Shown piece by piece: positions 1 through 34,142 of a stretch of DNA of 34,142 nt. A program made the position numbers and the translations under genes. Position 1 is the stretch's first letter. Each line of letters opens with the position of its first letter. The notes under the pieces were generated by a model. The model saw only the letters and a list, made by a program, of their open reading frames with translations, had not been told where the DNA came from and ran no database searches. This stretch comes from Candidatus Competibacteraceae bacterium (lineage in GTDB: Bacteria; Pseudomonadota; Gammaproteobacteria; Competibacterales; JAHEDQ01). The DNA is taken from positions 1 through 34,142 of the forward strand of contig JAHEDQ010000020.1 in assembly GCA_024641125.1 (NCBI GenBank), in the 5' to 3' direction.

Positions 1-846
1 AGCAGCCTGCTCATTTCCGTCAACGGTCTGCTGCTGCGCAGCATCGACAGTGCCAGCCAGTGGCAGGTGATCTATGCCCGGCAGGCCAGTTTTGTGCTGG
101 CGCTGATGCTGGTGCTTGGGCTGCAGTACCGTCTGAAACTGCCCCGGATGATCCGGGACGTGGGGTGGCCGGGTGTGTTCGGTGGCATCAGTCTGGCGGG
201 CGCCAACACCGGATTCATTTTCGCCATGAGCCACACCACCGTGGCGAGCACATTGTTCACCCTCAGCTCGGCGCCGCTGATGACCGCCGTGCTGGCGGCG
301 GTTTTTCTGAAGGAACGCATCGTCCGGGTGACACTGATCGCCATCACCGTCGCCATGGCCGGCATTGCCGTCATGGTGTGGGACGGCCTTTCCGGCGGCT
401 CAGTCATCGGCAACCTGCTGGCATTGGCCTGTGCCCTCTGCTTTTCCCTGTTCGTGATCTTTCTGCGGTTGGGAAAGGATCGCAATATGCTGCCGACCAG
501 CATCATTGGCGCAACCCTGGGCGTGATGGTGGGTCTGCTCGGCTCTGGTTTCGACTTCGCCTTGTCAGCCCGGGATTTCGGTATCTGTTTTGGCTGGGGC
601 GCCGGCGTTGTGTCCCTGGTCCACATTCTGTTCACCGCGGCTTCCCGGTATGTGCCCAGCGCCGAAATCATGCTGCTCACCCTGATCGAATTCACGCTGG
701 GCCCCATCTGGGTCTGGCTGGCTTATGACGAAACGCCCAGGCCCATGGCCCTGGCCGGCGGATTGGTCGTTTTGTCGGCCGTTGCCGGACGCACCTTGAT
801 CATGCTGCTGACCCACCGTAAAGATGCACTGCCCACGCCGCCATGA
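1..846 (+). CDS. DMT-superfamily (EamA) transporter, 5'-truncated by the window edge
   Basis: This is an inner-membrane carrier of the drug/metabolite transporter superfamily; the substrate cannot be predicted. The reading frame is open from base 1, so the gene starts upstream and 281 residues are visible. The visible part has about eight to nine hydrophobic helices, a charged loop KERIVR after the helix with LSSAPLMTAVLAAVF, and the two-repeat layout of EamA proteins. A conserved-looking stretch begins around GLLLRSIDSAS in the first visible residues, and the protein ends with a short polar tail (LTHRKDALPTPP). The first in-frame ATG inside the window lies at 67, but the upstream codons read as good EamA sequence, so it is not the start. 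The amine oxidase-like gene follows 24 bases later on the same strand and may be co-transcribed. Family assignment is secure; function is not. Confidence 0.85.
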   Translation, partial: SSLLISVNGLLLRSIDSASQWQVIYARQASFVLALMLVLGLQYRLKLPRMIRDVGWPGVFGGISLAGANTGFIFAMSHTTVASTLFTLSSAPLMTAVLAAVFLKERIVRVTLIAITVAMAGIAVMVWDGLSGGSVIGNLLALACALCFSLFVIFLRLGKDRNMLPTSIIGATLGVMVGLLGSGFDFALSARDFGICFGWGAGVVSLVHILFTAASRYVPSAEIMLLTLIEFTLGPIWVWLAYDETPRPMALAGGLVVLSAVAGRTLIMLLTHRKDALPTPP

Positions 847-870
847 GCTCATTCCGGTGAGTTCACAGAC

Positions 871-1986
871 ATGAGTGAGACCGAATTTCTGGTGGTTGGC
901 GCCGGGCTGAGCGGGCTGCGTACGGCCATGGCGTTGTCCTCGGCAGGCCATGATTTTCTCCTGCTCGAAGGCCGCAGACGCCTGGGCGGACGGGTGCTGA
1001 GCTGCGATGCGACGGGATCCGACACCCAGGGCCGTGGCCTGGCGGGATACGATCTCGGACCCACCTGGGTCTGGCAGGGACAGCCGCGGGTGGCGGCGCT
1101 GTTTCGCGAACTGGGGATCGAGACATTTCAGCAGTACCGGCCCGGCGATCTGGTATTTGAAGAGCATCCGGACCGTGTACAGCGTTTTCCAGGCCTGGCC
1201 TTGCAGGGGGAGTCGCTGCGTGTGGTGGGTGGCATCGGTCGCGTGGTGAGCGCTTTGGCGGAACGGATTCCCGATCAGCGAATTCGGACCGGCGTCACGG
1301 TCACCGCTGTCACCCGCCAGCCGAGTGGTCTGCAGGTCACGGTCCGGGACAGTCAGATGCGTGACAGTGAAATACGGGCGGCAACCGTGTTGATCACGTC
1401 GCCCCCGCGGCTGGCGGTGAAAACCATTCTCTTCGACCCGGCCCTGCCGGAGGGGGTGGAGATGCGCATGGCCGGGACGCCGACCTGGATGGCGGGGCAT
1501 GCCAAAGTCCTGGCCATTTACCGGGAACGATTTTGGGCGTCAGTGGGTTGTTCAGGGGAAGCGATCAGCCGTGTCGGTCCCTTGGCCGAAATCCACGATG
1601 CGTCTCCCCGGGACGGGGGGCCCTATGCCCTGTTCGGATTCGTCGGGGTGCCGGCAGACCAGCGCCGGGCAATGGGGCGCCAGCAGTTGCAGGTCGCGGC
1701 AGTGGACCAGCTCCAGCGTCTGTTTGGAGCGGGTCTGAGCAATCCGGAGCGGCTGCTGGTAAAGGATTGGAGCGATGACGATATGACCGCAACAGAGCAT
1801 GATCGGGTGCCGCCCCACGGGCATCCGGAGTATGGTTATCCCGCCGACCTGCTGAGTCAATGGGACGGGCGACTGATGCTGTCCGGCAGTGAAACGGCTT
1901 ATGGCAGCGGCGGTCTGATCGAAGGGGCGCTGGAGTCCAGCGAAGTAACTTTGGCGCGACTGGGTTTCGGTCCGGCTCGACATTAA
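871..1986 (+). CDS. FAD-dependent amine oxidase-like oxidoreductase
   Basis: This is a predicted flavoprotein of the monoamine oxidase/phytoene desaturase superfamily, 371 residues long. The N-terminus has the Rossmann dinucleotide motif VVGAGLSGL at residues 8-16, an acidic residue ending the second beta strand (E33), and the LGGRV motif at 38-42 that contacts the FAD pyrophosphate. A DLGPTWVW stretch near residue 61 fits the second flavin-contact region. A C-terminal GSETAYGSGGLIEGALESSE segment fits the FAD-closing motif of the family. It is shorter than typical amine oxidases (about 450 residues), so the substrate domain is compact. No signal peptide or membrane anchor is seen, so it is probably cytoplasmic. 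A GGTGAG-like ribosome site precedes the ATG. The amine substrate cannot be inferred. Confidence 0.85.
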   Translation: MSETEFLVVGAGLSGLRTAMALSSAGHDFLLLEGRRRLGGRVLSCDATGSDTQGRGLAGYDLGPTWVWQGQPRVAALFRELGIETFQQYRPGDLVFEEHPDRVQRFPGLALQGESLRVVGGIGRVVSALAERIPDQRIRTGVTVTAVTRQPSGLQVTVRDSQMRDSEIRAATVLITSPPRLAVKTILFDPALPEGVEMRMAGTPTWMAGHAKVLAIYRERFWASVGCSGEAISRVGPLAEIHDASPRDGGPYALFGFVGVPADQRRAMGRQQLQVAAVDQLQRLFGAGLSNPERLLVKDWSDDDMTATEHDRVPPHGHPEYGYPADLLSQWDGRLMLSGSETAYGSGGLIEGALESSEVTLARLGFGPARH

Positions 1987-2185
1987 ACTGACGCTGACGG
2001 CTAGCGCGTTCGTCAGAACCGAACAAGGCAAGTGTTGCCAGGCCAGTAACTGACCATGACTGGACTCTGAGCGTGATTTTGCTTTACTGAGGATAATGGA
2101 TTTCCTGCTGCGGGGAATCGATTTATATCGCAGCCTGCTGCGGTATTCTGCCCGGATGACCGTGGCGATCACGCCTGGAGGCGGC

Positions 2186-3049
2186 ATGTTCAATCCCACC
2201 GCATACGTAATCGAAGGATTCATCACCCGCCTGGAGGAAATCTACTTCCAGACCTTCGGTCAGGAGGAGCCGGGTTACCCCGGGACTTTGGGCGTGGTGG
2301 CGCGGGCCGCACTGGAGCGCATCGCTGACTCTGACGCGCTCTACCACAATCTCGAACACACCATTATGGTGACCTTGGTCGGTCAGCAGATACTCCGCGG
2401 AAAGCGCATCGTCGATGGCAATGTCACCACGTCGGACTGGCTGCATTTTCTCTGTGCTCTGCTTTGCCACGACATCGGATACGTGCGCGGCGTCTGCAAC
2501 GGTGACCGGGGGGATTCGGTGGTGATCGACGAGCACGGCACGCTGGATACTTTGCCACGGGGCGCTTCGGATGCGGCCTTGACGCCGTATCACATCGAGC
2601 GGGGCAAGCGCTTTGTCCGTGAACGATGCCGGGATGTGCCTGAACTGGACGAGGAACGAATCGCGGCCGCCATCGAGCTCACCCGTTTTCCAGTGCCGGC
2701 TGACGGCGATCACCAGGAAACCAATACCGAACCGGCGTTGGTCCGAGCCGCCGATCTCATCGGTCAGTTGGCGGACCCGCTTTATCCGCGCAAGAGCAAC
2801 GCGCTGTTTTGCGAGTTTCGCGAGACGGGTGTTGCCAGTGAGCATGGCTATGCGTCGCCGGCCGATCTTTGGGAGAGTTACCCCAAGTTTTACTGGAACA
2901 TGGTCCGGCCCTACATTGGATCAGCCCTGCATTACCTGCGCGTTACCCAGGACGGCAAGCAGTGGATCGCGCATCTCCATGCCAATGTGTTCGCCGCCGA
3001 GCACGGAGATCTGCTGATCGGAACACAGCCGGGTGAGGTGCCACGCTGA
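2186..3049 (+). CDS. HD-domain metal-dependent phosphohydrolase
   Basis: This is a predicted metal-dependent phosphohydrolase of the HD superfamily, 287 residues from the chosen start. Metal ligands are visible: H54 and H58 in YHNLEHT, and the H95-D96 doublet in LLCHDIGYVRG. The block SDALYHNLEHTIMVTL followed by WLHFLCALLCHDIGY resembles HD proteins known from cyanobacteria and proteobacteria whose substrate is unknown. I chose ATG 2186 because GGAGG lies at 2177-2181 and because family-like sequence begins there. An in-frame ATG at 2096, also preceded by GAGG, would add 30 residues that look less conserved and is the main alternative. The 109-base gap after the amine oxidase gene shows no clear terminator. 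Confidence 0.8.
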   Translation: MFNPTAYVIEGFITRLEEIYFQTFGQEEPGYPGTLGVVARAALERIADSDALYHNLEHTIMVTLVGQQILRGKRIVDGNVTTSDWLHFLCALLCHDIGYVRGVCNGDRGDSVVIDEHGTLDTLPRGASDAALTPYHIERGKRFVRERCRDVPELDEERIAAAIELTRFPVPADGDHQETNTEPALVRAADLIGQLADPLYPRKSNALFCEFRETGVASEHGYASPADLWESYPKFYWNMVRPYIGSALHYLRVTQDGKQWIAHLHANVFAAEHGDLLIGTQPGEVPR

Positions 3050-3167
3050 CCATTGCGTCAGCGGGTCTTTTTTCTGCCGCATACCCAGCCGCGAGGGCGT
3101 AGACTTTCTCAGCGTGGCCGACATACCATCCGGTGATGCCTGCGCACGTCGTATCCCGGCGCCAACT

Positions 3168-3171
3168 GGAG
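3168..3171 (+). promoter_or_regulatory. Ribosome binding site that fixes a TTG start for the cysteine synthase gene
   Basis: GGAG lies 8 bases before TTG 3180. The encoded sequence from that TTG (MIYRSILETIGRTP) is the usual N-terminus of cysteine synthases. The longer frame starting at 3033 overlaps the HD gene and encodes sequence unlike the family. Confidence 0.6.
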
Positions 3172-3179
3172 ACACCACG

Positions 3180-4136
3180 TTGATTTATCGCAGTATTCTC
3201 GAAACCATCGGCCGGACGCCCGTGGTCAGACTCAATCGGATGGCGCCCGACGACGTCGAAATGTACGTCAAGATCGAGTCGTTCAATCCCATGGCCTCGG
3301 TCAAGGACCGCCTTGCCCTGGCCATCGTGCTCGATGCCGAGGAGCAGGGCGTGCTCAGTCCGGGCGACACGGTGATCGAAGCCACCTCCGGCAACACCGG
3401 CATTGCCCTGGCCATGGTGTGCGCGGCCAAGGGCTACACCTTTGTCTCGGTGATGGCCGACAGTTTCTCCATTGAACGGCGCAAGATCATGAAGGCGCTG
3501 GGCGCCAAAGTATTGCTCACGCCGGCCAAGGATCGTGCCTCCGGCATGGTGGCCCGGGCCGAGGCGCTGGCCGAGAAGTACGGATGGTTTCTCGCCCGGC
3601 AGTTCGAGAATCCCGCCAACCCCGCGTTCCACCGCAACACCACCGGGCCGGAGATCCTGCAGGACTTCGCCGGGCGCCGGCTGGACTACTGGGTAACCGG
3701 TTGGGGCACCGGCGGCACCATGACCGGGGCCGGCCAAATAATTCGCCTGGCCCGGCCGGACGTTCGCATTGTAACCACCGAGCCGGCCACCGCCGCGCTA
3801 CTGGCCGGTGATCCTTGGCAGCCCCACAAAATCCAGGGATGGACGCCGGATTTTGTGCCGGAAGTGCTGGATCGGGAAGTGTTTCACGAGAACGTGCCGG
3901 TGACCGATGAGGAGTCCCGGGATACCGCGCTGGAGTTGGCCCGCAAGGAGGGCATTTTCGTCGGCGTGTCCGCCGGTGCCACGGTGGCGGCGGCACTCAA
4001 GGTGGCGGCGCGGGCCGAGTCGGGTTCGGTTATTCTTTCGATGCTGCCCGACACCGGTGAACGCTATATGAGCACGTTCCTGTTCGATGACATCGACGAA
4101 GCATCGGACGAGGACTGGTTGTCGTCCCTGGCATAG
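3180..4136 (+). CDS. cysK: Cysteine synthase (O-acetylserine sulfhydrylase) family protein
   Basis: This is a PLP-dependent beta-replacement enzyme predicted to make L-cysteine from O-acetylserine and sulfide in the cytoplasm; it has 318 residues. The Schiff-base lysine is K42 in ASVKDR. The substrate-binding loop TSGNTG is at 69-74, and a glycine-rich phosphate-binding loop GTGGTMTGAG lies in the second half. The C-terminus (ILSMLPDTGERYMST) is typical of CysK/CysM proteins. The start is TTG at 3180, preceded by GGAG with 8-base spacing. The symbol is given at family level: CysM or a cystathionine beta-synthase-like activity cannot be excluded from sequence alone. The gene ends 113 bases from the convergent peptide-transporter operon. 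That gap (4137-4249) shows no convincing terminator hairpin. Confidence 0.82.
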   Translation: MIYRSILETIGRTPVVRLNRMAPDDVEMYVKIESFNPMASVKDRLALAIVLDAEEQGVLSPGDTVIEATSGNTGIALAMVCAAKGYTFVSVMADSFSIERRKIMKALGAKVLLTPAKDRASGMVARAEALAEKYGWFLARQFENPANPAFHRNTTGPEILQDFAGRRLDYWVTGWGTGGTMTGAGQIIRLARPDVRIVTTEPATAALLAGDPWQPHKIQGWTPDFVPEVLDREVFHENVPVTDEESRDTALELARKEGIFVGVSAGATVAAALKVAARAESGSVILSMLPDTGERYMSTFLFDDIDEASDEDWLSSLA

Positions 4137-4249
4137 TCCCACCGCCCGTATCTCCCGCAAGGCGCGGCGCCGTGGATCGATTGGCCATTTCCGCGCGGGA
4201 TGGATAGGCGCCGTGGCAGTGCGTACCATGGATGGCGTGTTCGGACGGA

Positions 4250-5041
4250 TCAGGGCCGGTCCAGGAGGTCCACCGAGTCCGCCGCCGCCCGATCATATCC
4301 TTGGCTGGCCAACAGCAGCGCGCGAGTATAGGCCTGGTCCGGGGTGCCGTCCCGCAACCGCGCCACCTCCAGTGTCTCCAGAATTCGTCCCTGTTGCATC
4401 ACCGCCAGTCGATTGCACATGTGGCTCACCACCGCCAGATTGTGGCTCACCAGAATGTAGGTCAGGCCGCGTTCCCTGCGCAGCCGCACCAACAGATTCA
4501 GCACCTCGGCCTGAACCGAAACATCCAGTGCCGAGGTCGGTTCATCCAGCAGGATGATGCGGGGTTGGGTGATCAGGGCTCGGGCAACCGCCACCCGTTG
4601 ACGCTGACCGCCGCTGATTTGGTGCGGAAACCGGAACCGGAACGAGCGATCCAGGCCCACTTCCTCCAGGGCCGTCAGAACCCGCCCCTGTATGTCGTCC
4701 ATGCGGTGTATGCGCGCGGGTTCACTCAGAATCTGATCCACCGTGTGTCGTGGGTGCAGTGAACCATACGGATCCTGAAACACCATTTGCACCTGACGGC
4801 GGAAGGATTTCGATCGACGCCGTTCCAGGCGTTCTCCCGCCACCACCATGTCGCCGCTGACCCGGGCGACGCCGTCCAGAAGCCCGGCCAGGGCGCGCAA
4901 CACGGTGGTTTTGCCGGAACCGGATTCCCCGACCAGTCCGAAGCTCTCGCCCGATTCAACAAAAAACGAAATGTCCCTGGCCGCGGCAAACGCGCGGGCG
5001 CCCTGACCAAAGTGAATGTTCAGATTATCGACCCGGATCAT
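4250..5041 (-). CDS. dppF: Peptide ABC transporter ATP-binding protein, DppF/OppF-like
   Basis: This is one of two ATPases of a dipeptide/oligopeptide importer, acting on the cytoplasmic face of the membrane; it has 263 residues. Walker A GESGSGKTT is at 38-46, the Q-loop glutamine at 89, signature SGGQR at 143-147, Walker B IILLDEPTSALD at about 162-173, and the switch histidine at 200. The chosen ATG at 5041 overlaps the stop of the preceding gene in an ATGA arrangement (5038-5041), which implies translational coupling. An upstream in-frame start at 5071 would give a larger overlap and a non-homologous leader. It is the last gene of the operon. The symbol indicates family position in a Dpp/Opp set, not proven substrate. 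Confidence 0.88.
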   Translation of the reverse strand: MIRVDNLNIHFGQGARAFAAARDISFFVESGESFGLVGESGSGKTTVLRALAGLLDGVARVSGDMVVAGERLERRRSKSFRRQVQMVFQDPYGSLHPRHTVDQILSEPARIHRMDDIQGRVLTALEEVGLDRSFRFRFPHQISGGQRQRVAVARALITQPRIILLDEPTSALDVSVQAEVLNLLVRLRRERGLTYILVSHNLAVVSHMCNRLAVMQQGRILETLEVARLRDGTPDQAYTRALLLASQGYDRAAADSVDLLDRP

Positions 5042-5907
5042 GGGTCTGCGGCACTGGGCGCTGTGGCCCATTCCGGATCCCGGTCAAGCACCGCAAGGAC
5101 CTCATGGGGATGGCTTACGGAGGGCAGGCAGCCAATCAGTCCGCGGGTGTAGGGGTGCTGGGCATGGTGCAGTTGGGACGCCTCACAGACCTCCACCACC
5201 CGGCCGGCGTACATCACCAGGACGCGATCACAAAACGAGGCCACCAGGTTCAGGTCGTGACTGATGAACATCAGGCCCATGCCCCGGCGGCTGACCATGT
5301 CGTCGAGAATCGCCAGCACCTGGAGCTGGACCGTCACGTCCAGCGCCGATGTGGGTTCATCGGCGATGATGATGTCCGGTTCAGGGATCATCATCATGGC
5401 GATCATCACCCGTTGACCCATGCCCCCGGACACCTCATGGGGATACGCATCGTAAACCCGTTCCGGGTTGCGGATCTGGACCGACGCAAGCATGGACAGG
5501 GTGCGCTCACGCGCCTCGCGCCGGTTGGCCCGGGTATGGACCAGATACGCCTCCTCGATCTGTCGGCCCACGCTCATCACCGGATTCAGTGAGAACTTCG
5601 GATCCTGCATGATCATGGAGATACGGGCGCCCCGCACCCGGCGCAGGGTTGCCTGATCCGCGTTCAGCAGGTTTATGCCGTCGAACTCAAGCCGGTCCGC
5701 GGTGACCCGGCTGCCGGGTCCGGTCAGCCCCAGGATCGCCCTTCCGGTCTGGGATTTTCCGGATCCGGATTCACCCACGATGCCCAGCTTCTCCCGGCCC
5801 AGATCGAAACTGATGCCCCGCACCGCGTTGACCTCGCCCCTGGGGGTGTCGAATGAGACCGACAGATTGTGGACCTGAAGCAGTCTGTCGCTGGACGCCA
5901 TGTTCAT
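5038..5907 (-). CDS. dppD: Peptide ABC transporter ATP-binding protein, DppD/OppD-like
   Basis: This is the second ATPase of the importer, with 289 residues. Walker A GESGSGKS is at 45-52, followed by a Q-loop in SMIMQDPKFSLNP. The ABC signature here reads VSGGMGQR (about 159-166), the usual DppD/OppD variant with methionine. DEPTSALD is at 183-190 and the switch histidine at 217 in LMFISHDLN. The ATG at 5907 overlaps the stop of the upstream permease by 4 bases (ATGA at 5904-5907). The second in-frame ATG at 5901 is less likely for that reason. It should heterodimerise with the DppF-like protein encoded next. Confidence 0.88.
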   Translation of the reverse strand: MNMASSDRLLQVHNLSVSFDTPRGEVNAVRGISFDLGREKLGIVGESGSGKSQTGRAILGLTGPGSRVTADRLEFDGINLLNADQATLRRVRGARISMIMQDPKFSLNPVMSVGRQIEEAYLVHTRANRREARERTLSMLASVQIRNPERVYDAYPHEVSGGMGQRVMIAMMMIPEPDIIIADEPTSALDVTVQLQVLAILDDMVSRRGMGLMFISHDLNLVASFCDRVLVMYAGRVVEVCEASQLHHAQHPYTRGLIGCLPSVSHPHEVLAVLDRDPEWATAPSAADP

Positions 5908-6821
5908 CCGCCCTCGCGCTTTGGATCAAGCACGTCCCGCAGACCGTCGCCCAGCAGGTTAAAGCCCAGGCTCACGATAAAAATGGCGATTCCGGGAACG
6001 GTGGGTACCCACCATTGGTCCAGCAGGAACTGGCGGCCGCTCGAGATCATGGCGCCCCATTCCGGGGTGGGCGGTTGGGCGCCGAGTCCGAGAAAACCCA
6101 GCCCCGCAGCGGTGAGGATGATCCCAGCCATGTCCAGGGTCAGCCGCACGATCACGGACGAGGCGCACAGGGGCACCACGTGGCGCAGCAGTATTCCCAG
6201 GGTCGAGGCGCCCGCCACCCGGGCTGCGAGTATGAATTCACTGTTCCGAATGGTCAGGGCCTCGGCCCGGGCGATGCGCGCGTAAGGCGACCAGGTGGTC
6301 AGGGCGATGGCCAGGATCGCGTTCTCCAGACCGCGGCCCAGGGTGGCGACGAAGGCCAGGGCCAGGATCAGGCGCGGGAAGGCGAGAAAAATGTCCGTGA
6401 TCCGCATCAGCACGTTGTCCACCACACCGCCCATGTAGCCTGCCAGGGTGCCGATGAGCAATCCCAGGGGCACCACAATGATGCCCACCAGGGCGACGAT
6501 ATAGAGCGTGATGCGCGAGCCCCAGACGATCCGATCGTAGATATCCCGGCCCAGTTCGTCGGTGCCCAGCCAGTGTTGGGCGCTCCAGGGTTGGAGGCGC
6601 TCGTCCAATACCGGATCCAGCCCGCTGGAGTGGGTAATCCAGGGTGCCAGGATGGCCATCACAATCAGCCCGCCGACGATGAACAGACCGGTCATGGCAA
6701 TCGGGTTGCGTGCAAACACCCGCCATGACAGATAGATGCGTTGCGCCCGGGCCTGCCAGGCCGAGGCCGGCGCATCGCTCATCAGCCAGGCGCGCAGTCC
6801 CTGGGATTCCGTTGCGGGCAT
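5904..6821 (-). CDS. dppC: Peptide ABC transporter permease, DppC/OppC-like
   Basis: This is an inner-membrane permease of the binding-protein-dependent transport family (MetI-type domain), with 305 residues. A cytoplasmic N-terminal stretch with QRIYLSWRVFARNP precedes a first helix around residues 42-60. A periplasmic segment containing WLGTDELGRDIYDRI, characteristic of DppC/OppC, follows. The EAA loop that docks on the ATPases is visible in the region of EFILAARVAGASTLGILLRH. I placed the start at ATG 6821, 2 bases after the upstream permease stop. The open frame runs back to 7253, but that part is only a shadow of the DppB-like gene. Confidence 0.88.
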   Translation of the reverse strand: MPATESQGLRAWLMSDAPASAWQARAQRIYLSWRVFARNPIAMTGLFIVGGLIVMAILAPWITHSSGLDPVLDERLQPWSAQHWLGTDELGRDIYDRIVWGSRITLYIVALVGIIVVPLGLLIGTLAGYMGGVVDNVLMRITDIFLAFPRLILALAFVATLGRGLENAILAIALTTWSPYARIARAEALTIRNSEFILAARVAGASTLGILLRHVVPLCASSVIVRLTLDMAGIILTAAGLGFLGLGAQPPTPEWGAMISSGRQFLLDQWWVPTVPGIAIFIVSLGFNLLGDGLRDVLDPKREGG

Positions 6822-6823
6822 AT

Positions 6824-7885
6824 TCAGCGTGCCCTCGGATCCACCAGCCGGTACAGCACGTCGGACAGCATGTTGATGCCGACAAAACAGGCGCCCACCA
6901 CAATGGTGCCCCCGAGCACCGCATTCATGTCGTTGTTGAACAGGCCCCGGGTGATGTAACTGCCGATGCCCGGCCAGGCAAATACCGTTTCCGTCAGCAC
7001 CGACCCCTCCAGCAGCGATGCGTAGGTCAGGCCGATGATGGTGATGAGCTGGACCAGCACATTGCGAAAGGCATGGCCCCATATCACCCGAAACTCGGAA
7101 ACACCTTTCACCCGCGCGGTGAGAATGTACTCCTGTCCCAGCTGATCCAGCATGAAACTCCGGGTCATGCGGGCCACATAGGCCAGGGAAAAGGTGCCCA
7201 GCAGGGTGGCCGGCAGGATCAGGTGGGATACGGCATTGCGGAACACCTCCCATTCGCCGGCCAGGGCCGCGTCCAGCAGCAGCACCCCGGTGTAGGGTTC
7301 CACGATGCCGTCAAAATAGACCTCCACCCGACCCGGCCCGCCGGTCCAGCCCAGTTTGGCGTAAAACACCAGCAGGGCGACCAGTCCAAGCCAGAACACC
7401 GGCACCGAGTAGCCGATCAGGCCGACTACCCGTACCACATGGTCTGGCCAGCGGCCCTGGTTGACCGCTGCCACCACCCCCATGGGAATGCCCACGAATA
7501 CACCCAGCAGCGTGGCGACGGTGGCCAGTTCCAGAGTGGCGGGAAAGAAACGGGCGATATCGGACATCACCGTCTGGCCGGTCATGATGGAGGTGCCCAG
7601 ATCGCCATGCAGCAAAGAATTGATGTAGCGCAGGTATTGCACCCAGATTGGCTGGTCCAGGCCCAGTCTGAGATATACCTGGTCGTACACTTCCTGGGAG
7701 GCCCGGTCGCCAACGATGGCCAACACCGGGTCCACCGGCATGACCCGGCTGATGACGAAAGTAACCGCGGTCAGCCCGACAAAGGTCAGGACAATGGTGA
7801 AAAACACGCCCACCAGCGCTCGCAGACGGTTGGGCGGGGAGGGCGCGCGACCCGTCCCCGCCGTTTGACCGTTGTGGTCCGTCAC
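6824..7885 (-). CDS. dppB: Peptide ABC transporter permease, DppB/OppB-like
   Basis: This is an inner-membrane permease pairing with the DppC-like protein; it has 353 residues. A first helix (VFFTIVLTFVGLTAVTFVIS) is followed by a periplasmic region with RLGLDQPIWVQYLRYI and HGDLGTSI, both typical of DppB. Four or five further helices follow, with the EAA loop in YILTARVKGVSEFRVIWGHA. A periplasmic insertion (WTGGPGRVEVYFDG) between helices is also usual for the subfamily. The first 23 residues are polar and Gly/Pro-rich. The gene starts 25 bases after the binding-protein gene stop. Confidence 0.88.
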   Translation of the reverse strand: MTDHNGQTAGTGRAPSPPNRLRALVGVFFTIVLTFVGLTAVTFVISRVMPVDPVLAIVGDRASQEVYDQVYLRLGLDQPIWVQYLRYINSLLHGDLGTSIMTGQTVMSDIARFFPATLELATVATLLGVFVGIPMGVVAAVNQGRWPDHVVRVVGLIGYSVPVFWLGLVALLVFYAKLGWTGGPGRVEVYFDGIVEPYTGVLLLDAALAGEWEVFRNAVSHLILPATLLGTFSLAYVARMTRSFMLDQLGQEYILTARVKGVSEFRVIWGHAFRNVLVQLITIIGLTYASLLEGSVLTETVFAWPGIGSYITRGLFNNDMNAVLGGTIVVGACFVGINMLSDVLYRLVDPRAR

Positions 7886-7910
7886 CTTTGTTGCGTCGAT
7901 CCGTCGCCGA

Positions 7911-9497
7911 CTACTTGGTCACGTTGCGATAGAACACCAGGACGAAATTCGACCCGGAGACAAACCCTTCCACGTCGGTTCGGCGGGCGACCTGCTCATT
8001 CTGCTGGTACATGATGACGAATGGGCCAATATTCTGCAGCATGCGTTGCAACTCCAGATACTGCTCCTTGCGGGCCGCAACGTCGGTTTCGTTTCGGGCC
8101 TTGACCGCTAGGGCGTTGGCCGCGTCGTCGGCCCATGCGTTACGCCAGGCCAGCACGCCCGTGAGTTTCGCTTCCTCCCGGTTGTCGGGGTTATGGGCGA
8201 AGGCGTCGGCATTCGAATGGGGGTCCACATAGTCCGGCGACCAGCGCGCCAGCAGAATCTCGTGCTTGCGGGCCCGATAGATCGGCCACAGGGTTTTACC
8301 CTCGGCGGTCACGATTTCGCTTTCGATGCCGGCCTTGGCCAGGGTGGCCTGTATCGATTGTGCCAGGCCCGGAAAGGGGGCGTTGGTCAAGGTATCGATT
8401 CGAATCTTGAAACCGTCGCCGTAGCCCGCCTCGGCCAGCAGCGCCTTGGCTTTTTGCACGTCGTAGGTGTACGGCTTGTCGTCCAGCGCGGCCCACAGAC
8501 CGGACGGCCAGAACGCCTGGTGCACCACGAATTGTCCGGCCAGGAAGGAATTCGCCATGCCGTCGTAGTCCACCAGATAACGCAGCGCCTCCACCACCTT
8601 CGGATTGCCGAGGATCGGGTGGCTGGCGTTGGCCGCCATGTAGACGATGGTGCCCTTGGGGTAGCCGTCGATCACCACGTCCGCATTGCCCTCCACACCC
8701 TTGATCTGATCCGGGGTGAGGTTGCGGGCCATGTCCACGTCGCCTTTTTCGATCAGCAGACGTTGCGCGGAGGGCTCGGCCACATGCCGCACAATGACCC
8801 GCTTCATGCCCGGGGCGCCGTGACGGTAATTTTCGTTTGCCGTCATCGACACCAGCTCGTTGGCCTTCCAGGTCTGCAAGGCGAAGGCACCCGAACCGGC
8901 GCTGTTGGTTTTCAACCACTCGTAACCCAGGTCGCCGTCCTGCTCATGCTCCATGACCAGTTTCTTGTCCACCACCGACGCAACTCCTGCGGAGAGTGCA
9001 TTGAGTACCAGCGCGGGTGAGAAGTCCTCGGTTATGGTGACACTGAACTTCGAATCGTCCACCACCTTGACCAGCTCATCCACGTTGTCGGCGTTCCATC
9101 CGAACTGGGTGATGATGAAAGCAGGGGTCTTGTTCAGCTTGACCACACGCTGGAGCGAGTAGGTCACATCTTCCGGGGTGACCGGGTTGCCGGAATGGAA
9201 GGTGAGTCCCGGGCGCATGGTGAACAGGATGGTCTTGCCATCATCGCTGAACGACCAGCTCTCCACCACGCCGCCGGTGAGTTCGGTGAGATTCTCCGGT
9301 TCGAACATCATGACGCGATCGTAAATGTTGGCGATGATTTCGCCGGTGGTCAGTTCGAACACTTCCGCCGGATCCAGCGTGATGATGTCGCTGATGTCCT
9401 TGGCCATGACAAACGTGTCTTTTGGCGTCGCCGCGTGGGCACTGAGCGCAAAAACGCACAGTGTCGAGATAAACCATCGATATAGCCTGTGTTTCAT
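7911..9497 (-). CDS. dppA: Periplasmic peptide-binding protein (solute-binding family 5)
   Basis: This is the extracytoplasmic receptor of the importer, 528 residues before processing. It begins with a signal peptide: basic MKHRLYR, hydrophobic WFISTLCVFAL, and a probable cleavage after SAHA near residue 22. The mature protein starts with an SBP_bac_5 pattern (KDISDIITLDPAEVF) and includes VTPEDVTYSLQRVV and later FKIRIDTLTNAPFPGLAQSI. No lipobox cysteine is present, so it is soluble periplasmic rather than a lipoprotein. An AGGA element lies roughly a dozen bases before the ATG. The linked aminopeptidase suggests peptides as ligand, but family-5 receptors also bind nickel, opines or sugars. 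Confidence 0.87.
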   Translation of the reverse strand: MKHRLYRWFISTLCVFALSAHAATPKDTFVMAKDISDIITLDPAEVFELTTGEIIANIYDRVMMFEPENLTELTGGVVESWSFSDDGKTILFTMRPGLTFHSGNPVTPEDVTYSLQRVVKLNKTPAFIITQFGWNADNVDELVKVVDDSKFSVTITEDFSPALVLNALSAGVASVVDKKLVMEHEQDGDLGYEWLKTNSAGSGAFALQTWKANELVSMTANENYRHGAPGMKRVIVRHVAEPSAQRLLIEKGDVDMARNLTPDQIKGVEGNADVVIDGYPKGTIVYMAANASHPILGNPKVVEALRYLVDYDGMANSFLAGQFVVHQAFWPSGLWAALDDKPYTYDVQKAKALLAEAGYGDGFKIRIDTLTNAPFPGLAQSIQATLAKAGIESEIVTAEGKTLWPIYRARKHEILLARWSPDYVDPHSNADAFAHNPDNREEAKLTGVLAWRNAWADDAANALAVKARNETDVAARKEQYLELQRMLQNIGPFVIMYQQNEQVARRTDVEGFVSGSNFVLVFYRNVTK

Positions 9498-9549
9498 GGT
9501 GTCTGCTTCCTACCTCAAATGTGAATCGTGTATCGTGCGCCTCAGCGCC

Positions 9550-10647
9550 TTACTCGACGAGTCGCCGGTACTGTCTCATAACCTCCCTCAGCCGTTCGTG
9601 GTTGATGGCGTGCACCGTGTGATCGTCCCGGCCACATAGTGTGGTGGCGCCGACCAGGGCATTGATAATGGCCTCCTCGGTGGCGTCCACCGTTGCCAGA
9701 AACACCGGATCGAGCGCGCACTGCGGGAGCGGCGGTGTTGAGTCCCGGGGCTCGGCAGTGCCAATGGCGAGAAAGATATCCCCCGATCCGTCTTCGCCCC
9801 GGGTACCGGTGCGGGCAACACCGAGCGCAACCCTGCGGGCGATGCGCTGCAGTTGAATCGCCGACACCGGGGCATCGGTGGCCGCCACGGCGATGATCGA
9901 GCCCTGGGCACTCTTCCAGAGGCCGTTTTCCACCAGGTGCCGTCCCACCGGCACACCGCGAATGCTCAGGTCCGCCCGGGTGCCAAAGTTGGCCTGCACC
10001 AGCAGCCCCACGGTGTATTGGCGGCCGTCCAACTCCAATCGACGAGAAGCGGTTCCGGTCCCGCCTTTGAATTCATAGCAGATCATACCGGTGCCACCGC
10101 CCACATTACCCTCTTCGAGGGAACCGGTGGCGGCTTGATTGCAGGCATCGAGCACATGGGCCTCGGTCAGATGCAGACCGTTGATGTCGTTCAGGTAAGC
10201 ATCGCAGGTTTCCCCCACCACCGGCAGCATCCACAGATTCCGGTCGGGATCGAAGTCAGGATGACCCGTGAGCCAGCGAATCAGGCCATGGTGCGCCATA
10301 CCCACGCTGTGGGTGTTGGTGATGGCGATGGGGCCCATCAATTCGCCCGCCTCGTCCACCCACAGCAGCCCTGTCATCTCACCGTTGCCGTTGAACGCAA
10401 ATCTGCCGGCCTGCACCGGCTCGAACGGCCGCGTCTTGCTCCTGGGGTGTATCACGGTAACGCCGGTGCGAACCGGTCCGGCACCGATGGCCAATGGGCC
10501 GGAACCCGCGACCAGGGTTTTGTATCCCACTTCAACGCCGGGCACGTCGGTGATGGCGTTGTCCGGTCCGGTGCACCCGTCGAAGGGGATACCCAGTCCA
10601 CGGGCCCTTACCGGTTGCCTGGATTTGTGGGCTATTGACTCGACCAT
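9550..10647 (-). CDS. dmpA: DmpA-type aminopeptidase (P1 family, MEROPS S58)
   Basis: This is a predicted Ntn-fold aminopeptidase related to DmpA (L-aminopeptidase/D-Ala-esterase) and the BapA beta-aminopeptidases, with 365 residues. The family block EGNVGGGTGMICYEFKGG is at about 179-196. The predicted autocleavage site is Gly249-Ser250 in AQGSIIAVAATDAP; Ser250 would become the N-terminal nucleophile of the small subunit. DmpA is also known to be cut at Gly249-Ser250, so the chosen start fits. ATG 10647 is preceded by AGGA about 11 bases upstream; the frame extends to 10725 without family-like sequence. No signal peptide is seen, so it probably acts in the cytoplasm on imported peptides. 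It is first in the operon, 52 bases before the binding-protein gene. Confidence 0.87.
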   Translation of the reverse strand: MVESIAHKSRQPVRARGLGIPFDGCTGPDNAITDVPGVEVGYKTLVAGSGPLAIGAGPVRTGVTVIHPRSKTRPFEPVQAGRFAFNGNGEMTGLLWVDEAGELMGPIAITNTHSVGMAHHGLIRWLTGHPDFDPDRNLWMLPVVGETCDAYLNDINGLHLTEAHVLDACNQAATGSLEEGNVGGGTGMICYEFKGGTGTASRRLELDGRQYTVGLLVQANFGTRADLSIRGVPVGRHLVENGLWKSAQGSIIAVAATDAPVSAIQLQRIARRVALGVARTGTRGEDGSGDIFLAIGTAEPRDSTPPLPQCALDPVFLATVDATEEAIINALVGATTLCGRDDHTVHAINHERLREVMRQYRRLVE

Positions 10648-11180
10648 GGAGGGGACTTCCTGAAGGGCCCGCGTGTGCCGGCTCACGATGCTGTGTCTTG
10701 CGTGTAAGGCTTGGTCTGCGCCCACCGAAGAAGCATAGACCAGGAAACGGATTCCGGCGGACTGTCGCCGGATTCGAGAATAGCGTCACCCCAACCGTTT
10801 TGGCGATGGGCCTAACCTCACTGGGCACCGTCTGGGTGCCGAAATTTCGGGCACAGTCCTCCGACCAAACACGTGATCGCTCGTTTCTTCACTGCTTGAG
10901 TGTGGGACGCCGTCGTCATGTGAGCTTGTCCGGGTGGGGCAGGATATCAAGAGCCTTGCTGTAGACGGTCTCTGGCGCCGGCATGTGTCAGTTGGTGATC
11001 CGTGAATCCGATGAGTGGTTCTTGTCAGCTTGGTCAGGAATGCGACCCGCGCTCAAGGCCCGGCTGGTGGCTCAGGGCACGGAATCGGACCGCGCCCGAG
11101 TTACCCTCCCGGGATACTCAACGAACGTGGAGGGAAGGGGCGTGTATTCGGCCTGTACTCCAGTCACTTGTGTGCTGGCG
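10648..11180. other. 533-base region without a convincing gene
   Basis: This gap separates two minus-strand units and should hold the promoter of the aminopeptidase operon. Short open frames on the plus strand (for example from 10983) run antisense into the thioredoxin-like gene and show no family features. Visible structure is a CCGGCG/CGCCGG hairpin at 10754-10771, a GGCACC/GGTGCC hairpin at 10824-10840 and a perfect 12-base palindrome at 10839-10850. I could not place a convincing -35/-10 pair. Confidence 0.5.
10839..10850. promoter_or_regulatory. Perfect palindrome CCGAAATTTCGG, possible operator
   Basis: A 12-base perfect palindrome lies about 190 bases upstream of the aminopeptidase start, immediately after a GGCACC-N5-GGTGCC inverted repeat (10824-10840). 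It could be a binding site for a dimeric regulator or part of a terminator-like structure behind the thioredoxin-like gene. No run of T follows, so a Rho-independent terminator is unlikely. Confidence 0.3.
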
Positions 11181-11411
11181 TTACGTGAGCAATTTCCGGA
11201 TGTCGTCCGCGCCGGGAACCTTGCCTTCAACAATGATTCTTCCATCGACGGCGAGTGCGGGCGTACGCAGAACGCCTGCATCGATAATATCGTTCATATC
11301 GGTCACTTTTTCGACTTCGTAACTGATTCCCAATGCCTGCGCCGCAGATTCAGTATTGGCAGTCAGTTTGTCACACTTGCTGCAGCCCCTGCCGTAGATT
11401 TGCAATTTCAT
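11181..11411 (-). CDS. Small thioredoxin-fold protein with CxxC motif
   Basis: This is a 76-residue redox protein of the Thioredoxin_3 type. It starts with the beta strand MKLQIYGRG, directly followed by the active-site motif C10-S-K-C13. A later cis-proline motif RTPALAVDGRIIVEGKVP is the other hallmark of the fold. There is no signal peptide. The gene begins 21 bases after the permease gene ends, so the two are surely co-transcribed. This pairing of an ArsP-like permease with a CxxC mini-thioredoxin is recurrent in bacteria. The partner may reduce or deliver a metal or metalloid species to the permease, but this is inference. The local base composition looks less GC-rich than the flanking operons. 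Confidence 0.85.
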   Translation of the reverse strand: MKLQIYGRGCSKCDKLTANTESAAQALGISYEVEKVTDMNDIIDAGVLRTPALAVDGRIIVEGKVPGADDIRKLLT

Positions 11412-11432
11412 TGTCTTTTTCCGTCCTGTCGT

Positions 11433-12752
11433 TTACCAGAGATTGCCATAGATATAGCCGGTGGTTGTTGCCATCACTATGACGAGAGAGCAGTAGATAA
11501 CGGTTTTCTGATTTCCAAGAATCGATCTGATTACCAGCATGTTGGGCAGCGACAGCGCCGGCCCCGCCAACAACAATGCCAGTGCTGGACCCTTTCCCAT
11601 CCCGGAACCCAACAATCCTTCCACGATAGGTACTTCAGTAAGCGTGGAGAAATACATAAATGCACCCAGGATTGAAGCGATCCCGGTGGATACGAGAGAA
11701 TTATCACCCACCGCCGCACTGACCCATACAGAGGGTATCAATCCTTCGAAACCTGGCCGCCCCAGCAGCAGACCCGCGATGAACACACCGCCCAGTAACA
11801 ACGGCATAATCTGCTTGGTGAAATCCCAGGTCTGAGCCGCCCATTCCCGATCCGACTCCCTGGTCGTGGCGATAAGCAGAATGCCTATCGCCCCTGCGGC
11901 GAAGGGTAATTCTGGGGCTCCAGGGGCCAGCAGCGCGCTTATGATGATCAGTACGCCCAGTCCGAGCACGGGAAAGGCCGGCCATTGCCATCGGGAAATG
12001 AACAATGCGCCGAGCAGCAGGGCAAGGAGTGAAGTTATCGGCCACTTCCATGTGTAAACCGCCATCCACAAAAGGCTATCGGCAGCGGCCCAATTGGCAA
12101 ATACAAGAATCCCGATCATCAGACTGAAAAAAATCACAACTGTGCCAAGTGGCTTTACCGCCCCGTCTGCTGCGAATCCTCGGCCAGATGCGTCTGCTCT
12201 CGCCATCTCTTCCTTGCGATAAATCAGATGCATGATGGCGCCGATTACGACGGCGAAAAAAATGGCACCGATCCCCCTGGCGATACCCAGTTCTGCCCCC
12301 AGCACCTTGGCCGTTACGACAATTGCCATGATGTTGATAGCAGGCCCGGAATAGAGAAATGCAATGGCTGCTCCCAGACCCGCCCCGCGTTTGTAGATAC
12401 CGCCAAACAGAGGCAGAACCGTGCATGAGCAGACTGCGAGTAAAGTGCCTGATACGGAGGCGACTCCCAGTGCCAGGGGTTTCGATGCCTGCGGTCCGAG
12501 ATAGCGCAGTACGGAACCCTGGCTGATATAGACAGCCATTGCACCGGCTATGATGAATGCAGGGAGCAGGCAGAGGATGACATGCTCCTGGGCATACCAG
12601 TGAGTCAGGCGGACCGCTTCCAGCACCGCATTGTCAAACCGCGTATTACCGGCAGGCAGAAAGTAGAGAATGAGAAAACCCACCGCCATCAACACCATCA
12701 GGCGAACCTGGACGGGGTTTTCCCTGGACAGACTTAGCAGCTTTGTGTACAC
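11433..12752 (-). CDS. ArsP-like permease (UPF0718 / PF03773 family)
   Basis: This is a polytopic inner-membrane permease of 439 residues with about ten hydrophobic helices. The diagnostic segment is VCSCTVLPLFGGIYKRGAGL, with cysteines at 108 and 110. It is followed by AIAFLYSGPAIN, which is repeated in a second-half counterpart (YFSTLTEVPIVEGLLGSGMG). Family members such as ArsP export trivalent organoarsenicals; others have unknown metal-related roles. The start is GTG 12752, with GGGGA about 8 bases upstream. An ArsR-type regulator often accompanies this pair, but none is present here. The neighbouring GntR gene instead belongs to the divergent catabolic operon. The region is visibly AT-richer than its neighbours, which may indicate transfer. 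Confidence 0.83.
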   Translation of the reverse strand: MYTKLLSLSRENPVQVRLMVLMAVGFLILYFLPAGNTRFDNAVLEAVRLTHWYAQEHVILCLLPAFIIAGAMAVYISQGSVLRYLGPQASKPLALGVASVSGTLLAVCSCTVLPLFGGIYKRGAGLGAAIAFLYSGPAINIMAIVVTAKVLGAELGIARGIGAIFFAVVIGAIMHLIYRKEEMARADASGRGFAADGAVKPLGTVVIFFSLMIGILVFANWAAADSLLWMAVYTWKWPITSLLALLLGALFISRWQWPAFPVLGLGVLIIISALLAPGAPELPFAAGAIGILLIATTRESDREWAAQTWDFTKQIMPLLLGGVFIAGLLLGRPGFEGLIPSVWVSAAVGDNSLVSTGIASILGAFMYFSTLTEVPIVEGLLGSGMGKGPALALLLAGPALSLPNMLVIRSILGNQKTVIYCSLVIVMATTTGYIYGNLW

Positions 12753-12883
12753 GGTTATCGTCCCCGGTCCACTCGGACATCGACAACTGTCGAGGCTCCC
12801 CGTGAGCGCTCAGCGGACAGGCTAACAAAGCCTCATGTCCCGGCGACCGGTTTTGGAGCCCAAGATCTGATGCACAGGTCTCC

Positions 12884-12938
12884 CCACCATAGTCTTGGTC
12901 GGGCGCAAAGGCGCATCCAAGACTCCGCGCAATGGTGG
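12884..12938. repeat. Long imperfect hairpin downstream of the GntR gene
   Basis: CCACCAT (12884-12890) plus AGTCTTGG (12891-12898) pair with CCAAGACT (12917-12924) and ATGGTGG (12932-12938). An additional GCGC/GCGC pair surrounds an AAAG loop. It starts six bases beyond the GntR stop on the minus strand. It may act as an mRNA 3' stabiliser or terminator for that gene, but no T tract follows on either strand. Confidence 0.4.
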
Positions 12939-12944
12939 CCCTGG

Positions 12945-13646
12945 TTACTCCTGGAGCGCCTGTGACATCTGTTCGGAAATCATCAGCAGATGCTCACGCA
13001 TGGTGCCCTGGGCCGCCACGGCATCCCGTTCTCTAAGGGCCGAGACCAGACGCGTGTGTTGTTTATCGTATTGGTTGCGCCGTTCGGGCGTCAGGGTGCG
13101 CTGCTTGAGTTTGTTCCAGGCCGGTTGATTGCGGACGCTGTTGATGGCACGGCATTGGTCGATGAGCAGTTCGTTTCTGGCGGCGCAGATGATCGCCAGG
13201 TGCAGGTCGCCGTCCCAGTGCTCGAACTCCGCCAGTCCCTTGGCCACAAGGCTTTCCCGGAGCGCGGCTTCGATGCGGGTCAGGTCCGCGTCCGATGCGC
13301 GGTGTGCCGCCAGGGCGGCGACCTGGGGTTCGATGATGAGTCGCACTTCCATTATATCGGCGGGACTGGCCGAAGCGATACGGCGCCGAAATGCCATCCC
13401 AGTCGATTCGCGCCCTGCCAGCACAAAGGTGCCCCTTCCCACGCTCCGGTCGATCAGCCCTTGTTCCTCGAGTCGCCGCAGGGCCCGGCGCACCGTATTG
13501 CGCGCTGCCGCGTAGTGGCTTGCCAACTCCCGTTCGGTCGGCATGCGCGCGCCCACGGCCCAATCGCCACCCTTGATGCGCCGTACCAGCGTGTCGAACA
13601 GTTCATCGGCTGATTTCGCCTGTGCCAAGGACGGACTCCGAATCAA
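12945..13646 (-). CDS. GntR-family transcriptional regulator, FadR/FCD subfamily
   Basis: This is a predicted ligand-responsive repressor of 233 residues. The winged helix-turn-helix spans about residues 13-77, with the GntR hallmark MPTERELASHYAAARNTVRR and the wing GRGTFVLAGRE. The C-terminal FCD all-helical ligand domain spans about 95-230, including EVRLIIEPQVAALAAHRAS and the metal-site-like segment DGDLHLAI. FCD regulators usually sense small organic acids. The start is TTG 13646, because an in-frame stop lies six bases upstream; a second TTG six codons later is possible. It is divergent from the catabolic operon. Two ACCAAT hexamers lie 11-26 bases upstream of its start and would allow autoregulation. 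Confidence 0.87.
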   Translation of the reverse strand: MIRSPSLAQAKSADELFDTLVRRIKGGDWAVGARMPTERELASHYAAARNTVRRALRRLEEQGLIDRSVGRGTFVLAGRESTGMAFRRRIASASPADIMEVRLIIEPQVAALAAHRASDADLTRIEAALRESLVAKGLAEFEHWDGDLHLAIICAARNELLIDQCRAINSVRNQPAWNKLKQRTLTPERRNQYDKQHTRLVSALRERDAVAAQGTMREHLLMISEQMSQALQE

Positions 13647-13656
13647 CGCCTACCGC

Positions 13657-13799
13657 ACCAATATGGACCAATTCCGGGATAAGGCAAGCCCGCCGGCGTC
13701 TTCCACAAGCCGCCTGACGGGCGATTTGACAAACCGCAATCCGGTGCCAGACTGGAAACAACAAACAAAGAACCAATCTGCTATTGGTGCAGCATTGGT
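13657..13799. promoter_or_regulatory. Cluster of five ACCAAT/ATTGGT hexamers, candidate GntR operators
   Basis: ACCAAT occurs at 13657-13662 and 13667-13672 beside the regulator start. Near the operon start, ACCAAT is at 13772-13777 and ATTGGT at 13783-13788 and 13794-13799. The last three are spaced exactly 11 bases apart, one helical turn, and end 20 bases before the first structural gene. The cluster position in the divergent promoter region is seen directly; binding by the GntR protein is inferred. Confidence 0.55.
13726..13754 (+). promoter_or_regulatory. Possible sigma-70 promoter of the catabolic operon
   Basis: A perfect -35 hexamer TTGACA lies at 13726-13731. With 16-17 base spacing the -10 would be CAGACT or AGACTG, a poor match. 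The downstream hexamers at 13772-13799 would then sit in the initial transcribed region, a repressor arrangement. Confidence 0.35.
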
Positions 13800-13818
13800 C
13801 CATCGAGAGGATAGTCTT

Positions 13819-14709
13819 GTGAAGCTGGCGACCTTCGTCCACCAAGACGTGGAGCAGGTCGGTCTGGTCGATGTTGCGGACGGCACCGTTACGCCGGTAG
13901 GTCTGCGCGACGTGGATCATAGTCCGACTATGCTGGATCTGGTTCGGGCCGGCGCGGCCCAGACCGACCTTGAGCCGGCTGGTTCGGTCTTGGCGTTGGA
14001 TCGGGTTCAACTGCGTGCGCCCATTCCCAGGCCGATCCGGAACGTTTTCTGCGTCGGCAAGAATTACCACGATCACGCCCGTGAGTTCTCCCGCAGCGGG
14101 TTCGATTCCAGCGCCGCCGGCGGCGAGATTCCCGAATACCCCATTTTTTTTTCCAAGGTCCCGGAATCGGTGGTCGGACCGGCGGATTGCATCCGGTTGG
14201 ATCCCAGGGTCAGCGAAGCGGTGGACTACGAAGTCGAACTGGCGTTGGTGATGGGTCCCGGGGGGCGAAACATTCCCGCTCAAGGCGCCTTCGAACACAT
14301 TTGGGGTTACACCATCATCAACGATGTCACGGCCCGGGATATCCAGGGGCGTCACAAACAATGGCTGCTGGGAAAATCCCAGGATACGTTCTGTCCCATG
14401 GGCCCCTGGATCGTGACCGCCGATGAGTTGGACGCCACCGCGTTGGACGTGTCCACCCATGTCAACGGCGAATTGCGTCAAACGGCCAACACCCGCGACC
14501 TGATCTTTGACATACCCACCATGGTCGCCGCCGCCTCCAACGGCATCACCCTCTTGGCCGGGGACATCATCGCCACCGGCACCCCGGCGGGCGTCGGGAT
14601 CGGGTTCGATCCGCCCCGTTTTCTGCAGGCCGGCGACGTGGTGCGCATGGACATCGAGGGCATCGGCACCATCGAGAACCGGGTCGAGTCCATGGGCGAG
14701 CCCCGGTGA
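13819..14709 (+). CDS. Fumarylacetoacetate hydrolase (FAH) family protein
   Basis: This is a metal-dependent hydrolase or decarboxylase of the FAH superfamily, with 296 residues. The motif GKNYHDH at 80-86 provides the catalytic histidine, H86. Metal ligands are E138 and E140 in VDYEVEL and probably D168 in INDVTARD. The lysine in GKSQDTFCPMGP (K185) and the C-terminal GDIIATGTPAGVGIG loop are also conserved. Family members cleave C-C bonds of beta-dicarbonyl acids or isomerise and decarboxylate them in aromatic-acid degradation. The start is GTG 13819 after GAGAGG at 13804-13809; the longer frame back to 13543 overlaps the GntR gene and is a shadow. It is first in the operon and overlaps the next gene by GTGA. 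The exact substrate is unknown. Confidence 0.87.
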   Translation: MKLATFVHQDVEQVGLVDVADGTVTPVGLRDVDHSPTMLDLVRAGAAQTDLEPAGSVLALDRVQLRAPIPRPIRNVFCVGKNYHDHAREFSRSGFDSSAAGGEIPEYPIFFSKVPESVVGPADCIRLDPRVSEAVDYEVELALVMGPGGRNIPAQGAFEHIWGYTIINDVTARDIQGRHKQWLLGKSQDTFCPMGPWIVTADELDATALDVSTHVNGELRQTANTRDLIFDIPTMVAAASNGITLLAGDIIATGTPAGVGIGFDPPRFLQAGDVVRMDIEGIGTIENRVESMGEPR

Positions 14710-15485
14710 GCAGCCATGTGATCGAGCAGATGGCGGTGGAGGTGGAGGGCGACGGGGACGCGGTGGTGATGATCCACGGGCTGGGCGGCACCTCCAATAC
14801 CTTCAGCCCGCAGATGGCCGTCACCCGCGATCGTTATCGCAGCATTCGCCCGGATCTGCCCTGTTCCGGGCGTTCCGCCAACCACGAGGCGCCCGGCATC
14901 CAGTCTTTCGCCGATCGTGTCGTTCGGGCGATCAACGTACTGGGTGTCAGCCGGGCGTATTTCTTGGGCCACTCCATGGGCACCATCGTGTGTCAGCATA
15001 TCGCCGCCCAGCATCCGAGCCTGGTGAAGGGACTGTTTTTGTGTGGCACTTTGCTGGAGCCGCCCCAGGCTGCGCGCCAGGGGCTGCGGGATCGGGCCAA
15101 GCTGGCCCGGTCGGAAGGCATGGTCGGCATCGCCGATGCGATTGTACAGGTGGCGACCGCCACCGCTACCAAACGAAACAACGCGGTTGCACTGGCCTTC
15201 GTGCGGGAAAGCATTATGCGCCAGTGCCCGGAAGGCTATGCCCGAAGCTGCGAGGCGCTGGCCGAGGCCACTGCGGCGGATCCTCGTCTGATCAGCTGCC
15301 CGGTACTGAGCGTCACCGGGGAAGAGGATGTGGTGGGTCCGCCTTCGGTGTCCCGGCAGCTGGCCGACCAATTGGAGCAGGGGCGGGCGCTGGTGCTGGC
15401 CGGTTGCGGCCACTGGACCACCATCGAGCGTCCGTTGGAAGTCAACGACGCGCTGAAGGCGTTTCTGGCCGGCAATCGGCGCTGA
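14706..15485 (+). CDS. Alpha/beta hydrolase, enol-lactonase-like
   Basis: This is a cytoplasmic alpha/beta-fold hydrolase of 259 residues. The catalytic triad is visible: nucleophile S90 in GHSMG (88-92), acid D208 in TGEEDVVGP, and base H236 in GCGHWTTIERP. The oxyanion-hole segment HGLGG is at 24-28. Overall layout and length resemble PcaD (3-oxoadipate enol-lactonase) or RutD, but specificity cannot be called. The start GTG overlaps the stop of the FAH-family gene (GTGA at 14706-14709), so translation is coupled. With the FAH-family and amidohydrolase proteins it would form a hydrolytic ring- or amide-opening set. Confidence 0.86.
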   Translation: MSSHVIEQMAVEVEGDGDAVVMIHGLGGTSNTFSPQMAVTRDRYRSIRPDLPCSGRSANHEAPGIQSFADRVVRAINVLGVSRAYFLGHSMGTIVCQHIAAQHPSLVKGLFLCGTLLEPPQAARQGLRDRAKLARSEGMVGIADAIVQVATATATKRNNAVALAFVRESIMRQCPEGYARSCEALAEATAADPRLISCPVLSVTGEEDVVGPPSVSRQLADQLEQGRALVLAGCGHWTTIERPLEVNDALKAFLAGNRR

Positions 15486-15524
15486 TTTTCGCAGGCGGCC
15501 ACGCGCCGTCGGGAGTCCACTGAG

Positions 15525-16802
15525 ATGGCCAATATCGTTTTTACCAACGTCCGAATTCTGGATGGCAGCGGCGAGTACCCCTACAGCGGGGAGGTCACCG
15601 TCCAGGGCAATCGCATCCAGCACATCACCCGGGGCTACCGGGCCTCGCCCACCAACGGCCACACCGTCATCGACGGCGCCGGCGCCACCCTGATGCCCGG
15701 TTTGTGCGATGCCCATACCCACTTCAGTTGGAACGACCAACCCAGTCTGGACGCGATTCAGCGCATGCCGCCCGAGGAACACACCCTGTTCAGCGCCCAG
15801 GTTGCCAAGACCCTCCTGGACAGCGGGTTCACCATGTGTGTGGGCGCCGCGGCGGCCAAACCCCGGCTGGACGTGGTGATCCGGAATGCGATCAATTGCG
15901 GACAGATTCCGGGACCGCGCTACCTGGCGAACGGTCAGGAGATCGCGACTCTGGGTGGCCTGGGTGACACCTCGCCACCCCACATCGACGTGCCTGAGCT
16001 CAGCTTCGGAGTGGTGGTGAGCGGTCCTGAGGAGATGCGCCGGGTGGTCCGAACCTTCATCAAATACGGGGTCGATTTGCTGAAATTGAACCTCTCCGGT
16101 GAGGAAATAGCGGGTGTCGGAGCCGAGGAAACACCGATGACCGACGAGGAGACGGCGATGGCCGTTTCCGAGGCGCGCCGCCGCGGCAAGCGGGTCTGTG
16201 CCCACGCCCGCTCCGCCGAGTCGGTGAAAATGTGCGTGCGCCACGGGGTGGACATCATCTACCACGCCAGTTTCGCCGACGAGGAGGCCCTGGACCTGTT
16301 GGAGGCCAACAAGGACAAGCACTTCGTGGCGCCCGGTCTGGCCTGGCTGATTCAGACGTCGCGTCATGCCGAGCCCTGGGGAATCAAGCCGGACTCACCA
16401 CTGGCCATCATGTATCAGCGGGAGCTCGAGGTGGCGGTGGAGACCATGCGCAAAATGCACAAACGCGGGATTCGGGTACTGCCCGGCGGCGACTATGGAT
16501 TCGCCTGGACGCCTCACGGAACCAATGCCCGCGATCTCGAGTACTTCGTCAACATGGTCGGGATGACCCCGATGGAAGCCGTGGTATCGGCCACGCGCAT
16601 GGGGGGAGAGATATTCGGCAAACCCAAGGAACTGGGGCTGCTCAAGGAAGGGTACCTGGCCGATCTGCTGCTGGTGGACGGAGACCCGCTGGCGGACATC
16701 GCCATTTTGCAGGACAAGTCGCGCCTTCTGGCAATCATGAAGGACGGCGAATTCTACAAACAACCGGACGTAACCCCGCAGCGGGCGCGGCTGGCCGTTT
16801 AG
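15525..16802 (+). CDS. Amidohydrolase-superfamily metal-dependent hydrolase
   Basis: This is a TIM-barrel amidohydrolase of 425 residues, resembling imidazolonepropionase- and prolidase-like members. Metal-site residues are in place: H64 and H66 in CDAHTH, K187 in VDLLKLNLSGE (a candidate carboxylated lysine), H227 in VCAHARS, H247 in IIYHASF, and catalytic D323 in PGGDYGF. The N-terminal beta-sandwich begins with NVRILDGSGE, and the C-terminal return strand ends with LADLLLVDGDPL, both standard. No signal peptide is seen. It probably hydrolyses a cyclic amide, imide or dipeptide-like bond. Its TAG stop abuts the MITE-like element that separates it from the transporter genes. Confidence 0.87.
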   Translation: MANIVFTNVRILDGSGEYPYSGEVTVQGNRIQHITRGYRASPTNGHTVIDGAGATLMPGLCDAHTHFSWNDQPSLDAIQRMPPEEHTLFSAQVAKTLLDSGFTMCVGAAAAKPRLDVVIRNAINCGQIPGPRYLANGQEIATLGGLGDTSPPHIDVPELSFGVVVSGPEEMRRVVRTFIKYGVDLLKLNLSGEEIAGVGAEETPMTDEETAMAVSEARRRGKRVCAHARSAESVKMCVRHGVDIIYHASFADEEALDLLEANKDKHFVAPGLAWLIQTSRHAEPWGIKPDSPLAIMYQRELEVAVETMRKMHKRGIRVLPGGDYGFAWTPHGTNARDLEYFVNMVGMTPMEAVVSATRMGGEIFGKPKELGLLKEGYLADLLLVDGDPLADIAILQDKSRLLAIMKDGEFYKQPDVTPQRARLAV

Positions 16803-16962
16803 GGAGCCCCTGATTTACTCGTGAACGTGCATGTTGGGACTCAAATGCGCAGCGTCATGGTTGCAACTCTTGGCAATAGAACAATTATTGCCCGTGATCT
16901 GCGCCTTGAATCTGCACAGTTCCGCCTCCAACCTGCTTGGTCCGGAGTAAATCGGGGGCTCC
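16803..16962. mobile_element. MITE-like inverted-repeat element, 160 bp
   Basis: The arms GGAGCCCCTGATTTACTC (16803-16820) and its reverse complement at 16945-16962 match at 17 of 18 positions. No coding sequence lies between them. The left flank is TTAG (which includes the amidohydrolase stop) and the right flank is CCAG, so no clean target duplication remains. The left 30 bases resemble a second copy of this motif at 31192, which favours a transposon end over a chance hairpin. The element could also act as an intra-operon RNA stem. Confidence 0.55.
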
Positions 16963-16986
16963 CCAGGGGCTCGACGGTCTGATCCG

Positions 16987-17847
16987 GTGAAGCTGTTTCT
17001 GCTGACGCTGCTCAACGGTCTCACCCTTGCGGCGCTGTACTTTCTGGTGGCCAGCGGCTTTACCCTGGTGTTCGGGTTGATGCGCAATGTCAATCTGGCC
17101 CACGGATCGCTCTATCTGCTGGGTGCTTACATCGGCTACGACGTGGCCGATTTCAGCGGTTCCTGGTTTCTGGGGGTGGCCGCGGGTTTCGTTTCAATGG
17201 CGGCTGCCGGCCTGTTGCTGCAGGTTCTGGTGTTCCGGCACATGGAGGGTCAGGATCTGCGACAGACCCTGGTAACCATCGGTATCTCCATCGTGCTGGC
17301 CGATCTCATGCTGGCGATCTGGGGCGGAACCACGTATCAGTTCGAACCACCGGAATGGCTGTATGGGGCCACCCGGATGCCGCTGGTGCGCGCCTATCCA
17401 ACGTATCGGCTCGCCCTTTTGGGCACCGCCGTGGTGATCGGCATTGCCCTGTGGTTGTTTTTGAACCGGACCCGGGTCGGGATGATGATCCGTGCCGGGG
17501 TCGACGACCGTGAAATGCTTTCTGCCACCGGCATCAACGTGCACCTGGTGTTCGCCATCACCTTTGCCATCGGCGCCGGGCTGGCCGGTTTTGCCGGTGT
17601 GGTGGGTGGCACCGCCCTGTCCATCGCACCGGGCGAGGACGTGCGCTACCTTCTGGCCTCCCTTGTGGTGGTGATCGTGGGCGGCATGGGCAGCGTGGCC
17701 GGGGCCGCCATAGGCGCCCTGCTGATTGGCTTGGCGGAGCAGTTCGGCCTGGCTTACTCACCCACCTACGGTGTGGTCTACACCTTTCTGATCATGGTGC
17801 TGGTACTGGCCGTGCGTCCCCAGGGCATCATGGGAAAAAAAGCATGA
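16987..17847 (+). CDS. livH: Branched-chain amino acid-type ABC permease, LivH-like
   Basis: This is an inner-membrane permease of the hydrophobic amino acid uptake (HAAT) family, with 286 residues. It opens with MKLFLLTLLNGLTLAALYFL and has about eight helices. Typical LivH segments are FGLMRNVNLAHGSLYLLGAY near the N-terminus and ASLVVVIVGGMGSVAGAAIG near the C-terminus. The start is GTG 16987 with no strong Shine-Dalgarno, because the upstream sequence is the MITE-like element. Proteins of this family import branched-chain amino acids but also urea, amides and aromatic acids. The last 4 bases overlap the LivM-like gene (ATGA). The symbol denotes family position only. Confidence 0.88.
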   Translation: MKLFLLTLLNGLTLAALYFLVASGFTLVFGLMRNVNLAHGSLYLLGAYIGYDVADFSGSWFLGVAAGFVSMAAAGLLLQVLVFRHMEGQDLRQTLVTIGISIVLADLMLAIWGGTTYQFEPPEWLYGATRMPLVRAYPTYRLALLGTAVVIGIALWLFLNRTRVGMMIRAGVDDREMLSATGINVHLVFAITFAIGAGLAGFAGVVGGTALSIAPGEDVRYLLASLVVVIVGGMGSVAGAAIGALLIGLAEQFGLAYSPTYGVVYTFLIMVLVLAVRPQGIMGKKA

Positions 17848-18863
17848 ATCCGGTCCGGGCGGGCGTGCAGGGAAAGACCACAGCAGTTGGCGTTTACCCG
17901 GGGTATGCGGTGCTTTTGATCCTGTTGCTGGCCTATCCCTGGGTCGCCAGCGGGTTCTGGACGGTTCAGGTTGGCGCCTACAGCCTGATACTCGGGATAA
18001 TTTCTCTGTCGCTGATGTTCCTGGCCGGCTACGGTGGAGTGGTTTCGCTGGCACAACTGACCATTGCCGGTTGTGCCGGGTACATGCTCGCCATCCACGG
18101 GGTCAACAGCGCCGGGCTCGGTCTGGGATGGCCCTGGTGGGCGGCGGTACCGATGGCCATTGTCATCGCCACCCTGATGGCCACACTGATCGGTTTGATT
18201 TCAGTGCGAACCGAGGGGATCTACACGATCATGATCACCCTTGCCATCGCTGTGGCCTTTTTCTACTTCACCCGCCAGAACTATACGGTGTTCAACGGAT
18301 TTACCGGCTTTGCCGGTGTGGAGCCGCCGCCCCTGTTCGGAATCAACTGGCGCGACGCCATGCCGTTCTACTACCTCTGTCTCACGGTGGCGGTGCTGTG
18401 TTACAGCCTGGTGCTGTACCTGGGGCGATCCAACTTCGGCATTGCCATGCAGGCGATCCGCGACAATCCACGGCGCATGTCCACCCTCGGTTTCAGTGTC
18501 AACACCCACCGGGTGCTGGCTTACACCATTGCTGGATTCGTGGCGGCCCTGGGCGGGGTGCTGTCGGTCTGGTTCAACGGGCGCATCTCACCCGGGTCCA
18601 TCTCCACCGGGCCGGTCATCGATATCCTCATTATTGCGGTGGTCGGCGGCCTGAGTCGGCCCATCGGCCCGTTTCTCGGTGCACTGGTGTTCGTGCTGCT
18701 GGAGAATTTTGCCATCGATCTCATAGACCGCGACCGGTTCAACACGGTCATCGGCGTTGCGTTTCTGGCCATGGTGTTGTTCTCACCCGATGGTCTGCTG
18801 GGTTTATGGGAAAAACTCAAGCCGCGGCTCGTGCCGCGCAGGGAGGGCTCGGCAGGGACGTAG
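17844..18863 (+). CDS. livM: Branched-chain amino acid-type ABC permease, LivM-like
   Basis: This is the second HAAT-family permease, 339 residues with about nine to ten helices. The LivM signature regions are FLAGYGGVVSLAQLTIAGCA near residue 50 and IAMQAIRDNPRRMSTLGFS around residue 200. The latter matches the family pattern for the loop contacting the ATPases. VVGGLSRPIGPFLGALVFVL follows in the C-terminal half. ATG 17844 overlaps the stop of the LivH-like gene in an ATGA arrangement. The C-terminal tail is basic (KLKPRLVPRREG). Confidence 0.88.
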   Translation: MNPVRAGVQGKTTAVGVYPGYAVLLILLLAYPWVASGFWTVQVGAYSLILGIISLSLMFLAGYGGVVSLAQLTIAGCAGYMLAIHGVNSAGLGLGWPWWAAVPMAIVIATLMATLIGLISVRTEGIYTIMITLAIAVAFFYFTRQNYTVFNGFTGFAGVEPPPLFGINWRDAMPFYYLCLTVAVLCYSLVLYLGRSNFGIAMQAIRDNPRRMSTLGFSVNTHRVLAYTIAGFVAALGGVLSVWFNGRISPGSISTGPVIDILIIAVVGGLSRPIGPFLGALVFVLLENFAIDLIDRDRFNTVIGVAFLAMVLFSPDGLLGLWEKLKPRLVPRREGSAGT

Positions 18864-18925
18864 TTTTATCAACCAGTGTCCACGGACGTCACCGCAGACC
18901 AGAGCATTGCGGGACGCCGTTGGAT

Positions 18926-18932
18926 AAGGAGG
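18926..18932 (+). promoter_or_regulatory. Strong ribosome binding site of the livK-like gene
   Basis: AAGGAGG lies 8 bases before GTG 18941, the strongest Shine-Dalgarno in the operon. This fits the need for excess binding protein and fixes the start inside a much longer open frame. Confidence 0.65.
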
Positions 18933-18940
18933 ATCGAGTA

Positions 18941-20200
18941 GTGAGTATCGAAAAGCGAACTGTACCGGGCGTTAAACGCAGCCTGCTAGCCGCGGCTGTA
19001 CTGGCAGTATCGGCCAGCGCCGGGGCGGCGGACGGGGTCAAGATGGGGGCCCTCGCCACCCTGGAGGGGGCCTTCACCGTGCTCGGCGAGGACGGCATGC
19101 GCGGCGTGAAAATGGCCCTGGCGGAGCGGGACAACAAGGCCTGCGGCCAGGAAATCGAACTGATTACCGGCTCATCCGACGCCTCGCCGGACAGCGCCAT
19201 CCGTGCGGCGCGGAAGCTGGTGGAGCAGGACAAGGTCGAGATTCTGATTGGACCCCTGTCCGGTTCAGAGGGACTCGCGGTCAAGGATTACGCCAAGACC
19301 CAACCCCAGGTCACATTCCTCAACGGCACCTCCGCGGCTCAGGACACCACCCTGCGTGATCCGGCGGACAACTTCTTCCGCTGGACCACCGACGGTGCCC
19401 AATGGCAGGCCGGCCTCGGCACCTATGCCTATGACGAAAAGGGCTATAAGACCGTCGTCGCCATCGCCGAGGACTACTCCTTCCCTTACACCCAGGTCAT
19501 GGGTTTTATGCTGGAGTTCTGCGAGAAGGGTGGCAAGGTTACAGACAAGTTCTGGGTACCCATCGGCAACAAGGACTATTCCACCATTGTCGCGTCGATC
19601 CCGGATGACATCGACGCCATCTATGTGGCTCTGGGGGGCGCCGATGCGGTCAATTTCCTCACCCAGTACGAGCAGGCCGGTGGCGACAAGCCGCTGATCG
19701 GCGGCTCTATCACCGTGGATCAGACGGTGATGGGCTCCAAGGGCCGTCGCAAGAGCTATGTGGTGGGCACACCCAGCGCCGGGCCGATCGCCGACTCCTG
19801 GGACGATCCGAAATGGCAGGCATTCGTAACGACTTATCAGGAAACCTATCCAGACGGTCTGCCCTCACCGTCATTGTTCGCACATGGCTATTACGTCAAT
19901 ACCCTGGCGGCTTTGACTGCGCTGGAGGCGGTGGACTGCGACCTGTCTGATGATCAGGCCAAGTTTCGTGCGGCCATGTCCAGCCTGGAACTTGAAACGC
20001 CCACCGGGATGGTGACCCTGGATGCCAATCGTCAGGCCGTGGCGGACATCTTCCTCACCGAGGTGGCCGAAGCCGATGACGGGACCTTGTACAACAAGGT
20101 GGTGAAAGTCATCCCTCAGGTGCCCCAGACCATGGGCATGGACCCTGAGGCTTTTCTGGCGCTGGGTCCGGTCGGACGGGACAACCCGGAGTGCAAATGA
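18941..20200 (+). CDS. livK: Periplasmic substrate-binding protein of the Liv-type transporter
   Basis: This is the receptor of the HAAT transporter, 419 residues before processing. A signal peptide is visible: basic region around VPGVKRS, hydrophobic LLAAAVLAVSA, and probable cleavage after SAGAA near residue 30. The mature protein has the Peripla_BP_6 type-I fold pattern, with GALATLEGAFTVLGEDGMRG, then SSDASPDSAIRAARKLVEQD and VEILIGPLSGSEGLAVKDY. The start is GTG 18941 with AAGGAGG 8 bases upstream. The open frame extends back to 18071 in a different frame of livM and is not coding there. The ligand is unknown; the linked hydrolases suggest an amide or cyclic organic acid rather than leucine. 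Confidence 0.88.
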   Translation: MSIEKRTVPGVKRSLLAAAVLAVSASAGAADGVKMGALATLEGAFTVLGEDGMRGVKMALAERDNKACGQEIELITGSSDASPDSAIRAARKLVEQDKVEILIGPLSGSEGLAVKDYAKTQPQVTFLNGTSAAQDTTLRDPADNFFRWTTDGAQWQAGLGTYAYDEKGYKTVVAIAEDYSFPYTQVMGFMLEFCEKGGKVTDKFWVPIGNKDYSTIVASIPDDIDAIYVALGGADAVNFLTQYEQAGGDKPLIGGSITVDQTVMGSKGRRKSYVVGTPSAGPIADSWDDPKWQAFVTTYQETYPDGLPSPSLFAHGYYVNTLAALTALEAVDCDLSDDQAKFRAAMSSLELETPTGMVTLDANRQAVADIFLTEVAEADDGTLYNKVVKVIPQVPQTMGMDPEAFLALGPVGRDNPECK

Positions 20201-20218
20201 TCGAAAGCTGGGCATGAC

Positions 20219-21001
20219 GTGAGCGAATCGGCTCACAGAATCGCCCACGCAAATGCGGCTCATGCCCTCATTTTGGAGGGCGTGAGCCGGCATTTTGGCG
20301 CGCTGGTGGCGTTGGACGCGATCGACCTGCGGATTCGGGCCGGTGAGCGGCGCGCCGTCCTGGGCGCCAACGGCGCCGGCAAAACCACTTTGTTCAACTG
20401 CATCACCGGGGATTTTCCCCCAACGTCCGGTCGGATACTGTTTTACGGTGAGGAAATCACACGTTTTGCACCCCATGAGCGTATCCGTCGCGGTCTGCGG
20501 CGGACCTATCAGAACTCGCTGCTGTTTCCGAGTCTTTCGGTACTGGACAATCTTTATCTGGCCGCGCGGGGCGTCACCCGTCGGCGTCTGAGTCTGCTGC
20601 GGCCCGGGCCGGAGGATGCGGCGCAGGAAAGCGCCCGGGAACTGGCGCACCTGGTGCACCTGGATCACCTGGCGGACCAGCCGGTGTCCGAACTTGCCCA
20701 TGGGCAGCAGCGTCAGCTGGAGATTGGCATGGCCCTGGCCGGTGCGCCCCGGTTCATTCTGTTCGACGAGCCTGCCGCGGGGCTGTCCCCGGCCGAGCGC
20801 CGTGAACTGGTGGCCATAGTCGAGGCGCTGCCGAAGCACATCGGCTACATCATCATCGAACACGATCTGGATGTGGCGCTGCGCCTGGCCGATTACGTCA
20901 CCGTCATGAACAACGGTGCGCTCCTGAAGGAGGGCACACCGGAGGAGATTCAGTCGGATCCGGACGTACAGAGGATTTACCTGGGAGAGCAGCATGGATG
21001 A
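20219..21001 (+). CDS. livG: Liv-type ABC transporter ATP-binding protein, LivG-like
   Basis: This is an ATPase of the HAAT transporter, with 260 residues. Walker [10 protein letters not shown] is at 49-57, the Q-loop is in [10 protein letters not shown] (about 94-103), and the signature reads [10 protein letters not shown] (159-168), the usual LivG variation of [14 protein letters not shown] is at 183-191 and the switch histidine is H215 in IIIEHDLD. The first 18 residues are an extra polar, Ala/His-rich leader. The start GTG 20219 lies within a perfect GTGAGC-N6-GCTCAC inverted repeat that may tune initiation. The last 8 bases overlap the following fusion gene. Confidence 0.87.
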
Positions 21002-23225
21002 GGTGGCCCCATCCCCGCCAATGCTGGAGGTGCGGGACCTGCAGGTGTACTACGGTCGCGCCCATGCCCTGCAGGGGGTCAATCTGACGCTTCAGCAGGG
21101 GGTGGTGTCGGTGGTGGGCCGCAACGGCATGGGCAAGACCACGCTGTGCAATACCGTGATGGGCCTAATCCCGGCCCGGAGCGGAAGCATCCGCCTGGCC
21201 GGTGAGGACATACTCGGGCTCGATCCCAATCGCATTGTGCGCCGTGGAGTGGGTTATGTGCCCCAGGGTCGGCGGGTATGGCCCTCGCTGACCGTCGACG
21301 AGCACCTGAAAGTGGCGTTGCGGGGTGCGGAGGGCGCCTGGTCCATCGAACGCATCTACCAGACTTTCCCACGGCTGGCCGAGCGGCGGCGCAACGGCGG
21401 CGGTCAGCTTTCCGGCGGCGAGCAGCAGATGCTGGCCATAAGCCGGGCTCTGCTGGGCAATCCGCGTCTACTGATCATGGATGAACCCACCGAGGGTCTG
21501 GCGCCGGTCATCGTGCAGCAGGTATCGGAAATGTTGCGCACACTGGCCGCCGACGGTGATATTTCCGTCCTGCTGATCGAACAGAATCTGGGTGTGGCCA
21601 CTTCGGCGGCGAACCGGGTCGCGGTCATGGTCAACGGGCGCGTCGTTCATGAGCTTCCCGCCGCGGAGTTGGCGCGAAACCTCCCGCTGCAGCAGAAACT
21701 GCTGGGGGTCCAGGCGCAGGATGACGAAATCGACGCGGTGGCAATCGACAGCGCGGAAGCGCCCAAGGCCCCGGGACGGGTGTTTCTGGTTCGGCGGGCA
21801 CGGCACGATTCCGAGCAGATCCCGGGTCAGGGCGGGTTCAGCACCAATCGAGCGCCGACCCGATGGTCTCAGACCACCCCAAGCCACGGCTACGGATCGC
21901 AAACCGATGATCACGACCCGGTTCGGACCGCGGCTGCCACGGAGCCGTCATCCGAACACATGCCAATGCCATCCATACCGGTGTCCAGTCTGGTCGGGCG
22001 GGCTGCCTACGTGGTCGGAACCTTTGACACGAAGGGGCGCGAACTGGGGTTTCTACGGACCTGTCTGGAGCGGCGCGGTCTGCGCGTTGTGACAGTCGAC
22101 CTGAGTACCTCGCGCCAGCCTTCGCCGGCGGATGTTGGACCGGGGGAGGTGGCCCGTTGCCACCCGAAGGGCGTGTCCGCTGTATTCACCGGCGATCGGG
22201 GCAGCGCGGTCACCGCCATGGCGGCGGCCTTCGAACGCTTCGTGGCCGGACGCCGCGACCTTGCCGGCATCATATCGGCCGGCGGTTCCGGCGGCACCGC
22301 GTTGGCCACGCCCGCCATGCGCGCTCTGCCGGTGGGGGTTCCGAAGGTCATGGTTTCCACCGTGGCCTCGGGCAACGTCAAGGACTACGTCGGCCCGTCG
22401 GATATTTGCATGATGTATTCTGTGACCGACGTGTCCGGGATCAATCGGATTTCCCAGCGGGTCCTGTCCAACGCGGCCCATGCCCTGGCCGGCATGGTTT
22501 CCAACGCCCTCAGCGAGATCAGCGGCACACGCCCTGCCATCGGCCTGACCATGTTTGGTGTGACCACCCCCTGTGTGCAGGCAGTGAGTCGCGCCCTGGA
22601 GCAGCAGTTCGACTGCCTGGTATTCCACGCCACCGGGACCGGCGGGCAGTCCATGGAAAAACTGGTGGATTCCGGGCTTCTGGCGGGGGTAATTGACGCC
22701 ACAACCACCGAGGTGTGCGATCACCTGGTGGGGGGCGTATTCAGCGCGGGTGAAGACCGCCTGGGCGCGGTGATCCGAACCGGCATCCCTTATGTAGGGG
22801 CCTGCGGGGCCTTGGATATGGTGAACTGGGGCGCCCGGGAAACCGTTCCGGAGCGTTTCCAGGGTCGCAATCTCTACATACACAACCCGCAGGTGACCCT
22901 GATGCGGACCACCGTCGAGGAAAACACCCGCATCGGCCGTTGGATCGGTGAGCGCCTGAATCGAATGCCCGGACCGGTGCGATTTCTCCTGCCCGAGGGG
23001 GGCGTGTCGCTGCTGGATGCGCCTGGGCAACCGTTCCATGATCCGGAGGCGGATGCCGCGCTGTTCCGTTCGCTCGAGGACACGGTTCATCAGAGCGACT
23101 CGCGCCAACTCATTCGACTTCCCTGCAATATCAACGATCCCGCCTTCGCCGACGCGCTGGTGCAACAGTTTCTGGGCGTTTTTTCCGGGTCAGATCAAAA
23201 AGGATGGTCCCATGCCACGATTTGA
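20994..23225 (+). CDS. LivF-like ABC ATPase fused to a Tm-1-like (UPF0261) ATP-binding domain
   Basis: This is a 743-residue two-domain protein in one continuous frame. Residues 1-240 are a complete LivF-type ATPase: Walker [10 protein letters not shown] at 42-50, Q-loop in [14 protein letters not shown], signature LSGGEQQ at 139-145, and Walker [12 protein letters not shown] at 159-169. Residues about 241-335 are a low-complexity polar linker rich in Ala, Ser, Pro and Asp. Residues about 336-735 are a full Tm-1-like domain. It opens with the family block [20 protein letters not shown] and includes [35 protein letters not shown] and [15 protein letters not shown]. LivG needs this LivF half as its partner, so the transporter is tied physically to the Tm-1-like domain. 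That domain family binds ATP; its bacterial role is unknown. The 3' end overlaps the next gene by 14 bases. Confidence 0.88.
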
Positions 23226-24045
23226 GCGCAGTGCGCTGCTCGACAAGTTCAATGCCATGATTCAACGGGGCGAGCCCATCATCGGCGGCGGCGCCGGTAC
23301 CGGGTTGTCAGCCAAGTGCGAGGAAGCTGGCGGGATCGACCTGATCGTGATCTACAATTCCGGCCGTTACCGAATGGCGGGCCGCGGTTCCCTGGCCGGT
23401 TTGATGGCCTATGGCAACGCCAACGACATCGTGGTGGAAATGGCACGGGAGGTTCTGCCGGTGGTGGAAAAGACGCCGGTGCTCGCCGGCGTCAACGGCA
23501 CCGATCCGTTTATGCTCACCGATCATTTCCTGGACCAGCTCAAGGCGCTGGGCTTTTCCGGCGTCCAGAATTTTCCCACCGTGGGACTGATCGACGGCAC
23601 CTTCCGCGCCAACCTGGAGGAAACCGGTATGGGCTACGGACTCGAGGTGGATATGATCGCCGCTGCCCATGCTCACGACATGCTGACCACGCCCTATGTG
23701 TTTTCCGAAGCGGACGCCCGTGCCATGGCCGGGGCGGGGGCCGACATTATTGTCTGTCATATGGGCTTGACCACGGGAGGCAGCATCGGCGCCGAGACCG
23801 CCTTGACCCTGGAGGGCTGTGTGCCGCAGATCCGCGCCTGGGCCGCTGCCGCCCGCAGCGTGCGTCAGGACGTGATCGTATTGTGCCATGGCGGACCCAT
23901 CGCCATGCCCGCCGACGCCGAATACATCCTCTCCGAGTGCCCCGAATGCAACGGGTTCTATGGCGCTTCGAGTATGGAGCGACTGCCGACGGAGCGGGCC
24001 CTCACGGAACAGACTCGAACCTTCAAAAACATCACACGCGGCTAG
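23212..24045 (+). CDS. PEP-hydrolase-like TIM-barrel protein (TIM-br_sig_trns family)
   Basis: This 277-residue protein is predicted to be a TIM barrel of the phosphoenolpyruvate hydrolase/PF09370 family. The diagnostic N-terminal block is visible: [19 protein letters not shown] (23-41), then [20 protein letters not shown] (43-62). Further conserved segments are [20 protein letters not shown] and [21 protein letters not shown] 23212 is chosen because AGGA lies 7 bases upstream and the block above starts soon after; the gene overlaps the end of the fusion gene by 14 bases, so the two are coupled. In the plant Tm-1 protein this barrel is the C-terminal half and UPF0261 the N-terminal half, so here the two are encoded in the same order as neighbours. 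Reaction and substrate are not established. Confidence 0.85.
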
Positions 24046-24084
24046 CCCGGGACCGGGCCGGAATCTGCGGCGGAGGATATGCAT

Positions 24085-25785
24085 ATGTCCGGAGCAACAT
24101 TCGGCGCCATCATCGGCACTTTGATCATCCTGGCCATTCTGGTGGCGATCGCGGTCTATCTCATGAACTGGCTGTATCGGCGTTCCTCCAAGGACATGGC
24201 ATTCGTGCGCACCGGATTGGGTGGCGAGAAGGTGGTTCTGAACGGGGGCGCCTTCGTGCTGCCCATCGTCCACGACACCACACCGGTGAATATGAACACC
24301 CTGCGCCTGGAGGTGAGCCGGGGTCGCGAGTCGGCTCTGATCACCAAGAACCGGATGCGGGTGGATGTGGTGGCCGAGTTCTACGTCCGCGTTCAGGCAA
24401 CCACCGAGACCATTGCCGCTGCCGCCCAGACCCTGGGCAGCCGCACCACGCAGCCCGATTCGCTGCGCGAGCTTCTGGAGGGCAAGTTTGTCGACGCCCT
24501 GCGTTCGGTGGCGGCGGAGATGACCATGGAAGAGATGCATGAACAACGCGGCAATTACGTGCGGCGGGTGCGGGAGGCGGTGGCACAGGATCTCACCAAC
24601 AACGGACTGGAACTGGAAGCGGTTTCCCTCACCGGTCTGGACCAGACCGACATGCAGTACTTCAACCCCTCCAACGCTTTTGACGCCGAGGGTTTGACAC
24701 GTCTCACCGAGGAGATTGAGCAGCGCAAGAAAAGCCGGAACGACATCGAGCAGGACACCATGATCCAGATTCGAAATAAGAACCTGGAGGCGGAGAAACA
24801 GGCGCTGGAGATCGATCGGGACAGCGAGTTCGCGCGTCTGGAACAAGAGCGGGAAGTGGAAATCCGGCGCGCCACACAGCGAGCTGAACTGGCCCGCGAA
24901 CGGGCAATGAAGGAGCGGGAGTCGGAACAGGCCAGGATCGAGACCCAGCAGGAGCTGGATCGCAGCAAGATCGCCAGCGAGCGCGCCGTGGACGAGGCCC
25001 GGATCGGTCGCGAACGGGAACTGCAGCGACTGGAAGTGGAGCGGCGCAAGGCCCTGGAACTGGAGGAGCAAGGCCGGGCCATTGCCATCGCGGAAAAATC
25101 CCGCGAGCAATCCGAGGCCCAGGCGGCAGCCGAGCTGGCGCGGGCCAAGGCGGTGGCGGCCGAGGAGAGCGTGTTCTCGGTGCGCGAGGTGGAGGCGGCG
25201 GAGCGCAAGAAACGCATCGAAGTGATTGCCGCGGAACAGGAGGCCGAGCGGGATGGCATACGGGTGCGGCGCGCCGCCGAGGCGCACAAGGCTGCCGCCC
25301 TGGATCGGGCGGATGCGCGCCGTGCCGAAGCCGAGGGCGAAGCGGAGGCGGAGAAAATCGGCGCGCTCGCCGCCCGCCTGCGCCATGAAATCGATGCCGA
25401 AGGCGCACGACAGATGAACGAGGCGCACAACGTTCTGACCCCCGAGGCACGGGCGTCGAACGCCCGTCTGCGTCTGATCGACAAGTTGGAAGCCATTATT
25501 CGGGAAAGCGTCAAACCCATGGAGAAGATCGAGGGCATCAAGATTCTGCAGGTCGACGGACTGGGCGGTGGCGGCGGTGTCCAGGGCGGACCACAAGGCG
25601 GCGGAAGTTTCGCCGACAACCTGGTGAACAGCGCCTTGCGCTATCGCGCCCAGGCGCCCCTGGTGGATTCCCTGCTCAAGGAAGTGGGCCTGACCCCTTC
25701 GGACATCAGCCGCTATGTTGAACCCTTCACGGAGACCGAAACCGGTGTCGAACACGACCGGCCCAAGGATGGATCGGGGGGCTAG
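24085..25785 (+). CDS. Flotillin-like SPFH/band-7 membrane protein
   Basis: This is a predicted inner-membrane scaffold protein of 566 residues. A single N-terminal helix lies at about 6-30 (IIGTLIILAILVAIAVYL). The SPFH domain covers about 35-200, with KDMAFVRTGLGGEKVVLNGG at its start. A very long charged coiled coil, rich in Glu, Arg, Ala and Gln, spans about 205-430. A C-terminal Gly-rich stretch (GGGGVQGGPQGGG) precedes a short tail. The layout matches flotillin/YqiK proteins that form membrane microdomains. ATG 24085 is preferred because GGAGG at 24072-24076 is then 8 bases away; ATG 24079 would leave only 2. No NfeD-type partner gene lies next to it. Its place inside a transporter operon suggests it organises that transporter, which is inference. 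Confidence 0.87.
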   Translation: MSGATFGAIIGTLIILAILVAIAVYLMNWLYRRSSKDMAFVRTGLGGEKVVLNGGAFVLPIVHDTTPVNMNTLRLEVSRGRESALITKNRMRVDVVAEFYVRVQATTETIAAAAQTLGSRTTQPDSLRELLEGKFVDALRSVAAEMTMEEMHEQRGNYVRRVREAVAQDLTNNGLELEAVSLTGLDQTDMQYFNPSNAFDAEGLTRLTEEIEQRKKSRNDIEQDTMIQIRNKNLEAEKQALEIDRDSEFARLEQEREVEIRRATQRAELARERAMKERESEQARIETQQELDRSKIASERAVDEARIGRERELQRLEVERRKALELEEQGRAIAIAEKSREQSEAQAAAELARAKAVAAEESVFSVREVEAAERKKRIEVIAAEQEAERDGIRVRRAAEAHKAAALDRADARRAEAEGEAEAEKIGALAARLRHEIDAEGARQMNEAHNVLTPEARASNARLRLIDKLEAIIRESVKPMEKIEGIKILQVDGLGGGGGVQGGPQGGGSFADNLVNSALRYRAQAPLVDSLLKEVGLTPSDISRYVEPFTETETGVEHDRPKDGSGG

Positions 25786-25790
25786 CGGGC

Positions 25791-26231
25791 GTGGTCAAGG
25801 TCTACACCTCAAGCGTGATCAACGCTCCGGCTGATCGGGTTTGGGCCCAGGTCCGAGATTTCAACGGCCTGCCCACCTGGCACCCCTTGATCGCCGAGAG
25901 CAGCATCGAAGGGGGTGATCCGCCGGATCGGGTGGGTTGCGTGCGCAATTTCACCCTGCGGGACGGCGGCCGAATTCGCGAGCGGCTACTGGCGCTGTCG
26001 GATTTCGATTTTCTCTGCGTCTACGCCATTCTGGAGTCGCCCATGGGGGTAGAGGACTATGTGGCGACGCTCAAACTGACGCCCATCACCGACGGTGACC
26101 GGACATTCGCAGAGTGGTCTGCCGAGTTCGAGTGCGCGCCGCCCAGGGAGCAGGAACTGGCCGAACAGATTGGACAGGGCGTGTTTCAAGGCGGGTTCGC
26201 GGCCCTCAATACGCTGATGACACGACGCTAG
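25791..26231 (+). CDS. SRPBCC (START-like) family protein
   Basis: This is a 146-residue protein of the SRPBCC/polyketide-cyclase fold, which forms a deep hydrophobic ligand pocket. The family pattern begins SSVINAPADRVWAQVRDFNG, continues with TWHPLIAESSIEGG and VGCVRNFTLRDGGRIRERL, and ends with a C-terminal helix (QEQLAEQIGQGVFQG-like; exact residues QELAEQIGQGVFQGGF). The start is GTG 25791, 5 bases after the flotillin-like gene stop. It is clearly paralogous to the N-terminal domain of the next protein: both share RVW..(L/V)RDFN, WHP..AES.IE and VGCVR.F.L.DG. Ligand or reaction is unknown. Confidence 0.84.
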   Translation: MVKVYTSSVINAPADRVWAQVRDFNGLPTWHPLIAESSIEGGDPPDRVGCVRNFTLRDGGRIRERLLALSDFDFLCVYAILESPMGVEDYVATLKLTPITDGDRTFAEWSAEFECAPPREQELAEQIGQGVFQGGFAALNTLMTRR

Positions 26232-26249
26232 CGATTCGGTCAAGACACT

Positions 26250-27722
26250 ATGGTGGAAGTGGTTCGCAGCACCGTCGTTCCCGTACCCATAGACCGGGTC
26301 TGGCCGGTGTTACGGGATTTCAACAGCCACAAGGACTGGCACCCGGCGGTGGCGGAAAGCCGGATCGAGAACGGCTTGCGATCAGACGAAGTGGGCTGTG
26401 TCCGCCGATTCAGCCTGGCCGACGGCGCCGAACTGCGGGAGCAGTTGCTTCGGTTGTCGGATGATGACCACAGCTACACCTACTGCATCCTCGATTCCCC
26501 CATCCCGCTGTATGGCTATGTGGCCACCGTCACCCTCAAGCCGGTGACCGACACCGATGCCACTTTTTGGGAATGGCGTTCCAGCTTTCGCACCCCACCC
26601 GGGCAGGAGAATCAGCTTGCCCTGTTGGTGGGGGAGTCCATATACGAAGCGGCGTTTGTCGCCCTGACGACGCGTTTGACCCATGGCTCGATCCGTTCCA
26701 GGGGCGGAGCGACCCCCCAAGTCCACGCCAAGTCATCGGCCAATCGGGTATGCAGCGGACTGGTGCTGCAGGCATTTGGCGGCCCGGAGAACCTGAAATG
26801 GGGGCCGGTTTCGGCCCCGCCCCCGGGTCCCGGCGAGGTTCGGATCGAACACAAGGCGATCGGGCTCAACTATATCGATGTCTACTGCCGGACCGGATAC
26901 TTCCGCCTGGCAGAGCCACCCTGTCCACTGGGGATGGAAGCCTGCGGAGTGGTGACCGATGTGGGCGAGGGGGTCGATGGCATCCTGCTGGGGGACCGAG
27001 TGGCCTATGCCTGTGCACCGGTGGGCGCCTATGTAGAGCATCGCACCATGCCGGCGGCGCTGCTGGTGGTGGTGCCCGACGAGATCAGTTCCGAACAGGC
27101 CGCAGCAGTCATGCTCAAGGGGATGACGGCGGAGTTCCTGCTCCATCGCGTGCACCGGGTGCGGGACGGTGATGTGGTGCTGATACACGCCGCGGCCGGG
27201 GGTGTCGGCCAGCTGTTGTGCCAATGGGCTCGGGCCATGGGTGCCGAGGTCATCGGTACCGTGGGTTCGCGGGACAAGGTTCCAGTAGCGCGGGATAATG
27301 GCTGCATCCACACCATCGTTTACACCGAGGAGAATTTCGTTCAGCGTGTGGTCGAGATCACCGCCGGCCGAGGTGTCGATGTGGTCTACGACGCGGTGGG
27401 CCGGGACGCGTTTATGCACTCCTATGAAGCCTTGGCCGAGCGTGGCCACCTGGTCAGCTATGGTCAGGCCTCGGGTCCCATCGAACCCATCGACATTGCC
27501 GCGTTCGCCGCCAAGTCGGCCACCGTCTCCAGGCCCAATTTCGGTCACTATACCTCAACCCCGCAGCAGGTCCGTGCCATCACCGACCGACTGTTCCGGG
27601 CTTTGCGGCAGGGCATTCTGCGGGTGGACATCGGTCAGCGGTTTGCGCTGAGCGAGGGAGCCGAGGCCCATCGGGCACTGGAGTCCCGTCACACCCGGGG
27701 TTCGACCGTGCTGATTCCTTGA
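26250..27722 (+). CDS. SRPBCC domain fused to a zinc-independent quinone oxidoreductase
   Basis: This 490-residue protein combines two domains in one frame. Residues 1-148 are an SRPBCC domain paralogous to the preceding gene product (RVWPVLRDFNSHKDWHPAV). Residues about 149-166 are a short linker. Residues about 168-490 are an MDR-superfamily NADPH:quinone oxidoreductase. That part has the substrate-domain segment IGLNYIDVYCRTGYF (204-218), GDRVAYA (248-254) and the nucleotide motif AAAGGVGQ (314-321). The structural-zinc cysteine cluster of alcohol dehydrogenases is absent. One polypeptide could bind a hydrophobic intermediate and reduce an enone or quinone-like bond. It is the last gene of the operon; no clear terminator is seen in the 124 bases that follow. 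Confidence 0.86.
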   Translation: MVEVVRSTVVPVPIDRVWPVLRDFNSHKDWHPAVAESRIENGLRSDEVGCVRRFSLADGAELREQLLRLSDDDHSYTYCILDSPIPLYGYVATVTLKPVTDTDATFWEWRSSFRTPPGQENQLALLVGESIYEAAFVALTTRLTHGSIRSRGGATPQVHAKSSANRVCSGLVLQAFGGPENLKWGPVSAPPPGPGEVRIEHKAIGLNYIDVYCRTGYFRLAEPPCPLGMEACGVVTDVGEGVDGILLGDRVAYACAPVGAYVEHRTMPAALLVVVPDEISSEQAAAVMLKGMTAEFLLHRVHRVRDGDVVLIHAAAGGVGQLLCQWARAMGAEVIGTVGSRDKVPVARDNGCIHTIVYTEENFVQRVVEITAGRGVDVVYDAVGRDAFMHSYEALAERGHLVSYGQASGPIEPIDIAAFAAKSATVSRPNFGHYTSTPQQVRAITDRLFRALRQGILRVDIGQRFALSEGAEAHRALESRHTRGSTVLIP

Positions 27723-27846
27723 ATGCTTCCCTCCGCAGCACATTAGCAGGACTTACCAGCGCTGACAGACCAGGAGACCAAGATAGTGGTGCGGCATTGC
27801 ATCACAAGGGCTGGCCCGAGCTGATCGCCACAACTGGGTGTACAAC

Positions 27847-29469
27847 TCACTCGGCCGGAGAGCGTGCTGCCAGCCCGGCATAGGCCGACGCTTGCCAGAG
27901 CAGCAGAAAGTCGCTGCGATAGGGCTCCCAGTGGATTACACCGGGCTGATCCGGGTCAGGGGGGGTGTCGCTGCGCACCGCAAGAACGCCGTTCGGATTG
28001 CGCGCAGCCCATTCCACTGACTCTTCCACCAGAATGGGCACGACCGGCTGCCGCAGACGCCCACTGAAATTGAACTCGCCGTGGTAACCGCCGACAAATG
28101 CAACGGGTCGCCCCTGGTTCTGGGCAGTGGCGACTTCGGCGGCCATGACGTCTATGTCGTAGTGTTGCGCCAGGTCCCGAATGAACGCCGCGTACAGTGT
28201 GGCCACCATCACCAGTACCGCTACACCCGGCCAGGCCCGAACGCCCAGCAGTCGGGCAAAAGGCAGCGCGAGGGCGGTGGCGGCCATCAGCAGCAGTCCC
28301 CATAGCGGCGAAATTTCATGCATCCACGACGGTTGGCCGGCATCCAAGGGCAGCAGGGGGAGCAGAAACAGTCCCGCCCCCACAAGCAGCGCTGGCAGCA
28401 GTACCGACCATATGGAGCCGCGACCGGCCTCACGGGGAGGTGGCAGATCGGCGATCGCCCGGCCGGCCAGTAACGCAAGCAGAGGAAAGAGAGGCAGCAG
28501 GTAGTGCAGCTGTTTGCCGCTGATCAGGCTGAAGATCAGCAGGCCGCTGACCGCGCCAACCAGAGCGAGACGCTCGCCGCTGTCGAATCCCGACCCGAAA
28601 CGATGGCGCAGACCGCGCCAGACCGGGCCCCAAACACTCCATGGGTAAAGCAGGACCGGCAAAGTCGGCAGGTACCACCAGAATGGACGCTGGTGGGCAA
28701 AGGATTCCACCATTCGGTTTGCAGTCTGCCCCCATAGCAGAGCCTCGCGGTAGGCATCACCGCCGGCAAAGGCCGCGGGCAGGGCCCAGCTCAAGGCCAG
28801 ACCGGCACCGAGCATCACCGCCGAAAGAATGCCCCCGTACCAGCGCCACCAGGATTCCGGACGCTGCTCCCGCATCCACAACGGTGCGGCCACAGCGACA
28901 GGAAGAACATAAACCAGAACCACCGGCCCCTTTGCCAGCACCCCGAGCCCGAGGCCCAGCCCGGCGAGTCCCCAGCCGACACGCGCGTGGCCGCGCCAGC
29001 TCAGCAGCACCCCCAGCAGCGCCAGTTGGACGCACACCGCCATCAGCAGGTCGAACATCAACACGGTGGTCCAGGCCAGCCACATCAAGCCGGTAAACAG
29101 CATCCACACCGCCAAGGGTCCCGCTTCACGCTGCGCGGGCCACATTTGTCGGGCCAGTGGCAGGGCCAGCCAGGCCCCGAACAGGCCGGCCAGACCGGTG
29201 ACCAATCGGGCCGCCCAGTCGCTGACGCCAAACACCCACCAGGACAGATTGATCAACCAGAACATCAGCGGCGGTTTGTGATGGTAGGGCTCGCCGTTGC
29301 GGTGCGGGACCAGGTAGTCGCCGTCCAGCCACATTTCCCAGGCCACGCTGAGGTAGCGGGTCTCGTCCACCGGCAGTGCTGGACGACTCCAGACCGAAAT
29401 CAGGAACAAGCCCAGCCAGGCGACGGCGACGATCAACAGGGTCCAGATCGGACGGCCCAGCCATCTCAC
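27847..29469 (-). CDS. GT-39/ArnT-like membrane glycosyltransferase
   Basis: This is an integral-membrane glycosyltransferase of 540 residues, with about eleven to twelve hydrophobic helices. After the first helix comes the catalytic acidic motif VDETRYLSVAWEM (D35, E36) in the first periplasmic loop. The conserved HKPPLMFWL motif follows at about 64-72, and HYLLPLFPLLALLAGR comes later. These are features of ArnT/PMT-type enzymes that use polyprenyl-phosphate-linked sugars and transfer to lipid A or other envelope acceptors. The start GTG overlaps the LAB_N gene stop (GTGA, 29466-29469). Together with the two upstream genes it forms an ArnC/ArnT-like module, but no other Arn pathway genes are nearby, so acceptor and sugar are unknown. 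Confidence 0.86.
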   Translation of the reverse strand: MRWLGRPIWTLLIVAVAWLGLFLISVWSRPALPVDETRYLSVAWEMWLDGDYLVPHRNGEPYHHKPPLMFWLINLSWWVFGVSDWAARLVTGLAGLFGAWLALPLARQMWPAQREAGPLAVWMLFTGLMWLAWTTVLMFDLLMAVCVQLALLGVLLSWRGHARVGWGLAGLGLGLGVLAKGPVVLVYVLPVAVAAPLWMREQRPESWWRWYGGILSAVMLGAGLALSWALPAAFAGGDAYREALLWGQTANRMVESFAHQRPFWWYLPTLPVLLYPWSVWGPVWRGLRHRFGSGFDSGERLALVGAVSGLLIFSLISGKQLHYLLPLFPLLALLAGRAIADLPPPREAGRGSIWSVLLPALLVGAGLFLLPLLPLDAGQPSWMHEISPLWGLLLMAATALALPFARLLGVRAWPGVAVLVMVATLYAAFIRDLAQHYDIDVMAAEVATAQNQGRPVAFVGGYHGEFNFSGRLRQPVVPILVEESVEWAARNPNGVLAVRSDTPPDPDQPGVIHWEPYRSDFLLLWQASAYAGLAARSPAE

Positions 29470-30116
29470 AGTGGTGATGTCTCCCGTGTCTGGAGTTTGC
29501 CGCTGCGGATCAGCATGAGATTACGGCTGTAGACGATGACGCCAAATAGCTGACCCAGGATGATCACCGGATCCATTACCGCGATGGCGTAACTCAGCAA
29601 CATCACACCGCCGGTAATGCTGAGATACCAGAATGCCGTCGGCATCACACTGCGTCTGGCCCGCTCGCTGTATACCCACTGCACCAGGAAACGGCCGGTG
29701 AACAAAATCTGGCCGACAAATCCCCACACCGTCCAGAAACCGTCCAGCACCAGCGGACGGGCGGCGGAATCCGGTCCAAGATGGTAGCCGCTGATCAGGG
29801 CCAACAGGGTCAATCCCGCCCAGGGCCAGTACCAGGACAGGGGCTTCGCGCCGATCTGCTCGCGACGGATGAATTGCAGGTTGCGCAGATAGATGCCAAG
29901 ACCGATGAGCTGTCCGGTGCTGATCACCGGGTCGCGTTGGTGTACCGCGTAGGCCAGCAACAGCGCTGCCCCGGCGACGCTGAAATACCAGAAATGAATC
30001 GGCATCAGACTGCGGCGAGCGCGCTCGCTCAGCAGCCACTGCAGCAGAAACCGCGCTGAGAAACAGGCCTGTGCGCCGAAACCTGCGGTCAGCCACAAAA
30101 ACTCACTCCAATGCAT
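29466..30116 (-). CDS. Membrane protein with two LAB_N domains
   Basis: This is a 216-residue inner-membrane protein. It consists of two homologous halves of the LAB_N domain, the membrane domain otherwise found N-terminal to lipid-A-disaccharide synthase. Half one carries SARFLLQWLLSERARRSLMP and half two carries TGRFLVQWVYSERARRSVMP. Each is followed by a WYxS helix and a GQLxGxxxYxRNLxxI motif. No catalytic LpxB domain is present. The gene overlaps the GT-2 gene by 14 bases and the GT-39 gene by 4, so the three are translationally coupled. It may help flip or present the lipid-linked sugar made by the GT-2 enzyme, which is inference from context. Confidence 0.86.
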   Translation of the reverse strand: MHWSEFLWLTAGFGAQACFSARFLLQWLLSERARRSLMPIHFWYFSVAGAALLLAYAVHQRDPVISTGQLIGLGIYLRNLQFIRREQIGAKPLSWYWPWAGLTLLALISGYHLGPDSAARPLVLDGFWTVWGFVGQILFTGRFLVQWVYSERARRSVMPTAFWYLSITGGVMLLSYAIAVMDPVIILGQLFGVIVYSRNLMLIRSGKLQTRETSPL

Positions 30117-30837
30117 GGTCTGACTCGACCACCTCGGGACGCCGTGCTCTTCGCTTGAGCCACATCACACCGAGGAGATCGATGATGCCGGCGAAAAGCC
30201 GGTCCAGAGTTCCATACTTGGACTTGCCCTGCCGACGATGGCGGTGGTTGACCTCCACCGAAGTGACGTCCCAACCGGCCCGCTGTACCAGGGCAGGTAG
30301 AAAACGATGCATATGGTCGAAATAGGGCAGCTCGAGGTAGGTGCCACGACTGAACACCTTGAGGCCGCACCCGGTATCCGGCGTAGCGTCCCCCAGCAGG
30401 GTGCTGCGCACGCCATTGGCGATCCGGGAGGACACCCGCTTGAGTTCAGAATCCTGGCGCTTGCGTCTGAATCCGGCGACCATACGGAGTTTGGATGTCG
30501 CTGCGCCTGCTCTCAGCACATCCATCAGTCTGGGGATGTCGGCTGGATCGTTTTGACCGTCGCCATCCAGTGTGGCGATCCACGGCGCCCGTGCCGCGCG
30601 GATTCCGGTCCTTAGGGCCGTGCTCTGTCCGCAGGCTTCCAAGTGTGTAATCACCCGCAACGTTTCAAATCTGTCCCGTGCTTCGACCAACTCCGCCGCA
30701 GTGCCGTCCCGGCTGCCGTCATCCACATAGATGATTTCGAACCGGTAACGCCCGGCCAATGCTGCCTGGATCTCAGTCAGCAGTGGTGAGATGTTACCGG
30801 CCTCGTTATGCACGGGAACGACGACGGTGAGATCCAT
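30103..30837 (-). CDS. GT-2 family glycosyltransferase (ArnC / dolichyl-phosphate mannosyltransferase-like)
   Basis: This is a cytoplasm-facing glycosyltransferase of 244 residues with the GT-A fold. The N-terminal strand is TVVVPVHNEAGNI (4-16). The nucleotide-sugar aspartates are at YVDDGSRDGT (D39, D40), and the metal motif is DGDGQND (D91, D93). No long C-terminal membrane pair is evident. Enzymes of this type load a sugar from a nucleotide donor onto a polyprenyl phosphate, which would supply the GT-39 enzyme encoded two genes downstream. It is the first gene of this three-gene operon. Its promoter should lie in the 30838-31190 region, where I find no clear motif. Confidence 0.86.
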   Translation of the reverse strand: MDLTVVVPVHNEAGNISPLLTEIQAALAGRYRFEIIYVDDGSRDGTAAELVEARDRFETLRVITHLEACGQSTALRTGIRAARAPWIATLDGDGQNDPADIPRLMDVLRAGAATSKLRMVAGFRRKRQDSELKRVSSRIANGVRSTLLGDATPDTGCGLKVFSRGTYLELPYFDHMHRFLPALVQRAGWDVTSVEVNHRHRRQGKSKYGTLDRLFAGIIDLLGVMWLKRRARRPEVVESDHALE

Positions 30838-31321
30838 GACTCGGCAACCGGAGGAACTGCGGGGCGACAGCGCGATGCGCCCGCATCATAAGGCAGGTGA
30901 GTTCGAACCGAAAGCCAAAAGGGGAAAGGTTGAGCACCAAGGTGAACAAGATCAATCCGCAGCGCCTGAGTCCGCGTCAGTTTCGGGTGGAACAGAAGGC
31001 CTGTTTGCCGGTGGCGGTTTAAGGGGTATACGGGTCGGGATACACTCTCGAACCGCTGCGCATTTCAGGATTCGCCGTGCGACCGGGCTCAATCATAGGG
31101 ATCAAGCGGTTGACCCGGGAATGGACCTGGCCATTGTTGATTCGGGAAGCCGGCGGTCGGTGATCTTTCCGGCACTGGTTCGGCAGCGCCTAGGGTGCCT
31201 CTGATTTATTCTGAACGAAGCAGATTGAAGGGTGAGCAGCCTTTCGCCTGCGGTCGTGGTCGGGACGGCATTTCTAGCCGAGGCCGGTCTGTCGATCGGT
31301 CCCCTGAAGCGGCCAGGCCAG
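30838..31321. other. Intergenic region between the glycan operon and the toxin-antitoxin pair
   Basis: About 480 bases carry no convincing gene. A plus-strand open frame overlapping the GT-2 start and running to 31204 has no recognisable features. The only notable element is the transposon-end-like motif at 31192. A GTTCGAACC string near 30910 looks like a tRNA T-loop, but no stems can be drawn around it. Confidence 0.5.
31192..31222 (+). mobile_element. Solo transposon-end-like motif related to the 16803 element
   Basis: AGGGTGCCTCTGATTTATTC (31192-31211), followed by TGAACG, closely matches the left end of the element at 16801-16826: AGGGAGCCCCTGATTTACTC then GTGAACG. It is preceded by CTA, giving CTAG at the junction. 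No matching inverted partner was found within the following 2 kb, so this is probably a remnant. Confidence 0.4.
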
Positions 31322-31349
31322 TTGATAGATCAATCGCTGGCGCTATAAT
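31322..31349 (+). promoter_or_regulatory. Sigma-70 promoter of the toxin-antitoxin operon
   Basis: TTGATA (31322-31327) and a perfect TATAAT (31344-31349) are separated by 16 bases. The antitoxin start codon follows only 16 bases after the -10 box, so the transcript would have almost no leader. Confidence 0.6.
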
Positions 31350-31382
31350 TATGACTACCGTTATATGACTATGGGCATAATT
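31347..31382. promoter_or_regulatory. Candidate autoregulatory operator of the toxin-antitoxin operon
   Basis: AATTATG (31347-31353) and CATAATT (31376-31382) form a 7-base inverted repeat that overlaps the -10 box and the start codon. Inside it, ATGACT occurs twice (31351-31356 and 31365-31370). Phd-type antitoxins commonly repress their own promoter through such palindromes. Confidence 0.45.
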
Positions 31383-31616
31383 TTGGAATCCGAAGTCTCT
31401 AAATCGCAGTTCAAGGCAAAGGCCCTAGAGATACTTCGCCGGGTCGAAGCCACCGGCGAGCCTGTTCTGGTAACAGACCACGGAAAGCCCACAATCGAGG
31501 TGCGCCGACATCGCTCGCTCGAGCGTTCTCCGCTCGACCTGCTTCGAGGCAGCGTCGTGGATTACCTCGACCCGACCGAGCCGGTGGGTGAGCAAGACTG
31601 GGAGGCGCTGACATGA
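31365..31616 (+). CDS. Phd/YefM-family antitoxin
   Basis: This is an 83-residue antitoxin predicted to neutralise the PIN toxin encoded next and to repress the operon. The N-terminal DNA-binding region has the family pattern EVSKSQFKAKALEILRRVEA, then GEPVLVTDHGKPTIEVRRHR. The C-terminal, toxin-binding part ends with EQDWEALT. An alternative ATG two codons later (31371) is equally plausible; neither has a good Shine-Dalgarno, consistent with a nearly leaderless transcript. Its stop overlaps the toxin start (ATGA at 31613-31616). The coding region is less GC-rich than the operons upstream, in line with a mobile origin. Confidence 0.88.
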   Translation: MTMGIILESEVSKSQFKAKALEILRRVEATGEPVLVTDHGKPTIEVRRHRSLERSPLDLLRGSVVDYLDPTEPVGEQDWEALT

Positions 31617-32014
31617 TCGTCTTGGACACCCACGCGTTGATCTGGTGGGTGAACGACGATGAGCAACTCTCCAACGGGGCGCGCAAAGCGATTGAGAAGG
31701 AGATCAGCGGCGAGGATGGACAGGTATTTATCTCGACGATAACCGCCTGGGAGATCGCTTTGCTTGTAGAAAAGGGCCGTCTGACTTTGACGATGGATGT
31801 TAAAGACTGGATTGATACCGTGACCGCTATCGAGGGTGTTCGTTTTGTCCCCATAGATAACGAAGTCGCCATTCAATCGGTGAGACTGCCGGGTGAATTT
31901 CACCCCGACCCCGCCGATCGAATGATCGTCGCGTTGGCTAGACGTCTATCGACCGTTCTGATCACCAGCGATGCGAAGCTCCAGGCCTACAAACACGTAA
32001 AGACGATCTGGTAA
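31613..32014 (+). CDS. PIN-domain toxin (VapC-type ribonuclease)
   Basis: This is a 133-residue PIN-domain endoribonuclease toxin. It begins with MIVLDTHALIWWV, giving the first acidic residue D5. E47 in STITAWEIALL and D99/D102 in HPDPADRMIVALAR supply the other metal ligands. The sequence ends with the expected TSDAKLQAYKHVKTIW core strand and helix. It belongs to the LDTHALIWW-type VapC-like group commonly paired with Phd-type antitoxins. No disruption is visible, so the pair is probably functional. It is embedded in mobile-element remnants. Confidence 0.88.
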   Translation: MIVLDTHALIWWVNDDEQLSNGARKAIEKEISGEDGQVFISTITAWEIALLVEKGRLTLTMDVKDWIDTVTAIEGVRFVPIDNEVAIQSVRLPGEFHPDPADRMIVALARRLSTVLITSDAKLQAYKHVKTIW

Positions 32015-32073
32015 ACAACCCGCTTGGACAGACCATTAACCGGCATTTCCATTCTCTGCCGGGAAATGTACCT

Positions 32074-32126
32074 ATTCCGACCCAAGCTGACCGCCCATTC
32101 CGATTGAATGTGGGCGGTCATTCCGA
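32074..32126. repeat. 23-bp-periodic ATTCCGA repeats with a 10-bp inverted repeat, IS21-end-like
   Basis: ATTCCGA occurs at 32074, 32097 and 32120, exactly 23 bases apart. TGACCGCCCA (32088-32097) and TGGGCGGTCA (32111-32120) form a perfect inverted repeat between them, and a related GGCGGTCA recurs at 32153-32160. Multiple short terminal repeats of this kind, with ATTCCGA cores, resemble ends of IS21-family elements. No istA/istB coding sequence is present, so it would be a remnant. Confidence 0.45.
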
Positions 32127-32219
32127 CGCACCTTCGTCTGAATGCGCAAAATGGCGGTCAACATTTCGCAGATGAAGTAAACAAGTTTTGAGGGATCGGC
32201 AGCCGCTACCGACGATGTT

Positions 32220-32350
32220 TCATTCGGGCAATGCTGACCGTTGGGCAAGGGCAGAGTAACCGTCGCCAGGCAGAGCCGGGGGATGGTTACTGTGGGTGAA
32301 GGTCCCGTCGCGACTCAATAACGGCGAACGAAGTGAATCGCAACGGCAGT
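32220..32350 (+). other. Structured-RNA-like remnant, possibly from a group II intron
   Basis: The segment holds GTAACC (32256-32261) pairing with GGTTAC (32285-32290). It then carries GTGGGTGAAGGTCCCGTC-like sequence and CGAACGAAGTGAATCGCAAC. Such strings remind me of the RNA part upstream of some group II intron maturase genes. No maturase is present. This is recognition by eye only. Confidence 0.22.
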
Positions 32351-32388
32351 AAGTATTCCCAGGCGTTGCCGGTGGATGCTTGCTCGAT

Positions 32389-33372
32389 TCACCCCGGCAT
32401 CGGCCCCAGATCCCCCGCCTTCAGATGCGTCTACCTGCGCAGCAGGCGTCGGTCCTTGCGCCCGGTGATGCCGGCGACCTCCATGATGTTCAGCCCTTTC
32501 TCGAACAGCCGGGTGGTGGCCTCGTGGCGCAGGTCGTGGAAGCGGAGGTCCTCGATACCGGCCCGGCGTATTGCGCGCATGTAGGAGCGCTTGACCGCCT
32601 CGGTGGTAACGCCGGGGAAGACATCGCCGTGCAGGCTGCGGGGCAGGTCGCGCAGTGCGGCGACGGCGGTCATCGACAGTGGCACGGTCCGCGCCTCGCC
32701 GTTCTTGGTATCCGGCAGGTGTGCGGTACGACGCTGCAGGTCGATGTGCTCCCAGCGCAGGCGCAGCAGTTCGCCCTGGCGCATCGTGGTCTCGGTTGCC
32801 AATTGCACCAGCGGCAGCAGCCAGCGATTGCGCGCCTTGCGGCAGGCCGTGAACAGGCGGATCTCTTCGCCGGATTGCAGGCGCCTGTCGCGTGGTCTCC
32901 CACCGGCGGGCAGTTTGATGTCGCGGACCGGATTGTGGGCATAGATGCCCCATTCCTTGCGGGCGACCTCGAAGACATGGCCGAGCAGGACCAGGTCGCG
33001 TTTCACGGTCGCCGGGGTGACCTTGCACAGGCGCTCGTCGCGCCAGTGCGCGATGTCGACGCCGCGGACCCCGGCGACAAATCGGCGGGCGAGGGGATGG
33101 CGCATCATCAGGCGCAGGCGGTTGGTCTCGGGCTCGGCCCCCTTCTTCAGTGGGGTGACCTCGTCGAGGTGGCGTTCGAGCAGTTCCTTGAGGGTGGTCG
33201 ACTCGGCCTCGGCGCGTGAGACGAACGCGCCTTTGTTTATCTCGACCTCGATGGCGCGCGCCCACCGCTCGGTCTCGGCACGGGTCTCGAAGGTCCTGGT
33301 CTGCAGCGGGTGGCCCTTCTTTCGGACCTGGGCCTGTCACTGGTAGGGGCCGCGTTTTCTGAAGGAGGCCAT
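32389..33372 (-). pseudogene. Tyrosine recombinase (phage-type integrase), inactivated by two nonsense codons
   Basis: One continuous frame from ATG 33372 to the TGA at 32389-32391 encodes a recognisable tyrosine integrase. Codon 12 is TGA (33337-33339) in the context PYQ-stop-QAQVRKKG, where family members have Trp. Codon 314 is TAG (32431-32433) in LLRR-stop-THLKAGDL, exactly where the nucleophilic Tyr of the RRYTHL motif belongs. Other catalytic residues are R198 (TTMRQGEL), K223 (DTKNG), and H279 with R282 (FHDLRH). The second catalytic His of the ITGHK motif is Arg at 305. No frameshift exists: a 225-residue product from 33108 to 32431 is still open, but it would lack the nucleophile. 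It probably drove integration of the mobile segment around it. Confidence 0.85.
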
Positions 33373-33386
33373 CGCCACACTGCGTT

Positions 33387-33398
33387 CGTTCGCGAACG
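33387..33398. repeat. Perfect palindrome upstream of the integrase
   Basis: CGTTCGCGAACG is a perfect 12-base palindrome 15 bases upstream of the integrase ATG. It is flanked by CACAC (33376-33380) and GTGTG (33400-33404), giving a longer imperfect inverted repeat. It could be a regulator or recombinase site. Confidence 0.35.
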
Positions 33399-33400
33399 AG

Positions 33401-33419
33401 TGTGACAAGGCTGTGACAA
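33401..33419. repeat. Direct repeats TGTGACAA, 11 bp apart, upstream of the integrase
   Basis: TGTGACAA occurs at 33401-33408 and 33412-33419. The 11-base spacing places both on the same helix face. On the integrase strand they read TTGTCACA, and each contains a -35-like TTGTCA. They may be integrase arm-type sites or promoter/operator elements. Confidence 0.35.
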
Positions 33420-33519
33420 ATAATCGTTTGGGAACCTAATCGAGGGATTTCGTGGTTCCTGACTGTGAATCAACGTCGCGGCTCATGCGAATGGCGCCGG
33501 CGCCTTCATCGGCGGCGTA

Positions 33520-33879
33520 TTGGCCGCCAATCTGCTCGGTAACATGGAACGCAGAACGGAGGCCGAAGAGGTACAAGCCGCGGCGTCTGTTCAAAGGGCT
33601 CAGGCAGCCCCGGCGGCTTCCTCCAGTCAGTCGCCGGAAGCGCGTATTCAGCAGCAGGACAAATTGGCGGCGGGTGGCTACATCACGCCGCAAGAATACA
33701 AGGCACAGAAACAGGCCATTCTCGACAGCATTTGGTATCGGCTCTCCAATCAGTGGCCGGAGCACTTGGACCTGCTCCGGCCTTTGCTGTCTCACAAAAC
33801 CGGACCCAGCATGGCCAGGGCGTTATTCCAGAGTCTCTTGTGCATGGGCCAGGTCTGGACCGTTGCCTCAGTCACCTGA
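33520..33879 (+). CDS. SHOCT-domain protein, probably 5'-truncated
   Basis: The C-terminal half contains a SHOCT motif: RIQQQDKLAAGGYITPQEYK followed by AQKQAILDSI. These short modules sit at the ends of many bacterial proteins. The available start is TTG 33520, but the frame is open back to 33469. The upstream codons encode a Gly/Ala-rich hydrophobic stretch (GAGAFIGGVLAAN) that looks like native protein, with no ATG before the in-frame stop at 33466. The gene therefore seems to have lost its 5' end at the boundary with the integrase region. Its 3' part overlaps the convergent cardiolipin synthase gene by 88 bases, and a hairpin lies inside it. The true C-terminus may also be altered after DSI. 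Confidence 0.55.
   Translation: MAANLLGNMERRTEAEEVQAAASVQRAQAAPAASSSQSPEARIQQQDKLAAGGYITPQEYKAQKQAILDSIWYRLSNQWPEHLDLLRPLLSHKTGPSMARALFQSLLCMGQVWTVASVT
33755..33785 (+). terminator. Hairpin between convergent genes, possible terminator
   Basis: GGCCGGAGCA (33755-33764) and TGCTCCGGCC (33773-33782) form a perfect 10-base stem with an 8-base loop, followed by TTT. It lies just past the stop of the minus-strand cardiolipin synthase gene (33792), whose transcript would run into it, and inside the end of the SHOCT frame. The T run is short, so termination strength is uncertain. Confidence 0.5.
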
Positions 33880-34142
33880 CTGGACTGGGCGATGTAGCTT
33901 TGCTGTCGCTCGCGCATCTGGGCGCTGAGCACCGGATCATAGAGCAGGATGTTGTTTTCGTAATTCAGTTCAAAACTGCGCCGGTCCATGTTGGCCGAGC
34001 CGATCAAGGTGAGCTGGCCATCCACCACCATGGACTTGGTGTGGAGCAGGCCGCCGGCATACTCACGGATGCAAACGCCCGCCGCCAATAATTCCTCATA
34101 GTAGCTGCGGCTGGCCGCGGCTACGATCCAGGAGTCGTTGCG
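33792..34142 (-). CDS. cls: Cardiolipin synthase (phospholipase D family), C-terminal part
   Basis: This is the 3' end of a membrane phospholipid synthase gene; the frame is open through the window edge, giving 116 residues. The second HKD catalytic motif is intact: LLHTKSMVVDGQLTLIGSAN, with His, Lys and Asp in register, followed by MDRRSFELNYENN, which is diagnostic of bacterial cardiolipin synthases. Upstream residues include SRSYYEELLAAGVCIREY, also typical. The protein ends normally with a short basic and hydrophobic tail (KRLWNNALAMLGPVL). The enzyme condenses two phosphatidylglycerols to cardiolipin at the inner membrane. It converges with the truncated SHOCT gene. Confidence 0.87.
   Translation of the reverse strand, partial: RNDSWIVAAASRSYYEELLAAGVCIREYAGGLLHTKSMVVDGQLTLIGSANMDRRSFELNYENNILLYDPVLSAQMRERQQSYIAQSSQVTEATVQTWPMHKRLWNNALAMLGPVL

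Follow-up and report, generated by a model that had tools for sequence, protein, structure and literature searches.

A conserved GntR-linked bacterial gene cluster combining a Liv-type importer, a LivF::UPF0261 (Tm-1) fusion, and a flotillin, possibly for scavenging aromatic organic acids

What could a bacterium gain from placing a regulator, three hydrolases, a Liv-type importer, a Tm-1 family protein, a flotillin, and a quinone-reductase-like fusion side by side, and do these genes form one system at all? The question arises from positions 12945-27722 of the window, by which we mean the whole analyzed stretch of 34,142 nucleotides from contig JAHEDQ010000020.1 of a Candidatus Competibacteraceae bacterium. 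Open reading frames (ORFs) and Pfam domains placed 13 genes here, with a GntR/FCD regulator on the minus strand divergent from 12 genes on the plus strand. The gene count, the arrangement, and the overlaps (GTGA, ATGA, 8 and 14 bases) that a first-pass annotation had read from the sequence were all borne out. From the FAH-family gene onward the junctions measured -4 (GTGA), +39, +184, -4 (ATGA), +77, +18, -8, -14, +33, +5, and +18 bp, and all motifs checked across the 13-gene cluster were intact. A second promoter would most naturally lie in the 184-bp gap between the amidohydrolase and LivH; scans for sigma-70 promoters and terminators returned no convincing site.

Conservation was examined by scanning a Tm-1 profile across the contigs of 84,980 species' genomes and labeling the neighbors of the best 80 Tm-1 loci, together with annotated plasmid loci. 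Clusters with LivF, Tm1, and flotillin were assigned to type A if they also carried QOR and to type B if they carried CoxL, which gave 36 clusters of type A, to which the present cluster belongs, and 23 of type B; because loci were picked by Tm-1 similarity and types defined by gene presence, these are counts among best matches rather than frequencies. Type A clusters came from alpha- and betaproteobacteria and one Rokubacteria MAG, and contained LivHMKG, LivF::Tm-1, PEPH (the PEP_hydrolase-like barrel), flotillin, SRPBCC, SRPBCC::QOR, and usually hydrolases. Both the LivF::Tm1 and the SRPBCC::QOR fusions were present in 36/36 type A loci, and LivF::Tm1 was fused in 22 of the 23 type B loci, the last being not callable under the gap limit. 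The order LivG-LivF-Tm1-PEPH-flotillin-SRPBCC was kept in 57 of the 59 typed loci, with two exceptions: in L042 the contig is cut, and L074, from Mesorhizobium, lacks PEPH. As an independent anchor, the SRPBCC::QOR protein was searched in 399 evenly drawn random genomes of the phylum, and each of the three fusions found had the cluster around it; two of these clusters were without PEPH, with a single strong PEPH gene elsewhere in each genome. The 13 genes therefore form a genuine bacterial cluster with wide conservation rather than a chance grouping. The first-pass annotation had made its single-system reading depend on co-occurrence of these families elsewhere, and its proposal of one regulated system joining uptake, catabolism, and a membrane scaffold held up on this point, the unit being conserved in the 36 type A loci and at 3/3 anchor hits.

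The regulator (12945-13646, minus strand; PF00392 and PF07729; start TTG at 13646 or 13628) had LldR, UxuR, NanR, GlcC, and PdhR as its best family matches, all under cut-off. In loci L008, L009, and L011 the unit began at the same divergent GntR, in the same position and 43-53% identical, and finished with SRPBCC::QOR; the clusters of L052 and L079 likewise began with GntR genes. The 172-bp gap between GntR and FAH contained ACCAATCTGCTATTGGT (13772-13788), the sole match in the window, where 0.04 matches to a site of this type would be expected with at most one mismatch allowed. Extra half-sites lay at 13657, 13667, and 13794, and 5 of the 14 ACCAAT/ATTGGT half-sites of the whole window fell within 13657-13799. 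The corresponding gaps of L008, L011, L074, and L079 contained paired half-sites and those of L009 and L052 half-sites only, while that of L069 had none. We presume that these half-sites resemble those of PdhR/LldR. Judged by its sequence, ACCAAT-N5-ATTGGT in this gap is a probable operator-like site that recurs across loci.

The importer comprised a LivH-type permease (16987-17847; PF02653), a LivM-type permease (17844-18863; PF02653), a LivK-type solute-binding protein (18941-20200; PF13458), a LivG ATPase (20219-21001; PF00005 and PF12399), and a LivF fusion (20994-23225; PF00005, PF06792, and PF23189), all on the plus strand. With two BPD_transp_2 permeases, a Peripla_BP_6 protein, and two ABC ATPases whose Walker A sites are kept, all five parts of Liv/HAAT-type importers (LivKHMGF) were present in standard form; the addition here is a UPF0261 unit of ~400 residues at the C-terminus of LivF. 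The 743-residue fusion consisted of the ATPase (~1-240), a linker of ~95 residues, and the N (338-504) and C (513-728) domains of UPF0261, for which PF06792 and PF23189 scored 215 and 319 bits (cut-off 27). The unit is homologous to Tm-1 (3wry), and its predicted model matched 3wrx in Foldseek with a TM score of 0.88. Variovorax and Yoonia records name such ORFs 'ABC transporter permease', which is misleading for an ATPase joined to UPF0261. The nearest solved structure to LivK was 4zpj, followed by the 4ey3/4evq group, which we take to be aromatic-acid binders.

No function for UPF0261 was found in the pre-2025 literature searched. The only bacterial homologue with a known structure is Saro_1862 of Novosphingobium aromaticivorans, solved with acetovanillone bound (PDB 9MPY). 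Acetovanillone catabolism in N. aromaticivorans begins with a single-component kinase, MarK (PMC13101465). MarK is probably Saro_1862. The window domain aligned with Saro_1862 over 347 residues (E = 1e-60, ~33% identity), has the same two-domain fold family, and shares conserved motifs across the alignment; it matched plant Tm-1 more closely (1e-100, ~45% identity), so its specificity may differ. By homology, the window domain is a probable MarK-type, ATP-dependent small-molecule kinase that may act on phenols or ketones. It differs from MarK in being fused to an importer ATPase, nearer to plant Tm-1, and paired with PEPH, and the window cluster includes neither a carboxylase nor a phosphatase.

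PEPH (23212-24045, plus strand; PF09370, E = 1e-132) scored 441 bits against the PEP_hydrolase family cut-off of 33.8 and matched Mll9387 (2p10) at 1e-124. Its TIM barrel is, we assume, PEP-mutase-like by superfamily. PEPH is the conserved partner of UPF0261, and co-evolution of UPF0261 with this TIM-barrel family was reported earlier (PMC5028733). The plant Tm-1-like protein shows the same partnership, but there UPF0261 and the TIM barrel form one protein, whereas the window encodes the barrel separately and joins UPF0261 to LivF. Plant Tm-1 itself blocks a virus.

The Tm1-PEPH pair also occurs in other settings. Downstream of an unfused LivHMKGF-Tm1-PEPH set, Thermomicrobium roseum encodes an ATP-grasp protein and a partner resembling rifampin phosphotransferase, arranged as in two-component phenolic dikinases (PMC12167813); the ATP-grasp protein matched HpeI (9goj) at 2e-58, an unspecific match, as PEP synthase scored slightly higher. 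The same cluster encodes a Mo enzyme whose closest match, under cut-off, was 4-hydroxybenzoyl-CoA reductase. In rhizobia, standalone Tm1-PEPH pairs adjoined sugar and BMP-type ABC transporters, so that the pair is not restricted to aromatics. The window cluster would share with the Hpe/Acv hydroxyphenylethanone pathways the logic of phosphorylating first and processing afterward, but it has a different kinase family, its own Liv importer, and no HpeHI; the Hpe/Acv two-component dikinase, three-component carboxylase, and phosphatase were all absent from the 13 genes. No pathway that we found described matched the set, and the first-pass annotation had likewise recognized none.

Three hydrolases precede the importer on the plus strand. 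The FAH-family hydrolase/decarboxylase (13819-14709; PF01557, E = 2e-72) has the metal-site motifs DYEVE and NDVTARD and 8sky and 6iym as nearest solved homologues; its top NCBIfam match, under cut-off, was 2,4-didehydro-3-deoxy-L-rhamnonate hydrolase. The alpha/beta hydrolase (14706-15485; PF00561), PcaD-like and of the enol-lactonase family, carries GHSMG, GEEDV, and GCGHW motifs and matched 3-oxoadipate enol-lactonase (2xua) at 3e-22. The metallo-carboxypeptidase/ochratoxinase-like amidohydrolase (15525-16802; PF01979) has the full metal-ligand motif set (HTH, K, H, H, D), with Xaa-Pro dipeptidase (2qs8), Arg carboxypeptidase Cc2672 (3mtw), and ochratoxinase (4c5y) as solved relatives. The FAH and PcaD-like enzymes belong to families with use in aromatic pathways. 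Among the 28 type A loci with sufficient upstream sequence, the alpha/beta hydrolase and amidohydrolase were always present (28/28) and a co-directional FAH gene accompanied them in 21. The module is nonetheless not core, because it is separable: it lies 3' of QOR rather than 5' of LivH in four alphaproteobacterial loci (L046, L053, L069, L077) and is absent from type B. Betaproteobacterial clusters (e.g., Variovorax paradoxus VAI-C) carried an additional amidohydrolase and, in many cases, a VOC protein. The first-pass annotation had suggested import of a cyclic or amide-containing organic acid and its hydrolytic opening; amide or lactone hydrolysis is plausible given the amidohydrolase motifs and relatives and the enol-lactonase-like enzyme, and the substrate is something we still infer.

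The flotillin (24079-25785, plus strand) has SPFH (PF01145) and Flot (PF15975) domains and a hydrophobic N-terminus, predicted as a membrane helix, and scored 63 bits against the FloT equivalog NF058507, far under its cut-off of 700. It thus has the SPFH and flotillin C-terminal domains and N-terminal membrane helix of bacterial flotillin operons (FloT/YqiK), but its gene lies between PEPH and SRPBCC within a catabolic operon and is without an adjoining NfeD-type partner. Flotillin occurred in 59/59 typed clusters, which follows in part from how the types were defined. Homologues with 56-62% identity were present in sampled genomes where no SRPBCC::QOR fusion was found, and a cluster-specific flotillin subfamily was therefore rejected. 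The following SRPBCC protein (25791-26231, plus strand; PF10604) gave a model with pLDDT 95 whose top Foldseek matches were 7tmu and 3cnw (YPO0625/XoxI, uncharacterized bacterial proteins) and then the PYR/PYL hormone receptors, so that its PYR/PYL-like helix-grip fold is probably ligand binding. Pfam assigned it only Polyketide_cyc2/Polyketide_cyc, and a CoxG family match was absent. The last gene, SRPBCC::QOR (26250-27722, plus strand; PF10604, PF08240, and PF00107), joins such a domain to an NADPH:quinone-reductase-like domain with the nucleotide-binding motif AAAGGVG.

Type B clusters kept the core and, in place of the hydrolases and QOR, encoded CoxM/S/L-like subunits (molybdenum hydroxylase), usually accompanied by MoxR and an AraC-type regulator; about half also had a VWA protein. 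The CoxL-like ORF of L003, possibly incomplete, scored 138-153 bits against CoxL equivalog cut-offs of 950-991; xanthine dehydrogenase models scored above CODH models, yet also under cut-off. The A/B label switched once on a Tm1+PEPH tree, a quick tree with several open forks. Across 39 further genomes of this bacterium's order we found one weak partial match only, so the cluster may have been acquired by horizontal transfer, or the contig may be misbinned. GC content of the cluster genes (0.61-0.66) was similar to that of the remaining contig, and this genome had a single UPF0261 and a single flotillin match, both inside the cluster.

The Tm-1 domain gives the strongest lead on function: the acetovanillone bound by Saro_1862 and the MarK kinase start lead us to read the cluster as an apparent route of import of an aromatic compound of plant type, its phosphorylation, and later hydrolysis and reduction. 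We tentatively favor, at somewhat short of even chances, one GntR-linked system that scavenges an organic acid of the aromatic or phenolic ketone type, perhaps as its amide or lactone conjugate. LivK would capture the aromatic compound and LivHM with LivG/LivF would import it; the LivF-fused UPF0261 would phosphorylate it at the cytoplasmic face of the importer and so trap it; and the barrel would then act on the phosphorylated or enolic product. The amidohydrolase, alpha/beta hydrolase, and FAH enzyme may remove the conjugate and open the skeleton, SRPBCC::QOR may reduce an enone or quinone held by the SRPBCC domains, and flotillin may gather the parts at the membrane. The first-pass annotation had given the Tm-1 pair the late steps; as UPF0261 is kinase-like and fused to the LivF ATPase, it more likely acts early, in connection with import. 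Doubt on the aromatic reading comes mainly from the absence here of the carboxylase and phosphatase that known pathways use and from the Tm1-PEPH pairs beside rhizobial sugar transporters.

Several other explanations were weighed. It is possible, if doubtful, that the genes form one catabolic unit for a non-aromatic substrate such as a sugar acid or cyclitol, with Tm1-PEPH as a general two-protein enzyme for 2-oxo/enol acids and the fused importer simply channeling that substrate. The rhamnonate-type FAH match is consistent with this, as are the sugar ABC, UgpC, and BMP transporters and Gfo/Idh/MocA oxidoreductases that adjoin standalone pairs; the acetovanillone ligand, the LivK match to the 4ey3/4evq group, the Mo hydroxylase swapped into type B, and the phenolic-type dikinase layout of T. 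roseum point the other way. Unlikely, in our view, is a redox module at the membrane, built on QOR or Mo hydroxylase and organized by flotillin, that is served by CoxG-like quinone carriers, with import secondary, as might be read from the SRPBCC gene preceding QOR in type A or CoxM/S/L-like subunits in type B and from the SRPBCC fusion to a quinone-reductase-like domain. An SRPBCC quinone shuttle is weakened by the missing CoxG match and a sequence and fold that fit the PYR/PYL-like group; moreover, type B falls under CODH equivalog cut-offs, and SRPBCC also accompanies Tm1-PEPH where no adjoining oxidoreductase was labeled.

Slightly more improbable still is that the Tm1-PEPH pair serves chiefly in detoxification, with the cluster protecting the cell against a toxic aromatic instead of feeding on it. 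Conjugative plasmids of Serratia and Vibrio carry divergent TetR-Tm1-PEPH sets without an obvious transporter or pathway nearby, which would fit such a role, but the high-affinity Liv-type importer, its solute-binding protein, and several hydrolases indicate nutrient use. That unrelated neighboring operons merely adjoin is hardly credible: the 184-bp gap 5' of LivH and the occurrence of the hydrolase module on either side might suggest it, yet co-occurrence refutes it, with order, fusions, and boundaries kept across deep divergence.

No description of the cluster was found in the literature searched, which did not include the original MarK study; according to PMC13101465, that study surveyed related clusters in many genomes. 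An importer ABC ATPase carrying a small-molecule kinase might couple uptake physically to phosphorylation as an ABC counterpart of group translocation, within a flotillin-organized membrane metabolon whose redox end, of quinone-reductase or molybdenum-hydroxylase type, is exchangeable; we regard this as a speculative and rather doubtful extension. If LivF::UPF0261 is a kinase, import-coupled phosphorylation by an ABC system would be directly observable, and, if the scheme is true, bacterial flotillin would gain a specific metabolic client set, and the catabolism of lignin-type aromatic ketones, for which few pathways are known, would gain an uptake-linked route. Two families that plants share and whose function was long unknown, UPF0261/Tm-1 and PEP-hydrolase, here obtain a concrete, testable catabolic setting.

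The pair formed by the Tm-1-like protein (UPF0261 domain, a probable kinase) and the PEP-hydrolase-like TIM barrel (PEPH) repeatedly has SRPBCC as its third member, because Tm-1-PEPH-SRPBCC triads were found in loci that carry no Liv importer (L006, L036, L038, L051, L061, L070, L087, L091, and L097). The usual PEPH position within the cluster was without this gene in L074, L133, and L134; the genomes of the latter two each encoded a single PEPH, located elsewhere.

In type B loci (including L003, L004, L029, L035, L037, L047, L048, L086, and others), the importer-kinase-flotillin core was the same as in the window cluster, with a CoxM/S/L-like Mo hydroxylase in place of the quinone oxidoreductase and hydrolases. 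Accessory genes encoded MoxR, often a VWA protein, and usually an AraC regulator.

Several relatives were plasmid-borne. Conjugative plasmids of Serratia (L089) and Vibrio (L093) carried a minimal mobile unit, consisting of a divergent TetR regulator, a Tm-1-like gene, and a PEP-hydrolase gene, with no obvious transporter or pathway adjoining these genes. An Ewingella plasmid (L088) had the pair alone, and a Bradyrhizobium guangzhouense plasmid (L094) had a diverged pair (PEPH 40% identical) adjoined by genes for an FAD-dependent oxidoreductase and pyruvate kinase. The cluster was also carried by a large replicon (L002, CP063167.1) of Variovorax paradoxus VAI-C, a degrader of acyl-homoserine-lactone.

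Elsewhere in the window, reverse-strand genes at 4250-10725 are a second, ordinary uptake set, comprising dipeptide-type ABC importer genes, a family 5 substrate-binding protein, and an S58 (DmpA-like) peptidase. An ArsP-type permease of lower G+C content (0.55) lies between the two uptake sets (11433-12752, reverse strand). Close to the contig end, a phage-type tyrosine integrase (32431-33108, reverse strand) is compatible with horizontal acquisition.

A bacterial origin has been reported or proposed for the plant Tm-1-like family, as well as for the plant PYL-like family. One operon in the window holds relatives of both, a Tm-1-like gene and the PYL-like SRPBCC gene (25791-26231).

Follow-up and report, generated by a model that had tools for sequence, protein, structure and literature searches.

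A probable recently inactivated and displaced relic of a tRNA-targeting tyrosine integrase, with damage clustered in its catalytic tail

Integrase pseudogenes and remnants are common in bacterial chromosomes. Tyrosine integrases with an arm-binding domain, recognised by PF00589 and phrog_1, are carried by phages and genomic islands. The integrase family closest to the gene described here occurs in MAGs of Gammaproteobacteria (L016-L024, L029 and L030), where it is associated with tRNA-Val(CAC) or tRNA-Pro(CGG). The gene start is found approximately 100 bp from the 3' end of tRNA-Val(CAC) in L017-L019, L021, L023 and L024, and at the same distance from tRNA-Pro(CGG) in L020, L022 and L029. In L030, a 45-bp duplicate of the tRNA-Val 3' end lies approximately 6 kb away at the far end of the locus, as expected of attL/attR. 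Ten relatives (L016-L024 and L029) are full length, and the C-terminal motif that holds their second catalytic His and nucleophilic Tyr reads GHKDLRMLxRYTHLKAEDLA. Viral contigs yielded only distant relatives, with at most 44% identity. A literature search returned nothing directly on a relic of this kind.

The window analysed here is a stretch of 34,142 nt that makes up the whole of contig C56. Its integrase gene runs on the minus strand as a single frame of 327 codons followed by TGA, with no indels (Table 1). The product matches the catalytic domain PF00589 (E = 2e-25, 89.9 bits against a curated cut-off of 27.1) as well as phrog_1, and is 69-81% identical to the ten full-length relatives over the gene. 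By homology the encoded protein is predicted to be an arm-binding-type tyrosine integrase. It shares with such integrases the fold, the motifs and the catalytic residues R198, K223, H279 and R282, all of which are preserved, and differs from them in a stop codon at the nucleophile, an Arg in place of the second catalytic His/Trp, a stop at codon 12 and a damaged tail. Past the TAG the frame reads THLKAGDLGPMPG up to the TGA. W12, H305 and Y314 are present in 10/10 full-length close relatives. The intact frame, the two premature stops and the Arg are thus as the initial annotation described them, although it left the strand unstated, and the relatives bear out the residues that it expected at all three positions. 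The next in-frame start after the codon 12 stop is codon 89, and initiation there would delete the arm-binding domain. This gene cannot give an active recombinase.

Table 1. Features of the integrase locus (window coordinates).
Feature	Position	Strand	Basis
Phd/YefM antitoxin gene, either cargo or resident	31365..31616	+	PF02604
PIN-domain toxin gene (VapC-like)	31613..32014	+	PF01850
Tyrosine integrase pseudogene, 327 codons + TGA	32389..33372	-	PF00589 and phrog_1 matches; 69-81% identity to intact relatives
Damaged catalytic tail, codons 301-327; 8/20 invariant residues altered	32392..32472	-	Comparison to relatives
Premature TAG, codon 314, the tyrosine nucleophile	32431..32433	-	Alignment to relatives
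Codon 305, CGC; Arg for the second catalytic His	32458..32460	-	Alignment to relatives
Premature TGA, codon 12 (Trp in relatives)	33337..33339	-	Frame reading and relatives
Conserved non-coding segment upstream of the integrase gene; joins it to the tRNA 3' end in relatives	33373..33465	-	Homology to relatives

Homology between the window and the loci of the relatives is limited to 32388-33465. This segment consists of the integrase gene and the upstream arm and stops just before the tRNA. Like the tRNA-associated family, the window copy retains the gene and approximately 90 bp of upstream att-arm DNA; unlike that family, it has no adjoining tRNA, no cargo homologous to that of the relatives and no far-end duplicate. 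The window contains no tRNA gene and no match to tRNA-Val or tRNA-Pro. No suitable att-like direct repeat flanks the gene in 30600-33900 (the contig ends at 34142), and neither a group II intron nor another known RNA adjoins it. Apart from the integrase, no phage or island genes were recognised in the window, and the only candidate mobile cargo is the Phd/PIN toxin-antitoxin pair, whose origin could be cargo or resident. The initial annotation proposed that loss of the integrase fixed an island in place. No surrounding mobile island was found here for a dead integrase to lock in, and the gene lacks the flanking tRNA expected of it. Elsewhere in the genome, the surroundings of position 6291 on contig C19 (locus L138) show synteny with the tRNA-Val(CAC) site in the relatives. 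tRNA-Val(CAC) itself was detected neither there nor among the 36 tRNAs found in the genome, a draft without some tRNAs.

These results suggest, with a probability of roughly 0.8, that the gene is a recently inactivated, displaced relic of a tRNA-targeting, arm-binding-type tyrosine integrase. The original element would have used a tRNA 3' end as its insertion site, and rearrangement or insertion at a secondary site may then have separated the integrase and the upstream att arm from that tRNA. Because no element was left to mobilise, the gene would have lost selection. As it stands such a relic matters little; it is a clean and recent example of a common kind of pseudogene. It resembles other bacterial integrase pseudogenes (for example those at L030, L035, L048 and L049) in its stop codons, its lost att partner and its isolated position, but differs from them in lacking indels and in the unusual concentration of its damage within the last 27 codons.

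The clustering was quantified using invariant columns, defined as those constant across nine close relatives. In codons 301-327, 8/20 invariant columns were changed (H305R, L308R, M310L, Y314stop, E320G, A323G, K325M and L326P), compared with 7/152 before them (hypergeometric p = 3e-5). A scan test corrected for position gave p = 0.0018 for this cluster, against at least 0.035 for every other relative. Codons 1-300 are nearly clean apart from the codon 12 stop. The "three precise hits" counted in the initial annotation therefore understate the damage, as the tail alone carries eight changes at invariant residues, all within a stretch of 22 codons.

Branch codon models gave the same contrast. 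Over codons 1-300 the window branch had a dN/dS of 0.085 against a background of 0.086, while in the tail it had 0.21 against 0.025. When a neutral segment was added at the end of the branch, it was estimated at approximately 0.43 substitutions per codon in the tail and approximately 0 in codons 1-300; setting the body to 0.05 lost about 2 log units and setting it equal to the tail cost 9 log units. Such a distribution is not explained by uniform neutral decay alone. NG86 pairwise estimates disagree with the codon model, as they show a 2-3-fold rise in dN in the window copy over the whole gene. The GC3 of the window copy is high (0.87, against 0.57-0.81 in the relatives) and the NG86 counts are consequently saturated, so the codon model was preferred. 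The result for the body thus depends on the model. The body appears to have been inactivated recently, as the initial annotation proposed, given that the gene has no indels whichever estimate is used and that, by the codon model, codons 1-300 have the same dN/dS as in intact relatives.

The simplest cause of the tail cluster is one local event or a consensus error. The damage probably arose in a single such event (a mutation tract, a conversion or an error in the draft consensus) rather than by many independent hits, and selection is a less likely source than either a consensus error or a local tract of mutation or conversion. No donor for the tail sequence was found in the same genome. Sequencing or assembly error, in the form of consensus errors or a strain chimera, could in principle lie behind part of the damage or all of it, the tail cluster in particular. 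The genome is a draft of 357 contigs, 94% complete and 3.3% contaminated, and the mutated tract is short, lies where the homologous segment ends on its 3' side and occurs only once in the genome. However, the gene is free of indels, Pfam domains are intact in most of the other window genes tested, and comparable lesions occur in relatives, which makes error an unlikely source.

We also considered whether the product might have been retained as a non-catalytic DNA-binding protein, such as a repressor or an att-site binder. The nucleophile and tail would have been lost first while purifying selection kept the body, and the codon 12 stop would have come later or be leaky (UGA-C context). The codon-model values for body and tail are those expected of such a history, but a single local event accounts for the tail equally well. 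Moreover, with W12 a stop, translation from codon 89 would leave no arm-binding domain, and a similar truncated form was seen in 0 relatives. We regard retention of such a protein as very unlikely. The uneven damage, a constrained body next to a wrecked tail, raises a modest and testable question about the way recombinases die.

Loss of the integrase appears, from the sequences compared, to be a recurrent and ordinary fate in this family, as at least four relatives are broken differently with no pattern in common. The integrase of L030 has frameshifts and a stop, that of L035 a stop and a frameshift, and that of L048 stops and deletions; in the L049 fragment the catalytic Arg is changed to Ser and the nucleophilic Tyr to Cys. 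Isolated 3'-terminal fragments of the same family, fused to unrelated DNA, were observed at L049:4998-5231 and L045:5001-5231. No second intact copy was found in the genome of the window, whose other PF00589 genes gave no match to the window integrase. The initial annotation suggested that inactivation was possibly selected and fixed the island in place; such selection would immobilise an island useful to the host. Catalytic residues are indeed among those struck, but so are non-catalytic ones, neither an island nor an att pair was found around the gene, and the broken relatives were damaged in unrelated ways. We found no evidence for selected inactivation and consider it highly improbable. 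The initial annotation thus read the sequence correctly and over-interpreted its meaning.

At both premature stops a suppressor tRNA could in principle supply the missing residue, and recoding of TGA as Trp and TAG as Tyr would restore these two positions in a functional integrase. Suppressor tRNAs, which the initial annotation proposed looking for, were not found: none of the 36 tRNA genes detected has a CTA or TCA anticodon, and tRNA-Trp is the normal CCA type. This evidence against suppression is strong but not complete, as the draft misses some tRNAs, for example Tyr. Window genes use all three stops (TGA 16, TAG 6, TAA 4), and recoding, which has almost no probability, would repair neither H305R nor the remaining changes in the tail.

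The genes around the relic appear by similarity to be ordinary metabolic and transport genes. Those recognised in the window include transporters, hydrolases, a flotillin, a glycosyltransferase and a phospholipase D family gene, and only the toxin-antitoxin pair lies between the integrase gene and the glycosyltransferase gene. At 31184-31235, approximately 50 bp is matched at 39 or more other places in the same genome with 84-95% identity. Because the L102 copy of this repeat terminates in inverted GAGCCTCTGATTTA, the repeat resembles one end of a MITE or IS element, probably truncated in the window. An open frame at 33469-33879, immediately beyond the integrase homology, encodes a SHOCT-like motif (DKLAAGGYITPQEYKAQKQAIL) and a region rich in glycine. 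Its 5' end is conserved but shows no clear start codon, and the event that brought the integrase relic here may have truncated it.
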